From: a virus
DNA length: 64,000 bases
Virus record (IMG/VR): IMGVR_UViG_3300048930_000528
Coordinates: 1-64,000 of that record
Direction: 5' to 3' (one strand)
Shown: one piece after another, positions 1 to 64,000 of the stretch
Numbering within the stretch: position 1 is the stretch's first letter
Layout: each line of letters begins with the position of its first letter
The notes under the pieces: model-generated
The model's input: the letters and a program-made list of their open reading frames with translations, nothing else
Told to the model about the DNA's origin: nothing
The model's database searches: none
Translations under genes and position numbers: made by a program

Positions 1-535
1 AGTCTGCCGTCGCCCGCGCCGTGGACTCCACGGCGATTGCCGCGAAGATGCTGCCCGAAGGTCCGGTCAGCGCCGCTGACACGACGGAGCTGGCGATAGC
101 TGTGGCCCCAGCCGAATCCACGTAGGCCGATTCGATGGTGCCGACCCGCGCCAAAAGCCCCGTGGTGGGCGTCTGCACTTGCGTCTCCAGCGTCGTCGTC
201 CGAATCGCCAGCGCATCGTAGTCGCCCACGACCGCCTCAATCTCCAGCGTGATGCTGGCCAGCGCATTGTCGTTCTCGACCTTGTACTGGCTGAACTGCT
301 GGTTGAGCGTCCCCAGTCCGGTGATGGCGTCGTTGAGCGGGAACGCCACCTCGTCCTTGTCCACCTGGATCGACCGCACCGCCTTGCGCCAGCGGTCGCG
401 GAAGTCTGTTTCCCACCTGACCAAGTCAGGGAATCGGTCACGCACATCGCGCGGGAAGTCCGGCAGCAGGTCCGCCGGCAACGGAAGCGTGGTCGGAGTC
501 GGCTGCGGGATCTGCGTGGTGTCCCGAATGGGCAT
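1..535 (-). CDS. Phage tail/fibre-type structural protein (C-terminus beyond left edge)
   Basis: A frame opens at ATG 535-533 on the minus strand and runs without a stop to the left edge, so the C-terminus is missing. Its start overlaps the stop of the upstream gene (TGATG). The N-terminus is proline-rich (starts MPIRDTTQIPQPTPTT). A charged helical segment follows, then alternating helical repeats ending in a region like the helical part of GpJ/central-fibre tail proteins (GTIESAYVDSAGATAIASS). It lies downstream of the stabilisation-type protein in the late operon, so a tail or fibre role is inferred. The domain match is from memory. Confidence 0.6.
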   Translation of the reverse strand, partial: MPIRDTTQIPQPTPTTLPLPADLLPDFPRDVRDRFPDLVRWETDFRDRWRKAVRSIQVDKDEVAFPLNDAITGLGTLNQQFSQYKVENDNALASITLEIEAVVGDYDALAIRTTTLETQVQTPTTGLLARVGTIESAYVDSAGATAIASSVVSAALTGPSGSIFAAIAVESTARATAD

Positions 536-2442
536 CAGAGTCGGATGCGCTGGTTGGCCCGCGAGCGTACAGGCGCCACCTCAAGCGAGCGTTGGGTGAA
601 GAGGAGGTTCATGTTGTCCGTCGTCGTGACGGAGATTTCGTCCTGAAACCACGTGTTCTTGTAGAGGGCCGGGATGAAGCCCTTCCCCTTTGGGTTCTCG
701 ATCGTGCGGGTAAAGCGCAGCGTCGGCGCCTTGGCCGGGTCGCTCGTCGAGTAGAGCTTGATGGTTACGTCCGGGTCGCCGGAGCCGGAAGCGAGCTGGA
801 TCAGGTAGCCGCGGGCGTCGATCTCGCCGAGGAAGTCTCGCCGGTCCGGTGCCGGCCAGAGCGTCGAAAGGATACGCGCCGTGTAAGCAGCGCCGCGGCG
901 AAGGTAGGTGATCGCCTGATTCTCAACCCGCCCATACTGCACCAAGCTCCGCACCGAGGGGGCCGAGAGCACGGCCAGCAGCATCCACCGCGGGCCGATG
1001 ACGGCCGGGGCCGACGCGGGCTTATTCACAAAGCAGCCGGCAGTGTACGCCACGTCGATTGTGCTGACGCTGCCGAACTGGTAGTCGAAGGCGTAGACGT
1101 TGGTCGAGGTGCAGAACCACATTTCGCGCGTCGTCTGGTTGCGCAGGGCGAACGGGCGCCACGGGTCCGACTCCGAGACTGCCGAGAAGAATAGGTTCTT
1201 CGAGCGGTTCAGGATCTGCATGGGGCGCGGCTCGCCCAAGCCGTCAAAGGTGTACCACTCCGTGCCGCCAGCGAAGAGGTGGTAGTCGCCCGTCGGATTG
1301 CAGAGGGTGCGTGGGTAGCGCAGCATGCGGTCGCGCGCCTCCTTTGGCACATCGACTCGGCGGTAAACGAAGGGGGTTTCGCGGACGCCCGTGTACCGGC
1401 CGGTAAAGATGCACGTCTCCCGGTAGACGATGAGCTGTGTCCCCAGCTTCTCGGCAGCGAGGATGGCTGAGCCGTCGTCCTGGATGGCATTGCCACCGGA
1501 GAGGGAGGACAGGTCGCGGAACTGGGTGATGACGACGCGGAGCGGGTAGGTAAGCGCCGGGTCCGAGCCGGTCGTTGACCACGTGACATCGAGCCCGTCG
1601 ATGTCGGTGACGGGTGCCCCGTCCTCGATGCCGATCTGCCCGCCGATGGTTCCGCCGTTGAGGCCGGCTCCGATGATGGCGATCTTGGCGCCGACGGAAA
1701 GCGTTTCCGCGGACACGGCGTAGTCCAACGTAGCCTCCATGCCGGCGGCGGTGATCGTTGCCGGGATCTGCACGGCCCACCGGCGCGGGTCGCCGAACTC
1801 GGACCAGATATTCTTGTACGTGATCCGGTTCGTCAGGTTCGAGGCAACCAGCCCGTAAGGGGTGCCTCCGTTGAGTATGTCGGCCAACTCGTCCTCGATG
1901 ATCTCCGTGATGTCAAAGCAGTGCAGGAAGCTGTTGAACTCGTATATGAATCCGACGGAGGCTACGCCTGCCTCGCGCAGTGCGTAGATGGGTACGACGG
2001 CCGAGTCCTCGTGGCGGAAGGTGAAGGGAAGGTCCACCGCGTTGTTGAAGACAAGGTACCCGTTGAGCGAGGCCACCTGCCACGGGCGTCCAGCGGTCGA
2101 GTAGCCTGACCCAATGGTCTGCCACGTAGCCGACGAGTAGACGTAGCGGTAAACGTGGGTCTTGGTCGCAGCGATGACGCTTCGGTCTCCGTTGGGGCGG
2201 ACAACCTCAGCGATGAGCGTTATCTCCGATGCTACGTCGAGTGCCTGCGTTCCCTGCGGCAGGTCTGCATTGGGGCGGAAAAGCAGGTCGCCCTCGCGCA
2301 GGCCTTCCTGATCTTGTTCGTACCTGCGCCAGTTCTCCTTAACAATGTAGGCAGCATCACCTGCGTTCTCCAGCGAGGGAACGGTGGCTAGCTGGCCGCC
2401 GTCAGCGACCTTGAGGTCATAGGTGTTGGGTCGCTGTGGCAT
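535..2442 (-). CDS. Head/tail stabilisation-type virion protein
   Basis: 635 aa, rich in beta strands and aromatics, starting MPQRPNTYDLKVADGG. Proteins of this size and position (after the adaptor and fibres, before the terminal tail gene) in podoviruses are often packaged-DNA stabilisation or tail needle/knob-like proteins. Repeated short blade-like strands such as YLVFNNAVDLPFTF and EWYTFDGLG suggest a propeller or beta-rich fold. No enzymatic motif is visible. The gene is coupled to its downstream neighbour by a 1-bp stop/start overlap. The assignment rests mainly on context and general resemblance. Confidence 0.55.
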   Translation of the reverse strand: MPQRPNTYDLKVADGGQLATVPSLENAGDAAYIVKENWRRYEQDQEGLREGDLLFRPNADLPQGTQALDVASEITLIAEVVRPNGDRSVIAATKTHVYRYVYSSATWQTIGSGYSTAGRPWQVASLNGYLVFNNAVDLPFTFRHEDSAVVPIYALREAGVASVGFIYEFNSFLHCFDITEIIEDELADILNGGTPYGLVASNLTNRITYKNIWSEFGDPRRWAVQIPATITAAGMEATLDYAVSAETLSVGAKIAIIGAGLNGGTIGGQIGIEDGAPVTDIDGLDVTWSTTGSDPALTYPLRVVITQFRDLSSLSGGNAIQDDGSAILAAEKLGTQLIVYRETCIFTGRYTGVRETPFVYRRVDVPKEARDRMLRYPRTLCNPTGDYHLFAGGTEWYTFDGLGEPRPMQILNRSKNLFFSAVSESDPWRPFALRNQTTREMWFCTSTNVYAFDYQFGSVSTIDVAYTAGCFVNKPASAPAVIGPRWMLLAVLSAPSVRSLVQYGRVENQAITYLRRGAAYTARILSTLWPAPDRRDFLGEIDARGYLIQLASGSGDPDVTIKLYSTSDPAKAPTLRFTRTIENPKGKGFIPALYKNTWFQDEISVTTTDNMNLLFTQRSLEVAPVRSRANQRIRL

Positions 2443-2458
2443 GGAGTGGTCACAGGCG

Positions 2459-2674
2459 TCAGGCCTTCGGGTCTTCCTTGCTCACTGATGCGGCAGGGTC
2501 CGGCCGCTTCAGGTCGTCGCCCTTCGCAGCCTCGATCTCCTTGCGCATGGTGGCCTGCAATTCGTCGAGCAGGGCGATGGCTCCGGCGCAGGCGTTGGCC
2601 TGGGCGAGGTGGTTGCGCTTTTCGGATTCGAGCTGGGCGCGGCGGGCGGTGATGAATTGTTCGTCGATGGGCAT
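2459..2674 (-). CDS. Small coiled-coil protein
   Basis: 71 aa from ATG 2674 (MPIDEQFITARRAQLESEKR). This start is preferred because GAGGTTACC lies directly before it. The longer reading from 2731 would overlap the upstream gene. The protein is almost wholly charged helix (QLESEKRNHLAQANA...LLDELQATMRKEIEA), predicted coiled coil with no membrane segment. It sits next to the lysis-type genes and the stabilisation protein. Function unknown; a small virion or chaperone component is possible. Confidence 0.6.
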   Translation of the reverse strand: MPIDEQFITARRAQLESEKRNHLAQANACAGAIALLDELQATMRKEIEAAKGDDLKRPDPAASVSKEDPKA

Positions 2675-2711
2675 GGTAACCTCAAAGCAGGGGTGACACG
2701 CGGGGTCAAGG

Positions 2712-3005
2712 TCAGCGGGCGGTCCGCTCAATGAGCCGGTCGAGCTTGGCGCTGACCTCCGCCACGGCCTTCTCCACGCGGGTGATCTGCTGGCCCGTGT
2801 AGCCCTGCGCTGCTGCGTACTCGATGCGAGGCACGAGCGTTTCGAGGCGGGCGGCCTGCTCGCGCTTGGCCTCTTCCAGCGCGTTTACGCGCTGCTCCAT
2901 GCGGCCCTCGCGGGCGCCGAAGTGAAGGATGTTCCCGACGATAGCGATAAGCGCGACGACGGTCGGTAGCCAGCGGGACACGGATTCTTTGGAAGGTGCG
3001 GTCAT
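2712..3005 (-). CDS. Membrane-anchored coiled-coil protein, possible i-spanin
   Basis: 97 aa with one N-terminal transmembrane segment (about residues 12-29, WLPTVVALIAIVGNILHF) followed by a long charged coiled coil (MEQRVNALEEAKREQAARLE). This N-in anchor plus periplasmic coiled coil is the layout of Rz-type inner-membrane spanins. It follows the holin-like gene (3012-3440) by 6 bp, and a proline-rich lipoprotein candidate lies just upstream (3427-3624). A lysis role is inferred from architecture and neighbours; other small phage membrane proteins share this layout. Confidence 0.45.
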   Translation of the reverse strand: MTAPSKESVSRWLPTVVALIAIVGNILHFGAREGRMEQRVNALEEAKREQAARLETLVPRIEYAAAQGYTGQQITRVEKAVAEVSAKLDRLIERTAR

Positions 3006-3011
3006 GGAAGG

Positions 3012-3440
3012 TCACTTCGCCACGCCCGCGCCGAAGTAGAAGCCGGCGATGGCGGAGGCCATTTGCGTGTGGATAGGGAGGAGGACGAAGCCGTCGAGGC
3101 GGACGAACTTGAGCTGGTCGAGAGACGAGCCAAAGAACCAGAAGCCGCCCTTGGCCTCGGAGTAGGCGTAGAAGATCGGCACCTCGGGGAACCAGGCCGC
3201 GAGAATGAAGGGCGCGAGGAAGACGGTGAAGAGCACGACCACCACCATGGCGCGCCGGGCAAGCGGGCCTCCGGTGCCCCCGCGCTTGTCGGCAGCGTCG
3301 GAGGAGGCATCCATGACGCCGACCTTTGCGGCGAGGAGGTCGAGTTCGTGGCGGCGGTTCTCCATCCGCGCCTTCCAGAGTTTGAGCAGGCCGCCGAGGA
3401 GCGACCCGCCGAGCATGGTGATGATTTCAGGGGTGAACAC
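3012..3440 (-). CDS. Holin-like membrane protein
   Basis: 142 aa. The N-terminus MFTPEIITMLGGSLLGGLLK forms a first hydrophobic helix, then a charged linker (ARMENRRHELDLLAAK), a strong membrane helix (AMVVVVLFTVFLAPFILAAW), and a C-terminal hydrophobic segment ending in MASAIAGFYFGAGVAK. Three-helix proteins with this opening resemble the 3-TM holin family of gene transfer agents and phages. The start overlaps the end of the upstream gene. The lysis-cassette context supports the call; the endolysin itself was not found. Confidence 0.5.
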   Translation of the reverse strand: MFTPEIITMLGGSLLGGLLKLWKARMENRRHELDLLAAKVGVMDASSDAADKRGGTGGPLARRAMVVVVLFTVFLAPFILAAWFPEVPIFYAYSEAKGGFWFFGSSLDQLKFVRLDGFVLLPIHTQMASAIAGFYFGAGVAK

Positions 3441-3624
3441 GGCGGGCCTCCGGGCGTACGTGGATGATGGATACGGGGGATTGCTTCGGCGTCTTGGCCT
3501 CGGTCAGCTTGGCCGGGGCCGCCGGCACGTGGTAGGGCAGGTCTGGCTTGCGGAGCGACGAGCAACCGGCGGCGCCGAGCATGAGGCAAATCGGCAGGCC
3601 GATCTTCTTCAGCCACGCGTACAC
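3427..3624 (-). CDS. Nested Rz1-like o-spanin lipoprotein (internal GTG start)
   Basis: An in-frame GTG at 3624-3622 would give a 65-aa product: two lysines, a hydrophobic core, lipobox LGAAGC, then 44 proline-rich residues. That is the size and composition of Rz1-type outer-membrane spanins. AGGA lies about 12 nt upstream. Genes for a holin-like and an i-spanin-like protein follow directly. The internal start is inferred, and the same residues also form the C-terminus of the 265-aa protein. Confidence 0.4.
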   Translation of the reverse strand: MYAWLKKIGLPICLMLGAAGCSSLRKPDLPYHVPAAPAKLTEAKTPKQSPVSIIHVRPEARRVHP

Positions 3625-4224
3625 CGCGGCGAAGATCCTGCGCAGCGAGCCCGGCAGGTAGTGCTTGCGCTTGAACCGCTGGCCTTGGCGGAGCCGGGGC
3701 GTGGTAGCATTGAGCCGCCGCCAAGTGATGGCCGTCTGGTCGTCCGTGCGCAGGTTGATGAAGACGCCCTCGGTGCGGGCCTGCGACTGGTCGGAGTGGT
3801 TGCCGAGGTCCACGTCCACCTCGCGACCGTGGCCGACCTGGATGCCGTTGAGGGTGATGTCCTTTGCGGTCTTGATCGTCGCGAGATGCTTGCCGTTGGG
3901 CACCCAGATCGTATCCGGGTCGCCAACGGTGATGTTTTCGACGCCGTCATTGAAATCGCCGCAGTCCTCACCGCTGCCGTGGATGCGCGGCGTGTGGACG
4001 TGAAGGTTGCGGATCTTGCCGGTGATCTTGAGTGTGTCGGAAGTACCGTCGGGCGGGATGAGCGCGGGCAGATAGACGTGCCGCATCCCGTGTTCGTCGG
4101 GCGCCATCCGGGCCATCACCCCCGGCGCCACCTCAACAGGCTCCTCGCCGAGCACGAAGCCGTTGCAGACGACGAGGTCGCCGTCGGGTACGATGCTGAT
4201 GAAATTCTTGTCTGGCTTGCTCAT
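3427..4224 (-). CDS. Phage protein with beta-rich N-part and C-terminal lipoprotein-like tail
   Basis: 265 aa. Residues 1-170 are beta-rich (KITGKIRNLHVHTPRIHG, ITVGDPDTIWVPNGKHLATI, repeated turns as in a short beta-helix). Residues 201-221 form a hydrophobic signal-like stretch ending in a lipobox (LMLGAAGC, Cys 221), followed by 44 proline-rich residues. A lipobox this deep in a protein is not usable as a signal unless translation also starts internally, hence the separate nested candidate. The start overlaps the stop of the 41-aa gene before it. Function unknown; the N-part could be virion or spike-associated. Confidence 0.6.
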   Translation of the reverse strand: MSKPDKNFISIVPDGDLVVCNGFVLGEEPVEVAPGVMARMAPDEHGMRHVYLPALIPPDGTSDTLKITGKIRNLHVHTPRIHGSGEDCGDFNDGVENITVGDPDTIWVPNGKHLATIKTAKDITLNGIQVGHGREVDVDLGNHSDQSQARTEGVFINLRTDDQTAITWRRLNATTPRLRQGQRFKRKHYLPGSLRRIFAAVYAWLKKIGLPICLMLGAAGCSSLRKPDLPYHVPAAPAKLTEAKTPKQSPVSIIHVRPEARRVHP

Positions 4225-4346
4225 CGCGTTGGGTGCGTATAGCGGCTTCCGAGCTGCGGGCTTTGCTTAAGTTTCTTCGCCAGCCGGCGGGCGGCGCGCT
4301 GCATGTTGCGCCGGTCACGGAGGGTTTGTTTCGTGTCGGCGCTCAT
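4221..4346 (-). CDS. Small basic protein, 41 aa
   Basis: Starts MSADTKQTLRDRRNMQRAAR at ATG 4346, overlapping the stop of the upstream spike gene by 4 bp (ATGA) and the start of the next gene. Strongly basic and helical (RRLAKKLKQS), so RNA/DNA or virion contact is possible. The tight overlaps on both sides support translation. Function unknown. Confidence 0.55.
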   Translation of the reverse strand: MSADTKQTLRDRRNMQRAARRLAKKLKQSPQLGSRYTHPTR

Positions 4347-6031
4347 CGGATCATCGTCAGCAGTTTGGCCCCGCGCCTGCGGCGGCCGGATGGGGCTGTA
4401 GGGGGTGGCGTCGGGTCGTTGACTGTGAGCGTCGCAACGGCGCTCGTGTCGCTGCCCTCGGAGTTGGTGACAACGCAATCATAGTCCGCGGCGTCGGACT
4501 CTTGGACGCTCGGGATAGTGTAGCTCGACGACGTTGCCCCGCTGATGGGCACGCCAGCCTTGCGCCATTGGTAGGTCGGGGCCGGGTTTCCGCTCGCGGT
4601 GACGGAGAAGGTAACGGACTGGCCTACCGTGCGGGTGGCGCTCGATGGGTCGCTGATGATGGTTGGCGCGACAGGTGACCCGCGCAGAGGATGTGGGTAC
4701 GTGTAGGGCGCGTAGCCGGGCTTGGGAGTTCCGCTGATTACGTCGCGCCCCTCCTGAATCCACCCACCCCCATTATTGCCAAGCACGATGCCGGAAATCG
4801 GCACCCCATCGCGGGTGTTGTCCCACTCATAAATCGGGTCAAGTTCTTGCGCGGGTCCCGGCTGGTCCCACACCCAAAACTCGCTGTCCTTTCCACGACC
4901 GGGCATGTCGCGCAGCGGATAGCCGTTGGTGATCTTGTATGAATCACCGCTCTCCCACTGGTTCTCTGCACCGCCGGACAGCGACGCGACGGTCACTGTT
5001 GTCTCGGTGTTCGCCGTGATCCGACCGAGGCTTCCGTCGGTCAGATTATAGACCGTGAAGTTTACGAACGCGCCCGGTGTCCACGCCTTACTGGAGTCGG
5101 TAAGCACCGTTCCCGACGTCCCCGCGCTGTGCGTGCCTGTACCGTTCGGGAGGGGCTCATTGCCGTCGCCGATGTTATCACCGTAGCGCAAAAGTTCGTT
5201 ATCGATGAACACCGTCGCGGGAGTCCAGTTGGTCCACCCGCCCGTAACGGTGTTGCCCCAGATGACAGCAGCACCTCCGCGCAGGCGGATAGGCGGGTCC
5301 TGCGCATCATTCCCCTCGTAGTGCAAGGTGTTGTTGTAGGCCTCGACAAGCCGGGTTCCACGCTCCCCGTTACTGGTAATGCCGTGGTTGTAAATGCTTC
5401 CGCCCGTAATGTCGCAGTAGCGAATGACGTAACGCCCGCCAAACTCAGCGTCAGTGATGTTGCCCTTGGTTCCAGCGGTATCAAATACGCAGTCCTCAAA
5501 GAACATAGTATTTGAAAGACCGAAGCCGACCACCTCATCTAGGTCCGCCCAAATACGTCTCCCAAAGGCCTGCGTTGTGGACGATGCAAGGTCCCCCTGC
5601 ATGATAACCCTCATGCTGATAAAGGTGCAATTCCATACAACTCCGGTAGGGTGCGGGTTATTCGTACCTCCGGTGGCCCGCACGGCGACGAGCTTGCGCG
5701 ACACTCCAGTGAACTTGCAGTTTGATACTTTATTTTCCCGACCCCGAAGGGTCAGCACAAACGCGCTATTGTTGACGTGGTCCAAGAAAAACTCGAATCC
5801 GTCAATCGAGGTCGTGATGTTATTCGACCACGCAAGAATTCCGGTGCCGGTGTGTCGAATGATCGTCTGACCTACCCCGGCCCCTTGAATGTGGATAGGT
5901 TTGCTGATTGTTACCCCGGATGACCACGTAGAGTCCCCAGCCGGCACGGACAAAGTATCGCCGTCTGCGCACGCATTGAGCGCTGCGACGAAGTCGTCTC
6001 GGTCTGTCGAATCTGCAACGATGGTGGGCAT
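4343..6031 (-). CDS. Tail spike: right-handed beta-helix with C-terminal Ig-like domain
   Basis: 562 aa. The opening (DFVAALNACADGDTLSVPAG, then GVTISKPIHIQGAGVGQTII) is the typical first turns of a pectate-lyase-like parallel beta-helix; coil repeats continue to about residue 280. Residues 455-540 match an immunoglobulin I-set fold (VGQSVTFSVTASGNPAPTYQW ... DAADYDCVVTN with conserved W and C). Such proteins bind or degrade surface glycans and serve as receptor-binding spikes. Catalytic residues cannot be assigned by eye. The gene is coupled to the fibre gene by a TAATG overlap. Good confidence for the folds, moderate for depolymerase activity. Confidence 0.75.
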   Translation of the reverse strand: MPTIVADSTDRDDFVAALNACADGDTLSVPAGDSTWSSGVTISKPIHIQGAGVGQTIIRHTGTGILAWSNNITTSIDGFEFFLDHVNNSAFVLTLRGRENKVSNCKFTGVSRKLVAVRATGGTNNPHPTGVVWNCTFISMRVIMQGDLASSTTQAFGRRIWADLDEVVGFGLSNTMFFEDCVFDTAGTKGNITDAEFGGRYVIRYCDITGGSIYNHGITSNGERGTRLVEAYNNTLHYEGNDAQDPPIRLRGGAAVIWGNTVTGGWTNWTPATVFIDNELLRYGDNIGDGNEPLPNGTGTHSAGTSGTVLTDSSKAWTPGAFVNFTVYNLTDGSLGRITANTETTVTVASLSGGAENQWESGDSYKITNGYPLRDMPGRGKDSEFWVWDQPGPAQELDPIYEWDNTRDGVPISGIVLGNNGGGWIQEGRDVISGTPKPGYAPYTYPHPLRGSPVAPTIISDPSSATRTVGQSVTFSVTASGNPAPTYQWRKAGVPISGATSSSYTIPSVQESDAADYDCVVTNSEGSDTSAVATLTVNDPTPPPTAPSGRRRRGAKLLTMIR

Positions 6032-7923
6032 TACGTGCCGTATGTATTGAATGCCCCCTTGTAGGCAGCGCCGCTAATCGTCCACGTTGAACCGTCGCTG
6101 GATCGGGAAACCCCCTGTCCGTTTGCCCACTCGCCGCGCCATTGGACGTAGTTCCCGCCGTTGATGATGCCCTCTTTATACACAGACAGGTGATACTTCA
6201 CCCCGATTGTAAGTGCATACCCAGCAAACTCGAATTGGTAGTAAGCGTTGGAGCTTGCCAGTGTCGCGCTATCTAGCGACGTGGTGGATGTAGCGAGCAC
6301 GGTTCCGGGCTTGCCCGTGCCATCATCTGCGTGCAGCCGCAAAGTGATAAGGCCGGTATTGAGATTGTTTCGTCTCAGGAAGAGATCGGCCCGCGTAAGC
6401 GTGTACGACGAACCCGCGATCCATGCCGTCGAGATGTATTCGCGACCCGACGCATTAAAGCATTGGTTGTCGTTAACGTCTCCGGTGATGGTGTCCTTGA
6501 GCGTTGCCCCATCCGCCTGCTCAGAGCTGTTCGTAACAGCCCCACCAGTGAAGGTCGCGAGCGCGAGTGAGTTGTCGACTGCCGCTGCATCACCAACCCC
6601 TGAGTCGTATGCAAGCGTTGCCGTCTCGACCTCGGTGATTACGCGCCCAATGCTGAAGGTCCACGTAGAGGTCTCGTCACCCGACACGTAGGTCAGCCCC
6701 GCAGCCCCGCCGCTCGGCGTAAGCGTGAACCCGCTTCCGTCGCCTGTGACGGCCTTGCTAAACACGACCTCCAGCGTCTCGCCGTCCGCGAGGATTTCCG
6801 CACTCACTACCGTTGGCGCAAGACCCGCCGTGCGCTTGACCCACGTCAGGCCGGTCGGCGCTTCTGCGGACAGATCTTCCGTGCCCTCGGTGCCGTCGGC
6901 GACGTAGAAGCTGGCGGGAAGGCTTCCGAGGTTCGCGGTCTCCCAGAGAATGTAAGAACCATCCGGAACCGCCGCAGCGTTCGCGTGCGTCTCCGCCGCC
7001 AGCTTGAGCTGCGCGGGCGTCGGCACCTTGGGCGTTGTACTCGTGCCCGCAGTGACCTCGCCGTCGGTCATGTTCTCCGGGTTCGGAGTCTCATGCGTCT
7101 CGACGGCCAGCTTAAGCTGGGCTGCTGAAGGCGTCTTGTGGGTCGTGCTGGTCCCGGTCGTTACGTCGGAATCCTCCATCTCGGGAGGCGCGTCGCTCAC
7201 CGGATCGCCAAGCACCGCCCAACGGCTCGCCTCGCGACGAAAGCCAAGCGTAAGCGAATCACCCGCCGGCACCACGTACTGGGTGATGTTGCCGCCGCGC
7301 GCCTCGCTGTACGCGCTCGGCAGCGTGACGGTGTGGTCCTCGCTGTCGGTGTTGCGTAGGACCAGAACGAACTCGATGCCAGTAGTCGTCGCGCTGAAAG
7401 TGAGTGTCGCGGGCGCGCTGATCGACTTCGCGGAACGTGGCTGCGTGACATCGACTTCCGTGCCGGACACGACGGTCTCGGCGATCACGGGGGCGCCTGT
7501 GTGGTTCGCGCGTTGCACCGCTGCTGCTTGCGCCGCGTCCGCCTTGGCCTGCGCACCCGTGGGCGTTTCCTTCGCTGCAAGGTCCGCCACCAGGTTCGCC
7601 ACCTTCGACTGCGCGATGGCGGCGTCGGCGGCGACTTTGGCATTCGTCACGCTTCCGTCGTCGGGGGTCCCGCCGTCCAGCGACTCGCCAATGATTGCCT
7701 CGATCTTGGCCTTGGTGTCGATGTCGGAAAGTTCGAGCTTGGCAGCCAGCGCAGCCACCAGCCCCGACACGTCGCTCTGAGAAAGGCCCTCCTTCACGAA
7801 AGCCTTGAGCACCGACAACACCAGCCGGCGCTCGGCGCCAATCTGGTCGCCGCGCACGAGGACCACCTCGTCCGTATCGACCGGCGTGGTCTCAGCATTC
7901 AGTTCCGGGAATGTCTTGGCCAT
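6031..7923 (-). CDS. Tail fibre protein
   Basis: 630 aa with low-complexity alanine/threonine-rich repeats. The N-terminus (FPELNAETTPVDTDEVVLVR) is like phage fibre N-termini that attach to the tail. An internal duplication carries VTTGTSTTHKTPSAAQLKLA and VTAGTSTTPKVPTPAQLKLA about 40 residues apart, a motif common in fibres. Later comes a bacterial Ig-like segment (APTVVSAEILADGETLEVVF) and a C-terminal beta-sandwich-like region ending in a glycine/serine-rich tip. Receptor binding is inferred from composition and position next to the spike gene. Confidence 0.75.
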   Translation of the reverse strand: MAKTFPELNAETTPVDTDEVVLVRGDQIGAERRLVLSVLKAFVKEGLSQSDVSGLVAALAAKLELSDIDTKAKIEAIIGESLDGGTPDDGSVTNAKVAADAAIAQSKVANLVADLAAKETPTGAQAKADAAQAAAVQRANHTGAPVIAETVVSGTEVDVTQPRSAKSISAPATLTFSATTTGIEFVLVLRNTDSEDHTVTLPSAYSEARGGNITQYVVPAGDSLTLGFRREASRWAVLGDPVSDAPPEMEDSDVTTGTSTTHKTPSAAQLKLAVETHETPNPENMTDGEVTAGTSTTPKVPTPAQLKLAAETHANAAAVPDGSYILWETANLGSLPASFYVADGTEGTEDLSAEAPTGLTWVKRTAGLAPTVVSAEILADGETLEVVFSKAVTGDGSGFTLTPSGGAAGLTYVSGDETSTWTFSIGRVITEVETATLAYDSGVGDAAAVDNSLALATFTGGAVTNSSEQADGATLKDTITGDVNDNQCFNASGREYISTAWIAGSSYTLTRADLFLRRNNLNTGLITLRLHADDGTGKPGTVLATSTTSLDSATLASSNAYYQFEFAGYALTIGVKYHLSVYKEGIINGGNYVQWRGEWANGQGVSRSSDGSTWTISGAAYKGAFNTYGT

Positions 7924-8168
7924 CAGTAGATCGGGGTGTAGGGCGTGGTCTCAATCGGCTCCCCGCCGACGAGGGTCAGTGACTCGCCACCGACAAGCGT
8001 GAATGCCTCGGGCGCAGGGATAACCTGGCCCACTGTTCCAAAGATCACCTTGGGCTTGCGCCACGAGATCTCCGCCCTCAGCGGACTCCACGAAAGGCGC
8101 ACAGTCAGCCGCGGCGCCGCCATGACGGACGGGGCGATGAACTGCGGTTCTCCGAGGACGACGCTCAT
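7923..8168 (-). CDS. Small virion-operon protein
   Basis: 81 aa starting MSVVLGEPQFIAPSVMAAPR, with a GAGGTTAC ribosome-binding site just before ATG 8168. Beta-rich, with a C-terminal internal repeat (TLVGGES / TLVGGEP). It overlaps the fibre start. Function unknown; operon position suggests a minor virion part. Confidence 0.55.
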   Translation of the reverse strand: MSVVLGEPQFIAPSVMAAPRLTVRLSWSPLRAEISWRKPKVIFGTVGQVIPAPEAFTLVGGESLTLVGGEPIETTPYTPIY

Positions 8169-8181
8169 GGTGTAACCTCAA

Positions 8182-8598
8182 TTACGGGGTGACCTCCGGG
8201 ATGACAACGAAGAATCCGCGGTAGATCGTCTGGATGTAGCCGGTCGGCCGCTGGACTTGGATGTCGAAGAAGTAGCGCCGGCCGGGCTCGAGCTTCCGGG
8301 TGTCGGCCTCCTCAAGCAGGATGTGGCCGATGCCGATGGCAGGCGCGGTCAACTCGATGCCGTTCGCCGTGGAGAGTCGCTTCGCAATCAGCGCACCGCC
8401 GGAAAGGATTTCCTTCACTGTGAACCACACGTCATAGCCGGTGATGTCCACGGGATCACTGGCGTCGTCGAGGATCTGGAAAATGATTGGCTCGGTGTCG
8501 CCCATGCCCCACTCGATGGTGGGACCGAAGCCGCCGCCGTTGGCCGGGAACGTGGTGGCCCCAATGGGATTGCTGGTTGGTGCGGTGGGTGTGCTCAT
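8182..8598 (-). CDS. BppU-like Ig-fold structural protein
   Basis: 138 aa from ATG 8598, preceded by GGAGGTAACCCG. The pattern PVDITGYDVWFTVKE ... IELTAPAIGIGHILLEEADT ... RYFFDIQVQRPTGYIQTIY is the strand layout seen in BppU N-terminal/Ig-like adaptor domains of phage baseplates and fibres (polar turn, 'DxTG', then 'yDIQ' and a GFF-type last strand). An attachment or adaptor role for fibres is inferred. The start overlaps the upstream adaptor gene by 4 bp. Confidence 0.55.
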   Translation of the reverse strand: MSTPTAPTSNPIGATTFPANGGGFGPTIEWGMGDTEPIIFQILDDASDPVDITGYDVWFTVKEILSGGALIAKRLSTANGIELTAPAIGIGHILLEEADTRKLEPGRRYFFDIQVQRPTGYIQTIYRGFFVVIPEVTP

Positions 8599-9227
8599 CG
8601 GGTTACCTCCGTCATTTCCTTTGCGCCCAGGTACAGGCCTTGGCGCTTGGTGAGCCAGTCGCGCTCGTACGTCTGCCACGACTGGAGATCGTTGTCAGAG
8701 CGGCGGGCCAACTCCGATTTCACGTACAGGGCGATCGCCTCGGCCTCGCGCAGGCCAAACTTCGGCAAGCCGTCGCCGTCGGCGAAGGTGCTTTTGATTC
8801 CGTCCCACACGATGACCAAGCGGCGGTCGGCCTGCACGTAGGGCGACACGTAGAAGATCCCGCCCCATCCTGCGATGGCAATGGCGCCGTTCTCCCGCCC
8901 CCCGCGGATCAGGGAGTAGCGGTCGGCAAAAGACACTGAGGCGAGATCCGTCCGTCCGGTCTCGTTTCCATCGGCGTCGAGCGAAGCGATGTAGGCCTCG
9001 CGCGGACGGGCGCGGTCGGGAAGCGTGCCGCGGGATGCCAGCCCTTCAACCACGAGGTCGCTCTGCTGGTAGATCGCCTCCAGTCCCTCGCGGTAGTACG
9101 GCACAAGCTCCTGAATGCTCGTGAGCGCCGCCTCGATCAGCCGGTCGATAAACGTCTGCGCGCCCTCCCGCTCCGCATCGACGGGCAGGAACTCACGGAC
9201 GAGTGCCTTGAATTGGGACCAGGTCAT
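8595..9227 (-). CDS. Head-tail adaptor
   Basis: 210 aa, helical, opening MTWSQFKALVREFLPVDAER, with LPYY-like helices and a C-terminal segment EAEAIALYVKSELARRSDND. This pattern (SW/SQF...LV...FL, then a helix pair ending in 'alalYV.selar') is typical of podovirus tail-tubular/adaptor proteins that sit below the portal. It lies between capsid and fibre genes. Its start overlaps the stop of the upstream frame (ATGA), which supports the upstream gene ending in the shifted frame. Confidence 0.6.
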   Translation of the reverse strand: MTWSQFKALVREFLPVDAEREGAQTFIDRLIEAALTSIQELVPYYREGLEAIYQQSDLVVEGLASRGTLPDRARPREAYIASLDADGNETGRTDLASVSFADRYSLIRGGRENGAIAIAGWGGIFYVSPYVQADRRLVIVWDGIKSTFADGDGLPKFGLREAEAIALYVKSELARRSDNDLQSWQTYERDWLTKRQGLYLGAKEMTEVTR

Positions 9228-9653
9228 CTGCGCTTCGGTGATTCTTCGGCCAGTTCAACAGGCGGAGCCTGTCGTGTGGTGCGGATTGCTACGGATTCAG
9301 GTGCCGCGGGCTCGGCCGGCTTCTTAGCGTCGGCGACTTGTTGCGGAGTAAGGGTGCGTCCCGCACGATCGGCAATTGCTGCCCGGGGCGGAGGAGACGG
9401 CTGGCTGTTGCGCGGCGAGGGTGCGAAGGAACTGACTTCCTTCCTCGGATTTTTTTTTTGCCTCCTCGTACTCGGAGGAGGTGATCTCGCTGACCTGCGG
9501 GATGCCGGCCGCAGCCAGGGTGCTCGCAGCAGGTTCCCCCACTGCGAGCACCCCAAGCCACGAGCCACCGACGTTAGCAACGGGCTCGAAAGTAAACACC
9601 AGCCCGCCAGTCTTGTACTGGCGGCTGGCGTTGGTGGTCTTGAAGTACCTCAT
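9224..9653 (-). CDS. Small virion-operon protein requiring a frameshift at a run of 10 A
   Basis: Frame 1 starts at ATG 9653 (MRYFKTTNASRQYKTGG) and reads GCA AAA AAA AAA TCC at 9461-9447, then stops at 9324. A second frame, entered by dropping one A, continues through PQQVADAKKPAEPAAPESVA to a stop that overlaps the adaptor start (9224-9227). The shifted product would be about 142 aa. Both halves look coding. The run lies at 9450-9459. This may be transcriptional slippage, programmed frameshifting, or a homopolymer sequencing error. The N-part shares a domain with the C-terminus of the gene at 12192-13328. Confidence 0.5.
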
Positions 9654-9680
9654 CACGTCGGGATCAGGTAGCCCTCAAGC

Positions 9681-11396
9681 TTAGCTGGCCGGGTTCGGGA
9701 CAGTGCAGCCCAGCGCGCTGATGTTCGGGCACTCGCCCGAGAAGTTGTAGATGATCAGGTGGCGGTGCGGCCGGTCGAGCATCGGCGTCCACTTCGTCGA
9801 GCGCAGGTTGTACTCCTGCACGTTCGGCGTGATGACGCACTTGTACTCGCTGCGGGTCTTGGCGTCCGGGTCCGTGCGCTTCACCGACTTCGTACCGGCC
9901 ACGCCGATCTTCATGTCGGAGAAGTCGAGGAACCACAGCATGCGACCGCGGGAGCGGAAGTCTTCGCCGCCGACGGTCGTGTTGAATGCCGACACGTGAT
10001 CGTCGAAGAACGAGTCGTGGAAGACCGCCCACTGCACGCCCGCATCCGGGATGTCGTACATGTTGTAGTTGAAGAGCACCACGCCGTCGTGGGTGATCTT
10101 CTCGCCGATCTTGGCGTAGCGGATGGTGTCCCAGCCCTTCCGATCCTTGTAGTACTTCGCCATGACGTCGTCGATCTTGCCGGCCGTCCAGCGGTCGGTC
10201 AGGGAGTCGATGACGGAGATCTTGTCGCCGTCGGCCTCGCGGTACCGCTTGAGGTAGTACAGCTGCTCGAAGATGTAGTCGAGGTCGAGCGGCGCACCGT
10301 TCATGTCGATGACGCGCTGGCAATCCGACAGGATGGTGAAGAAGCCGAGGGCGTTCGCCTTGTACTCGAGCGGGCAGTTCGGGGCGAGGACGTCGCCGAT
10401 GGCGTCGAGGTCTTGGTAGCCTTCGACGGTCTGCTTGTCCGAGATCCGCTGGCCGTAGAACACCGAGTTCATCCAGGCGTTCTCCTCAAACATCGTCATT
10501 TGCTTGTTCTGCTCGGCGATGTTGTTGTACTGGAAGCCCTGCATGAACGCGTTGATCTTGCCGGTCATGATCGCGTCCAGGATCTTCTTGTACTGCTCGT
10601 CGATGCAGCGGGAGAACCGGGTCGTCTGGAGCCAGTTCACGATGATCTTCTTGCTCAGGTTGACCGGCGGGTTGTAGCACCACGACTCGCGGTCGGAGAC
10701 TGAGTTGGCACCGGTCTGGGCCACGCCGAAGGTCGGCTGGTAGGCAGCCTTCTCGCCGGAGTTATAGCCGGCCCACGTGCTGGGCGCGACGTTGGGCTCG
10801 ACGGTGACGATCGCCTTGGAGACGCCGCCGGAATCCGCGTTGATGGCAGTGACGATCTTGAAGACGAGGGTCTTCGCGTTCTTGGCGGAGCTGTCGTCCC
10901 ACGTGAGGACGATCAGGGTGTTGCCCGGCAGGAAGTGCCGCTCGATGTTTTCGAGGTCTGTCTTCAGCCACGAGTTGCCTAGGTTGAGCGTCAGATCCCA
11001 CGCGGACGCCGGGTAGGCGATGCCGCCGTTGGTCGTGCCCGCATAGGGATTGACCGTGCCGGCCTCGATGCCGAAGTAGTTCGCATTCACGTGCGAACGC
11101 TGCGGACGCTGGATGTACGGCAGGATGATCGACTGCTCGCCGATCTTCTGCGTGCCGAGCGCGGACTTGATGTTGGTGATGTTCGAGCGGAGGAAAGTCG
11201 CGAAGCCGGATTCCTGAACGCCGAGCACCTTGGCTTCGGCAGCATTCATGATGACGCGGGCCAGATCGATTTCCTTGTTGGAAAGCGCCTCCATCTCCCC
11301 AGGGGTAAGCCCCTTGATCGACGTGGCGGTGAGGGTGCATCCGCAGGACGAGTCAACTTTGACTACGCGCGGGAGACAGTTAACAACGAGTGCCAT
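9681..11396 (-). CDS. Major capsid protein
   Basis: 571 aa between the scaffold-like gene and the adaptor, the standard place of the capsid gene. Acidic, with HK97-like features by composition: an N-terminal helical arm (GEMEALSNKEIDLARVIMNA), a central domain with FEENAWMNSVFYGQR, and a C-terminal beta-rich part (NTTVGGEDFRSRGRMLWFLD). There is no protease domain, fitting a scaffold-driven head. It is large for a capsid protein and has a cysteine-rich N-terminus (SSCGC). The 5' leader carries an 8-bp hairpin and no obvious Shine-Dalgarno. The call relies on context more than on sequence signature. Confidence 0.7.
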   Translation of the reverse strand: MALVVNCLPRVVKVDSSCGCTLTATSIKGLTPGEMEALSNKEIDLARVIMNAAEAKVLGVQESGFATFLRSNITNIKSALGTQKIGEQSIILPYIQRPQRSHVNANYFGIEAGTVNPYAGTTNGGIAYPASAWDLTLNLGNSWLKTDLENIERHFLPGNTLIVLTWDDSSAKNAKTLVFKIVTAINADSGGVSKAIVTVEPNVAPSTWAGYNSGEKAAYQPTFGVAQTGANSVSDRESWCYNPPVNLSKKIIVNWLQTTRFSRCIDEQYKKILDAIMTGKINAFMQGFQYNNIAEQNKQMTMFEENAWMNSVFYGQRISDKQTVEGYQDLDAIGDVLAPNCPLEYKANALGFFTILSDCQRVIDMNGAPLDLDYIFEQLYYLKRYREADGDKISVIDSLTDRWTAGKIDDVMAKYYKDRKGWDTIRYAKIGEKITHDGVVLFNYNMYDIPDAGVQWAVFHDSFFDDHVSAFNTTVGGEDFRSRGRMLWFLDFSDMKIGVAGTKSVKRTDPDAKTRSEYKCVITPNVQEYNLRSTKWTPMLDRPHRHLIIYNFSGECPNISALGCTVPNPAS

Positions 11397-11405
11397 GGGT
11401 GTATT

Positions 11406-11427
11406 GGGTTGCAGTTACTTGCAACCC
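11406..11427 (-). promoter_or_regulatory. Stem-loop in the capsid gene leader
   Basis: GGGTTGCA (11406-11413) pairs perfectly with TGCAACCC (11420-11427) around a 6-nt loop, ending 10 nt upstream of the capsid ATG. No purine-rich ribosome-binding site is seen between hairpin and ATG. It could stabilise the mRNA or control initiation. The remaining leader (11428-11527) is AT-rich with T- and A-runs but no clear terminator. Confidence 0.45.
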
Positions 11428-11527
11428 GAGGTTACACACCCGGCTCCGCGCATTTCTCGCCAACCCCGAAAATGCCTAGGTTTTTTTCAAAATCGCCAAA
11501 AACGGCTTTGTTTTGACATTCCTCAAA

Positions 11528-12217
11528 TCACTTTCGCGCCGCTTCGGGCCGCTTGGCCACCACGAAAAGATCCTCGCCGCGCAGCGTAGTGGGGTAGCCT
11601 GATGCCTCAAGGAATCGCACGATGCGGGAGTGCTGGGTATCCGTGATGGCATTGCGCCACACGTCGAGCGTCTCGCGCCTATCGATCACGAATCCGGCCG
11701 AGCGCAGCAGGTCGTCCAGTTCGTACGGCGCATATTCCCGGACGTGCGGCCGGTAGAGCATGGGTGGGACAAGCCGCATGGCATGGTGCATGACGGTGAT
11801 ACTCACTGCATTCGGCGTCGTCAGGAACAGCTTCCCGCCGGGGCGGAGGAGATTGATCGTGGCCCGTAGCATGGAGTCCGCGCCCGTACCTCGCCACTCG
11901 GTGGCGATGAGGCCATTTGGCGGATCGACGTCATTGACGTGCTCCAGCACCTCCATGCAGAGAACCAAGTCGAAGTGTTGCAGCCGACCCGCCTCGAACA
12001 TGATCGCCTCGCCCCTGCGCAGGTCGCACGTCGTGGCATGCAGCTCGTCCTCCGGAAACCGGCTGCGGTAGAGCGGGGTGAATGCGCCGTGCCCGCCAAG
12101 CTCCAGCACGCGCAGCGGCTTGCTGCGGTCCAGCGTGGCCAGCCATTCGAGGCTGACGCGGAACCGCTCCATGTGGTCGCGGGTGTAGGAGTCAGCCGAG
12201 TAGTCGCAGGTACTCAT
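11528..12217 (-). CDS. Class I SAM-dependent methyltransferase
   Basis: 229 aa with the Rossmann methyltransferase signatures: motif I VLELGGHGAFTP (about residues 37-48), acidic strand 4 DLVLCMEVLEHV, and LRPGGKLFLTTPN. This belongs to the small-molecule/sugar methyltransferase type (Methyltransf_11/23-like), not a DNA methylase, as no NPPY/DPPY is present. It overlaps the end of the upstream glycosidase-like gene and lies between scaffold and capsid, so it may methylate a glycan or virion component. The substrate is unknown. Confidence 0.75.
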   Translation of the reverse strand: MSTCDYSADSYTRDHMERFRVSLEWLATLDRSKPLRVLELGGHGAFTPLYRSRFPEDELHATTCDLRRGEAIMFEAGRLQHFDLVLCMEVLEHVNDVDPPNGLIATEWRGTGADSMLRATINLLRPGGKLFLTTPNAVSITVMHHAMRLVPPMLYRPHVREYAPYELDDLLRSAGFVIDRRETLDVWRNAITDTQHSRIVRFLEASGYPTTLRGEDLFVVAKRPEAARK

Positions 12218-13328
12218 CCTTGTGGATCTCCGTTACGCCAGGCCGGCTGGCGACAAGTTCAACGGTGGCCGGGTCCGTCACTTCGACGACGCCCGGAAGA
12301 TTGCCCAGCAAGATCGATCGCGGGCCTTTGGTGTGCTGCCACTCAAGATACCTGCCGACACCCGTGCGGATAGGCCGCGTGGCGTTGGTTGTCTTGAAGT
12401 AGCGGGCGCGCGGCGTGGTGAACGCAGCCACGCCCTTGAACTCAAGCTCGCTGTCCTTGATGCGAACCAAGGCATCGTAGCTGTCGTTGATGCCCACGGT
12501 GACAAGGTGCGTGCCATCAAGCAGGACGTGGCCAACGGGGAACACCACGTAGGGCATCCAGTGTGGCACCGACGGGTTCGGCTGCTCCGGGTCGTTGCCG
12601 CTGGCTCGCGCGATCGGTTCGGTGATGCCCACTATGTCGAACGGCGGCTCGAGTGCGAAGGAGTAGGCCCCGAAGTTGTACCGGCGGATGCGCTCAGGGT
12701 GGGGAACGTGCGAGTGGAAGAAGCTGATGAAGGCATCGCTCATGGCCATGGGCGGTGTGCCGCCACGCATCTCGCCCTCCGGCCAGTGAATTTGCTGCTT
12801 GCCCTTCCACTCATTCACCACGTTGCCATCGTCGTCGATCTCAACCACGACATGCGGCGAGATGCGGTACACGAAGAACAGGCGGCCGTCCTTCGAGAAG
12901 AACTGCCAGTTCTTCTCGGACTTGTCGAAGTTGCGGCCGTAGCGGATGTCGATGACACGCTCCACGTCGAGTTCTTCGTCGAGTTGCACGAGCTTCTGCA
13001 CGGAAACATAGGGCTGCCGGGTGTAGTGGCCTTCGGTGTAGGCCATCATCACCTTGTCGCCGTGCATGAAGAGTCGTGCGTCCTCAAACTGCTCATGACC
13101 GAGTGGCGCAGGCAGGTTCATCACCTTGATCCGCTTCGAGTCGCGCCCGTTCAAGACACACAGGACGATCTCGCACCGGCCCTTTGTGGGGTTGAAGTGC
13201 CGGGTCGTTAGGATGGTGGATTCACCAAGGCGAATCATCCCGCTGTTGTAGGCCCTGCCCTTGGCCCACGAATGCCGGATGAAGTCCGCCCGCACCTGCT
13301 GGGTGATGGAGGGGATGCGGTCCATCAC
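12192..13328 (-). CDS. GH130-like beta-propeller protein with C-terminal YFKTTNA domain
   Basis: 378 aa. Blade-like repeats with FEDARLFMHGDKVMMAYTEG, EKNWQFFSKDGRLFFVYRI and GGTPPMAMSDAFISFFHSHV resemble five-bladed propellers of glycoside phosphorylase/hydrolase families (GH130/GH43 type). The first of these is the likely active-site blade. Residues about 305-378 form a separate domain (ARYFKTTNATRPIRTG ... VTEIHKDEYLRLL) also found at the start of the 9224-9653 gene. Gene order and overlaps put it in the late operon beside a methyltransferase. Glycan modification or a virion glycan-binding role is inferred; the family assignment is tentative. Confidence 0.5.
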   Translation of the reverse strand: MMDRIPSITQQVRADFIRHSWAKGRAYNSGMIRLGESTILTTRHFNPTKGRCEIVLCVLNGRDSKRIKVMNLPAPLGHEQFEDARLFMHGDKVMMAYTEGHYTRQPYVSVQKLVQLDEELDVERVIDIRYGRNFDKSEKNWQFFSKDGRLFFVYRISPHVVVEIDDDGNVVNEWKGKQQIHWPEGEMRGGTPPMAMSDAFISFFHSHVPHPERIRRYNFGAYSFALEPPFDIVGITEPIARASGNDPEQPNPSVPHWMPYVVFPVGHVLLDGTHLVTVGINDSYDALVRIKDSELEFKGVAAFTTPRARYFKTTNATRPIRTGVGRYLEWQHTKGPRSILLGNLPGVVEVTDPATVELVASRPGVTEIHKDEYLRLLG

Positions 13329-14761
13329 TCTTCGCCTAGGAGGAGCCGACGTGCAAGGGACGGGCGCTCGGCGCCCTCGCTACCGCCGGAGGCCGGGATC
13401 GGCGACGGGCGGGGCGCGGGCGGAGCCGATGCGGCCGGCGGGGTCACGGGAGCCGCAGCCGGCGGGGTGGCCGCGGGAGTGACGGCTGGCGCCTTCGGCG
13501 TGCGCTTAAAGCCGGCCTTCTCCAGCCGGGCCTGCTCCTGCGCGATGTAGTCGCGGGTCGCCTTCACGGCAGTTTCCTTTGCCCGCTCGATGATCTCCTG
13601 ATTCGTGAAGGTCCAGTACTTCGACCGCTCTGCAACCGGAAGGCGGAAGTACACGCTGCGAGTGGCGAACCGCTTCCCCTCCTTCATGCGAGCCGCGCCC
13701 CCGGACTGCTCGAACTCGTCGCAGGTCTGGTTGATGAACTGGCTGATCCGGCTGTGCGTCGGATTCTTCTCGTCGAAGGCGGCGATGGCCCGGCCGGTCT
13801 TGGGGTTGATGGTCGTCAGCCGCATGAACTCCTCCATGTCGTTTGCCGCCGTAGCGAACACCTTCTGCGACACCTCGACCTCGAAGGCGTAGTCCTCGCG
13901 GAGCTTCGCCATGCCGCTGCCGGGCTTGGCTTTCTCGGCCTCCGCGAAGGCAGCCTTCATGTCGTCGCTCAGGCCGGCATGCAGGAGTTCGCCAAAGAGC
14001 TTGTCGGCCTTCTGCTTGATGACGGGCTCCTCTTTGATGCGGTAGATCTCGTCGTGCGCTGACTTGATCTGCTCGTCGGTCTCGCGGCGAATCTCCTCGC
14101 GGATCTTGGCGGTCTTGAGTTCGTCGGCTTCGAGGGGGTTGAACCGCACCGCGTTGGCCGCGAGCCAGTCCTGGTACTCCTCGTTCGTGTCGTCGAAGCG
14201 GACGTTCGGGTCTTTGCGCTTCGCCGCGGCGAGGTAGTCGTTGTGCTCCTTGAAGAACTTCAGGAGCTTGGCAGAGCGGCCGGCGTACTTCTCGGGGTTG
14301 GTGCGCTCGCCAATGCGGGCGAGTTCGAGCTGGGCCTTCTCCTCGGGGAGAAGCTCCGACTCGTCGATGGGCGCAGGGGGCGGCGTCGCAGCAGGTGCCG
14401 GGGCCGGCTTGGGCTCCTCCGCGGTTGGCGCGGGAGGGATCTCCTTCTTCTTCGCACGGATCGGCTTCACCGGCTCCGGTTCGGGAGTGGGCGCGGCCGG
14501 CGCGGGTGCCGGCTTCTCCTCGGTCGGCTTGGCCCCCTCGGCGGGCGGCGTGGCGGCGGGCTCCTCGGGCGCGTCGAGTGCCTCGTGGATCGACCGCGGG
14601 CGGTCGTTCTCGTCCACGGGCGGCGGAGTGTCCTCCGCGGGCGCGCCTTCTTCGACAATGCCGAAGAGGAGCTTGAGGCTGGGATCGAGCGCCGCGTCGC
14701 CCGTGGGCGGCGTGGCAGGAGTTGCCGGCGCGGCCGGCGGCGTGTCGGTGGGAGTACTCAT
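13325..14761 (-). CDS. Scaffold-like protein
   Basis: 478 aa. Residues 1-135 are a disordered Pro/Ala/Glu-rich region. Residues 140-400 are long charged helices (EEKAQLELARIGERTNPEKY, EEIRRETDEQIKSAHDEIYR), followed by another Pro/Ala-rich segment and a basic C-terminal helix (RPSLARRLLLGEE). Position between portal and capsid plus helical, low-complexity composition fit a head scaffolding protein. Its ATG is 10 bp after the portal stop, and its stop overlaps the next start (ATGA). Confidence 0.7.
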   Translation of the reverse strand: MSTPTDTPPAAPATPATPPTGDAALDPSLKLLFGIVEEGAPAEDTPPPVDENDRPRSIHEALDAPEEPAATPPAEGAKPTEEKPAPAPAAPTPEPEPVKPIRAKKKEIPPAPTAEEPKPAPAPAATPPPAPIDESELLPEEKAQLELARIGERTNPEKYAGRSAKLLKFFKEHNDYLAAAKRKDPNVRFDDTNEEYQDWLAANAVRFNPLEADELKTAKIREEIRRETDEQIKSAHDEIYRIKEEPVIKQKADKLFGELLHAGLSDDMKAAFAEAEKAKPGSGMAKLREDYAFEVEVSQKVFATAANDMEEFMRLTTINPKTGRAIAAFDEKNPTHSRISQFINQTCDEFEQSGGAARMKEGKRFATRSVYFRLPVAERSKYWTFTNQEIIERAKETAVKATRDYIAQEQARLEKAGFKRTPKAPAVTPAATPPAAAPVTPPAASAPPAPRPSPIPASGGSEGAERPSLARRLLLGEE

Positions 14762-14770
14762 GTCGAAAGG

Positions 14771-17083
14771 TTACGCGGCTTGCGGCTCGCCAAGTTCGGG
14801 CGGCGCAGCGCCAACGGGAAGTGCGGCCGGCGGCGGGCCGGGAGGCAGGGCCTCGCCTGGAACCGGGGGAGGCGGCTGGGCCTGACCCATCATCTGCGAA
14901 AGCGCGGCCTCGATCTGGGCAAGGCGCTGTTCCACGTCGCCCGCTCCCCCGATGGACTCCTCCTCGCCGTCCTCCAGTTCGAGATTCAGGTCCGTCGCAC
15001 CGGCCATGCGGGCCAGTTCGTTGACCATGTCGAACAGGCGGCGGGCTCCGAGCTTCTTGGCCACCGGCTCGATTTGCAGGATCATGCCGAGCAGCTTCGA
15101 TAGGGCCTCGGCGCCCTGCACGTTGGTCGCACGCTCCGAACCGTCGCGCGACTCAAAGGTGTAGTCGTACTGGAGCTGAGATACATCGCCAATGACGGTC
15201 GTCTTGATCGGGATGATGTCGCTGTCAGGCCGGTCGCGGTAGGCCTCCTCGTCGAGGAACTTGAAGCCAGCCTTGCGGATCGTGCCCTTCGTGTAGCGGT
15301 GGGTGACAGGTACGCGGAAGGCCTGAGTCGAACAGCAAATAAGCGACTCGTAGAGCAGTCGGCGCACCGCGGCGCGCTGTTCGTCGATGCCGTCGGAGAC
15401 GAAGGACTGGATCGCATTGGTCGTCGTCGCAATCTCGGCCACCTCGCGGGCGGCGACGGTCTTCTCGATCGGCTGGCCCGCTTCGTTGGGGCTCATCGCA
15501 ACGATGCGGTCGGCGAAGGAGACCACGCGCGCCATGGCATCGTAGATCTCCATGAGCTTCGCCCGCATGTCGGCCTGGATGAAAGTGATGACGGCGTTTG
15601 CCCCTTGGTTCGGCGAGTTCAGCCCAAGCTGGCGCATCTTGGCGCCTGAGTAGAGGAGCACCATGGGGTCGGTGTAGATGCTGCCGCGCTCCGCAGCCTT
15701 CTTGATCTCCGCCTGCATGCTCGGCTCAAGGGCATCCTTGTCCACTGCCCAAATCTGCATGAGGCCCGCCTTGAGGACCATCATCAACTGGGTCATGAGA
15801 TTCGAGAGCTGGTCTTGGAACGGCATCAGCTCCATCGCCATCGAGGCGCTGACCTCGCGATCGTCGTTCTCGTTGTACCCACCGTAGCAGGCCGGCAGCG
15901 AAGGCATCACCTCGGCGCCAATGATTGTGTGGTCGCCGGCAATCGTGAGGCGGACCCACACGTCTTGATTCAACTCCGAGACCCCGAGCTTCTTGAAGTT
16001 GATCTTCTTGAAGACCTGACCCACCACACAGCCGTTGCTCCGGTTGCGTTCGTTGTAGATGCCGATCTGGTTGCGACGGTCGTTCTCGCCGGCCGGATTC
16101 TGAGAAAGCTCAGGCCAGCTGAGGATCTTCGGGTCGAAGTAGTAGTTGAAGTACGAGCCGTACTGCTCGAACAGACCGTGCATGCTGTCCCCCATGGAGA
16201 CGGCATCGAGGTTGTAGTAGTCACCATCAAGGAGGTCGCCAAAGCGGACGATGTCCCAGTAACCAATCCAGCGCGGGCCGGTGTCGGTGTTGATGTTGGG
16301 TAGGGGGGCGGAGTTATCCCAGAAGGTCCGGGTGGGGTGGGGCGCAACGAAGTCGATACCCTCGCGCACGATGTAGCTCTCGGTCTCGATCTCCTCGGAT
16401 TCGAGGTTCACGCTCTTCGGGCGCCAGCCGGTCTGAACATCCCATCCGCACCGCGGGAACACGATGCTCCGCGAGTACATGAACTGGTGCCGGTAGGTCT
16501 GCGCAAAGAAGTGCCGGTGGTTGTACTGGTTGGCCATCACGTCCACGCGCTGGGAGAGCGCATCGCCGCGGAGCTTTGCCACGTCGTCCGTACCGCGGGG
16601 GGCGTAGGAGAGGAACGGCCACAGGTTGGAGAATCGGGCGGTCTGCGCCGCCACGCGCCGCGTGACGTTGGCGCGAATCAGATTGATCGGCGTGTCTTGG
16701 AGCTTCGGCAGGTTGACCGACAGCCGGTTGTCGTCTCCAGGCTTTTCGCCCGGCTTTTGGACGACGTACTTCTCCAGTGCCTCCTTACCCATCCCGGTGA
16801 GCTGCTGGCAAAGCCCCTCGATCTTCAGCTTCCCCTCCGCCCACATCAAAAGCGGAATCGTCTCCGGCTGGATCGGTCGCCCATCCATCGCCATGTCCAC
16901 CGCCTGATACTTCGCTGCGTGGCGCAGGCTGCGACGCATCCCGTCCTCCACCAGGTCCATCACGCTGCACTGAATCGCCTTCCTCGCCTTCCCCTTCGGG
17001 TCGGTCTCGTCCTTGCACGTGAAGATCGCCCGGAGATCCTGGGGCTCGAGCTTGTACTTCTTGAGGAGAAGGCGATGGACCAT
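14771..17083 (-). CDS. Portal protein
   Basis: 770 aa, the size of podovirus-type portals. Recognisable elements: an N-terminal helical part, FFAQTYRHQFMYSRSIVFPR (clip/wing region), EEIETESYIVREGIDFVAPH, and a C-terminal helical barrel followed by a Pro/Gly-rich tail. Immediately downstream is the scaffold-like gene; upstream lie an HTH protein and terminase large subunit. It forms the dodecameric DNA channel at one vertex of the head. Start chosen at ATG 17083, but an upstream frame overlaps its 5' end. Confidence 0.85.
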   Translation of the reverse strand: MVHRLLLKKYKLEPQDLRAIFTCKDETDPKGKARKAIQCSVMDLVEDGMRRSLRHAAKYQAVDMAMDGRPIQPETIPLLMWAEGKLKIEGLCQQLTGMGKEALEKYVVQKPGEKPGDDNRLSVNLPKLQDTPINLIRANVTRRVAAQTARFSNLWPFLSYAPRGTDDVAKLRGDALSQRVDVMANQYNHRHFFAQTYRHQFMYSRSIVFPRCGWDVQTGWRPKSVNLESEEIETESYIVREGIDFVAPHPTRTFWDNSAPLPNINTDTGPRWIGYWDIVRFGDLLDGDYYNLDAVSMGDSMHGLFEQYGSYFNYYFDPKILSWPELSQNPAGENDRRNQIGIYNERNRSNGCVVGQVFKKINFKKLGVSELNQDVWVRLTIAGDHTIIGAEVMPSLPACYGGYNENDDREVSASMAMELMPFQDQLSNLMTQLMMVLKAGLMQIWAVDKDALEPSMQAEIKKAAERGSIYTDPMVLLYSGAKMRQLGLNSPNQGANAVITFIQADMRAKLMEIYDAMARVVSFADRIVAMSPNEAGQPIEKTVAAREVAEIATTTNAIQSFVSDGIDEQRAAVRRLLYESLICCSTQAFRVPVTHRYTKGTIRKAGFKFLDEEAYRDRPDSDIIPIKTTVIGDVSQLQYDYTFESRDGSERATNVQGAEALSKLLGMILQIEPVAKKLGARRLFDMVNELARMAGATDLNLELEDGEEESIGGAGDVEQRLAQIEAALSQMMGQAQPPPPVPGEALPPGPPPAALPVGAAPPELGEPQAA

Positions 17084-17417
17084 GTTTGGGGATCGGGTTC
17101 GGAATGATGTCGTTCGTGAAGGGCCGCATTACCTCGGCCTCAAGGAGCGTCAGAAGCAGGCAGGCCGGTCCGGGGAGCCGGTTCGTCGTAGGGAATGACG
17201 ACTGGTTGAGGTACGAGTGCGGCAGGCAGATGAGCGACGCCAACTCGGAGGACGTGAGATTGAGGAAGCGAGCGAGCCGGCAGTATCGGTCGTAGTCCCA
17301 GCGAGCGATGATACCGAGCTTCGCATAGTGTAGGTCGAACAGGACGGAAGCGGGCGTCTTGAACTTCGATGGCCTGTTCTGGAAGACCGGTTTCCAAACC
17401 TTATTCTTCGTCGTCAT
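16785..17417 (-). CDS. Xre-type HTH protein overlapping the portal gene start
   Basis: From ATG 17417 the frame reads MTTKNKVWKPVFQNRPSKFK, then a helix-turn-helix (LARFLNLTSSELASLICLPH) and LPGPACLLLTLLEAEVM, a pattern typical of the Xre C-terminal helix. Residues 1-112 (17417 to about 17084) look genuine. The rest overlaps the portal for 299 bp and is compositionally a shadow, so the true stop may have been lost or a frameshift may be present. It overlaps the upstream gene by 17 bp. It could regulate late transcription or packaging. Confidence 0.5.
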   Translation of the reverse strand: MTTKNKVWKPVFQNRPSKFKTPASVLFDLHYAKLGIIARWDYDRYCRLARFLNLTSSELASLICLPHSYLNQSSFPTTNRLPGPACLLLTLLEAEVMRPFTNDIIPNPIPKHGPSPSPQEVQARAPGSPGDLHVQGRDRPEGEGEEGDSVQRDGPGGGRDASQPAPRSEVSGGGHGDGWATDPAGDDSAFDVGGGEAEDRGALPAAHRDG

Positions 17418-17643
17418 CGCCGCCGAGATTGGGCATCCCGTCGTCAGCGTTGTCGTCGTTCGATTCGAGGTCATCGGCGGCTTCGGTGCCGGCCTCGGCC
17501 TCTTCGAGTTCAAGGACCAGCGTCTGCTCGTCCTTCGAGTAGATCGCCGTCGTGAGGTTGACCTTGGCGCCGGGCTCCATGTCGGAGATCAGTTCGGCCA
17601 CCTCGGGGTTTTTCTTCAGGTCGATGGAGAGTCGTTGGGACAT
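17401..17643 (-). CDS. Acidic small protein
   Basis: 80 aa from ATG 17643 (MSQRLSIDLKKNPEVAEL). A short folded N-part is followed by a strongly acidic disordered tail (EEAEAGTEAADDLESNDDNA ... GGDDDEE). A promoter-like element lies 22-50 bp upstream. Conserved position between terminase and portal, function unknown; acidic tails occur in capsid decoration and DNA-mimic proteins. Confidence 0.6.
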   Translation of the reverse strand: MSQRLSIDLKKNPEVAELISDMEPGAKVNLTTAIYSKDEQTLVLELEEAEAGTEAADDLESNDDNADDGMPNLGGDDDEE

Positions 17644-17664
17644 TGGTGGGAAGCGTGTAAGCTC

Positions 17665-17693
17665 TGTTTTGAGGTAACAAAATAGAGTGTCAA
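17665..17693 (-). promoter_or_regulatory. Promoter-like element TTGACA-N17-AAAACA
   Basis: On the minus strand TTGACA (17693-17688) is followed after exactly 17 nt by AAAACA (17670-17665), upstream of the 80-aa gene. A near copy with the same spacing lies at 20974-21002. The -35 box is canonical and the -10 is not, so this would be a phage or host variant. Inferred from two matching copies only. Confidence 0.35.
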
Positions 17694-19300
17694 CCTCGGA
17701 TGCGGATGAGTTCCTGCGTCCCCTCTTCAATGGGCGCGAGCAGGTGGGGCATCATCGCATTGGTGATGATCGGGTAGGTGAGCGCGTCGAAAACGTGCAG
17801 GTGGTCGCTGCGCACGGGAGTCAGCGCGAGGTCCGGGTCGAATGCCTCGCCGGGCTTTTGCTCCTTCGATTCGAGGAGGTTCAGCATCGCCTGGATCTTC
17901 GTGCATCCCGCCGACACCCAAAAGTCGCCGGCACTGATGGCATCCATGAGGAGCCGCGTGCGAAGCGGCACGGAGCCGGCAAACTTTGGCGCAGGCCTTA
18001 CTTCAATGCGCGGGAGGCTCAGCGCGTCCACTACGGCGTTGCCAGCGGCCTCAAGCTCCGTCACGTCGAAGGAACCCGAGCCCGCCTTGAACTGGTTGAA
18101 CGCCGAGTTGTCCGAGATCCATACGTTCTGAAAACGTCCGCCAACCTGCTGCTGCCACCACGCCAGCCGGCGGAGCACGACGGGCATGAGCACCTCGTAC
18201 TTGATCCGGCGGCGGTTGATGACGACTTCGTCGAAGGCGACCCACTTCATGCGCTGCTCGATGGGCAATCGCTGGAGCATGACGAAGGCGTTGTAGACGG
18301 CGCCAGGGTCCATCCCGATGATGATGGGGTAGCCCACGGTCGGCAGAATCCATTCCGGGCTGTCGAGCGCCGGCTTCACGTAGCGCATCGCAATCCACAC
18401 GTCCTTGAAGATCGACGTGCCGCTGGGCCTGTCCACCCACTCGCCGCGGAGCATGCGCGCCGCTTCGACGGGGTCATGCTTGTAGAGCTTCTCCAAGCCC
18501 TCGATGTAGCCCTTGGGCAAGTTGTGCCTGTTGCTGGAAACCGGAACGTGGACCCGGTGATAGTCGGGGTCCCATCGGTCAGCCTTCTCGTCGTAGGCCT
18601 CTACCATCCATACCTGATGAACCCAGTGCTTCGGGCTGTCTGGGTTGCACGCGGCGGTGTACTGCTGAGGGCCTTCGATGCCGGGCCGGCGACCGACCTG
18701 AATGGCGACGGCGTTGAGATACTCGCGGCTGTCGCAGGAGGTCAGTTCGTCCCAAAGCACAAAAGACGGCTCGAAGCCGCGCATACGGTCGCGTAGCTGT
18801 GTCGCATGCGGGCAGGAAATTAGAACGACAAGCGACCAGCCGCCGTGCCTGTTGCCTATCCAGAGGTACTCGTTGTGCTGCGAGTCGTACTTCACGTCGG
18901 TGTACTCAAGGCCCATTCCATCATCGAGTAGGTTGCCGTCGGGGTCGCGATTGCCATCCCTCCACGTCGGGAGGATTTGGTTCACGAGCTTGTCCCAAAC
19001 ACCGCCCTTCGTGGCCATTGATCGAACACGAACGCCGATCAAGCAAAGCGCGTTCGCATTCTCGTAAGCATGCCTAACTAGCTTATGGCCAAGGCTATGG
19101 GTTTTCCCGCTTCCCTTCTCGCCGTCTGCAAGAATGAATTTTGCAGGCGAATCGAATATCTCCTGCTGCTCAGGCCCCAGCATCGGGCTCCACCCGCCAT
19201 CGTCGGACGTCTTGCGTGGTTTCTTCGGTGGCGGCGGCGGAGGTTCGATGACCTCGTGAAGCGCATCCAGCGCCTCGGCGTCGATGGGTAGGCGCGGCAT
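17690..19300 (-). CDS. terL: Terminase large subunit
   Basis: 536 aa from ATG 19300, which overlaps the upstream stop (TAATG). The ATPase has Walker A DGEKGSGKT (residues 59-67) and Walker B FVLWDE (180-185). The C-terminal RNase-H-like nuclease shows three acidic sites: GYPIIIGMDPGAV, NVWISDNSAF and DHLHVFDALTYP. It packages DNA into the prohead through the portal with its small subunit. Proline-rich residues 20-28 form a flexible N-terminal arm. The gene order TerS-TerL-HTH-portal is typical. Confidence 0.93.
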   Translation of the reverse strand: MPRLPIDAEALDALHEVIEPPPPPPKKPRKTSDDGGWSPMLGPEQQEIFDSPAKFILADGEKGSGKTHSLGHKLVRHAYENANALCLIGVRVRSMATKGGVWDKLVNQILPTWRDGNRDPDGNLLDDGMGLEYTDVKYDSQHNEYLWIGNRHGGWSLVVLISCPHATQLRDRMRGFEPSFVLWDELTSCDSREYLNAVAIQVGRRPGIEGPQQYTAACNPDSPKHWVHQVWMVEAYDEKADRWDPDYHRVHVPVSSNRHNLPKGYIEGLEKLYKHDPVEAARMLRGEWVDRPSGTSIFKDVWIAMRYVKPALDSPEWILPTVGYPIIIGMDPGAVYNAFVMLQRLPIEQRMKWVAFDEVVINRRRIKYEVLMPVVLRRLAWWQQQVGGRFQNVWISDNSAFNQFKAGSGSFDVTELEAAGNAVVDALSLPRIEVRPAPKFAGSVPLRTRLLMDAISAGDFWVSAGCTKIQAMLNLLESKEQKPGEAFDPDLALTPVRSDHLHVFDALTYPIITNAMMPHLLAPIEEGTQELIRIRG

Positions 19301-20004
19301 TATTTGGTGAGGGGCGTGAACCCGACCTTCTTCACTTCCTTGCCAGGCGCCGCCTTGGCCCTGGCCGCGGTGATCTTGGCCAGCATGCCGGCGCCGGACA
19401 CAGTGCGATCGTAGCCCTTGCCTATGATCTCGACGATGTCGGTGTAGCACTTCTGCCACTCGATGCGCAGCTCGTGGTCAAGCGTCTCGTCGCGCAGGTA
19501 CACGGTGCGGATGTGCTCGGCCTCCTCCATCAGCGAGACGTTGAGGAGAACCATCATCTTGTGGCTCATGTCCAGCGAGGCGGCAAGGAACCGGCCGGCA
19601 TTGGGTGCGAACTCATCGAAGGCGCGGAGCCGCTCCGTAGTGGCCTTGCTGATACCGGCTTTCTCCAGCCCGCCCCGGATCAGCTCAACGTCCTGCTTGC
19701 GGATCTGGTCGGCGAGGGCGCGGTCTTCAGTCTCGTCCCCAACAGAGGCGAGCGGGCGGCGGGTGATGACCTCCGTCAATCCGGGCGGGCCTACGTCCAC
19801 GCCGCGGGTCCACACGGCGCGCAGCTGGTCGTCCCTCGCAATGCGCATCCGCACGTGAGCGACGGTCGTGCCGAGCACTTCGGCTGTCAGTTTCAGGTCT
19901 CCGTCAGAGGCCTTCAGGGCTCGAATGAGATCGTTTCGGGTGATGGGCGGGAGCGTGGCTTCCGGCCCGGCCCGCCGACCGCGAGGCTTGGGTCCACCTG
20001 CCAC
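19300..20004 (-). CDS. terS: Terminase small subunit-like DNA-binding protein
   Basis: About 234 aa if it starts at GTG 20004; the frame stays open to ATG 20253, but that extension is a shadow of the overlapping upstream gene. The helix-turn-helix NDLIRALKASDGDLKLTAEV, then GTTVAHVRMRIARDDQL, matches small-terminase DNA-binding domains. A helical oligomerisation region follows (EEAEHIRTVYLRDETLDHEL). Its stop overlaps the terL start. It would recognise the pac/cos site. The start is uncertain, the role fairly secure from context. Confidence 0.65.
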   Translation of the reverse strand: MAGGPKPRGRRAGPEATLPPITRNDLIRALKASDGDLKLTAEVLGTTVAHVRMRIARDDQLRAVWTRGVDVGPPGLTEVITRRPLASVGDETEDRALADQIRKQDVELIRGGLEKAGISKATTERLRAFDEFAPNAGRFLAASLDMSHKMMVLLNVSLMEEAEHIRTVYLRDETLDHELRIEWQKCYTDIVEIIGKGYDRTVSGAGMLAKITAARAKAAPGKEVKKVGFTPLTK

Positions 20005-20429
20005 TTCGCCCCCAGCTGCCTCCTGATCTCGTGAATCCTTCTCGCCCTCGCCATCCTCTCCACTTCCACCGCCCTCCGCTTCAACTGGCTCTGGAGCATC
20101 TCCAGCTTGAGGTCTCGGTGTACCCGCTGGTTGGCCATCGCCAAATAGCGCGCATAGCTCTTCGATGCCGCCTGAAACGCTTTCTTCACTTCCTCCGGTG
20201 TCGGCAGCTTCCTCGTCTCGGCCTCGGTGATTTCCCTTTGGATTCTCTTCCATGTGCGATCGGTTTCGAGCAGGGCGGCAAGCTCCGCCTTGGTGATGGT
20301 GATGGGCCGCAGCCGCTCTAGGACGCTTTTGGCAAGGTTAGGAGTCGGATCAGGGGGAGAAACTCCTTCTCCCACCACGGGCTCTTGCGCAGGTACATGA
20401 ACCGTTTCTCCGGAGGTCTCTTCTGACAT
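19914..20429 (-). CDS. Helical protein upstream of terminase
   Basis: 171 aa from ATG 20429 (MSEETSGETVHVPAQEPVVG). The middle is helical and charged (TKAELAALLETDRTWKRIQR ... KAFQAASKSYARYLAMANQR) and the end is basic. It overlaps both neighbours by about 90-110 bp, unusually long for this genome, so one of the starts may be wrong. Function unknown; its position suggests a packaging accessory or DNA-binding role. Confidence 0.5.
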   Translation of the reverse strand: MSEETSGETVHVPAQEPVVGEGVSPPDPTPNLAKSVLERLRPITITKAELAALLETDRTWKRIQREITEAETRKLPTPEEVKKAFQAASKSYARYLAMANQRVHRDLKLEMLQSQLKRRAVEVERMARARRIHEIRRQLGAKWQVDPSLAVGGPGRKPRSRPSPETISFEP

Positions 20430-20743
20430 ATCAGTTCGTAGGATTTCTTGCGGTTTCGGTCTTGTGGGTTGAGCGGGTCGAAGCCGCAGGCCGCAATGAA
20501 TCGCTCAGCCTCCGGGATCGTGATGCCGTCCCAACTCGTGGACATGATGATCTCGCGCAGGCGCGGCGGCGCGATGCCGCTGGCAATGGCAAGCTCCTCA
20601 AAGGAGACGGCACGCACGTGCTTCCCGCGGATGCGGCGGCGCGCCATCAGGCGAATCATCGCCGGGGGCGTGGACGCAAGAATGCGCCACGCACTTGGCG
20701 CAGTCGAAGGCGGGCGGGGCTGCTTGGGTTTCTTGGCGCGCAT
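20318..20743 (-). CDS. HTH-containing small protein
   Basis: 141 aa from ATG 20743, coupled to the upstream stop (TGATG). A helix-turn-helix is visible in SFEELAIASGIAPPRLREII, followed by PEAERFIAACGFDPLNP, a common Xre-like continuation. The N-terminus is basic (MRAKKPKQPRPP). The last 37 codons overlap the next gene. A DNA-binding role in packaging or late control is inferred. Confidence 0.55.
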   Translation of the reverse strand: MRAKKPKQPRPPSTAPSAWRILASTPPAMIRLMARRRIRGKHVRAVSFEELAIASGIAPPRLREIIMSTSWDGITIPEAERFIAACGFDPLNPQDRNRKKSYELICQKRPPEKRFMYLRKSPWWEKEFLPLIRLLTLPKAS

Positions 20744-20967
20744 CAGAGGTTGCCCGAGGCCCATACCTTGCTGACGGTCGCCATCTTCTTCATGTCAGCG
20801 AGCTTGGCCTCGTCTTGGCAGGACGTGTCGAACAGCACCTGCCGCGTGACCTCTCCGGTCTGTGGGTTGGTGGCGAGTCCGACGATGATGTAGGTGTCGA
20901 ACACCTCCTGTAGGCGAGGGGCGACGGTCTTGGCGATCTGGATTGCTCCGGGGGATAGCTGGGACAT
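20743..20967 (-). CDS. First gene of the late operon, unknown
   Basis: 74 aa (MSQLSPGAIQIAKTVAPRLQ...). No recognised domain. It has a promoter-like element directly upstream and is coupled by TGATG to the next gene, so it probably leads the late transcript. Confidence 0.55.
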   Translation of the reverse strand: MSQLSPGAIQIAKTVAPRLQEVFDTYIIVGLATNPQTGEVTRQVLFDTSCQDEAKLADMKKMATVSKVWASGNL

Positions 20968-20973
20968 GGTCCT

Positions 20974-21002
20974 TGTTTTTACCTAATCAAATGCGCCGTC
21001 AA
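20974..21002 (-). promoter_or_regulatory. Promoter-like element TTGACG-N17-AAAACA
   Basis: Minus-strand TTGACG (21002-20997), 17 nt, then AAAACA (20979-20974), followed by ACAAGGACC and the ATG at 20967. It shares box sequences, spacing and an ATTTTG/ATTTGATTA stretch with 17665-17693. Probable start of late transcription. Confidence 0.35.
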
Positions 21003-21047
21003 GGTTAACTGCTCTTTACTGTTCCTCGTTTTGCCTCGCCTCTCAAA

Positions 21048-21056
21048 TTATCCACA
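21048..21056 (+). promoter_or_regulatory. DnaA-box-like sequence upstream of the integrase
   Basis: TTATCCACA, an exact match to the E. coli-type DnaA box, lies in the 241-bp gap between the divergent late operon and the integrase. A boxA-like TGCTCTTTACT is at 21010-21020 and TTGACA at 21141-21146. Only one DnaA box is present, so an origin is not demonstrated. The gap probably also holds integrase promoter signals and possibly attP. Confidence 0.35.
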
Positions 21057-21208
21057 GGCGGGGTGTTACAGTCTTTTGCTCTAGTTCTTTCCTAAATCGC
21101 TGCTGCTACGAGGCTAGCTTAATAAGCGTGTCCTTCTTAGGTTGACAGATTTGTACCATTTTGCACCCTTTTGCTTGTTCCTTCCTGTGCAGGGAACAGT
21201 TCCCGACG

Positions 21209-22282
21209 ATGCCTCGCCAGCTGACACTCAAGCCGAAGTTCACTCCGTCCCACCCGTCGGCGCCGTGGCGCGTGTACTTCCGCGGCAAGAGCTACTGGTT
21301 CAAGAACGAGGCCGACGCTGTGGCGAAGGCGAAGGATCTGCGTGGCGGCAAGTCGGACCTGACGCTGCGCGAGAGCGACGAGTATCGCTACGCGCGCCAG
21401 CTCCTCGGCCGGGTGCCACTGCTTGAGGCGGTCCGGTTCTACCTCGAGCGGAACCCTACCACCGATCCTACCATGACCGTCGGTGAGGCGATCACGGCGC
21501 ACCTGGCGCGGGCGACCGGCAGGCCGGACTACATGGAGAAAAAGCGATACTTCCTCGGGATTGTCTCTGAGCGGCTGGGCAACGAGAAGCTGGCCGTTGT
21601 CGGACCGGCAAGCGTGCAGGCGCTGATCGACTCGATGACGTCGAAGTGGGGGGCCAACGACGTGCTGAGGCACGCGCGCATTTTCTTCCGCGACTGCATT
21701 CGCCTCAAACTCCTCCGCGAAGATCCGACCGCGGCGTTTCAGGAGCAGAAGGTTCTGCCGAGCAAAGTCATTCTCACCGTCGAAGACACGGCGCACATCC
21801 TGAAGGTCTGCAAGGCACAGTTCCCGGAGATCCTGCCGGCAGTGGCGCTGCAACTCTTCACAGGAATCCGCACGAGTGAAGTGACCCGGTTGGAGTGGAA
21901 GGACGTGCGACTCGGCTCGCTGGTGAACATCGAGCCCCAGGTGGCGAAGACGAGCGAGCGGCGCGTGATAGACTGGTGGCCGGAGGCGCTGACGCACTGG
22001 ATGCCGGCCAAGGCAGGCGAGGGGCCTGTGACGGTTCAGCCCAAGAGCTACGAGGCGCACAAGTGGCAGCTCATCATGGTCTGCAAGGCGTCGAAGTCCG
22101 ACTTCAAGTTTGGGCAGAACGCCTTCCGCCACAGCTTCGCCAGCTTCGGGTGTGCCTACTTCCAGAACGCCGGCAAGGTCGCGCTCCTCATGGGGCACCG
22201 CGACGTGAACATGCTGTTCCGCCACTACCGCGACTACCGCACGAAGGAAGAGGCCGACCGGTACTTTGGCCTACGGCCGTAG
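21209..22282 (+). CDS. int: Tyrosine integrase (phage integrase)
   Basis: 357 aa from ATG 21209; an in-frame start at 21161 would add 16 residues. N-terminal arm/SAM-like domain, then a catalytic domain with Arg in FTGIRTSEVTRLEW, box II NAFRHSFASF, MGHRDVNML and the likely nucleophile Tyr in LFRHY. The residue three before the box II Arg is Asn instead of the usual His. It directs integration at attP/attB, supporting a temperate phage. Convergent with the small membrane gene downstream, divergent from the late operon. Confidence 0.85.
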   Translation: MPRQLTLKPKFTPSHPSAPWRVYFRGKSYWFKNEADAVAKAKDLRGGKSDLTLRESDEYRYARQLLGRVPLLEAVRFYLERNPTTDPTMTVGEAITAHLARATGRPDYMEKKRYFLGIVSERLGNEKLAVVGPASVQALIDSMTSKWGANDVLRHARIFFRDCIRLKLLREDPTAAFQEQKVLPSKVILTVEDTAHILKVCKAQFPEILPAVALQLFTGIRTSEVTRLEWKDVRLGSLVNIEPQVAKTSERRVIDWWPEALTHWMPAKAGEGPVTVQPKSYEAHKWQLIMVCKASKSDFKFGQNAFRHSFASFGCAYFQNAGKVALLMGHRDVNMLFRHYRDYRTKEEADRYFGLRP

Positions 22283-22285
22283 ATT

Positions 22286-22495
22286 TTAGCGCGCTGAGTT
22301 ACGCCCACCGTCGTAGCCGCCGTCGCCCCAGCCGCCTGACTCGCCCATGAAAAGGGTGACAACCAAGGCGAGTGCCATTCCGCCGACTACTGCGTAGCCA
22401 ACAGCCCGCCCTATGCGACTACCAATAGATGGCGCATCGAGTGCAAGGCCAACGATAGCAGGAATGATAACGAAGAGGATGATTAGGATCTTCAC
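22286..22495 (-). CDS. Small membrane protein
   Basis: 69 aa with two hydrophobic helices (MKILIILFVIIPAIVGLAL and GYAVVGGMALALVVTLFM) and a glycine-rich polar tail. Its stop is 3 bp from the integrase stop. It may be a superinfection-exclusion or lysogeny-conversion protein, but nothing specific supports that. The 144 bp upstream of it hold no gene. Confidence 0.5.
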   Translation of the reverse strand: MKILIILFVIIPAIVGLALDAPSIGSRIGRAVGYAVVGGMALALVVTLFMGESGGWGDGGYDGGRNSAR

Positions 22496-22639
22496 GGTTT
22501 TGTCTTAATTAGTCTGCTTTTGTGACGCAATACCGTGCGTGGATTCCGGCAAGGTAATTGACTTTCGGATACATCGGCGCGCGACAAAGTGCAATTCAGA
22601 CGTGCTACGAATCGCGTTGGCGTGCATGTGCGACAAGTG

Positions 22640-22873
22640 CTACGCCGGCTTTTTACGCGAGCTCGTGCCGCTTCGACGCGAGTCCTCCTCCGAAAGAATC
22701 TGCTCTAGGTCTGAATCTGAAGACTCTTCGGCAAGGATAAGCCTTTCGACCAAGTCGGAGAGGCTATCGTAGCCGCGGCGACGCGCCAATGCGCGGCCCA
22801 TCGATTTGACCTCTGGATCGAGTGTCAGCGTGATTTTTTCACGGAGGTTTTCACCTTTTCTTGGGCGCCCCAT
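22640..22873 (-). CDS. Ribbon-helix-helix repressor-like protein
   Basis: 77 aa: MGRPRKGENLREKITLTLDP gives the beta strand, then MGRALARRRGYDSLSDLVER as helices, the MetJ/Arc/CopG pattern. The C-terminus is acidic then basic. It is divergent from and homologous to the gene at 22955 (SLSDLVERLI versus SLSNLVERLI). A TGTACGTACA palindrome lies in the shared intergenic region, over the likely -10 of this gene. Candidate lysogeny switch protein. Confidence 0.7.
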   Translation of the reverse strand: MGRPRKGENLREKITLTLDPEVKSMGRALARRRGYDSLSDLVERLILAEESSDSDLEQILSEEDSRRSGTSSRKKPA

Positions 22874-22884
22874 CAGAGGTATTT

Positions 22885-22894
22885 TGTACGTACA
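22885..22894. promoter_or_regulatory. Operator-like palindrome between divergent RHH genes
   Basis: Perfect 10-bp palindrome TGTACGTACA in the 81-bp gap. On the minus strand TTGAGC is followed by 17 nt and TACAAA, so the palindrome would cover the -10 of the minus-strand RHH gene. Short palindromes of this kind suit RHH dimers of dimers. Confidence 0.5.
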
Positions 22895-22954
22895 TAACCG
22901 AACGGGCTCAAGTTTTTTCTTTACGCCTTATTTTATCCGTGCGTAATTCCGCCC

Positions 22955-23176
22955 ATGTCACGACCCCGTGTAAAAAAGGACGGCCGGAAGGTTACTTTGT
23001 ACATGGCCTCTGGGATTATCGCCATGGGCCGAAACACTGCCAAGAAGCGAGGCACCATGTCTTTGTCGAACTTGGTCGAACGCCTGATCATTGACGCCGA
23101 CGCAAAAGACAGGGCGAAGGCCGCCCGACGAATGGCAGCAGTAAGTAAGCCCGTTCAGGCCGTACATTCCGCCTAA
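22955..23176 (+). CDS. Ribbon-helix-helix protein (divergent partner)
   Basis: 73 aa: MSRPRVKKDGRKVTLYMASG, then MGRNTAKKRGTMSLSNLVER, the RHH fold. It starts the plus-strand early operon and is followed after 3 bp by the excisionase-like gene. Together with 22640-22873 it looks like a two-repressor switch. Confidence 0.7.
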   Translation: MSRPRVKKDGRKVTLYMASGIIAMGRNTAKKRGTMSLSNLVERLIIDADAKDRAKAARRMAAVSKPVQAVHSA

Positions 23177-23179
23177 GCC

Positions 23180-23401
23180 ATGACCCCCCGCGGCTACATC
23201 CACGGCGACACCGCCGCCGCGAAGTACCTCGGTCTTAAGGACCGCAAGGGCCTCCGCCGCTGGCAGGACGACCCGACGCTCCCTCTGCGCGAGCTGCTCA
23301 CGCCCCGCATCATCAACGGCCACCGCTACTACAAGGTGGCCAACCTCGACCGCTTTATGGACCCGGCGCTCAACACCCCGGCGTCCGCCACCCGCAACTA
23401 A
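23180..23401 (+). CDS. Excisionase-like winged-helix protein
   Basis: 73 aa with an HTH_17/MerR-like layout: DTAAAKYLGLKDRKGLRRWQ, then RIINGHRYYKVANLDRFMD, the classical 'wing then ..YY...LdrF' ending of excisionases. It lies near the integrase and at the head of the recombination operon, so a directionality factor or early regulator is likely. Confidence 0.6.
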   Translation: MTPRGYIHGDTAAAKYLGLKDRKGLRRWQDDPTLPLRELLTPRIINGHRYYKVANLDRFMDPALNTPASATRN

Positions 23402-23410
23402 ACCACCGAC

Positions 23411-24628
23411 ATGAGTACAGCCATAGTTCCCGTAGACGAAAATTCCGGCTCCTACTTCTCCAACCCGAGCAAGTTCGAGCTGATCCAGCGCGTCGCGAAG
23501 GTCTTCGCCGAAAGCCAGCTGGTTCCCGCCGCGTTCCAAAAGAACGTCCCCAACTGCATCATCGCCGTGGAGATGGCCGAGCGCATGAGCGCCAGCCCGC
23601 TCATGGTGATCCAGAACCTCAACATCATTCACGGAAAGCCATCCTTCGGCGCAGCGTTCCTGATCGGCTCGATCAATTCGTGCGGCCGGTTCACGCCCCT
23701 TCGCTTCGACGTGTCGGGCGAGGGCGACGACAAGACGTGCGTCGCGTGGGCGTTCCAGAAGTCCGCCGCCAATCGCTCCGAGGAAATCGCCGCCTGCGCC
23801 ACCCTGGCCGAGGCGCGCAAGAAAAACCTTCCGGTGCTGGAGTCCGCTCCGGTCTCGATCAAGATCGCCAAGGACGAGGGCTGGTTCGGCAAGGCTGGCT
23901 CGAAGTGGAAGACCATGCCCGACCTGATGCTGCGCTACCGCGCGGCCACGTGGTTCTCGCGCATGTACGCGCCGGACGTCGCGATGGGCATGCCGACGCA
24001 GGAAGAGGTCATCGACGTGGAGGCGCCGCCGGAGGTCATGCCGGATCCGGTTGTCCGCCAGCCGCCGACCAAGGGCATCGCAGCGGCCATCGCTGCCGCG
24101 AAGGACCCCGTCGTCGACGCCGAGCCGCCCGCACCTCCGGCAGAGGAAGCCAAGGCCGAGCCGCCGAAGGCCGAGGAGAAGCCCAGGCGCACACGCAGCA
24201 AGGCGGCAGAAAGCACGCCTGCGCCCGCACCCGAGAAGCCGGCTGAACCGACGCCAGCGAGTAACCCCGATTTGGAGGCTGCAACGCCCCCGCCCGCGCA
24301 GCCCCCGGCTGCTACGCCCGCCCCCGGCGAAAACCCCGCACCGGCGGCACCCGCCAAGCCGGCGGCGGAGCCTGCGACGGACCTCGGCCTGGATGATCCG
24401 CCCGAATTGCCAACAAAGCGCGACGAGCTGATCGAAGTGCTTGAGCGGCCCACCGCCAACGGCGTGGTCTTTGAGATGACGTTCCAGTCGGGCTTCGTGG
24501 CGTTCTGGAACGGCAAGAAGACCGACATTCCCAGCACCGGGTCGCTGGTCGACGTCGCATACGAGGAGCGCGTCAGCCCCAAGGGCCGGAAGCTCAACCT
24601 CGCCACCAAGCTCACCGTCGTCGCCTGA
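23411..24628 (+). CDS. recT: RecT-family recombinase (single-strand annealing protein)
   Basis: 405 aa. The conserved core (MAERMSASPLMVIQNLNIIH, GKPSFGAAFLIGSINSCGRF, KWKTMPDLMLRYRAATWFSR) is the RecT family signature. It is followed by a long Ala/Pro-rich linker (residues 210-320) and a C-terminal domain with DLGLDDPPELPTKR. RecT anneals complementary strands exposed by the partner exonuclease, here probably the PD-(D/E)XK gene two positions downstream. The extended linker and C-terminal domain are longer than in most RecT proteins. Confidence 0.8.
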   Translation: MSTAIVPVDENSGSYFSNPSKFELIQRVAKVFAESQLVPAAFQKNVPNCIIAVEMAERMSASPLMVIQNLNIIHGKPSFGAAFLIGSINSCGRFTPLRFDVSGEGDDKTCVAWAFQKSAANRSEEIAACATLAEARKKNLPVLESAPVSIKIAKDEGWFGKAGSKWKTMPDLMLRYRAATWFSRMYAPDVAMGMPTQEEVIDVEAPPEVMPDPVVRQPPTKGIAAAIAAAKDPVVDAEPPAPPAEEAKAEPPKAEEKPRRTRSKAAESTPAPAPEKPAEPTPASNPDLEAATPPPAQPPAATPAPGENPAPAAPAKPAAEPATDLGLDDPPELPTKRDELIEVLERPTANGVVFEMTFQSGFVAFWNGKKTDIPSTGSLVDVAYEERVSPKGRKLNLATKLTVVA

Positions 24629-24633
24629 GCCCC

Positions 24634-24906
24634 ATGCCATTGCGACTTCCTATCGCGGCGGCCAAGAATGTGGCCACGAAGTATTCATGCCGTCAGGTCA
24701 TACTGATGGCATGGGATGGCGAGCGAACGCACTGCGTCACCTACGGTAAGACCGCCGAAGACTGCGACCAAGCCGCGCAGGGCGGTAATCGGATCAAGGC
24801 CGCGCTTGGATGGCCAGAGTCGCTGATGGCCGAACCGAGCCGCGTAAAGAAGCTCAAGGCACGTATCGCTGAACTGGAGGCGTCTATCAAAATAGCCCAT
24901 GAATAA
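24634..24906 (+). CDS. Small conserved phage protein
   Basis: 90 aa (CRQVILMAWDGERTHCVTYG, GKTAEDCDQAAQGGNRIKAA, then a C-terminal coiled coil KKLKARIAELEASIK). Proteins of this pattern are common next to recT in phages, but without a defined function. It overlaps the nuclease start by 8 bp. Confidence 0.6.
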   Translation: MPLRLPIAAAKNVATKYSCRQVILMAWDGERTHCVTYGKTAEDCDQAAQGGNRIKAALGWPESLMAEPSRVKKLKARIAELEASIKIAHE

Positions 24907-26065
24907 GCCCCGTATCCGCTGCAGTGGCCTCGACCGGTTCCTGAACTGCCCAGGGTCGTACGCGTTGTCTGAACTTGTCGCCGAACGAGTGATCGATTTC
25001 GGCGACGAGGGCGGCGACGATATGACGTGGTCGGGAAACTGGATTCACTACCAGTCGGCCAAGGCCAAGGTGGAGCGATACGGGGCTTTCGCACCGGAGG
25101 GCGGGCTCGAGCCGCCCGTCCTCCCGCGCGGATGGAAGCCGGCGAAGTGGGACGAGTCCCGCCTGCGGTGGTTCGTGTTCACGTCGGCGGAAATGACGCC
25201 ACCGGATCACGTGATCTTCGTCGAGCATGCGTTCGAGTGGGAGTTTGACCGCTTCATCCTGACCGGACACATCGACGAGTTCACGCTGAACCCGGCCGTC
25301 ACCGAGTTCATCATCAACGACCAAAAGACCGGCCCCAACGAGGTCGATCCTGCCGACCAAAACTGGCAGCTGGCCGGGTACGCCACGCTTCTGTGGAAGA
25401 AGTACCCGTCTCTCAGGCGCGGCCTCGTGCGTATCTTCCAGAAGCTGTCTTCCAACCCCGTCACGGAGGGCGAAGTCGAAGACATCCCCGTCGTCGCGGA
25501 CTATTTGGAGAAGAAGATCAACGAGGCGCTCGACCAACCCTATACCTTCGTCACGGGATACAAGCAGTGCCGCCTCTGCGAGCACGTGACGTACGCATGC
25601 CCGGCGTTCCGGGCGGAGATCCAACGCATGAAGATGGAATTGACCAAGGAAAAGCTGGAAGCCCTCAATGTCACGCCCTCGCTCAAGGAATTTGGCGAGT
25701 TCGCTGCGCAGTGCCGTGCCGTGCGCGGGCCTATCGACCGGATCATCGACCTTCTGCGCTCCAGAATCGAGAAGGAGGGCACCGTGCAGCTGGCGGATGG
25801 CACGCTGATCGCCCTCGTTGACGCACTCGGCAACCGCGAGGTCACCAACGTCCGCCTGGCCATCGAACTTCTGCGCGACGACCTCGGCGATGAGGTTTGG
25901 GAGACGCTCAAGATGAGCCTGAGTGAGGTGGAGGACCGCTTGCACGCAGCCGGTATGCAGAAAACCACGAAGAAGCCCGACGTCATGTCGGTGGAAAAGT
26001 ACGTGAAGACAAAACTCGGCCACATCATTGACCGCCCTGTCCAGAAGCGCCTCAAATGGTCCTGA
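24899..26065 (+). CDS. PD-(D/E)XK nuclease (DUF2800/RecB-like)
   Basis: 388 aa. Core LTGHIDEFTLNPAVTEFIIN, then DQKTGPNEVDP, gives the D...DxK catalytic pattern. Cysteines at CSGLDRFLNC near the start and CRLCEHVTYAC near residue 225 could bind a 4Fe-4S cluster, as in Cas4/AddB relatives. Together with RecT it forms a double-strand-end processing pair for phage recombination and possibly concatemer replication. Confidence 0.75.
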   Translation: MNKPRIRCSGLDRFLNCPGSYALSELVAERVIDFGDEGGDDMTWSGNWIHYQSAKAKVERYGAFAPEGGLEPPVLPRGWKPAKWDESRLRWFVFTSAEMTPPDHVIFVEHAFEWEFDRFILTGHIDEFTLNPAVTEFIINDQKTGPNEVDPADQNWQLAGYATLLWKKYPSLRRGLVRIFQKLSSNPVTEGEVEDIPVVADYLEKKINEALDQPYTFVTGYKQCRLCEHVTYACPAFRAEIQRMKMELTKEKLEALNVTPSLKEFGEFAAQCRAVRGPIDRIIDLLRSRIEKEGTVQLADGTLIALVDALGNREVTNVRLAIELLRDDLGDEVWETLKMSLSEVEDRLHAAGMQKTTKKPDVMSVEKYVKTKLGHIIDRPVQKRLKWS

Positions 26066-26066
26066 A

Positions 26067-26504
26067 ATGTCACCCCAAACCGTAGCTTTCACGATCCCAG
26101 GGGCGCCGGCAACGATCACAGCCCAGCAGAAGGGGGTGAACTTCAAGAGCCGGGCCTTCTACACGAAGGCAGACGTCAAGCGAGAGGCTCGAAGGCTGCG
26201 CGGCTACGCTCGGCCGCACCGCCCCAGTCAGCCAATGAGTGGTCCGGTGTATTGCCTGATTCGCTACGTGTACCCGATGACCCAAAATCTCGCCAAGAAG
26301 CACGCCGACAAGCTCTCAGTCGAAAATTTCACCCTTTTACACACTCAGAAACCCGATGCTGACAACTCTTCCAAGCTCCTCCTCGACGTCCTCACCGAAT
26401 GCGGGTTCTGGATCGACGACAAGCAGGTCTGCGACCTCTGCCTACAGAAGCGTTACGGCTCCGAACCTCGGATCGACGTCATCATCACCGAGTTCGAGTC
26501 GTGA
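26067..26504 (+). CDS. rusA: RusA-type Holliday junction resolvase
   Basis: 145 aa. KPDADNSSKLLLDVLTECGF and WIDDKQVCDLCLQKRYG match the RusA signature (PD.DN..K...D.L...G...DD..V). RusA resolves Holliday junctions and branched replication intermediates. Start ATG 26067 follows the nuclease stop directly. Confidence 0.85.
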   Translation: MSPQTVAFTIPGAPATITAQQKGVNFKSRAFYTKADVKREARRLRGYARPHRPSQPMSGPVYCLIRYVYPMTQNLAKKHADKLSVENFTLLHTQKPDADNSSKLLLDVLTECGFWIDDKQVCDLCLQKRYGSEPRIDVIITEFES

Positions 26505-26514
26505 ACCAAGCGAT

Positions 26515-26640
26515 GTGACCACGGTTTGGGCTGATGGCACCGTGTTCCGGCGCATGTACGGCCGCAATTTCGACCGCCAGCTTGCCAGTATCCCGTCGAT
26601 TCCCCCTGAACTGCTCGATCTTTCGGAGTTTGGCCTGTGA
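26515..26640 (+). CDS. Small protein, 41 aa (GTG start)
   Basis: Reads from GTG 26515: TTVWADGTVFRRMYGRNFDR ... ELLDLSEFGL, and overlaps the GTG of the helicase (GTGA). It fills the 130-bp gap between resolvase and helicase and looks coding by composition; short and otherwise unsupported. Confidence 0.4.
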   Translation: MTTVWADGTVFRRMYGRNFDRQLASIPSIPPELLDLSEFGL

Positions 26641-29393
26641 AACTGTGCGATTTCGAGCTCCTCGACGACGTCACTGAGCCAGTGAAGGCGGCTACGGTGT
26701 CTCCATCCCGTGCATACGGGCTTCGTCCGTACCAAGCGGAGGCCTTCGACGCGATTTACCGCGGCTGGGAAGACCCGGAGGTGCGCGTGCAGATGATTGT
26801 GAAAGCCACGGGATGCTTTCGGAAGGGAACGCCCGTGTTGATGTTTGATGGAAGCGTTAAAGCTATCGAGGACGTCTCCGTAGGGGAGCGGTTGATGGGT
26901 CCAGACAGCCGTCCGCGGTGCGTGATCAGCTTGGCCCAAGGCCACGAGCAAATGTACGAGATTCGTCCGACCAAGGGGGCTTCTCATGTGGTCAACCGTA
27001 GCCATGTCCTGACACTTCTGCGCATCCCTCGCCGGCCTAGTGAGCAATCTAAGGTAGTCGACATGCCACTTGTTGAGTACCTAAACCAGAGCCGTACACA
27101 AAAGCACCTTCTAAAACTTTTCAGGCCCCAATGTGTAGAGTTTGAGGGCACCAATCAGGCGCTTCCCGTGGATCCGTATTTCATGGGGGTTTATCTTGGC
27201 GACGGATCTTGCCTGCATCGCCATTACGGGCGCTGGTCATCCCTCAAAGCTGTCGCCATTACGACCGCAGACCCGGAGATTGTAGCCTCGATCAACGAGA
27301 CTGCATCGAAGCATGGGCTCAATGTGCGTGCTGAGTCTCAAGAGGGCAACAAATCCAAGACCTATCACCTATTCGGAAAGCAGGGGCGCGGCCAGCGGAA
27401 CACGCTGTCACGCATCATGGATTCGCTGGGTGTGTGTTTGGATTCTGGAGCAAAATTCATTCCTCGCGAATACAAGACTGCCAGCATTGCTGAGCGCGCA
27501 GAACTTCTCGCTGGCCTGATTGATACTGATGGAAGTCTCCATGGGTGTGCGGGCTTTGATTTCGTATCCAAGTCGAAGCAGTTAGCCGAGGACGTCGCGT
27601 TCGTTTCTCGTTCCTTGGGGCTGGCTGCTTACGTTAGTCCATGCCGTAAGGGCTGTCAGACGGGTGCAGTTGGTGATTACTACCGGGTATCTATCTCTGG
27701 CGACTGCTCAATTGTTCCATGCCGGCTACCAAGGAAGAAAGCACCGGCAAGAAGGCAGCGGAAGAGCGTCTTGCGGACGGGCTTTTCCGTTCTACCACTT
27801 GGGGTTGAGGAATACTTTGGGTTTTCGCTCGCTGGGGAAGACGGAAGATTCCTGCTAGGCGACTTCACCGTTACCCACAACACCGGCAAGACGGTGCTGT
27901 TCAGCGCAATCGCCAAACACGAGTCCGGACTCGGCCACAAGGTGCTGATTCTGGCCCACACGGACGAGTTGGTTGACCAAGCGATCGACAAATACGCGAA
28001 GCTGATGGGCATGCGGGCCGAAAAAGAGAAGGCCGGCAGCTACGCGAGCCGCTTTGCGAAGACCGTTGTCGGCTCCGTGCAGACCATGGCCGGAAACATG
28101 CGCCTCTCAAGCTGGCCGAAGGGTCATTTTCACACGATCATCGTAGACGAGGCCCACCGTGTCCTGGCCGAGTCCTACCAAAAGGTGCTGAAGCACTTCA
28201 TGGCGGGCGGCGCCCGCGTGATTTGCGTCACTGCAACCCCTGACCGAGGCGATAACCGGCCACTCGGGGAGTTTGTGGACCGTATTTCCTACGAGTACGG
28301 ACTGCTTCATGCCGTCCGGGACGGCTGGCTGATTCGCCCTATCGTGAAAACTATGCCCGTCACGATCGACCTGAACGGCGTTCGCACGAAAAGCCACGAC
28401 TTTGACCAGTCTGAGGTCAGTCATCGACTCGTTCCGTTCATGGCTGCCATCGCCGACGCCATCAAGAAGGCCGCTCCGAACGGCAAGATCATGATTTTCC
28501 TACCGTCGGTTGAGACCGCGCAGATCATGAGTCGCCACATGAACGAGGTCGGCATCACGTGCGACTGGGTGGCCGGCATTTCCGAAGACCGGAAGGCGAA
28601 GATTCAGGCCTACAAGGCGGGGAAAATCCAAGCCATCTGCAACATGGCTCTGCTGACCGAAGGATTCGACCACGACGCCATCGACACGATGGTCATTCTG
28701 CGCCCGACGAAGGTGCGTAGTCTCTACAGCCAAATGGTCGGCCGCGGTACTCGTCCGCTGAATACGATTATCGGAGCCCTGTCGAAGGCGTCGAATGCAC
28801 TGGAGCGCCACGCCATCATCAAGGCATCGGCCAAACCGGTGCTGACCATCTTGGATTTCCTCTGGCTCTACAAGAAGCATGACCTCTGCAAGCCGGCGTC
28901 GCTCGTGTCTGACCGCGAGGACGTCGCCGAGCAGGTCGAAAAGAACATCGAGGCCACGGACGGCGACCTGATTGCAGCCGAGGAGCGCGCCGAGGTGGAC
29001 CTGCTGGCCAAGCTGGAGGAGGCGGTGCGCAAAAACTCCGACCGGAAGGCCGAGGTTGTGGACCCGCTCGCCCTGGCCGCGGAGCTGGGCGACCTTGAAA
29101 TTGCCAACTACACGCCGGACACCAAGCGCGACGCACAGATCCCGACCGTCGAGCAGCTGCGGCAGATCGCAGCCAATGGGGTCAGTGTGGCCAACATCAA
29201 GCACCGGGGACACGCCCGTCTGATTCTTGAGCGGTTGGTCAAGCGGCACGAGCAAGGCCTTTGCCCTGCGCGCCAACTCAACTTCCTACGGACCCTCGGG
29301 ATCGATGCAGCCCACATGAGCTTTCAGGAGGCCAACGACGCCATCAACAAGTGGACCGCCGAGCAGGGCGGAAGGAAGGACGTGATCGCATGA
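26637..29393 (+). CDS. SF2 (DEAH) helicase interrupted by an intein
   Basis: 918 aa from GTG 26637. Extein residues 1-59 and 416-918 rejoin to give Walker A KATG-TGKT, then DEAH in HTIIVDEAHRV, the VTATPDR motif and QMVGRGTRP, a complete superfamily 2 helicase of about 562 aa. Residues 60-415 are an intein (see separate entry). Phage helicases of this type drive recombination and replication, and this one follows RecT, nuclease and RusA. The C-terminus is acidic and helical. The frame is intact through the intein, so splicing is required for ATPase function. Confidence 0.85.
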   Translation: MKLCDFELLDDVTEPVKAATVSPSRAYGLRPYQAEAFDAIYRGWEDPEVRVQMIVKATGCFRKGTPVLMFDGSVKAIEDVSVGERLMGPDSRPRCVISLAQGHEQMYEIRPTKGASHVVNRSHVLTLLRIPRRPSEQSKVVDMPLVEYLNQSRTQKHLLKLFRPQCVEFEGTNQALPVDPYFMGVYLGDGSCLHRHYGRWSSLKAVAITTADPEIVASINETASKHGLNVRAESQEGNKSKTYHLFGKQGRGQRNTLSRIMDSLGVCLDSGAKFIPREYKTASIAERAELLAGLIDTDGSLHGCAGFDFVSKSKQLAEDVAFVSRSLGLAAYVSPCRKGCQTGAVGDYYRVSISGDCSIVPCRLPRKKAPARRQRKSVLRTGFSVLPLGVEEYFGFSLAGEDGRFLLGDFTVTHNTGKTVLFSAIAKHESGLGHKVLILAHTDELVDQAIDKYAKLMGMRAEKEKAGSYASRFAKTVVGSVQTMAGNMRLSSWPKGHFHTIIVDEAHRVLAESYQKVLKHFMAGGARVICVTATPDRGDNRPLGEFVDRISYEYGLLHAVRDGWLIRPIVKTMPVTIDLNGVRTKSHDFDQSEVSHRLVPFMAAIADAIKKAAPNGKIMIFLPSVETAQIMSRHMNEVGITCDWVAGISEDRKAKIQAYKAGKIQAICNMALLTEGFDHDAIDTMVILRPTKVRSLYSQMVGRGTRPLNTIIGALSKASNALERHAIIKASAKPVLTILDFLWLYKKHDLCKPASLVSDREDVAEQVEKNIEATDGDLIAAEERAEVDLLAKLEEAVRKNSDRKAEVVDPLALAAELGDLEIANYTPDTKRDAQIPTVEQLRQIAANGVSVANIKHRGHARLILERLVKRHEQGLCPARQLNFLRTLGIDAAHMSFQEANDAINKWTAEQGGRKDVIA
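26814..27881 (+). other. LAGLIDADG intein in helicase Walker A
   Basis: 356 aa from Cys 60 to the HN at residues 414-415; the +1 extein residue is Thr. Block A CFRKGTPVLMFDGSVKAIED, block B-like SHVVNRSHVLTLLR, endonuclease motifs YFMGVYLGDGSC and LLAGLIDTDGSLHG, block F/G GRFLLGDFTVTHN. Inserted between G and T of ATG-TGKT. Closely related to the intein at 49661-50677, and inserted at the identical point. Confidence 0.9.
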
Positions 29394-31042
29394 GCGCAGA
29401 AGCCCAGGCCTTTGCCGGCCGCACGATGCCGTTCAGCGCGGAGGCCGAGGAGTACCTGCTGTCCTGCTGCCTCATCGATGGAGCGGCCACGATCGCGCAG
29501 TGCGTTCGCATGGAGGTCGAGCCGTCGGACTTCTACGTCCCGGCCAACTTCATCCTGTTCGGCAAGATTCTGGAGGTGTACCAGTCCAAGCCCCCGGTCA
29601 CGATCGAGGTGGTTGCGCAGGAATTGCAGGCCTCGCGGATGCTGGATGAGGTCGGCGGGTTCAACTACCTCATGCAGGTCACGAACCGCGTGCCAACGAC
29701 GGCGAACGCGGACTACTTCATCGCAAAGGTGAAGGAGCTTTCCACCCTGCGTAAGGCGATCCGCAATTTCACGGCTGTCGTGGAGCGCGCCTACCAGTAC
29801 GACGGCGACCTCGACGGCTTCCTAGACTTTGCCGGCGCGGCCACGAGTAAGATTGGCAATGCCGCATGGTCCAAGGACGAGATCCGCCGCGCCGCTGACA
29901 TCACCGTCCCGCCCGATGGAGACGAGGACACGCTGATCGGCGACCGCTACATTTGCCGAGGAGGCCAGTGCATCACGGTGTCAGGCGCCGGCATGGGCAA
30001 GAGCTCTTTTGCGATTCAGGAGGCATTCTCCTACGCGCTTGGGATGCCGCATCTTGGCATGCTGCCAAAGCGCCCGCTGACCTCGCTAATCATCCAGGCC
30101 GAGGACGACGATGGTGACATTGGCGAGGTCGTTGAGTCTGTGAAGCAGTCGCTCAAGCCGGACGGCCAGCCGCTGACAGAGGAGCACATCGAGCAGATCC
30201 GGCAGCGGGTGTTCATCGTCTCCGACAACCGCTCATGCGGCGATTCGTTCCTGCGCAAGCTGGCCGCACTCGTGGACCGAGTGAAGCCGGATCTCGTATT
30301 CATCAACCCACTTCACGCCTACATTGATGGCGACGTGAAGGAGTCCGATGCGGTCAAGCAGTTCTGCCGGCGGGGCCTCAACTCGGTGAACAAGGACAAC
30401 AAGTTCGCCTACATGGTCACGCATCACACGACCAAGCCACCGTCGGAGAAGGTGAAGGAGAAGGCGTGGAACGAGATGATGTACGACATGGCGGGATCGG
30501 CCGACCTGATCAACTGGGCGCGTGCCGTCCGTATCATCAAGGCCGAGCCTTCGCAGGAGGGGAGCTTTACGCTGTACCTCGCCAAGCGCGGGAAGCGAGC
30601 CGGCGTACTCACGGAATCGGAAAGCGGCGCGAGCTTCGAGGTAACCACCAAGGTTCCCATCAAGCACGCGACCGGGACCATCAAGGTCAAGGGCCGGCGG
30701 AAGCCGATTCAGCGAATCTACTGGGAACCACGGGAGCCGACGGAGGAGGAGCAGCGGAAGTCATCTTCGCCTGGCCGATCACGCGGCGACATGGGGCGCC
30801 CGAAGAAATCGAACCATGGCGAGCTGTGCTATTGCTTCCCGGCTTCTTCGGCTGAGCCAGAAGCACTAGCGGCGATTGGTCGCCAAGCCAAGAGCCTGAC
30901 CGGAATTTCTGACCGCACGTTCTATCGTGTCCGCGAAGAACTCATGGACGCCGGCCTCGTCACCGTCACCGACGACGGCGGCTACCGGAGGACGGCCCGC
31001 GGCGATGCCGCTGCCAACGACTATCTCAAATCTCGCCCATGA
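29390..31042 (+). CDS. DnaB-like/RepA-type replicative ATPase with C-terminal wHTH
   Basis: 550 aa from ATG 29390 (overlaps the helicase stop, ATGA). Residues 1-110 resemble the DnaB N-terminal domain (EAEEYLLSCCLIDGAATIAQ, FYVPANFILFGKILEVYQ). A RecA-like ATPase follows with Walker A VSGAGMGKSSF and DLVFINPLHAYIDGD, the AAA_25/RepA type. The last 90 residues look like a winged helix (ISDRTFYRVREELMDAGLVT). Probable helicase or loader at the phage origin. Confidence 0.75.
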   Translation: MSAEAQAFAGRTMPFSAEAEEYLLSCCLIDGAATIAQCVRMEVEPSDFYVPANFILFGKILEVYQSKPPVTIEVVAQELQASRMLDEVGGFNYLMQVTNRVPTTANADYFIAKVKELSTLRKAIRNFTAVVERAYQYDGDLDGFLDFAGAATSKIGNAAWSKDEIRRAADITVPPDGDEDTLIGDRYICRGGQCITVSGAGMGKSSFAIQEAFSYALGMPHLGMLPKRPLTSLIIQAEDDDGDIGEVVESVKQSLKPDGQPLTEEHIEQIRQRVFIVSDNRSCGDSFLRKLAALVDRVKPDLVFINPLHAYIDGDVKESDAVKQFCRRGLNSVNKDNKFAYMVTHHTTKPPSEKVKEKAWNEMMYDMAGSADLINWARAVRIIKAEPSQEGSFTLYLAKRGKRAGVLTESESGASFEVTTKVPIKHATGTIKVKGRRKPIQRIYWEPREPTEEEQRKSSSPGRSRGDMGRPKKSNHGELCYCFPASSAEPEALAAIGRQAKSLTGISDRTFYRVREELMDAGLVTVTDDGGYRRTARGDAAANDYLKSRP

Positions 31043-31263
31043 CCAACGCACGCATCAACAAACTCCTCAACGACGGACGGCACCAGGCCATCGTCAAGGA
31101 AATCGGTGGCAACCGCTACCTGTTCGGATTCGAGCGGATCAGCAGAAACAGCCGCAAGCGCAAGGTGAAGTACATGCTGCCCGCTCCGCTCAACCTCAGC
31201 CAGCTGACCTCCAAGAAGAAGGCCAATCCATGCACCGATACCGAGTCACCCACTACCGAGTGA
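31039..31263 (+). CDS. Small basic protein
   Basis: 74 aa, start overlapping the previous stop (ATGA). Basic centre (RISRNSRKRKVKYMLPAP). Possibly RNA/DNA binding. Unknown. Confidence 0.5.
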   Translation: MTNARINKLLNDGRHQAIVKEIGGNRYLFGFERISRNSRKRKVKYMLPAPLNLSQLTSKKKANPCTDTESPTTE

Positions 31264-31559
31264 CGTTGAAGGGCAAGCCGTGCACCGTAATCAAGCACTT
31301 CGACGTGCGCGGAGTGCTCATGCCTGAAGGCGAAGGCGCCCTATTCGAGGTTAAGCGGGGACGAAGCACGCGTCCTCTTACTGCGACATACCTGACCCGC
31401 CTTTCCATTCGCAGAATGATCAACCGCACGGTCAAGCTCGGCGACTTCCTCTACCAGTGCCGCGGCATGACGAACGGCTGGAAGTACGCCTGCCTTATCG
31501 GCGTTGGATACAACGACTTCAAGATCGAGCCTCTCAATCTCCAAGCCACCACCACATGA
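31230..31559 (+). CDS. Unknown early protein
   Basis: 109 aa from ATG 31230 (MHRYRVTHYRVTLKGKPCTV), overlapping the previous gene by 34 bp and the next by 4 bp. Beta-rich with YLTRLSIRRMINRTVKLGDF. No family recognised. Confidence 0.5.
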   Translation: MHRYRVTHYRVTLKGKPCTVIKHFDVRGVLMPEGEGALFEVKRGRSTRPLTATYLTRLSIRRMINRTVKLGDFLYQCRGMTNGWKYACLIGVGYNDFKIEPLNLQATTT

Positions 31560-31939
31560 AAATGAACGACTACCAGATCGCGGCGCTGCGCACGGCGCCG
31601 GAGATCCAAATCAGCGAGTTCAACGAGAACGGACGTGTCCGTTCGACGCGTGACCTCCTCCACGGGGCCGCGGGCCTCTGCACCGAAGCCGGCGAACTGA
31701 TGGACGTCTTCAAGAAGTACGAGTTCTACGACAAGCCCATCGACTGGACCAACGTCGTTGAGGAGGCGGGGGATGCGCTGTGGTACATCGCGCAGATCGC
31801 CAGGGCCGCGGGCGTCACCATGGACGAGATCGCCCAGCGCAACATTGACAAGCTTCGCGTCCGCTACCCCGAAAAGTTCGACCGCGAACTGGCCGTATCC
31901 CGCCGCCTCGACCGCGAGAGGAAGGCCCTTGAGGGATGA
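31556..31939 (+). CDS. MazG-like NTP pyrophosphohydrolase
   Basis: 127 aa. AAGLCTEAGELMDVFKKYEF and VVEEAGDALWYIAQIARA give the ExxE...ExxD metal site of the MazG/all-alpha NTPase fold. Such phage enzymes adjust nucleotide or (p)ppGpp pools during infection. Start overlaps the previous stop by 4 bp. Confidence 0.8.
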   Translation: MKMNDYQIAALRTAPEIQISEFNENGRVRSTRDLLHGAAGLCTEAGELMDVFKKYEFYDKPIDWTNVVEEAGDALWYIAQIARAAGVTMDEIAQRNIDKLRVRYPEKFDRELAVSRRLDRERKALEG

Positions 31940-32118
31940 AGCCGCCCACCTGCCACCGATGCGGCGTGCCGCTCGATAACGGAGTCAAGGCCTGCACGTG
32001 CCGCGTCTTCCGAACCATCACGGGTGAAGACTGGCGGGCATCACTGGTGCACGCGCGCAGGTGGCGGGAAAAGACTGCCGAGCGTATCGGAAAACAACTC
32101 AACCCACAAAAGCCATGA
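31936..32118 (+). CDS. Small zinc-ribbon-like protein
   Basis: 60 aa, CHRCGVPLDNGVKACTCR provides a CxxC...CxC site. Helical C-terminus. Translationally coupled on both sides (ATGA). Unknown role. Confidence 0.5.
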   Translation: MKPPTCHRCGVPLDNGVKACTCRVFRTITGEDWRASLVHARRWREKTAERIGKQLNPQKP

Positions 32119-32753
32119 TCAACGTCACCATCGTCAAGAAGGGCGCGGCCGAGACCTGCCCTGCCTGCAATGCCACAAAGGCCAGCATCCACCGCAACAC
32201 GTACCGCGGCGTGGAAATCAACGGCGTGCGCGCCAGCCCGGTCTATACCTGCATGAACTGCAACTCGGTCTACGTGGAGGATCCGGCCCCGGCCGTCGCA
32301 ATCCCCATTGTCCGGCAGGCCGTGGCGCCCGATGCGCCGGCACTGAAGCTGCCGGGGCGTGAGGAGCCGCTTGCGCCTGCGCAGGAACCCACTACGCCCT
32401 CGCTTTCCATCAAGGGGCCGGTGGTTACCGTGAAGGAGCCGGAGCCCGAGCCTGAGGCCCGCGCTTCTCGCCCAAAGGATGATATGAACGCCACCGCGCT
32501 CAGGCTCCGGGTTGCGCTCGAAGACCTCGAGCAGATCGCGGCCGAGTTGGGGCTGACCTGCGACAAGACCAGCATGGCCGCGGACATCATCGCCGAGATC
32601 CGCCACATCCGCAACGCCACGGGCCTGCGCGCCACGTACGCTACGGCCCGCGCCCTTGGTCTTCACCTGGCCAAGCATCAGACGCTCATCAATACAGACA
32701 AGCGCGGTCACAAGCTGATCGACAACCTGCGCGAAGCGCTCCGCCTCAAGTGA
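32115..32753 (+). CDS. Zinc-ribbon protein with helical C-terminus
   Basis: 212 aa. CPACNATKASIHRNTYRG and YTCMNCNSVYV form a four-cysteine ribbon, then a Pro-rich linker (residues 60-125) and a helical domain (LEDLEQIAAELGLTCDKTSM). Coupled by ATGA to the previous gene. DNA or RNA binding is plausible. Confidence 0.5.
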   Translation: MINVTIVKKGAAETCPACNATKASIHRNTYRGVEINGVRASPVYTCMNCNSVYVEDPAPAVAIPIVRQAVAPDAPALKLPGREEPLAPAQEPTTPSLSIKGPVVTVKEPEPEPEARASRPKDDMNATALRLRVALEDLEQIAAELGLTCDKTSMAADIIAEIRHIRNATGLRATYATARALGLHLAKHQTLINTDKRGHKLIDNLREALRLK

Positions 32754-32935
32754 AGATCGTCGCCGCCAGCGTCTGGCCCAAGGCCACCTTCAAGCCGCCC
32801 GAGGCACACCTGCCCGGCGGCTACACCCTGCCCGAAACCCGACCCGAGCCGCGCATCACGCTCGAGTTCGACAACGGAGAGAAGACCACCACCAAGCTCA
32901 GCCAGATGCTCAACTACCAACCACCCAAGCCATGA
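32750..32935 (+). CDS. Small unknown protein (GTG start)
   Basis: 61 aa, GTG overlaps the previous stop (GTGA). Contains PEPRITLEFDNGEKTTTKLS. The next gene starts 4 bp before its stop. Unknown. Confidence 0.45.
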   Translation: MKIVAASVWPKATFKPPEAHLPGGYTLPETRPEPRITLEFDNGEKTTTKLSQMLNYQPPKP

Positions 32936-33300
32936 TCTCCGACGAACCCGAAGGCGGCGTGCCGCCTGACTTCAATGAAATGATAAAAGAGTTCGAGGCC
33001 CACATGTCTCAACTCAATGCGGCGGCCAACGCCAAAGTCGAAGCCGCCATGGCTGCCATGATCCAGCGCGTTGATGGTGCCGTGCCAAACCGCGAGGAGA
33101 TCGCCGCCAAGGGCGCCATCGTCCAGATCGAGGGCTGGCCCCGCGTGCGCTTCTTCGTCTGGAAGCGCAACCACGTCCTGGCGTGGGTCATTGACCTGAC
33201 GCAGAACGGCGATGCGGCGGTCGTAATAAAAGAAGTGCCGAGGGAACAATGGCCCTCGGCACTGGTGAAGTCAGAGTTCGTCGATCCTAGCGACGGCTGA
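32932..33300 (+). CDS. Last gene of the replication operon, unknown
   Basis: 122 aa: an N-terminal helical, Ala-rich region, then a beta-rich part (PRVRFFVWKRNHVLAWVIDL). Its end overlaps the convergent minus-strand gene by 14 bp, marking the boundary between operons. Confidence 0.5.
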   Translation: MISDEPEGGVPPDFNEMIKEFEAHMSQLNAAANAKVEAAMAAMIQRVDGAVPNREEIAAKGAIVQIEGWPRVRFFVWKRNHVLAWVIDLTQNGDAAVVIKEVPREQWPSALVKSEFVDPSDG

Positions 33301-33499
33301 CAGGTTCGCTCACCTCGTCCGTGTAGTCCTCAATCGGGGGAAGTGACTCAATCTCTTCCTCGTACTGCTCCCATAGTTCGGGCCAGTTCTTCTTGATATC
33401 CTCAAGGACGTGCTTTGGCGCCCGGACTTTGTATATAGACCCGCCCGTTCGCTCGTTCTTAACGAACATGAACGGCAGTGTTATGCTTTGTGTGCTCAT
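33287..33499 (-). CDS. Small unknown protein
   Basis: 70 aa (SITLPFMFVKNERTGGSIYK ... WEQYEEEIESLPPIEDY), acidic. Start coupled to the preceding 39-aa gene (ATGA). Unknown. Confidence 0.5.
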   Translation of the reverse strand: MSTQSITLPFMFVKNERTGGSIYKVRAPKHVLEDIKKNWPELWEQYEEEIESLPPIEDYTDEVSEPVSRR

Positions 33500-33615
33500 G
33501 GGCTTTTGACGCGCTCGCGCACCACAAGGTGCGGAAACCGCTTGCCGTAGGCCTCAGTGACGAATCTGCCCGTCACTGAGCTGCGGTAGCGGTGGGTTGG
33601 TTTGGGTTTCTTCAT
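33496..33615 (-). CDS. 39-aa protein of a widespread small phage/bacterial family
   Basis: Reads MKKPKPTHRYRSSVTGRFVT, then EAYGKRFPHLVVRERVK, ending in a TGA that overlaps the next ATG. 'YRs..tGrFVt..ya...P...v.E' is a small conserved family often found in phages and mobile DNA. The 3' end of the Tat-signal gene overlaps it by 62 bp. Confidence 0.5.
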   Translation of the reverse strand: MKKPKPTHRYRSSVTGRFVTEAYGKRFPHLVVRERVKSP

Positions 33616-33874
33616 GGGTGGAAAGTCTCCGCGCGAGATCCTGCGCAAGCCGCGCCTCCTGCTCGTGAAGGCCGGCTAAGTCGGCAGGCGTCAGGCCGCG
33701 GATCGTGGCATGCGTCAGCGTGTTCTCGGACTTAGCCGACCAGATGCCCTTGATGATCTCATCTACATCGGCGGGAATGGGCGGCGCAGGCGCAACCCTC
33801 CCCGCCGCCACGGCTTTGACGGCGGCGGGCAGCGCAAACAGGCTGGCAAGGAATCCGCGGCGTGTGGGCTTCAT
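33554..33874 (-). CDS. Phage protein with twin-arginine-type signal
   Basis: 106 aa. The N-terminus MKPTRRGFLASLFALPAAVK has TRRGFL followed by a hydrophobic core and Ala-rich cleavage region, the pattern of Tat signal peptides. The mature part is helical. A phage-encoded exported protein in the lysogenic accessory operon could act at the cell envelope. Coupled to the upstream gene by 4 bp. Confidence 0.55.
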   Translation of the reverse strand: MKPTRRGFLASLFALPAAVKAVAAGRVAPAPPIPADVDEIIKGIWSAKSENTLTHATIRGLTPADLAGLHEQEARLAQDLARRLSTHEETQTNPPLPQLSDGQIRH

Positions 33875-34077
33875 GCCTTCACCCCTTCCCGCGTCAGCCA
33901 GTTCGCCGCGTACCCAGACAGCCGATACAGATCCTTGGGCCTCAATACCACGGTCGCCAGACCCGGTATCGCACGGTCCCGCTCCGTCACCGTCAGGCTG
34001 AATGTGCCGTCGCCGACGGGCGTCAGCCGCGCCTCAGCCGATCCACGGTCGATAACAAGAGAGTCTTTCGCGCTCAT
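33871..34077 (-). CDS. Small unknown protein
   Basis: 68 aa, beta-rich (DRGSAEARLTPVGDGTFSLT). Member of the coupled accessory operon (ATGA at both ends). Unknown. Confidence 0.5.
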   Translation of the reverse strand: MSAKDSLVIDRGSAEARLTPVGDGTFSLTVTERDRAIPGLATVVLRPKDLYRLSGYAANWLTREGVKA

Positions 34078-34286
34078 GGCTTTTGGCGCCTCCAGTTCGC
34101 CCGGCGCGGCCGGATCACGACCCAGCTCCCCACACGCGCCCCAGTCGAAAGATCAACCCGCATCCACTGAAGCTCAGGCTCCCCCCCGCCAAACGGAGAG
34201 ACCGACAGCACACGATCACCAGGCTGGCGAATCTCGTGCTTTGCCAGCCGGCGCCAGTTGGCGGGGATCCTCACGGAGGCGTTCAC
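34074..34286 (-). CDS. Small unknown protein
   Basis: 70 aa, basic termini (SVRIPANWRRLAKHEIRQ ... RPRRANWRRQKP). Coupled by ATGA. Unknown. Confidence 0.5.
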   Translation of the reverse strand: MNASVRIPANWRRLAKHEIRQPGDRVLSVSPFGGGEPELQWMRVDLSTGARVGSWVVIRPRRANWRRQKP

Positions 34287-34765
34287 TCATCCACCTCCGT
34301 TCCGCAGGGCGCCCACGTCTTCCCGCCGTCGAGGGAGTACTCGAACTCCTTTTGAAGCCGGTCCCAATTCACGAACTTCCCCCCGTCTGAACATCCGCTT
34401 GGAACACTGACGCCCATGCTGGTCCACAACAGAATCATCCATACAGTAGATACGTGCCTCCAGTGGCCGTCGCGCAGCAGCACGCACCCCTTCGGTGCCG
34501 TCTCGAGCGTCCACGGAATCAGCTTCTTCTTCGGCGCGGGGCGGCTTGCGGGGTCGATGCGGTAGTCATAAAGCGCCCAGTTCCACGCCGGTGCACCAAG
34601 TGAGGGATAGTACCAACCTTTAACAAATCCACGAATCGAACCCCCCTTCTCGCCCTGCTGCACGGGCTTGCCCTCCAGCGCCGCCTGCATCACCGCGATC
34701 TTGTATTCAAGCGGTGGATTCGCCGGGCAGGTGTAGATGTCGATGGGGGCTGGGTCGGTAGGCAT
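34283..34765 (-). CDS. Unknown phage accessory protein
   Basis: 160 aa (DIYTCPANPPLEYKIAVMQA ... ALYDYRIDPASRPAPKK). Middle part resembles phage proteins that repeat 'W.ydYRi.p'. A TTTGAGGTAACC stretch lies upstream. Function unknown. Confidence 0.5.
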   Translation of the reverse strand: MPTDPAPIDIYTCPANPPLEYKIAVMQAALEGKPVQQGEKGGSIRGFVKGWYYPSLGAPAWNWALYDYRIDPASRPAPKKKLIPWTLETAPKGCVLLRDGHWRHVSTVWMILLWTSMGVSVPSGCSDGGKFVNWDRLQKEFEYSLDGGKTWAPCGTEVDE

Positions 34766-34774
34766 CTGATTCGG

Positions 34775-35071
34775 TTACCTCAAATCAGAACTGACATTGC
34801 AAGCAGAAACTGGACACCCAGGCGGCGACACCCGGCTTCCCTTCTCGTCCACCCACCACACCGCGCCGGCGGCGACGGCCTCAGCCAGCCCGGCACCCGA
34901 AAACATGATCGTGCCGGATGGGTCGAAGTAGAACGGCACCCCGCTCTTCACCAGCGTGTCCACGTCGACGTAGGCCCGCGGCCACCCCGGGGACTCATCC
35001 ACCTCGGCCTGCATCCGACGCAGATCGGCCAACTGCTGCTGCAGCCACTCCGGCGTGATGGGATCGGTCAT
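34775..35071 (-). CDS. Unknown accessory protein
   Basis: 98 aa from ATG 35071 (MTDPITPEWLQQQLADLRRM), overlapping the upstream stop by 4 bp. Helical N-part, then GTIMFSGAGLAEAVAAGAVW. Unknown. Confidence 0.5.
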   Translation of the reverse strand: MTDPITPEWLQQQLADLRRMQAEVDESPGWPRAYVDVDTLVKSGVPFYFDPSGTIMFSGAGLAEAVAAGAVWWVDEKGSRVSPPGCPVSACNVSSDLR

Positions 35072-35409
35072 GTTGCCTCCTTGGTCAGGTCCAAGAGCGG
35101 GACCGTCTTCCCGCGCAGATCGTGCGAGCAGTCGTCGAGGAACTGCGCCTGCCCATCGTTGATCCACGAGTGACAGCGCCACGTCTCCTCACTCCCGCCG
35201 ATCGTGAGCACACTCGGCCGCAGGGTAGGCCGCTCGGTGTCGGCATTCCATGTCCATGCGTTCTTCCCCTCGCGCGCTCCCTTGATGATCACGGGCAGCA
35301 CCAGCTCGCCGCTCGGGCCGGGAAGATTGATCCGCAGGTGCGTAGCTTCGAACACGGTGCAGGGCTCGTAGCCCTGGCCATGGATCAGCTTCAGGGGCTG
35401 GGCCTTCAC
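35068..35409 (-). CDS. DUF6527-like phage protein
   Basis: 113 aa. WTWNADTERPTLRPSVLTIG and RCHSWINDGQAQFLDDCSHD match the pattern of this domain ('W.wn.d...PTl.PSvl...CHsfi.dG...fl.D..H.l.gk..pl'). The domain is common in phages, with no known activity. Coupled on both sides. Confidence 0.6.
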   Translation of the reverse strand: MKAQPLKLIHGQGYEPCTVFEATHLRINLPGPSGELVLPVIIKGAREGKNAWTWNADTERPTLRPSVLTIGGSEETWRCHSWINDGQAQFLDDCSHDLRGKTVPLLDLTKEAT

Positions 35410-35639
35410 TGCTCATCCTCCACGGCTTTGATCGTCCGGGCGACGGTTTGGGCCTGATCCCGCTCCACGAACTCCTGACACGCCGCCTTCCGCGCGTACC
35501 AGTCCCCCATCCCCGCGGCATGCCACCCCGTGCCTCCCTCAGGCAGCAGAAGCGTGCCGACAATCTGGATGCTCGAAAAGTGCTCGGACAGCTGTGCCGC
35601 GTGCCGCTCGAGAAGCTCCTGTGCCTCGTTGCGGGTCAT
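35406..35639 (-). CDS. Small unknown protein
   Basis: 77 aa from ATG 35639 (MTRNEAQELLERHAAQLSEH), coupled by ATGA. Predicted helix then strand (SSIQIVGTLLLPEGGTGWHA). Unknown. Confidence 0.5.
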   Translation of the reverse strand: MTRNEAQELLERHAAQLSEHFSSIQIVGTLLLPEGGTGWHAAGMGDWYARKAACQEFVERDQAQTVARTIKAVEDEQ

Positions 35640-36085
35640 GACCCCACCTCCCCCTCCAGCGCCTTCTCCGCCCGCTTCCTCAGCCGCCACGCGTACATCC
35701 GGCAGGTGGCAGAGCAGTACTTCGGCTTCCGGGCCATCTTCACGGACAGCGACCACGGGAACAGCGACCCGCAGTGCAGGCACGTGAACTTTGGCGCCGT
35801 CAAAGGCTGGCAGTGATGGTTCACCAACTGCCTCGCAGGCACAGAGATCGCCGTCGGCTTCCAGTCCGTCACCATCCCTTTCTGGACTTTCTGGACTTGG
35901 ACCACCTCGTCCGCTCCCACTGCCAACGTCTCCCGCGCCACTGCCAAAGCCTCCTCCTTACTTTCGGCAGTGACCTCGAGGTCGATCAGGACTGGCACCC
36001 GCGCGTACCCTGCCACCCGCCATCTCGGCAGGTCCACCCTCACTCCCCGCGCCAAGCGCGCCGCTAAAGATTCGCCAGAAGGCAT
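35636..36085 (-). CDS. Phage protein with C-terminal zinc ribbon
   Basis: 149 aa. The C-terminus has CLHCGSLFPWSLSVKMARK, then YCSATCRMYAWRLRKRAE, a CxxC...CxxxC pair like HNH-associated or TRASH-type ribbons. The N-part has a helical DUF-like region (AESKEEALAVARETLAVG). The DNA carries three further ACTGCCA/GGCAGT copies like those in the 37-kb repeat region. Unknown role. Confidence 0.5.
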   Translation of the reverse strand: MPSGESLAARLARGVRVDLPRWRVAGYARVPVLIDLEVTAESKEEALAVARETLAVGADEVVQVQKVQKGMVTDWKPTAISVPARQLVNHHCQPLTAPKFTCLHCGSLFPWSLSVKMARKPKYCSATCRMYAWRLRKRAEKALEGEVGS

Positions 36086-36116
36086 AAGCCTTCTGTCACG
36101 CCAGCGGCGCCATGTG

Positions 36117-36485
36117 TCAATTCAAAACAGGGGTGACTTCCTGCGCAGCGACCAACTCGGCGTACTTCGCGTGCGCCTTCTCCAGCTGGGCCGGCGTGTA
36201 GTACCAGCCGGCAGTGCCAAACTGGCTGGCACCTGGATACTTCTCGCGCCATGGAGCATCTTCGCCATTCGGGTATTTCGATGGCGCGGCAACGCTCAGA
36301 ATCATCACCTCAACCCCGGCCTTCTCTGTCTGGCCAAGTGCCACCATAACTACTCGCCCTTCGCGCTTAATCTGACGGCAGCGCATGCCATCGCGGGTAA
36401 ATTCGGCAGGAACTGGTCTCGGGCTCTCTTTGGTGTAGGCGTGCTCAAGAACCACTGGGCTGATTTCTGGCGTTTGATTGCTCAT
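36117..36485 (-). CDS. Unknown accessory protein
   Basis: 122 aa from ATG 36485 (MSNQTPEISPVVLEHAYTKE). Ends in a helical segment (TPAQLEKAHAKYAELVAAQE). 32 bp before the next gene hold nothing visible. Unknown. Confidence 0.45.
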   Translation of the reverse strand: MSNQTPEISPVVLEHAYTKESPRPVPAEFTRDGMRCRQIKREGRVVMVALGQTEKAGVEVMILSVAAPSKYPNGEDAPWREKYPGASQFGTAGWYYTPAQLEKAHAKYAELVAAQEVTPVLN

Positions 36486-36554
36486 AGGTATGTCGGTATA
36501 CCCTTTTTGATTTACGGCCAAAGGTTGGCCGTCAACCACAAATCGAGGTGACCA

Positions 36555-36965
36555 TCAAATCACGGGGCCTCCGTATTCGCGTTTTAAGGCCTGCCGGGCG
36601 GCCAGCCTATACCCACGTACCAACCCACGCCAGATCTCGCGAAATCGGGCAGGTTCCCGGCGGCTGGCGGGCCATCCAATTCCGCGCATCCAACCCCAAC
36701 ACCCACCCGGGTACGGTTCGGCCGTCAGCGCCGTAAAGGGCGTGTAGCACCCGCAGCCCAGAACCGCAGTGCCAATTCTCGCCTGGCACCGCCACATCTC
36801 CCGATCGTGCACCGGACACCGCAGGCACACCCGCATCCGCCTCCGCCACGTCCGACGATCCACCCCCCCACTCGCCATCGCCCTCACCATCCCCCACCAC
36901 GACACCTCCCGCCCTGCCTCTGCCACCACCGCCTGCCACTCCGCCATTCGCTTCGGCATGTTCAT
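36555..36965 (-). CDS. Cysteine/tryptophan-rich protein, first gene of the minus accessory operon
   Basis: 136 aa (AEAGREVSWWGMVRAMASGG, RVCLRCPVHDREMWRCQARI, LGCGCYTPFTALTAEPYPGG). Five to six cysteines suggest metal binding or a cysteine-rich ribbon. It lies next to the non-coding repeat region and may be driven from it. Unknown. Confidence 0.5.
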   Translation of the reverse strand: MNMPKRMAEWQAVVAEAGREVSWWGMVRAMASGGVDRRTWRRRMRVCLRCPVHDREMWRCQARIGTAVLGCGCYTPFTALTAEPYPGGCWGWMRGIGWPASRREPARFREIWRGLVRGYRLAARQALKREYGGPVI

Positions 36966-37033
36966 GTCGGTCAGGCTATCATCACCGTCAAGTCACTGCC
37001 ATAAGTCACTGCCACGTCTCGCGGAGCGCACCG

Positions 37034-37118
37034 CCCGGAAAGACGGCACTGCCAAAATCCCTATATATAAAAATACGTAGTATTTTTATAGGGAGTTTTG
37101 GCAGTACTGTCTTTCGGG
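37034..37118. repeat. 85-bp imperfect palindrome with AT-rich centre
   Basis: The left arm starts CCCGGAAAGAC..ACTGCC and reads inwards CCCTATATATAAAAATAC. The right arm mirrors it (GTATTTTTATAGGG, then TTTTGGCAGTACTGTCTTTCGGG in pieces). Centre GTA at 37077-37079. It differs by one inserted C and an extra TATA. GC-rich ends with an AT-only middle could unwind or cruciform, as at an origin or a phage-encoded operator. It lies in the gap between divergent operons. Confidence 0.75.
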
Positions 37119-37173
37119 TGCGCGGGTTGCACTTTTGGCAGTACCTTTTGGCAGTTTTGGCAGTATTGGCAGT
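37099..37173 (+). repeat. TGGCAGT direct repeats (iteron-like)
   Basis: TGGCAGT occurs at 37099, 37136, 37149, 37158 and 37167, the last three spaced exactly 9 bp. In inverted orientation ACTGCCA occurs at 36995, 37008 and 37048. The repeats flank and overlap the AT-rich palindrome, the layout of replication origins with iterons or a multi-site operator. Confidence 0.7.
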
Positions 37174-37367
37174 AACCACCCAAAACCTCACCAAAACCAA
37201 ACCCCAAAACCCCGCGTACGGGAAACGCCAAAAAGTTTAGAGGGGGGAGATATATAGATACGGGGGGCCTGGCTTGGAATTTTGAAAGGGGGGAGGGGCC
37301 TTTGCCTTGCAATAGCGATGTTACATAAGGGGCATTAACTACCGAAAACCAGTAACTTGCTAAGGTG

Positions 37368-37390
37368 TCGGCGGTTGCGGAAACTGCCGA
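37368..37390 (+). promoter_or_regulatory. Stem-loop in the non-coding region
   Basis: TCGGCGGTT pairs with AACTGCCGA (9 bp, one G-U) around GCGGA. More short hairpins follow (GCGC around CGAAA near 37399). The 37174-37445 stretch otherwise holds purine runs and no gene. May belong to a longer structured transcript. Confidence 0.35.
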
Positions 37391-37445
37391 TGCGAAGAGA
37401 GCGCCGAAAGCGCCGGTCGCCCTAGTCCGAGAGCCGATCGGGCAG

Positions 37446-37468
37446 GTTAGATTTTTGAAAAATCTAAC
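37446..37468. repeat. 23-bp perfect palindrome
   Basis: GTTAGATTTTT and AAAAATCTAAC around a single G, followed by two more GTTAG copies (CAGTTAG, AAGTTAG). No loop is large enough for a good RNA hairpin, so a protein-binding operator is more likely. Confidence 0.5.
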
Positions 37469-37507
37469 AGTTAGAAGTTAGTTAACCAAAGATCGGCGAT
37501 GCTTAAC

Positions 37508-37551
37508 AACTCTGAACAAGAGTTCGCAAGCCCTAGATCTTTAACAATTTA
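37508..37551 (+). promoter_or_regulatory. boxB-boxA-like antitermination site
   Basis: A 6-bp hairpin AACTCT/AGAGTT with a GAACA pentaloop (37508-37524) precedes GATCTTTAACAATTTA (37536-37551). Bacterial rrn leaders carry boxB then boxA (GCTCTTTAACA), and lambda boxB hairpins have GAAAA or GAAGA loops. It lies just before a long structured non-coding RNA, where antitermination would protect transcription from Rho. Part may instead be the 5' guide of an omega-RNA. Confidence 0.5.
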
Positions 37552-37552
37552 C

Positions 37553-37880
37553 GTCATGGTTGGTCGGCGGGTTTACACCCTGCTTCCCAAATCCCAGTAG
37601 TGACACGAGCGAAAGCTGGCCAAGCGAATGAGGCGGAGTGTGCGTCTGGGTAACATGGGTGCCCGGGCTTAAGTGTACTGCGCACAGCACGTTGCGAGAA
37701 AAGCGCAGGGGTTGACCCTGTGGCGACGGAAGCCTCTGGACACGAGCGAACAGTGAGTCGGCATTACGGTGCCGGAACAGCGCCCCTCCGATGCTTGGAA
37801 AATGGGTCCTAATGCGGCCACGTGCCTACAGTTGTGTGCGTGCCGGTTCCAAGCCCGGAAGACGACGCAGAGGAGACCCA
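37553..37880 (+). ncRNA. Structured RNA resembling HEARO/omega-RNA, without iscB
   Basis: No frame of useful length runs here, yet stems are dense: CAGGG/CCCTG at 37706-37720, CGGCA/TGCCG at 37759-37774, a 9-bp stem between 37816 and 37844 (loop CTACAGTTGT), and GCGAATGAGGCGG-like stretches typical of HEARO. The order of conserved blocks (AGCGAAAGC, then AAGCCTCTGG, then CTAATGCGGCCA, then TGCCGGTTCCAAG) matches HEARO RNA as I remember it; no search was possible. HEARO is the guide RNA scaffold of IscB. The gene behind it (37887) is unrelated to IscB. Alternatives are a group II-like remnant or another large phage RNA. Confidence 0.6.
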
Positions 37881-37886
37881 AAGACC

Positions 37887-38279
37887 ATGAGTGAGAAGAT
37901 GTTGGTTGCATACGAAGTCAGCATTGCTGACCGGATTAAGGCTGCGCAGGCGCAGCTCAAGGCGCTCAAGGACGAGCGTTACGGCACTCTGCCGCGCATC
38001 AGTGCGGAGGAGTTGTCTGTCGTGGTGGCGAACGAGAAGCTGGTGTCCACGACGCACGAGGTGGCGAAGCTGGCCGCGGAGTTGCGGTCGGAGCGCCGGT
38101 TCACGGAGGAGGACAAGGATCAGGTGGCGGCGGCGAAGATCGCGCACCGGATCGAGGTGAACACGGAGGCGGTGAAGGCTGAGGCCGTGCGCAGCGTGCG
38201 TGATGCGCGTCTGACGGGCTTCAAGCTGACCCTCCGGAAGGACGGTCGGACCGCCGTGCGTGTGTCGGGAGTGATCTGA
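37887..38279 (+). CDS. Unknown helical protein directly after the structured RNA
   Basis: 130 aa from ATG 37887 (MSEKMLVAYEVSIADRIKAA). Mostly charged helices (AAQAQLKALKDERYGTLPRI, KLAAELRSERRFTEEDKDQV), ending in strands (GFKLTLRKDGRTAVRV). No RuvC, HNH or other nuclease motif, so it is not IscB. It is followed by a terminator. Its start (AAGACCATGAGTG) is only 6 bp after the RNA end. Confidence 0.6.
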   Translation: MSEKMLVAYEVSIADRIKAAQAQLKALKDERYGTLPRISAEELSVVVANEKLVSTTHEVAKLAAELRSERRFTEEDKDQVAAAKIAHRIEVNTEAVKAEAVRSVRDARLTGFKLTLRKDGRTAVRVSGVI

Positions 38280-38293
38280 TTCGTCGGCAAATC

Positions 38294-38331
38294 GGCCCCA
38301 AGCTGCAACGGTGTGGCGTGGGGCCTTTTTT
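38294..38331 (+). terminator. Rho-independent terminator
   Basis: GGCCCCA (38294-38300) pairs with TGGGGCC (38319-38325), followed by six T. The loop is 18 nt. It lies 15 bp after the stop of 37887-38279, before the next ATG. Confidence 0.7.
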
Positions 38332-38335
38332 GCTT

Positions 38336-38674
38336 ATGAAACTCGTGAAGATGGGGCAGCGCGTGCGTTCCGCGAAGCGCGGGGCGCATGGACCTACACC
38401 GGCCCGGAAGAATCGGCTGTGGGACAGTGCGGCGGCCCGGAAGGGGCGCCTGGTGGTGACAATCCCCGCGATGGGGGTGACGGTGAGCACGGACGCTGGC
38501 GAAAGCCAGGAGGCGCTTGGCCACTACGCGGACATTCGGCAGATTCAGGCCGAGGAGCGTGCGCGGGAGTTCGGGATCGACCTTGGCACGTCCCGCGGCC
38601 GGCGGTGGCTGGCGCGGTACCGTGCGGGAGTGCACGAGAAATGGGTGAAGGCAATGACGCCGGAGGTGCGTTGA
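38336..38674 (+). CDS. Unknown basic protein
   Basis: 112 aa from ATG 38336 (MKLVKMGQRVRSAKRGAHGP). The first half is basic and the second helical (DIRQIQAEERAREFGIDLGT). The start lies 4 bp after the terminator T-run. Unknown. Confidence 0.5.
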   Translation: MKLVKMGQRVRSAKRGAHGPTPARKNRLWDSAAARKGRLVVTIPAMGVTVSTDAGESQEALGHYADIRQIQAEERAREFGIDLGTSRGRRWLARYRAGVHEKWVKAMTPEVR

Positions 38675-38686
38675 GGAATTTTCCCT

Positions 38687-38878
38687 ATGAAGAAAATGAA
38701 GCTTGCGCTGGCGATCATCAGCGCGATTGACGAGATCTTGGTGGAGCCCTTGAGGGATTCCGCCGCGGCGGCCGAGTTGGTGTGCCTGAAGGTGGAGGTG
38801 ATGACCCGGTGGCCTGGGGCTGCGGAGTCTGCGCTGGAACTGATGCTGGAGCACGTGTGCTCGCTGGAGGTGGCGTGA
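38687..38878 (+). CDS. Small helical protein
   Basis: 63 aa (MKKMKLALAIISAIDEILVE). Mildly hydrophobic helices. Stop overlaps the next start (TGATG). Unknown. Confidence 0.45.
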   Translation: MKKMKLALAIISAIDEILVEPLRDSAAAAELVCLKVEVMTRWPGAAESALELMLEHVCSLEVA

Positions 38879-39003
38879 TGAAAGCGGACGACGAGATCGA
38901 GGTTCCGCCCATGGGGGCGGCGTCGCTGATCATCACGGCCGGCTTTGCCCTTGGGGGTGTGCTGGCCCTTGTGGTGTGCGCTGTGGTGGGGGTGGTGTCA
39001 TGA
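38878..39003 (+). CDS. Single-pass membrane peptide
   Basis: 41 aa: acidic N-terminus, then a long hydrophobic helix (SLIITAGFALGGVLALVVCA, continuing VVGVV). Coupled to both neighbours. Could be a membrane regulator; unknown. Confidence 0.5.
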   Translation: MKADDEIEVPPMGAASLIITAGFALGGVLALVVCAVVGVVS

Positions 39004-39350
39004 GTGCCGCGCACACGCCCGGCCCGTGGCGAGTGATGCCATGCCCGCAGCACGCTGAGAAGCACCCGTTCCACGATCATCGCTGGATCGCTACGCAAGA
39101 CGCGGAGGTTGAGTTTGGTCACGATCCGAGATCATGGGGCCTGAGCAGTGGCTCGCTGATTTGCGAGATGCGTGACGGGCCGCCGGCCAACGCGCACCTC
39201 ATCGCGAGTGCGCCTGCGCTGCTGGCTATTCTTGAGGAGCAGACGCGGCTGATCGAGGAGTACCTGAGTGGAGCGCTGGTGGTGTATCCGTCCGCGATCC
39301 GTGGGCAGGCTGTGGCAGTGATCAAGCAGGCGAGAGGAGAACAATCATGA
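39000..39350 (+). CDS. HTPGPW-family phage protein
   Basis: 116 aa from ATG 39000 (MSAAHTPGPWRVMPCPQHAE). The AHTPGPW opening and 'NAHLIASAPALLAILE' (here PANAHLIASAPALLAILEEQ) are a widely recurring phage motif with no assigned function. Coupled to the next gene by ATGA. Confidence 0.7.
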   Translation: MSAAHTPGPWRVMPCPQHAEKHPFHDHRWIATQDAEVEFGHDPRSWGLSSGSLICEMRDGPPANAHLIASAPALLAILEEQTRLIEEYLSGALVVYPSAIRGQAVAVIKQARGEQS

Positions 39351-39661
39351 GTGCCTTCGACGATTTGCATGCGGCGCACCTGAAAGAGGTGGCGGGTCTA
39401 CACAAGGACATCAGCCGCTTGCAGGGCGAGCGGGACACGCTGCTGGCCCAGCTGCGTGAAGCGGCCCGGACGCTGCGGCTGTGCTCAGTGTCGCTTGATG
39501 CGTATGGTGCGCATGCGGAGTCCGGGCTTGCCGTTGCGGAGTACGCCGATGCGGCGCGAGTGATTGGTGCCGTGACGGGCGAGGTCTGTGCGACGCCGAG
39601 CGCCAAAGAGAAGGCCGAGGCCGATCTGCGTGCGGCGTACCGTGCGCTGGACGAGAAGTGA
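39347..39661 (+). CDS. Coiled-coil protein
   Basis: 104 aa: a coiled coil (EVAGLHKDISRLQGERDTLL) and a helical C-terminus. Overlaps the previous stop by 4 bp. Unknown. Confidence 0.5.
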   Translation: MSAFDDLHAAHLKEVAGLHKDISRLQGERDTLLAQLREAARTLRLCSVSLDAYGAHAESGLAVAEYADAARVIGAVTGEVCATPSAKEKAEADLRAAYRALDEK

Positions 39662-39704
39662 CCGGCGAATTTCCAACGTCAGAGAACCAAACCAAGGAGT
39701 GACC

Positions 39705-39923
39705 ATGAGCTATCGCAATTCAGGCAGGGGCCGCGATCCGTACTGGACGACGGCAAAGTTCCCGGGTGTGTGTGCGAAGACGGGCGAGCCCATCAAGGTG
39801 GGGGAGCGGATCTTTTACTATCCGCGGACCCGGAAGGTGTTCGCTGGCGAGGCGGCGGAGGCAGCGGCTCGCGACTTCGAGGCGTGCCGCTTTGACGAGG
39901 CCCAGGCCGGGGGAGGGTGGTGA
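39705..39923 (+). CDS. Small phage protein
   Basis: 72 aa from ATG 39705; AAGGAGTGACC lies upstream as ribosome-binding site. FPGVCAKTGEPIKVGERIFY, then YPRTRKVFAGEAAEAAARDF, is a recurring phage small protein. Unknown function. Confidence 0.55.
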   Translation: MSYRNSGRGRDPYWTTAKFPGVCAKTGEPIKVGERIFYYPRTRKVFAGEAAEAAARDFEACRFDEAQAGGGW

Positions 39924-39924
39924 T

Positions 39925-40332
39925 ATGAGCGTCACTCCCTACTTCTTTCACTGCGAAGGTGTGTCCGCCATCGCAGCGATCCCCCGCAGCCTCACATGGC
40001 AGCAGTGGGCGTCGATTGAAAATGGCTTCCTGCACCTAGCCGTGCGCCGCGTGAAAGCGCGCAAGTGGGCCTACGTTTACAAGTTCCCGCTGTACCCAAG
40101 CCAGCAGCATGCCGGAGTATTCTGGCACGAAGAACTGGCTGGCCCAGGCGGCATGGGGTTCGTGCTCCTGCCTGGCGAAGCAAGCACTGCGGACGACATC
40201 GAGGCTTGCCAGCGAAAGCTGATGCGGGACCGCGATGTCGTCAGGCTTACAGTGGTGCACACCAAGAAGTGGCGAGGTGCAGCCTTGGCAAAGTTGATTT
40301 CATCGGCGAGCGCGGCGGGACCGCGTGGATGA
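39925..40332 (+). CDS. Unknown protein
   Basis: 135 aa from ATG 39925 (MSVTPYFFHCEGVSAIAAIP). Beta-rich (ARKWAYVYKFPLYPSQQHAG). Basic C-terminus. The following 81-bp gap holds a tRNA T-arm-like fragment. Confidence 0.5.
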   Translation: MSVTPYFFHCEGVSAIAAIPRSLTWQQWASIENGFLHLAVRRVKARKWAYVYKFPLYPSQQHAGVFWHEELAGPGGMGFVLLPGEASTADDIEACQRKLMRDRDVVRLTVVHTKKWRGAALAKLISSASAAGPRG

Positions 40333-40365
40333 TAGCCCATCAGGGTTCGAGCCCCTGGCCGCCGG
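40313..40365 (+). other. tRNA T-arm/acceptor-like fragment
   Basis: CAGGG-TTCGAGC-CCCTG (40341-40357) is a perfect T arm, followed by GCCGCCG (40358-40364), which can pair with CGGCGGG 28 nt upstream (40313-40319). The insert between is too short for D and anticodon arms. It may be an attachment-site tRNA end, a tRNA remnant or a tRNA-like structure. No full tRNA is present. Confidence 0.4.
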
Positions 40366-40413
40366 CAATTCCCCATCAATCCCAACCAATCCAAAATTAG
40401 GATACCAATACCC

Positions 40414-40575
40414 ATGATCTCAGCACTGATCTTCGTGGCCGGCTTCGCAGCCGGCGTGGTGTTCACGGTGGCGGCGGCGCTGTGCTTTTTGCACTACGCG
40501 TCGGACCTGCCCGACAACAATGAAGTGGACCGCGTGACGGCGGCGAGCGCGGAGTGGGAGGCCACCCGCAAGTAG
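40414..40575 (+). CDS. Small membrane protein
   Basis: 53 aa: MISALIFVAGFAAGVVFTVA continues as a single hydrophobic segment, then a charged tail. Not preceded by a strong ribosome-binding site. A weak terminator-like hairpin with five T follows (40578-40605). Unknown. Confidence 0.45.
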   Translation: MISALIFVAGFAAGVVFTVAAALCFLHYASDLPDNNEVDRVTAASAEWEATRK

Positions 40576-40611
40576 AACCGGCACCCACAAGGTCCGGGGC
40601 TTTTTCATGCC

Positions 40612-40800
40612 ATGAGAACGTGCAGCCAGTGGCCGACGATGAGCTGGCGCCAGAAGGCGCAGTACTTGGTGAACACGAGGCAGGCGCGCGACTGGTCGGA
40701 GGCCTGCCGGATGCTGGGTGCGTGCAGTCATCGCCGGCCGGTGAAGTCACCTCAAAATGGAGGTTGCATCGCCGTCCGGCTTCCGTACAAAGACGACTGA
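40612..40800 (+). CDS. Small basic protein
   Basis: 62 aa (MRTCSQWPTMSWRQKAQYLV). Basic, four cysteines. Unknown. Confidence 0.4.
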   Translation: MRTCSQWPTMSWRQKAQYLVNTRQARDWSEACRMLGACSHRRPVKSPQNGGCIAVRLPYKDD

Positions 40801-40807
40801 TTTGCCA

Positions 40808-40930
40808 ATGCAAAATGTAACAATGGGCCACAAGTTGGCGCTGATGCTGGCGATCCAGCGGGCGCGAGAGAGCGGGTACCAGCACCTTGCGGCGGCGCTG
40901 TGCGAGCTGCTGCGGAGGGAGGCAGCATGA
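40808..40930 (+). CDS. Small helical protein, 40 aa
   Basis: Starts ATG 40808 (MQNVTMGHKLALMLAIQRAR) and overlaps the next gene by ATGA. Ends ALCELLRREAA. Unknown. Confidence 0.45.
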   Translation: MQNVTMGHKLALMLAIQRARESGYQHLAAALCELLRREAA

Positions 40931-41655
40931 CCGAGCGCCCCATACTATTCTCCGCCCCGATGGTGCTGGCCCTGCTGGCCGACACGAAGATGCAAACCCG
41001 GCGGATTGTGAAGCCCCAGAGGCACCCCTATGGGGAGATGCTGACGTCGGACCAAGTTGCAGCCGAGTTCCTCGGTGAGACGTGCGCAATTCGCTGCCCC
41101 TACGGCGTGCCCGGCGACCGCCTCTGGGTCAAAGAGACCTGGTCCGCTGCCCGAGGCTGGGACCACGAGAAGCCGGTGCGCATCCCCGTAGGCGCGGCGA
41201 TCCGGTACGTGGCGGACGGTGCGATGGCCGGCGACCTTGGCGACGAGAAGCTTGGCGCTGTGCAGTTTGGCCGCAATCGCCCGTCGATCTTCATGCGCCG
41301 GTGGATGAGCCGCATCACGCTTGAGATCACCGACGTTCGGGTCGAGCGGTTGCAGGACATCAGCGAGGCGGACGCCTTGGCCGAGGGCGTGAAGCCCTTG
41401 GATTCCTACGCCCACTACAACATCTCTTCCGACGACGGCACGTGCGTGGCCGTCTCCGAGGACTACATCCACGGCATACCCAAGGTCGGCGACACGTGGC
41501 ACGGACGCAAGGTGGCGCACGTTCAGCACGTGCCGCAGCGAATGCTGCTCAGTGCCCGCGAGCAATACCGTGCGCTGTGGAACAGCATCAACGGGGCCGG
41601 ATCGTGGAACGAGAATCCCTGGGTTTGGGCGATCACCTTCCGCAAACTGTCATGA
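40927..41655 (+). CDS. ASCH/PUA-like phage protein
   Basis: 242 aa. PILFSAPMVLALLADTKMQT, then RRIVKPQ, and PGDRLWVKETWS with RITLEITDVRVERLQDISEA, is the pattern of phage ASCH-type proteins ('f...mv.all.g.KtqTRR', 'GDrLWVrEtw', 'l...eA.aEGv'). Likely RNA- or nucleotide-binding beta-barrel. Its position directly before the C5 methyltransferase (4-bp overlap) may tie it to DNA modification. Confidence 0.65.
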   Translation: MTERPILFSAPMVLALLADTKMQTRRIVKPQRHPYGEMLTSDQVAAEFLGETCAIRCPYGVPGDRLWVKETWSAARGWDHEKPVRIPVGAAIRYVADGAMAGDLGDEKLGAVQFGRNRPSIFMRRWMSRITLEITDVRVERLQDISEADALAEGVKPLDSYAHYNISSDDGTCVAVSEDYIHGIPKVGDTWHGRKVAHVQHVPQRMLLSAREQYRALWNSINGAGSWNENPWVWAITFRKLS

Positions 41656-42575
41656 GCATCCGCACCAACAGCTACTTCAGCGGCGCCGGCCTGATGGACC
41701 TCGGCCTGCAACGTGGCGGGCTGCATGTCCAGGAGAGCTACGAGATCGATGAGACCTGCTGCGAAACGTTGCGTCAGAACTTCGACCACAAGGTGGTGCA
41801 GATGGACGTATCCAAGAAGCTGGTCTTCGATGAATCCGAATGCGACGCCATGGTGGCAACGTTCCCGTGCACCAAGTACTCGACCGCGGCCGACATCAAC
41901 GGCGCGAGGACGGGTGACGAACTCTTCCTGCACTTCTTCCGGCATGTGGCTATCCGCCGGCCGGAAGTGTACGCCGTGGAGAACGTGCCCGGCATGCGAA
42001 AGTTTCCCGTGGTGATGGAGGCGCTGACCAGGCTGCCCGACTACTACGTCAACGTCTTCTGTCCGGTTAGCAGCACCAACTGGCTGCCGCAGAAGCGTGA
42101 CCGACTGATCATCATCGGATCACGCAAGCGGTTCGGCTGGCGACCGCCCGAGGCGGGGCGCGTGCTGACGCTGGCTGAGATAATCGAAGAGAATCCGCAG
42201 GTCGAGATACCGGACTACGTGTACGCCAGGATCAACGGCAAGTACCGGGACCAGCCGATCGTGAGCGACCCTGCCAAGGGTGACGTGGCGCCGACGTGTG
42301 TTGCACACTACGCCAAGGATCTCGGGACACGCCTCGTGGTGGATCGCCGGTATCCGCATGGCGTGCGTCCGTATTCGGTGAGGGAGTACGCCCGGCTGCA
42401 AGGCCTGCCAGACACGTTCACTTTCGCTGGCACGAGTCGAGACGCTTACCGCATGATCGGCAACGGCGTATCCGTGCCCGTGGGTGAGTGGCTGGGCCGT
42501 GAGATTGTCCGCTACTTTGGGCGAGGCGCGAGGCCTCAGCCGCTCAGGCCGTTCCAGTTGGATCTTCTGTCATGA
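41652..42575 (+). CDS. C5 cytosine DNA methyltransferase
   Basis: 307 aa. Motif I SYFSGAGLMDLGLQRGG, motif IV FPCTKYS with the catalytic Cys, motif VI ENVPG, motif VIII QKRDRLIIIGSR and motif X GNGVSVPVGEWLG, all in order. The target-recognition domain lies between VIII and X. A phage-encoded m5C methylase protects DNA from restriction. Start overlaps the preceding gene. Confidence 0.9.
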   Translation: MSIRTNSYFSGAGLMDLGLQRGGLHVQESYEIDETCCETLRQNFDHKVVQMDVSKKLVFDESECDAMVATFPCTKYSTAADINGARTGDELFLHFFRHVAIRRPEVYAVENVPGMRKFPVVMEALTRLPDYYVNVFCPVSSTNWLPQKRDRLIIIGSRKRFGWRPPEAGRVLTLAEIIEENPQVEIPDYVYARINGKYRDQPIVSDPAKGDVAPTCVAHYAKDLGTRLVVDRRYPHGVRPYSVREYARLQGLPDTFTFAGTSRDAYRMIGNGVSVPVGEWLGREIVRYFGRGARPQPLRPFQLDLLS

Positions 42576-42772
42576 CCTTCCTCAAAATCAACATCCTGCC
42601 CGAGATGAACTGCGGCGAGCGCGTCTTCCGCTGGGAGGTGCACGGCCATCGCCGGGGCAACGTCCTGGGCGGCGGCTACTGCGCCAAGGTGGAAGACGCG
42701 TGTGCGGACGCCATCGCGTGGGTGAAAAACCAGCCGTGGCACGTGCTGCTGGACCAGAACAAGAACCAATGA
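42572..42772 (+). CDS. Small unknown protein
   Basis: 66 aa (MTFLKINILPEMNCGERVFR), coupled to the methylase stop (ATGA). Beta then helix (CADAIAWVKNQPWHVLLDQN). Unknown. Confidence 0.5.
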   Translation: MTFLKINILPEMNCGERVFRWEVHGHRRGNVLGGGYCAKVEDACADAIAWVKNQPWHVLLDQNKNQ

Positions 42773-42870
42773 AAACCATCCTGCTTCGCGCCGTGCTGCA
42801 CGGCCTGTTCTACATCGGCTTCGGCCTGTTCGCCACGCTCGTCTTCGGCGGGTGGTGGCTGGGGTTTTGA
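42769..42870 (+). CDS. Membrane peptide, 33 aa
   Basis: MKTILLRAVLHGLFYIGFGL continues into a hydrophobic stretch ending GGWWLGF. Coupled by ATGA. Too short for firm assignment, but the overlap supports translation. Confidence 0.45.
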   Translation: MKTILLRAVLHGLFYIGFGLFATLVFGGWWLGF

Positions 42871-42872
42871 CC

Positions 42873-43121
42873 ATGAAATACATCATCGAATACGTCCGGC
42901 CCTCTTGCATGGAGGGCTACGAGAACTACGACCAAGCCCCATGTGTATTCTTCCGGCACTACGAAGCCGTGGACGAGGAGGACGCAGTGTCTAAGGCCAA
43001 AGCCTTTGCCGAGAAGGATGGCGACGTGGTCATCTCGCATGTCAGCACCTACAATTCCTACAAGCAATTCCTCAGCACCGTCCTCGACGACCCGGACTGC
43101 GCGCTGGATCAGGTCAAGTAA
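42873..43121 (+). CDS. Tandem-duplicated protein, copy 1
   Basis: 82 aa from ATG 42873: MKYIIEYVRPSCMEGYENYD. Shares its opening and acidic-helix layout with the following gene (43133-43399). Domain unknown. Confidence 0.55.
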   Translation: MKYIIEYVRPSCMEGYENYDQAPCVFFRHYEAVDEEDAVSKAKAFAEKDGDVVISHVSTYNSYKQFLSTVLDDPDCALDQVK

Positions 43122-43132
43122 CCAAAGCCGCC

Positions 43133-43399
43133 ATGAAATACTTAATCGAATACGTCTACATCGAAGACGTCATCAAGCACGGCGACTGCTCTGTGCATGT
43201 CCGCCACCACGAGGCCGAGTCAGAAGTCGATGCACGTGAGCGCGCCATCCAAGTGCTCGGCGACGACGTGTGCATCTGCTCCGTCACTACCGAGGAGCAG
43301 TACCGGCGGTTTACCGAAGAGTCACTGTCCAACCCAATGAACTCACTCGATGCGCTCGCTGCCGAACGCGGCATTGACGAGGGGGAGGACGACCAATGA
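43133..43399 (+). CDS. Tandem-duplicated protein, copy 2
   Basis: 88 aa: MKYLIEYVYIEDVIKHGDCS. FFRHYEAVDEEDAVSKAKAF in copy 1 matches HVRHHEAESEVDARERAIQV here. A recent duplication followed by divergence. Overlaps the ATPase start. Confidence 0.55.
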   Translation: MKYLIEYVYIEDVIKHGDCSVHVRHHEAESEVDARERAIQVLGDDVCICSVTTEEQYRRFTEESLSNPMNSLDALAAERGIDEGEDDQ

Positions 43400-44004
43400 A
43401 ACCCACCACCCTCATCGGCCCAGCCGGCAAGCTCCAGCGCACGCTGTCCCTTGGCGCCGGCCCCATCAAGCTGCTCTTCCACGGCCCGCCCGGCGTCGGC
43501 AAGAGCGAGCTGGCCAAGTCTCTCGCCGGCCGGCTCGTCGCCTCCGCCCTCGAGATCGACCGCATCAACGGATGCGACCTCGGCGTTGATCGCATCCGCG
43601 AACTGGCCGGCACGCTGCGCCACCGCTCCATGTTCTCGGAGTGGAACGTCGTCATAATCGAGGAGATCGACAAGGTTCCCGCCGTTGCTCAGGCCCTCAT
43701 CCTTACCATGCTGGACGAGGTGATGCCGCACGTTGCGGTGATCGCCACGACCAACGAGGGGCAGGGCAAGATCCCGCCCCGCCTGTGGTCCCGCTTCGAG
43801 CGGTACGAGGTGGGCGCGCCGACGGAGAAGGAGATTCGCCAGCTCGTCATGGATACCGGCGTGCCGGATGCGCAGGTTGACATGATCGTGGCGTCAGCCT
43901 CCGGCAACGTCAGGGCGGCCGTGCTCGATGCGCAGTCGTGGTTCCGCGTGAACAAGCCGGACCCTGCGGCGGCGACGCAGCAGCTCGCCATGCTCTTTGC
44001 CTGA
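43396..44004 (+). CDS. AAA+ ATPase, clamp-loader-like
   Basis: 202 aa. Walker A FHGPPGVGKSELAKS, Walker B WNVVIIEEIDK, sensor 1 VAVIATTNEGQG and the arginine-finger region PRLWSRFERYEVG. Size and order are those of a delta-prime/RFC small-type clamp loader. It may recruit the host sliding clamp since the phage lacks its own polymerase. Confidence 0.75.
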   Translation: MKPTTLIGPAGKLQRTLSLGAGPIKLLFHGPPGVGKSELAKSLAGRLVASALEIDRINGCDLGVDRIRELAGTLRHRSMFSEWNVVIIEEIDKVPAVAQALILTMLDEVMPHVAVIATTNEGQGKIPPRLWSRFERYEVGAPTEKEIRQLVMDTGVPDAQVDMIVASASGNVRAAVLDAQSWFRVNKPDPAAATQQLAMLFA

Positions 44005-44017
44005 ACCCATCAATCCT

Positions 44018-44671
44018 ATGGAAACTAAACGATACGAATCCATGCCCGGAAATCACATCTCGACCGCCTGCAAAGAGGCCGTGGAGATGGCTCGTCGCGA
44101 CTCCTGCAATGTGGAGTTCGACTTCAACGAGATCACACTCACCGCCAAGCCCGACACCGATCCCGCCGCGCTCGCGCAATCCTACTCCGACGAGTGCGAG
44201 CGCCGCCACCGCGCCTACACCGCATCGCCTGAATACAAGGCGCGGCAGGAGGAAGCCGAGCGGAAGGAGCGCGAACGCAAGGCCAAGGTGGATGCCGTGC
44301 TCGCCGACGCCCCCGCAAACATGACGCTGCGCGATCCCGAAGGATGGAAGAAGGCGTGCGACGCAAACCAAGACCCATACGGCGGCGCGGTGATGACCTA
44401 CGCCGAACGCTGGGCGCGAATGATGGAAGCTCGCATGGCGAAGGGCGAACGCATCGCGGACATCGCGGAGGAGTGCTCACACCTCGCCAATGAAGAGGGC
44501 ATCACCGGCTTCATGTATGGCGCCGCCGTCATGACCCTGTCCTCAGTCTGGATCCACGGTGAGGCGCTGCGCTTGTGGCACAACCTCAAGTACCAACTCC
44601 GCGACGAAGGTAAGCGCGCCAACGACAACGGCGGCGTGCTCAATCCGGCTGTCCTGCGGATGGGTGAATAG
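44018..44671 (+). CDS. Conserved helical phage protein
   Basis: 217 aa from ATG 44018 (METKRYESMPGNHISTACKE). Charged coiled coil (KARQEEAERKERERKAKVDA) then AERWARMMEARMAKGERIAD and HGEALRLWHNLKYQLRDEG. Widespread pattern among phages with no assigned function. Preceded by the clamp-loader-like gene. Confidence 0.5.
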   Translation: METKRYESMPGNHISTACKEAVEMARRDSCNVEFDFNEITLTAKPDTDPAALAQSYSDECERRHRAYTASPEYKARQEEAERKERERKAKVDAVLADAPANMTLRDPEGWKKACDANQDPYGGAVMTYAERWARMMEARMAKGERIADIAEECSHLANEEGITGFMYGAAVMTLSSVWIHGEALRLWHNLKYQLRDEGKRANDNGGVLNPAVLRMGE

Positions 44672-44680
44672 GCACCGGCC

Positions 44681-44890
44681 ATGCACCCAACCCTCGCCGA
44701 CTACACCCGAGTGCGGGCGCACCTGCGCCGCCTCGTCGAAGCCAGCCAGTCGGTCAACGCCGTCGTCTCGCTGGACAAGAACGCCAACCCCGCCGTCATG
44801 GATGAGTTCGTTGAATCCATCGACGGCGGCGCTGACATCCTCAAGGACACACCCGAGCCGCCGCCCGGCCCCGTGCCAGCCAGCTCATGA
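44681..44890 (+). CDS. Small unknown protein
   Basis: 69 aa (MHPTLADYTRVRAHLRRLVE). Helical. Overlaps the next gene by ATGA. Unknown. Confidence 0.45.
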   Translation: MHPTLADYTRVRAHLRRLVEASQSVNAVVSLDKNANPAVMDEFVESIDGGADILKDTPEPPPGPVPASS

Positions 44891-45480
44891 AGCGCATGCG
44901 CCGTTGGGCGAGCCGAGCGCAACGAGGTATTACCCGCGGCGTTCGCCGCAACGTTTGGAAGGAACCACTGCCTATGACCAACCCAACCAAGGCCCTCGCC
45001 GATCTGTTCGACGGCGTCGGCCTACCGTGGGACGAGGTGCAGAAGAACAAGGACGGACGGCTTGAACCGCCGGCCCCGGCCAGCACGGAAGAGGATCCCG
45101 TGGCCGGCGCACCTGTCCCGATCAATCAGAACGGCGTGAAGCCTGGCCCGCAGAAGCTGGCGCAGTTCATCAAGGCGATGGAGCTGGTCAACATGCCGAC
45201 CCGCTCGCAGGGCGCCGACGACCCCGTCGTCCACATCAAACTCTTCAATCCCCAAGGCGAAGCGACGTGGCTGCTCACCGACTGGCAGCCCGAAGACAAG
45301 ACCGCCTTCGGCTGGTGCCATCTGCTCGGCCGCGACTGTGCCGAACTCGGCTACGTCAGCCTCGAAGAACTCGCTTACTCGCCGGGCGGACGCCTCGGCA
45401 TCGGCATCGAAATCGACAACTGGTTCACGCCCAAGCTGCTCAGTCAGGCAAAGGCGGAACTCTACGGAGACGAAGAATGA
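44887..45480 (+). CDS. DUF2958-family protein
   Basis: 197 aa. VVHIKLFNPQGEATWLLTDW, then FGWCHLLGRDCAELGYVSLE and RLGIGIEIDNWFTP, is the DUF2958 core found with plasmid and phage DNA metabolism genes. A start at 44974 would remove 29 basic residues; 44887 overlaps the previous stop. Function unknown. Confidence 0.75.
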   Translation: MKRMRRWASRAQRGITRGVRRNVWKEPLPMTNPTKALADLFDGVGLPWDEVQKNKDGRLEPPAPASTEEDPVAGAPVPINQNGVKPGPQKLAQFIKAMELVNMPTRSQGADDPVVHIKLFNPQGEATWLLTDWQPEDKTAFGWCHLLGRDCAELGYVSLEELAYSPGGRLGIGIEIDNWFTPKLLSQAKAELYGDEE

Positions 45481-45845
45481 ACACCACCACCCAACCACCC
45501 AAGACCAAGCCGACCCGCATGGATGCACAGGAGGTCATGGACAGCATCGCCACCCAGCTTCCCGAGATCCTTGGCCACATCCACGCCGACGGCGACTGGC
45601 TGTGGTACACAGGCCCGTCGCTCCAGTCCTCGCCAGCCACCCGTCTGGTGCTCAAGGACATCGGCTTCCGGTTCGCGCCCCGCGGCCACGTCATGCCTGA
45701 AGGCAACGGCATCGGATCGTGGGGCCACTCGTGCCTCCGGCCCACGCCGCGCCGCCGCAAAGGCGACCGCCGTGCGGCCACTGCCGACACGCCCGAAGCC
45801 CATGCCGTCGATCCCACGGCGGCACTCGCTGCCCTCTTTGCGTAA
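45477..45845 (+). CDS. Unknown protein, last before the cassette region
   Basis: 122 aa from ATG 45477 (ATGA overlap). Contains DWLWYTGPSLQSSPATRLVL, and its stop is followed by an AAC half-site like that of cassette site A. Unknown. Confidence 0.5.
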   Translation: MNTTTQPPKTKPTRMDAQEVMDSIATQLPEILGHIHADGDWLWYTGPSLQSSPATRLVLKDIGFRFAPRGHVMPEGNGIGSWGHSCLRPTPRRRKGDRRAATADTPEAHAVDPTAALAALFA

Positions 45846-45867
45846 CCCACGAAACGAACTGACAGCC
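45843..45867 (+). repeat. Orphan left arm of an attC-like site
   Basis: TAACCCAC, two bases, AACGAACTGAC directly at the stop codon matches 19 of 21 positions of the left arm of site A (53715). No GTTCG right arm follows, so it is a half-site or recombination scar. Confidence 0.45.
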
Positions 45868-45884
45868 TCAACCTTTCCATCATC

Positions 45885-46478
45885 ATGAGTACCATGCCCG
45901 CACCCGACATTGCCGCGGTCTTTACCGCCGCCCAAGCCAAGCTCCTCCACCTCGCCGTCGGCCTGCGTGACCGCGAGCCGCTCGCCATGCAGCGTATAAA
46001 CGCTTTCGTCCTCAACAAGACCGGCGCCAAGTTCAACGAGTACCTCACCGGCCCGACGCCCGTCGTCGAGAAGCTCGCCGTCGTGCAGGAAATCACCGCC
46101 ATCGTTGAGTCCGGCGACCTAAGCAAGCTGCCCTCGGCGCCCAACGGCCAAGCCTCGGCCCCGCCGACTGCGCCTCGCACCACCCCGCCGCCGGCCCCGC
46201 CCAAGGTCGAGCAGCCCAAGCAGCCCGAGGTCAAGCAGCCCGAGCCGCCTCCGGCCCCGCCCGCCCCGCCTGCCGTCGACGTGGACGACCTCGCTGACGA
46301 CGACATCGACGCCGACGAACTGGCCGGCGCCATCCAGACCATCGTCAAGGTGGCGGCCAAGCGCAAGGAACCCGCCGCCCCGCCGGCCCCGGCCTTCACC
46401 GAAGCTGACGTGCGCCGCATCATCCGGCACGAACTGGCCGATGCCATGGAGAAGATCGCCAAGGCGCTGCGTGCGTAA
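45885..46478 (+). CDS. Pro/Ala-linked two-part protein
   Basis: 197 aa. An N-terminal helical domain, a Pro-rich linker (residues 90-135, PKVEQPKQPEVKQPEPPPAP), an acidic patch (DVDDLADDDIDADELAG) and a C-terminal helix (EADVRRIIRHELADAMEKIA). The stop codon overlaps the left arm of site H. Unknown. Confidence 0.5.
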   Translation: MSTMPAPDIAAVFTAAQAKLLHLAVGLRDREPLAMQRINAFVLNKTGAKFNEYLTGPTPVVEKLAVVQEITAIVESGDLSKLPSAPNGQASAPPTAPRTTPPPAPPKVEQPKQPEVKQPEPPPAPPAPPAVDVDDLADDDIDADELAGAIQTIVKVAAKRKEPAAPPAPAFTEADVRRIIRHELADAMEKIAKALRA

Positions 46479-46541
46479 CACCGGCAGTCTGCCACCGGAG
46501 GGGCGAAGCCCCGCAGGTTGGCAGTGATGCCTTGGTTCGAC
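46475..46541 (+). repeat. attC-like site H
   Basis: AAC 46477-46479 at the stop codon; paired inner boxes GGCA/TGCC and CTGCCA/TGGCAG; terminal hairpin GGGGC-GAA-GCCCC; ends GTTCGAC at 46535. Marks the 5' edge of the cassette with 46551-47068. Confidence 0.7.
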
Positions 46542-46550
46542 CTTCTTTTT

Positions 46551-46853
46551 ATGAGCTTCGAATACCTGACAACATCCCTCGAAAAAACTCACGCGGCAGC
46601 CCGTGACATGGTCTATCGCGCGACCTTCTTACTCGCGAAACGCGATGACGGAGTGACGGCCTGCGCTCGCCTGCCGCGCCGAAACTCCCGCAAGCTGGAA
46701 ATAGGCTACTGCCTCGGCACGGGTCGAATGACTCATTGGGTCGAAACCGGCATCCTACCGACCGAACATCCCGGCGCGCTCGAATACTGGGTGAAGAAGG
46801 CGTTCTTCTACGCGGACGGACACATAGCGTGTGAGAAAAGGAAAAGCGCATGA
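46551..46853 (+). CDS. Unknown cassette protein
   Basis: 100 aa from ATG 46551 (MSFEYLTTSLEKTHAAARDM); a start at 46527 is also possible. Ends in basic residues (HIACEKRKSA). Lies between attC-like sites H and J. Unknown. Confidence 0.5.
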   Translation: MSFEYLTTSLEKTHAAARDMVYRATFLLAKRDDGVTACARLPRRNSRKLEIGYCLGTGRMTHWVETGILPTEHPGALEYWVKKAFFYADGHIACEKRKSA

Positions 46854-47068
46854 GCTACGAAAACACTCAGTGCGTCTGCGGTGGGCGAAAGCTGACCGAC
46901 ACCATGCTGTGCGCCGACTGCGAGAAAGCAGTCGAAGGTACCTTCGACCGCCGCGAGATGGAAAATCCCGCAGCGACATGGGAGCAGCGGCGCAATGCGG
47001 CGATTCGCTGCCTCGCGGTCGCCCGCCGTCGCAACCCAAGCCTACCGCTTACCTATGCGTGCCGATAG
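46850..47068 (+). CDS. Zinc-binding cassette protein
   Basis: 72 aa with CVCGGRKLTDTMLCADCE (four cysteines), a helical C-terminus. Its stop is directly followed by site J. Unknown. Confidence 0.5.
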   Translation: MSYENTQCVCGGRKLTDTMLCADCEKAVEGTFDRREMENPAATWEQRRNAAIRCLAVARRRNPSLPLTYACR

Positions 47069-47167
47069 GTCGAACGCACAAGCTGACCTATGACCACCGC
47101 GCCCATGACTACCGAATCCACAACAGACGCCGACGCGGTGGGCATTAAGTCCAGCGCCTTGTTCGGC
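47069..47167 (+). repeat. attC-like site J
   Basis: CGAAC at 47071-47075 immediately after the stop codon; CCACCGCG (47094-47101) pairs with CGCGGTGG (47134-47141); CTGAC/GTCCAG region paired with one or two extra bases; ends GTTCGGC at 47161. The next gene starts inside it. Confidence 0.75.
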
Positions 47168-47725
47168 GTGATTTACGCGGACCCGCCGTGGCGGTATGGC
47201 TTCTCTCAATCGGACTCACGCGCCATCGAGTCGCAATATCCGACAATGACCGACGAGGAAATCTGTGCTATCAAGGTGCCTGCTGCCAAGGATGCCGTGC
47301 TCTACCTGTGGGCGGTGGCTCCACGGCTCGCCGCAGGGCTGCGCGTCATGGAAGCGTGGGGATTCGACTACAAGACTTGTGCTGTGTGGGACAAAGAAAA
47401 GGTGGGCATGGGCTACTGGTGGCGCGGACAGCATGAAATCCTCATGGTCGGAACTCGCGGGAAGTTCTCGCCGCCTCCGCAAGCACTCCGCAAGTCGAGC
47501 GTGATTCGCTGCCCGCGTGGACGGCACAGCGCGAAGCCTGACCAAGTGCGCGACTGGATCGGGGAATGGTATCCCGACGTGCCCAAGCTGGAAATGTTCT
47601 CTCGGCTAAAACGACCGGGCTGGGAGGTCTTTGGAAATCAGGTCGAGTATGACCTGCTAAGCGGGGATTTTTCTTCGCCGAACGTCGCGGGTCAGACACG
47701 ACCCGCCGAAAACTCCAACCTGTAA
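47090..47725 (+). CDS. MT-A70-family DNA adenine methyltransferase
   Basis: 211 aa. YADPPWRYGFSQSDSRA carries the DPPW catalytic motif; AAKDAVLYLWAVAPRLAAGL, YKTCAVWDKEKVGMGYWW and EILMVGTRGKF follow as in MT-A70 enzymes. The first about 25 residues are encoded by site J and look like a cassette-derived extension. A phage N6-adenine methylase for self-protection. Confidence 0.85.
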   Translation: MTTAPMTTESTTDADAVGIKSSALFGVIYADPPWRYGFSQSDSRAIESQYPTMTDEEICAIKVPAAKDAVLYLWAVAPRLAAGLRVMEAWGFDYKTCAVWDKEKVGMGYWWRGQHEILMVGTRGKFSPPPQALRKSSVIRCPRGRHSAKPDQVRDWIGEWYPDVPKLEMFSRLKRPGWEVFGNQVEYDLLSGDFSSPNVAGQTRPAENSNL

Positions 47726-47807
47726 CTCCCATGAAAAACCAAAATCCAACTGTAGTCTCTAGCCCGCAGGATCAGTGCGGGTCGTTGTCTGGGAACGCTG
47801 GTTCGGC
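47723..47807 (+). repeat. attC-like site E
   Basis: TAACTCCCA at the stop codon of the methylase; the rest of the left arm pairs with TGTCTGGGA on the right. Inner hairpin CCCGCA/TGCGGG; ends GTTCGGC at 47801. A 6-nt unpaired spacer lies on the right only. Confidence 0.65.
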
Positions 47808-48015
47808 TGCCTTTGCTTTTCCAGTGGGCTCCCGCGTGAAGATCATAGCCGCCGACCCAGAGTGCCCCGCCGACTTTATCGGCTCCGAAGGGACAGTGGT
47901 GAGAATCGCCCCAGCGGATGAAAACTGCTCAGACGATATGTATTCGGTGCGCACGGATAGCGGTAAGCAAGACGGATTCTTTTCAGATGAGCTGATTTCT
48001 TTGCCGAACCAGTGA
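47731..48015 (+). CDS. SH3/KOW-like small protein
   Basis: 94 aa. The first 35 residues come from site E. Then PVGSRVKIIAADPECPADFI and GSEGTVVRIAPADENCSDDM resemble an SH3-like barrel. The 73 bp after its stop hold no gene and no clear site. Unknown. Confidence 0.5.
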   Translation: MKNQNPTVVSSPQDQCGSLSGNAGSAAFAFPVGSRVKIIAADPECPADFIGSEGTVVRIAPADENCSDDMYSVRTDSGKQDGFFSDELISLPNQ

Positions 48016-48088
48016 TTGTGCCACGTGCGTCCGCATGGACTTGCGTAACTCAATATAAACCAACTCAAACCCAAACCACCCGTGCGAC

Positions 48089-51000
48089 ATGATTAAAGAC
48101 CAACGATCCGGCATCTCTGCGGAGAACCTCCAAGAGATCATCGAGGCCGGCGTCAGCGCAGCGCACTCGCTCCAGGGCGGAGCGCAGCAGTACAGCACGC
48201 CTCAGTGGCTGGCCAACGCCTGCCGCCAGCTGATCACGGACGCCCGGCCTTCGTGCGTCCTTGATCCCCAAGGTGCGGCAGGCAACCTCGTCAATGCCCT
48301 GCCCGATGGCGTCACCCGCTACGTCACGGACATCGACAACCGCATGGGCGAGGACGATGCCTCGCACCTCATCAAGCGCATCAAGGGCAACTGCGTCTAC
48401 ATCTTCGAGCTGTTCGATGAACTGTACCCGCACGTTCAGTTCCCGTGCATCGTCGCCAATCCACCCTTCGGCATCCGCTGGAAGCAGGCCGACGGCACCA
48501 CAATCGACAGCACTCAGTGGACGTGGGACCTCATCAAGAAACGCCTGACCATTGGCGGCTGCGGTTTCCTGATCTCCAACGCCAACACTCTTGAGCGCCT
48601 CGGCATCACCGCGGACCCGTGGGTCTACATCGTGCAGCGCTTCCCGGCCGGCGGCATCTGGCCCGACTGCAACGTTGAGCTTGGCATCGTGCACTTTGCC
48701 AACAGCGCGTCCAATATCCTGCCGCGAAAGCAGGTTGTGACCTGGGACCGTGTACCCACGGCGAGCGACATCATCCGCCGCCTGTCTGGCGACGTTGCCA
48801 ATGCGCCGTACCGTCGGGCGACGTACGCCAACCCATTCACCGAGTTTGAGGTGGTGTCCAAAATCATTTCCGAGGAGGCGAAGAACCGGCCCCAGTTCAA
48901 CATCTACCTCGACAAGAATGGCATGCTGCGGACCTACCTCAGCCTGCGCCATCACCACAAGTTCAAGGAGGACGACGTCAAGAAGCTGTTCCGCGTGAAC
49001 AACTGCCACCCACTATCCCTCACCACGGAGCGCGACACGCGGAAGCTCATGTTCGAGCTGGCCAACGCCGGCATCTACACTATCCAGCCCGAGGCCAAGG
49101 CCGCCATCGAGCAGGCGCTTGCCGAAGTCGCCAGCCTTGCCTGCCCAATCCGCCCGGTCACCGACTTCGAACTGGTCGCCTACGCCGACGAAGAGGACAC
49201 GCTTGTCGCCATCTCCGGCACGGTTGACGGCATCCACCTCACGCCCGGCAAGCGGTACGAAGTTGGCACTGGCACGTACACCTTCACGGATCGCTTCACC
49301 CGCAAGAAGATCCACTTCAACGAGGAGACCGAGGAGACCACGATCGACGAGCACGACTGCGAACTCTCCGGGCAAGATCGCTACGTGCAGATCACGGACG
49401 ACCGAGGCATGCAGCACCGCTTCATGGAGCGACCCGAGACCGGCATCAAATGGATGCACCCGGAGTCCATGCTTTGGACTTTGTTCAAGCGTCCCTTCGT
49501 TCCCACCGTTGGCGAAGTCATGGCTGATTGCGTGGCGACCAACCTCCAGAAGATGGCGTTCTCTGAGCTAGTCGCTGGCTTCACCTATTTCCCCGGCCAG
49601 CGTGACTACTATTCCCGCATGGCGTGCAAGGATTATGGGCTGGTGGCTGCGAGTACCGGATGCCATGCGAAAGGGACGCTAATCATGATGAGCGATGGCC
49701 GAAATAAAATCGTGGAAGACATCATTGTTGGTGATTGCGTGATGGGTTGGGACTCGACGCCGAGGCGGGTCACTCGCTTGGCTCAAGGGCGTCAGCAGAT
49801 GGCCAAGATAATCCCCACTAAAGGAGATCCGTTCGTCGTCAACTTGGACCATATTTTAACGCTGGTTAAGACCGGAACAAGTTCGTCGGTCGGCGGGGAC
49901 GTAATTGACGTGAAGGTCAGAGATTACCTCGGATGGAAGCCATCGCAAAAGCATATTTATAAACTCTTCCGCAAGGAGATTAGCCTACAAGCAAAACCAA
50001 TCGACTCCCTTTCGCCGTACTTCATGGGGGTTTACATTGGCGACGGGACATCGACGTCGTGGCAGGTTGCAATTACAAAGCCCGACAAGGAGGTTGAGGA
50101 TGCTGTTGCCGATGAGTGCTCAAAGTGGGGATGGCGATACAGGACCGCGTTGCGGTCTGGGTCGGAAACGAATAAGACACACTTCATCCCAGGTCACGGC
50201 ATAAAGCGAGAGCTTTATCAACATGGGCTTCTTGGAATACACTCAAGCAATAGGTTTATTCCAGACGCTTACAAGTACAACAGCCGTGATGTGAGGCTTG
50301 AGGTTCTTGCTGGCATCATTGATAGCGACGGCCACCTTTGTGATGCCGGAACATTTGACTACATAAGCCAATCGCAATCTCTTGCCGATGATGTTGTGTG
50401 GTTGGCTAGATCAGTCGGGCTTGCCGCTTACGTGAAGCCATGCCAGAAGTATTGCCAGACCGGAGGCGGAGGCACGTATCATAGGGTTTCCATATCAGGC
50501 GAACTCTCTATCATTCCAACAAGAATCAAGCGCAAGCAAGCCGCGCAACGCAGGCAGAAGAAAAGCGTCCTGCGAACAGGATTCAAAGTTGAGCTTCTGC
50601 CAGAGGATGACTACTACGGGTTCAGTATTGAAGGCGACGGGCGGTTCTTGCTTGGCGACTTTACAGTGACCCACAACACCGGCAAAACCCTGGGGGCTTT
50701 GACACTCATCAGCCTCAAGGCGCCGCGCCGTTCGCTCATCATCGCTCCGCAGGGAACGATGCGCTCGTCCGGCTCGGAGGAGGAGGTTGATTATCAGGCA
50801 TCGCAGTGGGTGCAGGAGATCACGCGCTTCGCCCCGCTCGAGCCCGTGTTCCAGTTGTTCAGCATGCAGGATTACCTGTCCGTCCTGCACGCCAACGGCG
50901 GCGTGCTTCCGCCCGGCATCTACGTCACCTACCCGCAGGCTTACTTCTCCAACAGCGCCTTCGAGTCCTTGCCTGCCACATGGGAAAACCTCGACGCCTT

Positions 51001-52420
51001 CGAGACAGAGGAAAAGTTCTGCCGGCGCATGGGCCTGCCGTTCAGCAAGGATACTCCCGTGGAGCGCCACTACCACACTGGCGTTGGCTCGGCCAAGAAC
51101 GGTATCCGGTGCGTGGCGACGCCGTCGCTGTCCACCGTCATCGCAACCAACCATGGCGAGTGGGACATGGTTGTCTTGGACGAGGCGCACCTTTACCAGA
51201 GCCTTGAATCTTGCATCACGAACAACATGATCCGGCTTCAACCGCGGTTCAGGTTCGCACTCACTGCCACACCAATCAGCAACATCATCACGAACATATT
51301 CAGCCTCATGGGTTGGCTGTGCGTGAAGGACTGGTACAGGGGTGGGATGCGTAACGCCGCATGGCCCTATGCCGTGGACGAGGGGCATCGGTTTTCGACG
51401 ACATTCCTTGCCACCGAGATCGACCGCACGGCGCAGCTCAAAGCCAAGATGAAAGGCAAGAAGGGGTGGGGCAAGATCGGCATCAGGCCGTCGCCCGTCA
51501 TCAGTTCCCCGGCTCGCCTGCTCAAGCTCCTCAAGCCGACGATGGCGTACATCTCCAAAGAGGACTGCAACCCCAACCTCCAGCCGTGCACCGTGTCCGA
51601 TGTCCGCGTGCCAATGGGTCGCGAGCAGGCCAAGCTCTATGCGTACTGGCTGGAGCGGGCCAACTACGTTCCCGAGTTCAAGAACCCGCTGACGATCGCC
51701 CAGGTTCAGATGTCCCGGCTGCGTGGCGTCTGTGCCTCGCCGGCCAGCCTCGACTACACCCGCGGCATGGCCCGGTCCAACTTCAACCCGAAGACCGTCA
51801 CCATCCTTCAACTCATCCGTGACTGCCTCCGCAAGGGCGAGCAGGTGGTTGTCGTCTCGGCTCGTGTTGGCCAGTCAAACGAGTTGGCGCGTCGCCTTTC
51901 CGAGGCCGGAGTCCAGATCGCACGCATCGACTCGACCGTGCCGGCGGAGATGCACACGGCTGAGGCCAACAGGTTCAAGCGTGGCGACGCCCGCGTCATG
52001 CTCATGGGCATCAAGTGCGCACAGGGTCACTCGTTTGACCGATGCCCCAACCTCATCGTTGGCTCGCTCGAGTGGTCCTACGGCACGCTCGACCAGGCGA
52101 AGGGCCGGGTGTGGCGCCTGACCTCGCCTCAGCCCGTCAAGGTGTGGATCGTCCTTCACCAGAACACGATTGAGGAGCTCCTGTTCGACCGGGTTGCGCT
52201 CAAGCAGGACGCCGCCACGCTGTGCCTTCACGGCAAGCGGGTGCCGCGTGACTTCAAGACGCTTGACCCGAGCGAGGTGCTGGCCGAGCACATCGTTGAC
52301 TTCGACCACGAAGGCGAGACGCGGTCCGAATCCGAGTGCGAAACGCAGTGGCCCGACCTGCGCAAGCAGCTCGTCCTCGCCAACAACAGCGGCATCCCGG
52401 CCGGCTTCGCCGCGGCCTGA
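48089..52420 (+). CDS. N6-adenine methyltransferase-helicase fusion with intein (antirestriction-like)
   Basis: 1443 aa. Residues 56-128: motif I CVLDPQGAAGNL and catalytic NPPF in IVANPPFGIRWKQ. Residues 524-864 and onward form an SNF2/SF2 helicase: Walker A STG-TGKT split by the intein, DEAH in WDMVVLDEAHLYQSL, FALTATPISN, QxxGRxWR in LDQAKGRVWRLTSP. Extein about 1104 aa. P1 DarB is a known methylase-helicase virion antirestriction protein, so a similar role is inferred. Follows the MT-A70 cassette. Confidence 0.85.
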   Translation: MIKDQRSGISAENLQEIIEAGVSAAHSLQGGAQQYSTPQWLANACRQLITDARPSCVLDPQGAAGNLVNALPDGVTRYVTDIDNRMGEDDASHLIKRIKGNCVYIFELFDELYPHVQFPCIVANPPFGIRWKQADGTTIDSTQWTWDLIKKRLTIGGCGFLISNANTLERLGITADPWVYIVQRFPAGGIWPDCNVELGIVHFANSASNILPRKQVVTWDRVPTASDIIRRLSGDVANAPYRRATYANPFTEFEVVSKIISEEAKNRPQFNIYLDKNGMLRTYLSLRHHHKFKEDDVKKLFRVNNCHPLSLTTERDTRKLMFELANAGIYTIQPEAKAAIEQALAEVASLACPIRPVTDFELVAYADEEDTLVAISGTVDGIHLTPGKRYEVGTGTYTFTDRFTRKKIHFNEETEETTIDEHDCELSGQDRYVQITDDRGMQHRFMERPETGIKWMHPESMLWTLFKRPFVPTVGEVMADCVATNLQKMAFSELVAGFTYFPGQRDYYSRMACKDYGLVAASTGCHAKGTLIMMSDGRNKIVEDIIVGDCVMGWDSTPRRVTRLAQGRQQMAKIIPTKGDPFVVNLDHILTLVKTGTSSSVGGDVIDVKVRDYLGWKPSQKHIYKLFRKEISLQAKPIDSLSPYFMGVYIGDGTSTSWQVAITKPDKEVEDAVADECSKWGWRYRTALRSGSETNKTHFIPGHGIKRELYQHGLLGIHSSNRFIPDAYKYNSRDVRLEVLAGIIDSDGHLCDAGTFDYISQSQSLADDVVWLARSVGLAAYVKPCQKYCQTGGGGTYHRVSISGELSIIPTRIKRKQAAQRRQKKSVLRTGFKVELLPEDDYYGFSIEGDGRFLLGDFTVTHNTGKTLGALTLISLKAPRRSLIIAPQGTMRSSGSEEEVDYQASQWVQEITRFAPLEPVFQLFSMQDYLSVLHANGGVLPPGIYVTYPQAYFSNSAFESLPATWENLDAFETEEKFCRRMGLPFSKDTPVERHYHTGVGSAKNGIRCVATPSLSTVIATNHGEWDMVVLDEAHLYQSLESCITNNMIRLQPRFRFALTATPISNIITNIFSLMGWLCVKDWYRGGMRNAAWPYAVDEGHRFSTTFLATEIDRTAQLKAKMKGKKGWGKIGIRPSPVISSPARLLKLLKPTMAYISKEDCNPNLQPCTVSDVRVPMGREQAKLYAYWLERANYVPEFKNPLTIAQVQMSRLRGVCASPASLDYTRGMARSNFNPKTVTILQLIRDCLRKGEQVVVVSARVGQSNELARRLSEAGVQIARIDSTVPAEMHTAEANRFKRGDARVMLMGIKCAQGHSFDRCPNLIVGSLEWSYGTLDQAKGRVWRLTSPQPVKVWIVLHQNTIEELLFDRVALKQDAATLCLHGKRVPRDFKTLDPSEVLAEHIVDFDHEGETRSESECETQWPDLRKQLVLANNSGIPAGFAAA
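49661..50677 (+). other. LAGLIDADG intein in methylase-helicase Walker A
   Basis: 339 aa from Cys 525 to the HN before TGKT. CHAKGTLIMMSDGRNKIVED, SPYFMGVYIGDGTSTS, LEVLAGIIDSDGHLCD, then GRFLLGDFTVTHN. Related throughout to the intein at 26814-27881 and inserted at the same codon position. Confidence 0.9.
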
Positions 52421-52424
52421 CACC

Positions 52425-52625
52425 ATGAGCAACGACTTCGAGAAGGTGGAGCTTCACGGCGGTCCGCTTGACGGGCTTGAGTTGTTTGCCAGCGAATCGT
52501 TCAAGCTGGAGGAACTCGATCCCGAGACTGGGCTCATCCACGTCTACGTGAGACGCGGCAGTGGCGTCTTCCAGTACGCCGGCCACCAGCCATCCGGCCT
52601 GCCTCCGGCGCTGGGCGGAAGCTGA
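52425..52625 (+). CDS. Small unknown protein
   Basis: 66 aa (MSNDFEKVELHGGPLDGLEL ... YVRRGSGVFQYAGHQPSGLP). Starts 5 bp after the fusion gene. Beta-rich. Resembles short 'HGGPlDG' phage proteins. Unknown. Confidence 0.5.
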   Translation: MSNDFEKVELHGGPLDGLELFASESFKLEELDPETGLIHVYVRRGSGVFQYAGHQPSGLPPALGGS

Positions 52626-52626
52626 T

Positions 52627-52656
52627 TTGACATTGCCAAATCGCCGGATGTAACCT
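52627..52656 (+). promoter_or_regulatory. Promoter-like element upstream of the recombinase
   Basis: TTGACA (52627-52632), 18 nt, TAACCT (52651-52656), then ATG 52668. The -35 is perfect and the -10 poor. Would let the recombinase be expressed apart from the fusion gene. Confidence 0.35.
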
Positions 52657-52667
52657 CGGATTCCAGC

Positions 52668-53669
52668 ATGCCCACGACAAAGAAAGCCGCAGGACTCAAG
52701 ATCAAGGCGATGGACTCCACCAAGGTGACGCCGGCGGCGATCCGCGCAGCCAAGAAGATCCTTCGGGCCGCCGAAGAGTCGGGCATGCAGGATGCAATCC
52801 TCGCTGCGCTCATGCAGCGGAAGACCGTACCCGTGAAGCAGGCCTTGGCCGAGTGGCACCTATGGCGGAAGGCGAACTCGTCAGCGTCCACGCTCCGCAC
52901 CAACCGGCTGGCACTAGATCAGTTCTTCGATGGGCTCGAGGCCGCAAACTGGCCGGTGTCAAAAATCACGATCCAGCACATTGACGCATGGGTTAACAAA
53001 GACGACGCCTGCAAGCGGGCCACCCGCGAGGCAAAGCTCGCCGCCATCCGATCGTTCTACAAGTTCGTCACCGCGAATGCCTATTGCCAGACCAACCCGG
53101 CGCAGCTGGTGCATGTTCGCATTCGCGACATGACGCACGCTCAGCTGGAGCGCACCGTGCGCGAGCCCATCACCGAGCACGAGTACCGGCATATCATGGC
53201 CAACACCGAAGGCTTTTGGAAATGGGCAACGGCGATCAGCTACTGGGCGGGGCTGCGCATGAGCGACGTGTTCGCACTCCAGTGGGCTCAGATCATGCCC
53301 ACCGAGATCGTAGCCTGGGCGAAAAAAGACGGCGACCGGCTAGTGCTTCCACTCAACCACCCGCTCATCGGCGGAGGGGAGTTGGTGCCTGTGCTGTTCG
53401 AGGTATTGAGTAATCGCCAAGACGATACATACTGCTTCCCCGATCAGCATCGCGAGATGGCCGACATCGAGAAGCGTTCCAAGTTCTCGGTCTACTATAC
53501 ACGCCTGCTTGCCGGGCTAGGCATTGAAGGCAAGAGCTTCCATTCGCTGCGGCATGCGTTTGCCACCCGGCTCGCCAACGCAGGGGTGACACCTGAGCAG
53601 ATCGGGCGGTGGATGGGGCACAGTTCGACGCGCATCACCGAGGGGTACATCCACCGCGGCAAGCGATGA
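52668..53669 (+). CDS. Tyrosine recombinase at the cassette region
   Basis: 333 aa of Xer/phage type. SAM-like N-terminal domain (TLRTNRLALDQFFDGLEAAN), then catalytic Arg in YWAGLRMSDVFALQW, box II HSLRHAFATRL, MGHSSTRITEG and nucleophile Tyr in GYIHRGKR. The extra helix found in integron integrases (IntI) between boxes is absent. It lies between two groups of attC-like sites and reads towards the second. Candidate cassette recombinase, although the outer boxes differ from classical GTTRRRY. Confidence 0.85.
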   Translation: MPTTKKAAGLKIKAMDSTKVTPAAIRAAKKILRAAEESGMQDAILAALMQRKTVPVKQALAEWHLWRKANSSASTLRTNRLALDQFFDGLEAANWPVSKITIQHIDAWVNKDDACKRATREAKLAAIRSFYKFVTANAYCQTNPAQLVHVRIRDMTHAQLERTVREPITEHEYRHIMANTEGFWKWATAISYWAGLRMSDVFALQWAQIMPTEIVAWAKKDGDRLVLPLNHPLIGGGELVPVLFEVLSNRQDDTYCFPDQHREMADIEKRSKFSVYYTRLLAGLGIEGKSFHSLRHAFATRLANAGVTPEQIGRWMGHSSTRITEGYIHRGKR

Positions 53670-53709
53670 TCGGTAAACCATCATCAATCATCGAATCCCT
53701 GATCGTCCA

Positions 53710-53931
53710 ATGAGTAACCCACAGAACGAACTGACGCCGTCCGCTGGCCCGAATTGCGCTGTGGCGTCTGGTTCGCCTCCGGGGCTCTACAACCTATACG
53801 TCCGCCACACCGATGGGCGCACAAAGAAACTGACGGGCTACGCGATGACACATCACGAGTGCTGCGTGATGAAGAGCAAACTAAGCGAATGGACGCAGGC
53901 TCGCACACTGCTCGTAAAGGAGACGAAATGA
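53710..53931 (+). CDS. Cassette protein
   Basis: 73 aa. The first 22 residues come from site A. Then GLYNLYVRHTDGRTKKLTGY and a Cys/Lys-rich C-terminus. Overlaps the next gene by ATGA. Unknown. Confidence 0.5.
   Translation: MSNPQNELTPSAGPNCAVASGSPPGLYNLYVRHTDGRTKKLTGYAMTHHECCVMKSKLSEWTQARTLLVKETK
53714..53777 (+). repeat. attC-like site A
   Basis: First site after the recombinase. AAC at 53716; CACAG (53720-53724) pairs with CTGTG (53759-53763), or CGAAC..GACGCC with GGCGTC..GTTCG; ends GTTCGCC at 53771. Left arm nearly identical to the half-site at 45843. Confidence 0.65.
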
Positions 53932-54188
53932 AACACGACCCAGACCACTACCTCACGCAGCCGATGGACAATCAGGAGGCGGCGCACAATCGCCGCGTGG
54001 CCGTGACGGCCGAGAACGTCGCCGCGTGTGCGCAAGCCATCCGCGACCTCGACCGCATCACGCCGCGCCCGCTCACCGCCGAAGACCAAGCGCGTGCCGT
54101 GCTCACGTTCTTGGCGAACACCAAGGTGACCGATGCGCAGCCCAAGGCGAACGACGCCGGACCGGGTAGCAATGCGCATTCGGTCTAG
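53928..54188 (+). CDS. Cassette protein
   Basis: 86 aa from ATG 53928 (MKHDPDHYLTQPMDNQEAAH). Helical (AENVAACAQAIRDLDRITPR). Its stop lies within site G. Unknown. Confidence 0.5.
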   Translation: MKHDPDHYLTQPMDNQEAAHNRRVAVTAENVAACAQAIRDLDRITPRPLTAEDQARAVLTFLANTKVTDAQPKANDAGPGSNAHSV

Positions 54189-54201
54189 CGAATGGTTCAG
54201 C
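54146..54201 (+). repeat. attC-like site G
   Basis: GGCGAAC on the left and GTTCAGC on the right; inner box GACCG (54160-54164) pairs with CGGTC (54181-54185). The loop contains the palindrome AATGCGCATT. The next ATG (54192) overlaps the right arm. Confidence 0.6.
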
Positions 54202-54482
54202 CCTCTTTTATGCCCTCACCAATCGAAAGAATGATCGACGCCGCGACCGGCTACACGCCGCCGCCAGCGCCGAAGAAACGCACGCTCCCGACTGCCGAAG
54301 AAAAGCAGATAGCGACCGATGCCGGAAACGACGTCATCTGGTATATCGACGCGCAGTATCCCGCGATGTGGGACGGCGTGCCGAAGTCAGCGCGGACCAG
54401 CGTGAAAAACGCCGTCTACAACCGCGTGATCTTAATCTTGCTGAACGCCAAGATCAGCAACGCGGGGACGAAAACAGAATGA
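54192..54482 (+). CDS. Cassette protein
   Basis: 96 aa (SPIERMIDAATGYTPPPAPK, then DVIWYIDAQYPAMWDGVPKS). Helical C-terminus. Unknown. Confidence 0.5.
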   Translation: MVQPSFMPSPIERMIDAATGYTPPPAPKKRTLPTAEEKQIATDAGNDVIWYIDAQYPAMWDGVPKSARTSVKNAVYNRVILILLNAKISNAGTKTE

Positions 54483-54486
54483 CTCT

Positions 54487-54771
54487 ATGAGCACGAAAAT
54501 CGAAGACAAACCCATAGCGAGCGCCGGAGCGGACAGCTCCCCGCGTTGCGCTGTATCGCCTGGTTCGACGATTGAAACGACCGAACGCAAGGTGATGGTC
54601 GCGCTCTGCGGACTGTGCATCGCCGTCTTCTGCGCGGCTCTTCTCGGCATCGCTTTCTACGTGCATGTCGTCGCCGGGCTATTCGCTCTCGCGCTCATCG
54701 CGTGGTGGCTCGGCTCATCGATGGCCGAAGTGCTCAAGGAAACTCGCGAGCGTGATTCGTCGAACGACTAG
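54487..54771 (+). CDS. Two-helix membrane cassette protein
   Basis: 94 aa. The first 28 residues include site B. Two hydrophobic helices (VALCGLCIAVFCAALLGIAF and VVAGLFALALIAWWLGSS). Stop next to site K. Unknown. Confidence 0.5.
   Translation: MSTKIEDKPIASAGADSSPRCAVSPGSTIETTERKVMVALCGLCIAVFCAALLGIAFYVHVVAGLFALALIAWWLGSSMAEVLKETRERDSSND
54509..54569 (+). repeat. attC-like site B
   Basis: AAC at 54509; AGCG box pairs with CGCT; terminal hairpin GGAGC-GGACA-GCTCC; ends GTTCGAC at 54563. A left arm starting at 54473, nearer the stop codon, is also possible. Confidence 0.55.
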
Positions 54772-54854
54772 GTATGCCAGCCCTACCCGCCATCGATGTT
54801 GATTCGCCAGTAACTGCCCGCCGGGTAGGGATTGGCATGACCGACTTGTTCGGG
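54761..54854 (+). repeat. attC-like site K
   Basis: Best example: CGAAC (54761), spacer, TATGCCA..CCCTACCC on the left; GGGTAGGG..TGGCAT, spacer, GTTCGGG (54848) on the right. One arm has an extra base. Starts inside the stop region of the previous gene. Confidence 0.8.
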
Positions 54855-55331
54855 GTTGTGGACGTGGTGCCGAGTGACATCGTGCTGACCCCGGAACCAA
54901 TCGCGCAAGCCGTGGTGGAACGCTTCAAACCATCTGGCCGCGTGCTCGATCCGTGCAAGGGAGATGGTGCCTTCCTGAAGTTCATGCCTGGTGCTGAGTG
55001 GTGCGAGATTCGCGAAGGCCGATGCTTCTACGACTGGAAAGAGCCGGTGGACTGGATCGTCTCGAATCCACCTTACAGCGTCTTCTCGGACTTCCTTCGG
55101 CACAGCTTCACGGTGGCGGAAAACATCGTCTATCTGATCCCCGTCAACAAGGCGTTCAACTCTGACAAGATGATGCGCGAAATCTGGTCATGGGGAGGCG
55201 TGAAAACCATCTTCGTGATTGGCTCCGGTGGATCGCTGAACTTCCCAATCGGCTTCTGCATAGGAGCTGTTCACTTCGTGCGCGGCTATCGGGGCGGCGC
55301 GAATGTGGAATTTTATACCCCGAACACCTAG
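54774..55331 (+). CDS. DNA adenine methyltransferase (NPPY class)
   Basis: 185 aa. VLDPCKGDGAFLKF is motif I; VDWIVSNPPYSVFSDF holds the catalytic NPPY. Class I fold without a distinct target domain. Start 54774 would include residues from site K; ATG 54837 at the right arm is probably the real start (MTDLFGVVDVVPSDIVLTPE). Confidence 0.75.
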   Translation: MPALPAIDVDSPVTARRVGIGMTDLFGVVDVVPSDIVLTPEPIAQAVVERFKPSGRVLDPCKGDGAFLKFMPGAEWCEIREGRCFYDWKEPVDWIVSNPPYSVFSDFLRHSFTVAENIVYLIPVNKAFNSDKMMREIWSWGGVKTIFVIGSGGSLNFPIGFCIGAVHFVRGYRGGANVEFYTPNT

Positions 55332-55412
55332 CTCAGACATGGCTGGCTCTCCCTCAACTCTCGAACACTTGGCGGCCCCGCGCCAGCCATTGTCTGTGGC
55401 GTCTGGTTCGCT
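55321..55412 (+). repeat. attC-like site C
   Basis: CGAAC (55321) overlaps the stop region of the methylase; CAGACATGGCTGGC (55334-55347) pairs with GCCAGCCATTGTCTG (55382-55396), leaving one extra base; ends GTTCGCT at 55406. Inner hairpin TGGCG/CGCCA. Confidence 0.8.
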
Positions 55413-56130
55413 GCTTCTTTGGAACGCGGACTGCATAGAAGTGCTGCCACAAATCACGGCGGCGGCGGTTATCACCGATCCGCCCTATGGCATCAACGAT
55501 GCAGCTTTCGATTCGGGGCCACGCGAAGGAAAACGCAAGGGAGGCGATAATACTTGGCATCCGGCAAGCGATTGGGATGCGGAGATAAAGCCGGAATGGT
55601 GCGCTGCGGTATGCGCTGCCGCGCCGGTGGTCGCATGGATGGGCCACTGGAGAAAACGCGGCATGGTAGAGGCAGCGATGCCCCACAAACTGCGCGCGGA
55701 AATAGTGTGGGCAAAAGACTGCCATGTAGGCCCGCCATGTCCGGTGGCAATGCAGGATGAGCGCGTGTGGCTATTCTCGCGCGAAGGCATCACGGCTAAG
55801 CGATTTGACACGACCGTGTGGAGCGTTCCGATAATCCCGACGTGGGCACATAAGCACCACAAAAACGAGAAGCCGGTCGCGCTGATGGCGCGAGCGATCT
55901 ACCTGCTGACATCCGAAGGTGATACCGTGCTCGATCCATTCATGGGGAGCGGCACGACGGCAATCGCGTGCATCCGGACGGGCCGCAAATTCATCGGGGT
56001 GGAGCGCGACCCCGCGCACTTCCAAACGGCAGTCGAGCGCATCCGCCGAGAACTGGCACAGGGCGACCTGTTTTTGCCAGCGAACACTGAGGTCAGAGAA
56101 TCGCGCCCTGACCCGACCAAACAACCCTGA
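55339..56130 (+). CDS. DNA N4/N6-methyltransferase (DPPY class)
   Basis: 263 aa. TDPPYGINDAAFDSG is motif IV; a central target-recognition region follows; DPFMGSGTTAIACIRTGRKF, then IGVERDPAHF, gives the AdoMet-binding end, so this is the beta order (IV before I). Residues 1-25 come from site C. Modifies DNA, likely for self-protection. Confidence 0.85.
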   Translation: MAGSPSTLEHLAAPRQPLSVASGSLLLWNADCIEVLPQITAAAVITDPPYGINDAAFDSGPREGKRKGGDNTWHPASDWDAEIKPEWCAAVCAAAPVVAWMGHWRKRGMVEAAMPHKLRAEIVWAKDCHVGPPCPVAMQDERVWLFSREGITAKRFDTTVWSVPIIPTWAHKHHKNEKPVALMARAIYLLTSEGDTVLDPFMGSGTTAIACIRTGRKFIGVERDPAHFQTAVERIRRELAQGDLFLPANTEVRESRPDPTKQP

Positions 56131-56187
56131 ACCTTCAACGAACAATCAGAGCGGCTGCACGCGATTCTCTGCACCGTCTGGTTGGGA
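56130..56187 (+). repeat. attC-like site D
   Basis: CAAC/GTTG outer pair; CAGA(G)CGG(C)TGCA (56147-56159) pairs with TGCACCGTCTG (56170-56180) with two extra bases; ends GTTGGGA at 56181, the only copy with GTTGG. Immediately follows a stop codon. Confidence 0.7.
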
Positions 56188-56196
56188 ATTTCCATC

Positions 56197-56457
56197 ATGG
56201 ACCAAATACTAAAAGCACGATCTGCAATCGTCGCGGAACTCAAACGCCGCGCTCTGGAAAAAGACCCGAACGTAAGGCCACTGAATCCGGATGCCGCCCT
56301 TCGCTGGCACAAGCCGCAGGACAACTACTATTCGGGCGCTGGCGAAATGGCGTGCCCGATCTGCGAGGCAGGGAAACTGCGCTACAGCCGAAGCGGCTAC
56401 AATGGGCATGTCCACGCGGGCTGCACAACGGAAGGGTGTGTGTCATGGATGGAGTGA
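56197..56457 (+). CDS. Zinc-ribbon cassette protein
   Basis: 86 aa from ATG 56197 (MDQILKARSAIVAELKRRAL), 16 bp after site D. CPICEAGKLRYSRSGYNGHV and CTTEGC form a four-cysteine ribbon. DNA binding is plausible. Confidence 0.55.
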   Translation: MDQILKARSAIVAELKRRALEKDPNVRPLNPDAALRWHKPQDNYYSGAGEMACPICEAGKLRYSRSGYNGHVHAGCTTEGCVSWME

Positions 56458-56469
56458 CCGCGACACTTC

Positions 56470-56580
56470 CCAACGAAAAAGGTGAGCCGCGCTCGCCGAA
56501 GAAAGGACAATGACATGAGCGGAGAAAAGACATCCGAAGACGTGACGGCTGCGAGCGTTGGCTCTACCGACGGGTTCGGC
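56470..56580 (+). repeat. attC-like site F
   Basis: AAC (56472) near the stop; GAGCC..CGCTCGC (56484-56496) pairs with GCGAGCG..GGCTC (56551-56564); ends GTTCGGC at 56574. The start of the next gene lies in its loop. Confidence 0.75.
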
Positions 56581-56838
56581 GATGGCTGCGACCACTGTGA
56601 CACCTTCGGAGGGCAGAAGACCTACGCGAACCAAGCGTGCCTGCCGCTCAACGGTCGCGTCGTGTGCGTGGACTGGTGCATCCATCAAATCGTGGCGGCG
56701 CTCAACGCCGGCGGCGTGCGCACGACTGCGTGCTGCTGCGGTCATGGGCGAATGCCGGGCCGCATCGACCTTGAGGACGGCCGCATACTCACGATCTCTT
56801 CGCCGAACAAGGCGGATATGCCGACGTGCAGCAAATAA
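56515..56838 (+). CDS. Cysteine-rich cassette protein
   Basis: 107 aa from ATG 56515. CDHCDTFGG and RVVCVDWCIHQIVAALNAGG, then TACCCGHG, give eight or more cysteines, metal-binding. Recurring in phages and mobile DNA. A possible degenerate site (AAC 56843, GTT 56864) follows. Confidence 0.55.
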   Translation: MSGEKTSEDVTAASVGSTDGFGDGCDHCDTFGGQKTYANQACLPLNGRVVCVDWCIHQIVAALNAGGVRTTACCCGHGRMPGRIDLEDGRILTISSPNKADMPTCSK

Positions 56839-56847
56839 GCGGAACTC

Positions 56848-57210
56848 ATGCAGGCCTTACTTCGTTACCCCAAACGTCAGCGCAGCGCCAAAGCCAGGGA
56901 GTGGGGTGCTCGTGGCAATGCGTCCCAAGCCGTCGCCAGGCTCACGCGAGACCTGCCATGGGAGACCATCGTAGCTCGCGCACGCGACGACGAACGCGGA
57001 AAGCTGACTCGCCATGGATGCACCTACTTCGGCGACGGCCGCATTGTGCATTGGGAAATTCGCCGATCCATCGCCGGCCGCCACAACCAGTTCGATGTGA
57101 TTGCCGACGGCATTCTCGTCCGAACCTATGGCCAGCGTCGTCTTCAGTCGTGGCTTAGGATGGTGCCACCTATCAAAGCCCCATCGCCTGCAGCGCAGCG
57201 CGCCGCCTGA
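56848..57210 (+). CDS. Last plus-strand gene, unknown
   Basis: 120 aa (MQALLRYPKRQRSAKAREWG ... GCTYFGDGRIVHWEIRRSIA). Basic start, Trp-rich middle. Overlaps the convergent giant gene by 38 bp. Unknown. Confidence 0.5.
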   Translation: MQALLRYPKRQRSAKAREWGARGNASQAVARLTRDLPWETIVARARDDERGKLTRHGCTYFGDGRIVHWEIRRSIAGRHNQFDVIADGILVRTYGQRRLQSWLRMVPPIKAPSPAAQRAA

Positions 57211-60200
57211 CGTCTTCGAGGTTGGGCACGCGTGAAGCCCGCGGGCGCATGGCCGATCCCATCCGGCGAGCGATGGCCTCCTGCAAATCGCTCGGCGCGA
57301 TCATGTCCGTGTAGCGGTCGAAGAGACTCAGCGCCTCGTTGACGGCCATGCGCCCGTCTTCACCTAAGGCTGACATCAGCCGCCCCATCTCAGCCTCGCT
57401 TGGCTTGGTGCGGAACGTGGTCGTCAGTGGGTTGCGCGACTTCCAGTTGGTAAGGACGTACGACTCTGGCGACTCTTCGCCGCGTGCACGCGCGGCCGAG
57501 ACCGCGTTCCGGTACGCCTCAAGGAATCCGATCCTGTCATTCGACAGGGCCTTCAGTTGCATCTGGCGAATCCAGACCGACACTGGCGTTGGTGAACTGC
57601 GGCCGGCGCCCATGCGAAGTTCAAGCCCCGCCTCGCGTCCGGCGGCGCGCAGGTAGTTGTTGACGTTGATCCGGTTCGTGACCTGCGCCTCGGAGTTTGA
57701 GAGGCCAAAGGCGTTATTTAAGATCTGCGTTGCCTGAATTTGCCCGCCAAATCCAAAGGCATTAAGCGCCGGCCGGATGGTGGACGCATAGGTCACAGCG
57801 CCCTCGGTGTGGATCAGGTCGCGCACGATGTCGCGCATGTTGGCAAACTGGGAGAAGATCAGAATGCGCGAGTTTAGGTCGAAGTCGCGCTGGCCTGCCT
57901 GCGGATCGACGATGTTGAATACCGACGACACGGCATCGCCCGCTAGGCCGAACGTGCCGGCACGAGCAGCGCGCTCGAGGATTGCCAGTGCGCCTACCCG
58001 GTCGCCCTGCAAGGACTCAGCCGCAGCATTCGCTACACCAACCACTGGTACCATGTCGATCGGGCGCAGCTTCCGCAGATTAGGCTCCTTGGCCAGCAAC
58101 TCGCGGTCGTACGCGTCCATGAGTAGGGAGTATGCGAGGCCAGCAGGCAGAGACCAAAGTGCCATGATGCCGATGCCCTTAACAATGGACGCCACTTGGA
58201 ATCGGCCGTCCGTCGTCTTGAGCGCCTCGTTGATCTGGTTCACTTTGGAGATTGGCCAGCCGAGAAGCAGGCCGCCGAATCGCCACACCGGATTATTGAA
58301 CCACTCCACCGGGCGGGTGTTGATCGACGACTCCAGCGACACCTCGTTGACGGCCATCATTGCAACGCCAAGTGCTTGGTCCCGGGTGAGAAGCGTTTCG
58401 CCCTTTGCCGCGCGCCGCATGGCGCCGCGCACGACGTCCTCAAGGTTGCCGATCTGGTACTCGCCAAGCCTGTCTCGGTAAAACCGGAACGCACCTTCAT
58501 CAGAGAAGTATGCACCTCCCTTCATGCCCAGCATATCCGGCGTAAACCGGAACGCGGGGTCCGCCTCTGCGTTGGGATTGCGGCGGAAGTAATCGATCCC
58601 GCGGGCAACCATCTGGTCGAAGACCTGCACGTTGGCCGTGGCGATCGAGGTGATACTCTTTTCGGACAGGTAGCGGAAGGGTGCCCACAATGCGTTGAAC
58701 ACACCAAACCTACCAGTGGGCTTCGGCAGCGATTCAAGCGCCTTGCTTAGTGCTGGAACATTCTTGACCACCGGAGCCCTTGATAACGCAGACAGGTCTA
58801 GGCCGCCGCGCATCGCTTGGTTTACACCTCGGACAATCTGGACTACACGGTTTGATCCGCCTTCCTGGAAGCTGGCATTCCTACCAATGTCAGCCATGCG
58901 CTGCCCCATCTGGAGGCTGCTGGTTGCGCGCCCCTCAAATGCTTCGCCGATCCATATCTGGTAGTCCGAAGCCTGGAGGAAATTAAGGCCGAAGTTGTCG
59001 AGTGCGCTTCCGAGAACCTCAGTCCCGAACGTCTTCCACGCCTTGCCCGTAACCACAAGCCCGGTGGGACCAAGGCCCTTGTATGCCAGCGGGAAATCGA
59101 ACAGCGACATCAAGTTCCACAGACCCGACTTTGGCTGGTTGAGAACCATCATCACGTTGAGTTGGGCAAGCTCAAGCGCCCAGCGTGCATCCCCCACGGC
59201 GCCAGTCGTGTTACCGTAGGAGAAGTACTCGTTCATCTGGTTCTCCCAGCGCTCGACGTTTGCCATGTCCTTTGCCGCGCGCTCAAGGTCGTCGAAGTTC
59301 CATCCGCGGTCAGTGGCCGCGCGTCGCTTCACGGAGGCTGGCCCCGGTGGCAGCTGCTGGTAGAGGCGATACCGGCCGGCGAGATCCGCACGAAGGTCAG
59401 TCAGGTCTTGCTGCACGCCTGAACCGTCACGCCCGAACGCAGCATGAAACGCAATCTCGGCGAGGAAGTTCTGTGCCGACTTGGCCTCGAACACTTCGTA
59501 CTGTAACCACTCAGGCGGAATGAGATCGTTGGTTCGACCATCCATCAGCCGGTGCTGCTTCGACGTGCGCCCGCCATTCAGGTTTGGCGCCTTGTCCACC
59601 TTGGCGACCAGCTTGGAGCCCATCTTGTAGAGCCCGGCAAATCGCTTGAGCATAGCCGCTCGGTACGCCGGAAGGTCGGCGTCGGTGTCGAGCTCGTTCG
59701 TTCGCGCGAAGAGGTTGTCGATCCACGCCGCGACGTCGCCACCAGATTCTTCCCATGCCTCAAGCGCAATCTCCTGCGGAACGTAGGCCCGCTCGCCGGG
59801 CGTGTTCGACGCGCCCATGAATACCGACCGCCCAGGCTTGCGGACGAATGGAGCAACGAAGTCACGCACTATCTCCGGCGTGAAGTAGGTCCCAATCGCT
59901 TCCGCAAAGGCCGCATCTTCGTAGGCCTCCTCGGCAAACAAGTCATCCTTCCAGCCTGCCTTGGCCATGGTGTCGGTGACAGCCTCGATCGCAGAGGCAC
60001 GCAGGCGCCGCGGCATGGTGAGCCAGCCGTACTTGATCGCATGGCGGAGCATGTTCTGGTCCGAGGTGAGCGGGTCCTTGATACGCGGGTCTTCCACGTA
60101 CACGCCGTGCTTCTCTGCGACCGCCTTCATGTGCTCGGACATCTCTTTGCTTGCGCGAAGGAAGGCGATGAACCGCTCGCCAAAGTTGTCAGCCACCTTC

Positions 60201-63200
60201 TGGCCGGCGGGGATGCGTGCCTTGGCGGAGCGCACGGCATCACGCAGCGCGGCACCTTCGTCGCGCCCAGGCTCGGACTCGATCTTGAACACGACCTGAT
60301 CGTAAACCTGTGTGAAGAAGTCGCGGTAGTAGGCGAAGCCTGCCGCATCGGAGGCGTCCTGCATGGCCTTGGTCCACACACGCGCGCGCCGCTCAACGCC
60401 GTCCTGCTCTGTCTTTGTGATGATCTGCCACCGGGTCAGGCGGCTGCGAATGCGTTGGCCTGCCGGCGTACCCGTTGAAGCGAAGTTCTTTCCAAGCGGA
60501 GAGAGGAGCTTGTCCACCAGCCACCGGCTTGCGGCGTGGTACTTCTTCTCGAAGTCCACCTTTCCAAGCTCCGTCGTAACTCGGTCGATCTCGTTGTAGA
60601 GTCGGCTGCGCGGCTGCCCGGAGTTGGCCTCAAGCCACAGCTGATTCATGCGCACGTCCTCGCGCACTTGCTGCGCTTGGTCGCCAAAGTCTTCACCTAC
60701 CATGCGGAGCGTGCGGGTGATTGCGTACCAAGTGCCGTCCGGCTTCTGGCGCATAGTTTGGTACTGCGCTCCGTTGCCAACCTCGAATCGGGAGAACGCA
60801 CCGACCGCGCCTTCCAGTCGCTTCGCCTCGTCCTCAAGACGGCGGGCAACTTCTTCAAGCATGAGCGCCTTCTGCTCACGCTTGGTCACGGTCTGGCGGC
60901 GGTTGCGCAGCTGGCGGCGGACGGACAGGTACTCGCGCTTGAGCCTTTCCTCCAGCCGGGCGGCCGGACCCTGCTCCTTCTGCACCTCAATCATGGCGTC
61001 AATCGTGGCGTCGTCGGCAGTGCGGATGGCTTCGAGCTCGGCGCGGATCGCGAGGTAGCGCGTCGTGTCCTGCATCGCGCGGAGCTGGATCATGTCCATC
61101 TCCTTCGCGCTCGATTTGGCGAGCGAGGTCAACGCGACCAGCATCGGCCGGTTGCGCACGAGGGCCTCAAGGCGGGCGTCCTTCGGTGCGTTGTCGCGCA
61201 CGGCCTGCATGATCTCGGACTGAGTCATCTTTGCCAAGGGCAGGTCGAGTGCCGCAATGGCCGAGAGCTTGTCGAACAGGCTGACTTGTCCGTCTGCATC
61301 CAGTGCCTGCTTGAAGACGCGCGTGTACGCATCCGGGATCGGGTCGCCCTCCGCCAGTCCCTCGGCTTCCTTGATGGCCTGGTACAGCCTGCCGCCGGCA
61401 AACGCCGTGTCCTGGCCTCGGTCAATGTCGCGGGCCAGCGTCTTGATGAGGCTGCGGAACTTGGTGTTCAGTTCGGCATTCATCGCCGAGGCATCACGCA
61501 GCTTCGCCTCAAGCGAGGCCTCGCGCTGGGTCACGCTCAGGATGTCCTCCGCCGCCTTGTCTGCCTGCTCGATTGCCGTGGCTGCGCGCTTGCGTGCAGT
61601 CCCCGCCATGCCGCGCATGATGGAAAGCGCGTCACGCTGCGCACGCTGGTTCATGGCATCCGTCATCTGCTCTCCGCCCACGCGCGCGGTGATGGCGTTC
61701 GGGAACTTGCCGTCGATCCATGCCATGATCTTCGAGGGCATGTCGCCCTTGCCGATCACGGACCAGAATTGTTCGTCCTTGGCCTGCGGCGCCAGCCGCT
61801 GCTTGAGGTCAGCCAGCACCGGGATGATCTCGTTCCACGTGGCCGCCGTCGTTCGGGCAACAGCTGTCTCGCGGTCTAGGTCGATCTCTTGGCCTGGGTT
61901 GGCTGACTGCTTGCTGAAGCGGATGTTCGAGTCCACCGCGCCCACGGTATCGGGCATGTTATCCGGCTGGCGGATCGCCCGGATCAGCGGGTCGAAGTAG
62001 TCAGCCACGGGTGCGCCGCCTACGCGGTCAAACCGCTGCTGGTACTTCGGCATCGGGCGCGGCAAGAGCGAGTCGAACGCATCGATGAAGCGGTAGTCGA
62101 AGTCTCCGCCGAGCATGCGGCGCAGGTTGTTCTCGTACCACGCAAGCGAGATCTGATCGGCGCGGTCCTGGAATCCGAGCGCCCGCACCATAGCCTTCGC
62201 CACGGTCAGGTACATATCCTTGACCGTCCGCCAAATCGCAGCGGCCATGCTTGGAGCCTCGGAACCAAAACCTTCGGCGGCCAACTTCTGTGCCGTGGAT
62301 TCGACGAGCCGCTCCTCGGCGTTGGCGTTGGCGTTGATCGCCGTGGACTGCACCTCGCGCACGGCTGCGTTGATCGCGCGCGTGATCTGCTGCTGGGCCA
62401 CCGGATCGGCCACGGCGTAGAGCGCATGGCCTGCCTCGTGGATCAGAGCCGTCAGGTTGCGCGTGTTGGCGTTCGCCAAGTCCTGCATCACGAGAACGAC
62501 CTGCCCCGTCTTGATGTTGATCGCGGCCGATTCGATGTCGCCCTGAATGAGCTTCACGTTGAAGCCACGGGCCTTGAGGCGATCCAAGATTCGGTCGAAT
62601 GCCTGCTGCTCCTGCGCCTGCGTCGCCGTGCGCTCGGCGCGTGCGGCCTCCATGCGGGTGCGGATCTGGTCGGTGTTGATGCCGGCCAGCACGTCCCGGA
62701 AGATTGATGCGTCTCCGTAGGTCGAGTCGAACGCGCCTTGCACGTAGGCCTGCACCGCCTCAAACGGCACGCCGGCCCGCTCGATCAGGCCGTCAAAGAA
62801 CTCCAGCCACGACTCGGGCAGCGTGTCGTACAGGTTGCGGTCGAAGATTCCGGCGCCATCCACGTCGATCGTCTTGTAGAGACGTGCGGCCAACTTCGGC
62901 GTCAGCTTTGAGAAAAGGTCAGGGAGGGGCGTCTGCTTCTTGGCCTTGGGCTTCGCAGCCTTCTTGGCTGCTGGCTTCTTGGCGAGAGGTGTTGCAGCTG
63001 TTGGCGCAGGTGCCGGAGGCGCAGCGAGGGCAGGCGCCGTGGCGGGAGCGGAGGGCAATGCCTCGGCGGCGGGCGTGGGCGGCGCACTGGCTGGCATGCG
63101 GCCGGCAGCCAGTTCGGCAAAGGCATCCTCCGATCCGTTGGCAGCGGCGTAGGCTTCGGCCAAGACGCGCCGGCCGTCTTCGGGCGAAACGTCATTGTCC

Positions 63201-64000
63201 GCGAACGCTGCTTCGATCCAGCCCTTGGCCGTGCGCGGGAGCGAAGCGACAGCGGCTGCGACGTTGCCTTCGTTCTTGGCGATGCGCTTGAACAGCGCGC
63301 GCACGTTGGCCGGTTCCGCACCGAACTCGACGGCCAGCTTCTGCGCAGGCGTCTGCTCAGGCGGGGCGGTCTGCGCGGCCAGCGCGGCGTTGTTCGCCTC
63401 CGCTGTCTCGATGGCGTCGCGGACCGTGCCGTCCTCGGCGGTAGACGTGCCGGCCACGTACTGATTCTCCCCGCCGGCAGTGCGGACACTCGTGCCTTGC
63501 ATGCGAGGCGTAGCATCACGCGCTGCGTAGTAGGCAGCCCGGTTTGGAAACTCCTGATACGGCCGCCCCGGCTCGCCGTCGAAGCGGATCGTGTCGATGG
63601 GAAATGCGCCCGACTTGAGCACGTCGGAAAGCAAAGCCGGCTGGCTTTCGCCTGGGCGAACAACCTTCCCATCCTTCCTATTGTTCTTCGCCATGCGTAG
63701 AAGGGCAGGCCCGGTCTTTACCTTGCCCGATGTTCCTGCGACCTGCGTACTCTTTGCAGGCAGGAGCCCTGTCTGAACCACCCTGCCGTCGGGCATCTCA
63801 AGCGCCACAGCTACGCGCGTCGTGCTCTTGTTACCCGTGTCGCTGAAGAAGTCGCCCCGCTTGCCACCTGTCCTTAGCTTTGCCAGTGCGTTGATAGCCG
63901 CGTCCCAGTCGAAGTTGCGCAGGGCGGTACGGTCGGCTTCGGTCGCGGTGCCATCTTTAAGCCGGTCTGTGATTCCTACTGCGAGGCTCTCGAAGTCGAT
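57173..64000 (-). CDS. Giant polyvalent ejection-type protein (N-terminus beyond right edge)
   Basis: The frame stays open to the right edge (GTG 63808 is only an internal start), so at least 2275 aa. Visible parts: a region with IDTIRFDGEPGRPYQEFPNR, a Lys/Ala/Pro linker (about 62.9-63.1 kb), a zinc-protease-like HEAGHALYAVAD (near 62.43 kb), long helical stretches with charged coiled coils, and an LPD38-like C-terminus with membrane helices (GIMALWSLPAGLAYSLLMDA). Such proteins are packaged in podoviruses and injected with the DNA. Family names are from memory. Minus strand, so it continues the late operon that leaves the window at its left edge if the genome is circular. Confidence 0.75.
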   Translation of the reverse strand: MDFESLAVGITDRLKDGTATEADRTALRNFDWDAAINALAKLRTGGKRGDFFSDTGNKSTTRVAVALEMPDGRVVQTGLLPAKSTQVAGTSGKVKTGPALLRMAKNNRKDGKVVRPGESQPALLSDVLKSGAFPIDTIRFDGEPGRPYQEFPNRAAYYAARDATPRMQGTSVRTAGGENQYVAGTSTAEDGTVRDAIETAEANNAALAAQTAPPEQTPAQKLAVEFGAEPANVRALFKRIAKNEGNVAAAVASLPRTAKGWIEAAFADNDVSPEDGRRVLAEAYAAANGSEDAFAELAAGRMPASAPPTPAAEALPSAPATAPALAAPPAPAPTAATPLAKKPAAKKAAKPKAKKQTPLPDLFSKLTPKLAARLYKTIDVDGAGIFDRNLYDTLPESWLEFFDGLIERAGVPFEAVQAYVQGAFDSTYGDASIFRDVLAGINTDQIRTRMEAARAERTATQAQEQQAFDRILDRLKARGFNVKLIQGDIESAAINIKTGQVVLVMQDLANANTRNLTALIHEAGHALYAVADPVAQQQITRAINAAVREVQSTAINANANAEERLVESTAQKLAAEGFGSEAPSMAAAIWRTVKDMYLTVAKAMVRALGFQDRADQISLAWYENNLRRMLGGDFDYRFIDAFDSLLPRPMPKYQQRFDRVGGAPVADYFDPLIRAIRQPDNMPDTVGAVDSNIRFSKQSANPGQEIDLDRETAVARTTAATWNEIIPVLADLKQRLAPQAKDEQFWSVIGKGDMPSKIMAWIDGKFPNAITARVGGEQMTDAMNQRAQRDALSIMRGMAGTARKRAATAIEQADKAAEDILSVTQREASLEAKLRDASAMNAELNTKFRSLIKTLARDIDRGQDTAFAGGRLYQAIKEAEGLAEGDPIPDAYTRVFKQALDADGQVSLFDKLSAIAALDLPLAKMTQSEIMQAVRDNAPKDARLEALVRNRPMLVALTSLAKSSAKEMDMIQLRAMQDTTRYLAIRAELEAIRTADDATIDAMIEVQKEQGPAARLEERLKREYLSVRRQLRNRRQTVTKREQKALMLEEVARRLEDEAKRLEGAVGAFSRFEVGNGAQYQTMRQKPDGTWYAITRTLRMVGEDFGDQAQQVREDVRMNQLWLEANSGQPRSRLYNEIDRVTTELGKVDFEKKYHAASRWLVDKLLSPLGKNFASTGTPAGQRIRSRLTRWQIITKTEQDGVERRARVWTKAMQDASDAAGFAYYRDFFTQVYDQVVFKIESEPGRDEGAALRDAVRSAKARIPAGQKVADNFGERFIAFLRASKEMSEHMKAVAEKHGVYVEDPRIKDPLTSDQNMLRHAIKYGWLTMPRRLRASAIEAVTDTMAKAGWKDDLFAEEAYEDAAFAEAIGTYFTPEIVRDFVAPFVRKPGRSVFMGASNTPGERAYVPQEIALEAWEESGGDVAAWIDNLFARTNELDTDADLPAYRAAMLKRFAGLYKMGSKLVAKVDKAPNLNGGRTSKQHRLMDGRTNDLIPPEWLQYEVFEAKSAQNFLAEIAFHAAFGRDGSGVQQDLTDLRADLAGRYRLYQQLPPGPASVKRRAATDRGWNFDDLERAAKDMANVERWENQMNEYFSYGNTTGAVGDARWALELAQLNVMMVLNQPKSGLWNLMSLFDFPLAYKGLGPTGLVVTGKAWKTFGTEVLGSALDNFGLNFLQASDYQIWIGEAFEGRATSSLQMGQRMADIGRNASFQEGGSNRVVQIVRGVNQAMRGGLDLSALSRAPVVKNVPALSKALESLPKPTGRFGVFNALWAPFRYLSEKSITSIATANVQVFDQMVARGIDYFRRNPNAEADPAFRFTPDMLGMKGGAYFSDEGAFRFYRDRLGEYQIGNLEDVVRGAMRRAAKGETLLTRDQALGVAMMAVNEVSLESSINTRPVEWFNNPVWRFGGLLLGWPISKVNQINEALKTTDGRFQVASIVKGIGIMALWSLPAGLAYSLLMDAYDRELLAKEPNLRKLRPIDMVPVVGVANAAAESLQGDRVGALAILERAARAGTFGLAGDAVSSVFNIVDPQAGQRDFDLNSRILIFSQFANMRDIVRDLIHTEGAVTYASTIRPALNAFGFGGQIQATQILNNAFGLSNSEAQVTNRINVNNYLRAAGREAGLELRMGAGRSSPTPVSVWIRQMQLKALSNDRIGFLEAYRNAVSAARARGEESPESYVLTNWKSRNPLTTTFRTKPSEAEMGRLMSALGEDGRMAVNEALSLFDRYTDMIAPSDLQEAIARRMGSAMRPRASRVPNLEDVRRRAALQAMGL

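Follow-up and report, generated by a model that had tools for sequence, protein, structure and literature searches.

Positions 36,995–37,173 of the DNA analysed here most likely form a phage replication origin. In the best-supported reading, which is drawn by analogy, this origin would be built like PICI/SaPI origins, yet be unlinked from the helicase gene. The window, i.e. the whole stretch that was analysed, comprises bases 1–64,000 of the 72,049-bp IMG/VR virus record IMGVR_UViG_3300048930_000528. Its gene content is of the temperate tailed phage type, and it encodes two tyrosine integrases, RecT, a PD-(D/E)XK exonuclease and RusA, as well as DEAD and SNF2 helicases, a DnaB-like helicase, a clamp-loader-like ATPase, methyltransferases and structural genes. 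The SNF2-type helicase ORF (48089–52420, +) contains a Hom_end/Hint (intein-like) insert. Blastn against INPHARED gave no match for 30–44 kb (megablast) or for 35–39.5 kb (distant search), and no close relative of the window was found.

Iteron array and palindrome

The array consists of exact copies of one heptamer, written ACTGCCA on the left (36995, 37008 and 37048) and TGGCAGT on the right (37099, 37136, 37149, 37158 and 37167). An earlier, sequence-only reading had counted three inverted and five direct copies, three of the latter at 9-bp pitch; the exact positions bear out both the count and the pitch, with copy spacings of 13 and 40 bp on the left and of 37, 13, 9 and 9 bp on the right. 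The features are:

36555..36965, −, first gene of the leftward operon, start codon 30 bp left of the array
36995..37014, −, left distal iteron pair, TGGCAGT at 13-bp pitch, 12-bp direct repeat AAGTCACTGCCA
36995..37155, no strand, extended gapped dyad, ACTGCCA at 36995/37008/37048 mirroring TGGCAGT at 37149/37136/37099
37035..37118, no strand, imperfect 84-bp palindrome, hairpin-capable, 4-nt bulge in the left arm
37048..37057, −, left inner iteron TTTTGGCAGT, T-tract centre-facing, within a palindrome arm
37060..37095, no strand, AT-rich core CCTATATATAAAAATACGTAGTATTTTTATAGGGAG, proposed melting or hairpin element
37096..37105, +, right inner iteron TTTTGGCAGT, within a palindrome arm
37133..37142, +, right iteron TTTTGGCAGT
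37146–37155, 37155–37164 and 37164–37173, +, right iteron triplet at 9-bp pitch
37887..38279, +, first gene of the rightward operon, preceded by a leader of ~710 bp

Each site is a directional heptamer and not itself a dyad, and all eight share one orientation relative to a centre at ~37,076. The consensus iteron is TTTTGGCAGT, with its T-tract on the centre-facing side; the full 10-mer is present in five sites and two further sites are one base off. It occurs exactly five times in the 72-kb record, every time within the array, and since there is no further copy in the record there is no dispersed regulon. Eight copies of one 7-mer in 200 bp make this the densest 7-mer cluster of the window, and in Markov-1 simulations of a 64-kb genome (n = 20) the largest cluster held 3–4 copies, never more than 4. 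Four GGCAGT-type sites, among them the inverted pair ACTGCCAAAG-N12-TTTCGGCAGT, make up another cluster 1.1 kb to the left of the main array (35808–35971, inside ORF 35636–36016); it is weaker, and borderline against chance expectation.

The 85-bp palindrome of the sequence-only reading is present, although it measures 84 bp and is imperfect, four extra nucleotides (TATA) interrupting its left arm. Its arms (37035–37057 and 37096–37118) form an inverted repeat of 23 nt with 87% complementarity. The centre had been described as AT-only, which did not hold: 37063–37091 has 4 G/C in 29 nt, with ACGT mid-way, and is properly called AT-rich. Most of the repeats do border the palindrome as described, but one copy in each orientation sits inside its arms. 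The 60-bp segment at 37054, which contains the AT-rich core, has the lowest GC content (28%) in 64 kb. Folded as single-stranded DNA, 37030–37125 gave −32.6 kcal/mol, against −9.6 ± 2.2 kcal/mol for shuffled sequences (z −10.3). Rfam matches of miRNA type to the palindrome, all below the gathering scores, were rejected as generic hairpin matches.

Gapped alignment of left halves with the reverse complement of right halves showed that the dyad is larger than had been noted, reaching the 13-bp-spaced pairs on both sides. It scores 71, the highest of all long palindromes in the window, where the next independent site reaches 49 and the mean is 20.7. Because the 13-bp-spaced repeats pair left with right, most of the array is a single dyad of ~160 bp, beyond which lie two extra right-side copies.

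Position between divergent operons

The array lies between divergent operons, as the sequence-only reading had it, with ORF 36555–36965 (−) on one side and the first plus-strand ORF at 37887 on the other. Relatives of ORF 36555–36965 (loci L003–L013) belong to unrelated phages and are without arrays; for ORF 37791–38279 the search found no relatives.

The rightward operon has a long leader in which several elements were observed. A short hairpin, TTAGATTTTTGAAAAATCTAA, lies at 37449–37469 within the second lowest-GC 60-mer of the window. At 37539–37549 (+) stands CTTTAACAATT, possibly an antitermination signal, which we take to resemble the boxA of rRNA-operon leaders. Positions 37806–37878 (+) match the type-P1 twister ribozyme at 46.8 bits (E 5e-9), under the gathering score of 67.2 bits; the conserved UAA, GCCGGU-CCAAGCCCGG and GAGG blocks are present, and the 3' end of this twister-like RNA falls at the ribosome-binding site of ORF 37887–38279.

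GC skew around 37.1 kb, a check suggested by the sequence-only reading, agreed with it. At 37.0 kb the skew changes sign, from −0.18 to +0.19, a jump three times as large as the second largest, and no such flip is seen at the divergent junction at 21.08 kb, which served as a single control. The flip is nevertheless confounded because it coincides with divergent transcription, which could produce part of the change. There is no DnaA box by the array, the nearest exact TTWTNCACA lying at 26335, and the array thus differs from a DnaA-dependent plasmid iteron origin. A perfect DnaA box, TTATCCACA, was noted at 21048–21056 in the other divergent intergenic region, beside an integrase gene.

The helicase as a candidate iteron-binding protein

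The proposed cognate initiator is the DnaB-like helicase of the window, which ends 6 kb before the array begins (31042 and 36995, respectively):

29390..31042, +, proposed cognate initiator/helicase, with a DnaB N-terminal domain, AAA_25 (RepA/DnaB-like) and a C-terminal winged helix
30854..31033, +, predicted C-terminal winged helix (residues 489–548), proposed iteron binder

The body of the protein matches DnaB in Foldseek. Its C-terminal tail was modelled by AlphaFold2 in the order helix-helix-strand-strand-helix, which is winged-helix-like, with a pLDDT of 57–75. No other replication initiator was recognised among the ORFs scanned.

The tails most like this one belong to the helicases of L119, Vibrio phage 1.123.O and L033, all three of which have arrays. 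The closest winged helix is that of L119, whose motif is different, and that of L033, where the motif is the same, comes third; when motifs were set against the similarity of the winged helices, the two did not correspond cleanly. The modelled domain may read the TGGCAGT motif, a link that is suggestive only, since L033 alone of the closest tails shares the motif.

Arrays with the same iteron in other viral contigs

IMG/VR was scanned for the motif both as 9-bp tandem repeats and in inverted form, and most of the matches were coding repeats. The arrays richest in copies of both orientations adjoin replicative helicase genes. In L033 (the same contig as L146) an array of ten copies begins at the end of an AAA_25 helicase gene, whose product is 31% identical to the window helicase over 371 residues. 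In L046 (six copies) and in L097 an array of the identical iteron comes straight after a DUF3987 helicase gene. The arrays of L033/L146, L046 and L097 all have the tandem 9-bp pitch and both orientations around a palindrome. L044 has a single tandem iteron pair 3' of a DUF3987 gene. Mixed four-copy TGGCAGT clusters in L040 and L039/L047 adjoin no helicase gene, which counts against reading the array as an origin.

Most of the 32 viral matches to TTTTGGCAGTNTTGGCAGT were set aside as coding repeats in tail and other genes. A scan of genome contigs for three tandem copies gave two matches (Pirellulaceae and Prosthecobacter MAGs), where no adjoining replication gene was recognised. A distinct set is formed by L094 (873–929), L096 (8883–8941), L099 (11233–11289) and L100 (126–182), which share a conserved, near-perfect palindrome of ~80 bp containing one inverted pair, ACTGCCAAAA..TTTTGGCAGT, between a leftward ParB-like gene and a rightward gene of ~900 residues.

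Unbiased search at helicase loci and in named phages

Relatives of the window helicase were collected by profile, and the most clustered 8-mer anywhere in each locus was determined. At many loci this top cluster follows the helicase stop codon at a distance of no more than a few hundred bases, with copies in both orientations. Its motif differs from phage to phage (TGGGAAAA in L101, GGCCACAA in L102, GGTGACAC in L107, GTGTCCCA in L119 and ACTGCCAC in L146). Compared with 400-bp segments of the same loci, repeat clustering was in the top 5% at 13 of 55 loci and palindrome length at 19 of 55, each against 2.75 expected, some of these loci not being mutually independent. The form CCC-(A/T)2-9-GGG was found in 19 of 45 segments 3' of helicase genes, compared with 77 of 1169 controls (Fisher p 9e-11), and on inspection the iterons face a palindrome of this CCC..GGG kind in L101, L116, L119, L146 and others. 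The core of the window, CCCTATA...TATAGGG, has a longer centre than this form, and one that is not purely A/T. Tandem runs have a pitch of ~8–9 bp in many arrays, irrespective of motif. At L165 (5518–5635) six TGACAAAA iterons, in a threefold repeat of ~54 bp, lie directly 3' of a DUF3987 helicase gene.

Two observations limit the pattern. Many helicase relatives are without a strong array, especially a large marine group without the C-terminal winged helix-turn-helix. In most of the relatives that do bear one, moreover, it is directly 3' of the helicase gene, unlike the window, where it is 6 kb off, which counts against the assignment.

Named phages show comparable layouts. In Rhodoferax phage P26218, CTGCTAC iterons surround a CCCCTTTAGG..CCAAGGGG palindrome located 3' of the RepA gene, and in Vibrio phage 1.076.O, TGTCCG repeats surround CCCTATATATAGGG 3' of a DnaB-like helicase gene. 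Vibrio phage 1.123.O carries at least six copies of CCGCGAG, with AT-rich stretches, between divergent operons and upstream of the one that encodes the helicase; this placement is like that in the window, and its helicase has the same DnaB-N architecture as the window helicase. No array was found at a Wolbachia phage WO locus or at the helicase loci of BUCT618 and Yersinia X1.

The array of the window resembles the helicase-linked arrays of L033/L146, L046/L164, L097/L166, L101, L102, L107, L119, Rhodoferax phage P26218 and Vibrio phages 1.076.O and 1.123.O in having iterons of both orientations, a CCC..GGG or AT-rich palindrome and a tandem pitch of ~8–9 bp, three contigs sharing its very motif. 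It differs in that most of them have another motif and that all except Vibrio phage 1.123.O adjoin the 3' end of the helicase gene. Judged by a class defined from these comparators, the window has the orientation, palindrome and pitch of its members, and its helicase is of the AAA_25 or DUF3987 kind found in them.

Comparison with known origins

In PICI/SaPI origins two iteron sets flank an AT-rich region (PMC6092414), and in PICI/SaPI and SCCmec the C-terminal domain of the helicase recognises the iterons (PMC6092414, PMC7581432). As in the pri-rep-ori arrangement of SaPIbov1 and EcCICFT073, two sets of short iterons in the window flank an AT-rich candidate melting region, and the genome encodes its own helicase with a predicted C-terminal DNA-binding domain, here a winged helix predicted with moderate confidence (PMC6092414, PMC7581432). 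The differences are that the PICI origin is directly 3' of rep, whereas the array is 6 kb away and between divergent operons; that the AT-rich region of the window is itself a long palindrome; and that the window helicase is DnaB_N + AAA_25, not DUF927 or D5/Primase_Cterm. A place immediately 3' of the helicase gene was tested for and not found, and for this reason the array was not filed as a PICI-type origin. The putative origin of SCCmec Cch2, whose repeats are bound by the helicase C-terminal domain (PMC7581432), likewise combines short direct repeats with hairpin-capable inverted repeats; it differs in having three 5-nt AAGTG iterons immediately downstream of cch2.

The long palindrome recalls the stem-loop of ~100 nt at the origin of pRN1, which is needed in cis and functions when moved elsewhere on the plasmid; the pRN1 helicase, too, has a C-terminal winged helix (PMC4234260). 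pRN1 is, however, without iterons and has a prim-pol/SF3 helicase protein. The window, with a stem-loop but also iterons and with a different type and place of the gene, does not belong to the pRN1 type. RSF1010/IncQ oriV combines iterons, an AT-rich region and hairpin start sites with RepA, a hexameric helicase of the AAA_25 type, and the window shares iterons, AT-rich region, hairpin and helicase type with it. In RSF1010 the iterons are longer and are bound by a separate RepC (RepC–iteron recognition is mentioned in PMC4234260), and no RepC or RepB' homologue was recognised in the window.

Proposed function and alternative interpretations

The sequence-only reading had proposed an iteron origin with a melting region or, alternatively, a many-site operator. 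The first proposal is supported by the recurrence of the same motif and inward-facing layout 3' of helicase genes in unrelated contigs and, by analogy, by the match in layout to the published PICI/SaPI origin (PMC6092414). It had also named free variation of the repeats among relatives as a finding against an origin. This was not seen in a comparison of architecture covering unrelated viral contigs and the named phages: the motif changes between phages while the architecture is kept. In the mechanism that we propose, the phage's own DnaB/RepA-like helicase (29,390–31,042) or a partner protein would bind the left and right iterons by means of a winged-helix domain, probably forming two assemblies that face each other. 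The AT-rich palindrome would then melt or extrude as a hairpin, yielding single strands on which two helicase rings could load for bidirectional replication.

Since divergent operons flank the array, iteron binding may also regulate their transcription. That initiator binding represses the flanking operons as well, a sub-case of the origin reading whose probability overlaps with it, is a real possibility, although we lean against it. Plasmid iteron initiators commonly autoregulate, and the placement in both the window and Vibrio phage 1.123.O fits such a double role; the proposed initiator gene is, however, in neither flanking operon, and for this reason classical autoregulation is not obvious. 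A pure operator or early control region, at which a phage regulator would bind TGGCAGT cooperatively and repress or activate both divergent early operons, we regard as unlikely. The left edge of the array, 30 bp from the leftward start codon between divergent operons, is where a promoter is expected, and a regulator could bind cooperatively to copies in direct and inverted orientation. Yet no sigma-70-like promoter is suitably placed over the sites, and no repressor-like (CI-like) protein was recognised among the neighbouring ORFs scanned against Pfam, apart from a weak HTH_17 match at 23180. Operators are usually dyads, whereas the single sites here are directional heptamers, which together with the want of a recognised repressor in the scanned ORFs sets the array apart from a CI/Cro-type operator. 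Elsewhere, moreover, the arrays sit 3' of helicase genes and not at divergent promoters.

Sites of the parS and pac types can likewise have iteron arrays beside palindromes, but a centromere/partition or DNA-packaging site in place of an origin is very improbable here: no ParA/ParB-like match was found in the subset of ORFs scanned, two tyrosine integrases are present, and the terminase-like ORF (17690–19018) is ~18 kb away from the array. Hardly credible is a transcription terminator or structured RNA element with incidental repeats. The hairpin potential is strong, but both a U-tract and a terminator-like call are absent at the palindrome, which is upstream of both operons, and eight directional copies far exceed what a hairpin needs.

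Implications

Tentatively, with confidence a little short of even, we propose a modular origin design common to tailed phages with RepA/DnaB-like or DUF3987 helicases. It would consist of fast-changing iterons at a pitch of ~9 bp, read by the C-terminal winged helix of the helicase and facing a short CCC-(A/T)-GGG palindrome, and the module could exchange its usual position after the helicase gene for one between divergent early operons, as in the window and Vibrio phage 1.123.O. Neither the motif nor this class of array plus palindrome beside RepA/DUF3987 helicases in tailed phages was found described in the open-licence papers searched. Origins have been mapped in very few temperate phages. 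If the proposal is true, phage origins would be predictable from sequence through a repeat array and palindrome linked to a helicase, and the pairs of motif and winged helix across phages would constitute a natural data set on how initiator specificity changes. The PICI origin layout, which has been called a PICI hallmark (PMC6092414), would then also be common to full-size phages.

Follow-up and report, generated by a model that had tools for sequence, protein, structure and literature searches.

Background

Gene cassettes of integrons are known mainly from bacteria, as units in which a gene is followed by its attC recombination site. The locus studied here raises the question of whether such cassettes reside in a phage, and if so, how they are built and what moves them. 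It lies in a 64-kb stretch of DNA (hereafter, the window) within a 72-kb IMG/VR record (IMGVR_UViG_3300048930_000528), in which genes for packaging and replication are present (terminase large subunit, DnaB-like helicase, tail protein). We conclude that this phage carries two arrays of integron gene cassettes, array 1 at 46.47-48.01 kb and array 2 at 53.73-56.81 kb, with ten cassettes in total, each probably consisting of an attC followed by its gene(s) and mobilised by an IntI-type integrase. Several DNA methylases are among the cassette genes.

attC sites and cassettes of the two arrays

The sites have the order R'', 8-9 nt spacer, L'', stem, loop, stem, L', 9-10 nt spacer, R'. The original prediction had described ten sites of attC-like anatomy; this order was found at eight of them (H, J, G, B, K, C, D and F) and at one that it overlooked (M). 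Covariance model R1 was built from other phages only, with zero window sequence, on a site template made by eye from overlapping material beforehand, and matched seven array junctions over the 64 kb (E 6e-11 to 1.5e-5), all on the + strand and all within 46.4-56.6 kb. Below these ranked E (0.055) and a portion of M (0.32), and the rest of the window gave nothing convincing. A second model, R2, added K and M, bringing the total to nine attC sites and one weak site, E. Predicted site A (~53.93 kb) was rejected: it forms no hairpin, matches no model and is a junction of overlapping ORFs. Some predicted spans were corrected: R' of F is the GTT at 56574, and R'' lies at 56081-56085 in D, at 54442 in B and at 47679 in J. 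A separate site type proposed for F and G001-c was dropped after the true R' boxes were located. Both arrays are CALINs or integron cassette arrays, having at least two attC sites with R'', L'', L' and R' boxes and no adjoining intI. Cassette lengths from R' to R'' are 203-680 bp.

Array 1
46475..46541, +, attC H, first site (R1 30.7 bits, E 9.2e-7; R2 36.1 bits)
46551..46853, +, cassette ORF, 100 aa, own ATG past R' box of H
46850-47068, second ORF of the same cassette, 72 aa
47071..47167, +, attC M (R2 26.3 bits, E 8e-4)
47090..47725, +, MT-A70-type DNA adenine methylase, ATG within attC M (Pfam PF05063, 2.2e-17)
47679..47807, +, attC J (R1 38.5 bits, E 3.4e-9)
47731..48015, +, cassette ORF, 94 aa, ATG within attC J
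48003..48009, +, terminal R'' box (GCCGAAC) with no hairpin after it; matches R' of J over 7 bp

Array 2 and adjoining gene
52668..53669, +, tyrosine recombinase adjoining array 2, XerC/D-like, not IntI
53710..53931, +, cassette ORF, 73 aa, in frame through E (...AVASGS)
53727..53777, +, weak attC-like site E, first junction (R1 15.4 bits, E 0.055; R2 17.8 bits, E 0.12)
54115..54201, +, attC G (R1 34.7 bits, E 5.2e-8)
54192..54482, +, cassette ORF, 96 aa, probable start 54210
54442..54569, +, attC B (R1 38.0 bits, E 4.7e-9)
54487..54771, +, cassette ORF, 94 aa, ATG within attC B
54761..54854, +, attC K (R2 35.9 bits, E 2.5e-6; no R1 match)
54774..55331, +, DNA methyltransferase (phrog_799, 5.1e-22)
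55321..55412, +, attC C (R1 44.1 bits, E 5.9e-11)
55339..56130, +, N6/N4 DNA methylase, 263 aa, ATG in stem of attC C (Pfam PF01555, 6.3e-25)
56081..56187, +, attC D (R1 26.9 bits, E 1.5e-5)
56197..56457, +, cassette ORF, own ATG past R' box of D
56470..56580, +, attC F (R1 35.6 bits, E 2.7e-8)
56515..56838, +, cassette ORF, 107 aa, ATG within attC F
56801..56808, +, terminal R'' box (CGCCGAAC) with no hairpin after it; matches R' of F over 9 bp

R'' of H shares bases with the stop codon of the preceding phage gene (GCGTAAC). Double changes occur at 11 of 11 L/stem pairs, with a covariation score of 0.478 versus 0.112 when shuffled. A detector of attC geometry without fitted sequence picked out 6 sites across 5.6 kb of arrays, and 20 kb of control DNA from the window yielded 1. 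R2 had no matches in Shewanella phage M16-3 or in two IntI loci from GenBank records. A motif scan of bacterial genomes gave 7 matches, about as many as expected by chance, which makes the exact phage motif uncommon in them; matches to 15- and 17-base motifs in viral contigs were mostly due to chance.

Cassette ends and turnover among relatives

The best proof of the window arrays is the complementarity of cassette ends. Each of 8 cassettes has ends that are reverse complements over 7-9 bp and differ from those of its neighbours, and among 40,320 permutations the true pairing alone reaches the observed total. The two terminal cassettes pair R' with the closing R'' over 7 and 9 bp, and with M in place the cassettes on either side of it have ends that match over 9 and 8 bp. 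In four phages the same test, at 7 bp or more, held for 16 of 20 cassettes (0 of 200,000 permutations); in the relative G001 the ends of the two cassettes match poorly, over 5 and 3 bp. Together with the model built on outside phages, this test bears out the claim that a phage carries integron-type arrays with DNA methylases.

Relatives were found in IMG/VR via the terminase and then via a two-sequence helicase profile; single-protein IMG/VR searches with the recombinase and the helicase gave no matches. The stop codon gap from the recombinase to the large gene is 1 bp in G001, 8 bp in G010 and 3.5 kb in the window phage. The 3.5-kb array 2 is missing from both relatives while its flanking genes are kept, and G001 has different cassettes on the opposite side of the recombinase. 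The comparison of relatives that the original prediction had called for thus revealed turnover of cassettes. In GenBank phages the small cassette proteins had no relatives except for one weak match.

Position of attC relative to its gene

In the window and related arrays, attC most likely belongs to the downstream gene, not to the upstream gene as in ordinary cassettes. An exact 368-bp duplicate in the contig G133 spans R'' to R'' between differing flanks, and a 385-bp block that is 87% identical between G005 and G133 has the same limits. The extra unpaired base lies in the 3' half on the gene-sense strand at a ratio of 17:2 in these phages and 5:0 in the window. The corresponding ratio is 0:6 for a chromosomal integron of a planctomycete, and a Marinobacter plasmid together with Shewanella phage M16-3 gives 0:3; two sites of G133 carry the opposite asymmetry. 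By the window asymmetry and the R''-to-R'' blocks of related arrays, the sites do not fit a position at the 3' end of their genes. Arrays open on the left with a complete hairpin and close on the right with an R'' alone. No gene with its downstream attC was seen as a common block among the compared arrays. Some arrays have an attC in common but not its gene (G005 and L109, and two attCs within G133), or a gene but not its attC (G133 and L116); therefore exchange at R' also happened, or attCs were reused. No cassette of the window phage was found in a second context, the R''-to-R'' unit being seen only in G133 and G005. Our first reading, of canonical cassettes that exchange their N-terminal leaders whenever one inserts, gave way to the attC-first model in the light of the G133 duplicate and the asymmetry test.

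Start codons within attC

Start codons lie within attC in 18 of 25 gene frames versus 6 of 50 other frames (p 3e-7); later arrays gave 6 of 15 versus 5 of 30 (p 0.14), with some genes mis-assigned by automatic frame choice. Most cassette ORFs begin at an ATG in their own attC, with a frame that continues across the 3' arm of the site and on into the gene; the remainder start directly past the R' box. The methyltransferase at 54774..55331 has in-frame ATGs at 54774 and 54837, both within attC K, and the start codon of the ORF at E sits upstream of the R'' of the model. Sites with GTTA at R' include 8 own-start and 3 read-through cases and other sites 7 and 22 (p 0.009), a post hoc, hand-classified comparison that serves only as a lead; the association of GTTC in place of GTTA with read-through may be consistent with avoidance of an in-frame stop.

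Source of recombination and alternative explanations

That the hairpins serve as terminators or regulatory elements, or arose by chance in GC-rich DNA, is scarcely credible. They do sit between genes on strong stems, and no Rfam family matches them, but their anatomy is fixed, their stems covary, the model is specific and their absence from relatives is precise. The outside-phage model and the cassette-end test exclude chance, the doubt raised in the original prediction, and ORFs read through the hairpins, which terminators would disallow. A convergent, integron-like system independent of IntI, with the cassettes worked by the tyrosine recombinase that the phage itself encodes (52668-53669), is very improbable. 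Array 2 begins ~60 bp past the stop codon of this recombinase, its orthologue in G001 and G010 has an attC-like site immediately upstream, and in CTX phage a Xer-type enzyme is known to act on folded single-stranded DNA. This recombinase, however, is XerC/XerD-like (61.5/60.0 bits) and fails the integron integrase model (31.9 versus a cut-off of 265), with XerD as its best solved relative. It is without the N-terminal segment found in three relatives, which we read as the probable arm-binding domain of an ordinary phage integrase. In addition, G011 has an orthologue with no attC found, and the array of G003 occurs in a partial record without any Pfam tyrosine recombinase. The 72-kb record has no IntI above the TIGR02249 cut-off and, as an attI, at most the weak candidate E. 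Since the neighbouring recombinase is not IntI either, the cassettes are probably moved by an IntI in trans, most likely encoded by the host or by a second phage of the G133 kind. The G133 IntI is full length (281.9 bits, cut-off 265), has IntI4 as best PDB match and lies downstream of the final cassette in the same orientation; the contig also carries head, portal and tail genes.

More serious, though still unlikely, is an ordinary phage-borne CALIN, with canonical gene-then-attC cassettes that cross over at the R' GTT and were captured from a host chromosomal integron by the host IntI. The sites are true attCs, phage CALINs with methylases are in print (PMC9892861), the record has no IntI, a planctomycete genome (G012) with IntI (449.8 bits) has attCs that fit the same model, and R' limits some blocks. 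Against this, the extra base is on the opposite side relative to gene direction, common blocks run from R'' to R'' and none joins a gene to its downstream attC, arrays end in a full hairpin on the left and a bare R'' on the right, starts lie within the upstream attC, and IntI is at the 3' end of the G133 array. We lean towards a branch of phage integrons with reversed cassette polarity, in which attC comes first, recombination uses the gene-sense strand at R'', attC doubles as the translation start of the gene that it moves, and an own IntI persists in some members (G133) and has decayed or been lost in others. In our main reading of the two window arrays, attC would fold as single-stranded DNA and be recombined by an IntI-type integrase, with the crossover probably within the R'' (RYYYAAC) box, so that the mobile unit would run from one R'' to the next. 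Insertion would leave a full hairpin at the left end of the array and a bare R'' at the right.

Comparison with known integron systems

Phages that share and shuffle cassettes, one with its own IntI, would be active partners in the cassette pool. Methylases are an obvious cargo, and protection from host restriction is suggested as part of their use. The reversed order would break the textbook rule of cassette polarity, and a start codon in attC would be a simple way for cassettes that have neither promoter nor ribosome site to be translated; laboratory strains allow a direct test of both claims.

Clusters of attC in phage genomes have been published before and are not new. From virulent and temperate phages, Qi et al. 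(2023) described CALINs, which have attC sites but no intI, with DNA methyltransferases among the cassettes (PMC9892861), so that such arrays are less unusual than the original prediction held. The window arrays resemble them in lacking intI and in carrying methyltransferases, and differ in that one phage has two arrays, cassette content varies among related phages, attC probably comes first, and start codons lie in attC. What is new is the most likely position of attC in related arrays, upstream of its own gene. In the Planctomycetota chromosomal integron of G012, which has IntI, attCs were found by the same model, but with attCs of the same asymmetry the genes are on the opposite strand, giving gene then attC. 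In the reverse integron of Treponema denticola, intI has the direction of the cassettes (PMC4909258), as in G133. In G133, intI comes downstream of the array and turns its 5' end towards the final cassette, and the attCs, whose polarity was examined for G133, are flipped relative to their genes. ORF-11 of attI1 and short ORFs in attC encode a separate short peptide coupled to the gene (PMC8876359). Translation likewise begins within the recombination site in the phage cassettes, but here the gene's own frame passes through the site without a stop.

Detection of attC sites

The record containing the window (its bases 1-64000) is 72,049 bases long (IMG/VR) and carries terminase, DnaB-like helicase and tail genes. 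Junctions in the window were first read by eye, and matching anatomy was then found in other viral contigs. A covariance model of attC (R1), built from seven sites, none of them from the window, matched C, J, B, F, G, H and D with E-values of 6e-11 to 1.5e-5, all on the plus strand, followed by site E (E 0.055) and part of M (E 0.32). A second model (R2), built from 19 sites with window sites among them, added K (E 2.5e-6) and M at 47071-47167 (E 8e-4). E-values of both models are rough, and the site template was originally drawn by eye. R2 had no match outside the arrays in the remaining window or the remainder of the relative G001, and in 76 motif-fetched loci (about 690 kb), matches with E < 0.05 occurred only in five array-bearing contigs, plus one single match. 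A geometry-only detector found 6 sites in 5.6 kb of window arrays vs 1 in 20 kb of control, and the attC stems covary. The original prediction of integron-like attC sites in phage arrays is upheld by the model lacking window sequence, by stem covariation and by the cassette-end test below; the phage cassette arrays are real. Of the sites it listed, the seven R1 matches and K stand, and E is weak.

Complementarity of cassette ends

A circular integron cassette has a single attC whose R'' (5') and R' (3', GTT) boxes are complementary, and in an array the two ends of one cassette are expected to match still, with neighbours differing. When the model defines the ends, all 8 internal window cassettes match over 7-9 bp, and the true pairing alone among 40,320 reaches its total match score; the two terminal cassettes, with ends placed by hand, match over 7 and 9 bp. 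Across four phages, own ends match over at least 7 bp in 16 of 20 cassettes vs 8% of cross pairs. None of 200,000 permutations reached the total of the true pairing, in a test that allows for the five GAAC/GTTC bases partly built into the model. This matching is the strongest test that the arrays are integron cassettes. Complementary ends are also reported for saliva cassettes (PMC4909258).

Cassette polarity

Cassettes were at first read as gene then attC; four results favour attC then gene. In phage contig G133, an exact 368-bp duplicate with differing flanks runs from R'' to the next R'' and includes the attC upstream of its gene, and a 385-bp block shared by G005 and G133 (87%) has limits of the same kind. 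Several shared blocks are attC alone and some are a gene without attC; among the compared arrays, none of the shared blocks consists of a gene with the attC downstream of it. The extra unpaired base beside L, on the gene-sense strand, lies in the 3' half vs the 5' half at 17:2 in these phages (5:0 for window sites alone), vs the 5' half in 6/6 sites of a planctomycete integron and 3/3 of a Marinobacter plasmid and a Shewanella phage. In known integrons, such unpaired features determine which strand is recombined (PMC8946536). Relative to the same attC model, the planctomycete genes lie on the opposite strand, unlike those of the phage arrays. Array 1, array 2, G003, G005 and G133 each open with a complete hairpin and close on a bare R'', as expected if every cassette starts with its own attC. 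In G133, a full IntI directly follows the last cassette.

One attC sequence recurs, at about 90-97% identity, ahead of genes that differ between phages (G005, L109, L110), as though existing attCs had been taken up again in new cassettes. Beside the cassette array of L097 (G003; reverse complement, about 1500-4200) are direct repeats of 100-120 bp, forming two pairs (92-96% identical).

Probable start codons within attC

For the gene frame, 18 of 25 cassettes contain an ATG at most 85 nt ahead of the R' GTT and no stop in between; for the other frames the count is 6 of 50 (p 3e-7). In several, using the first ATG after R' would truncate the gene; the methylase at site C has no ATG for 233 bases after R'. 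In five later arrays, with automatic frame choice, the counts were 6/15 vs 5/30 (p 0.14), and the effect therefore needs a larger set. Cassettes not starting in attC start shortly after R', and a run of T often separates R' from their ATG (CTTCTTTTTATG, CCTCTTTTATG; window 46535-46553, 54195-54212; L096, L097).

Recombinases and turnover

Against the integron-integrase model, whose cut-off is 265 bits, the tyrosine recombinase adjoining array 2 reaches 31.9 bits; it reaches about 61 bits with XerC/XerD models, and lacks the N-terminal extension of its relatives. No IntI at or above the cut-off was found in G000, G001, G003, G004, G005, G010 or G011; PHROGs marks one gene of G005 as integrase-like, missed by the Pfam search. 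Since the recombinase scores are not those of IntI and no IntI reaches the cut-off in these genomes, IntI acting in trans is the likeliest driver of cassette movement. Major head, portal, tail-fibre and amidase genes identify G133 as a phage, and it is an example of IntI being carried within this group; in GenBank phages, its IntI has only distant IntI matches, below 41% identity. In G132, the integrase gene looks as if it had decayed. Integrase features, and an intein discussed below, are:

Window 21161-22282: a second gene for a tyrosine recombinase, distant from the arrays and with a weak score (30.7 bits, Pfam PF00589).
L110 (G133), reverse-complement position 9661 onward: a full IntI sharing 40% identity with IntI1; its best match among solved structures is IntI4.
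L109 (G132), contig 720-944, minus strand: a fragment from the N terminus of IntI, scoring 40.4 bits (below cut-off), immediately behind the cassette array.
Window 49661-50677: intein, 339 aa, with Hint and homing-endonuclease domains, within the ATP-binding loop of an SNF2-type helicase (48089-52420).

Cassette content differs between relatives. Helicase, recombinase and large gene follow one another in that order in both G001 (73.8 kb) and G010, and the recombinase and convergent large gene end 1 bp apart in G001 and 8 bp apart in G010; in the window, the 3.5 kb of array 2 separates them. G001 carries other cassettes elsewhere, between helicase and recombinase, and has a 451-residue gene where array 1 stands. 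The helicase orthologues in G001 and G010 lack the intein. In G011, a more distant relative, the recombinase is present and attC was not found. Two relatives have a short attC-like site directly upstream of the recombinase gene (L059 8162-8212, 27.4 bits; L089 5277-5326, 26.0 bits), possibly a resident site.

Comparison with known integrons

No report of attC-first arrays, or of gene frames running through attC, was found in the open-access literature, subscription papers lying mostly outside the search; absence from the open literature does not establish novelty. Both attI1 and attC are already known to contain translation signals (PMC8876359), and CALINs (attC clusters without intI) and even whole integrons in phages have already been published (PMC9892861).
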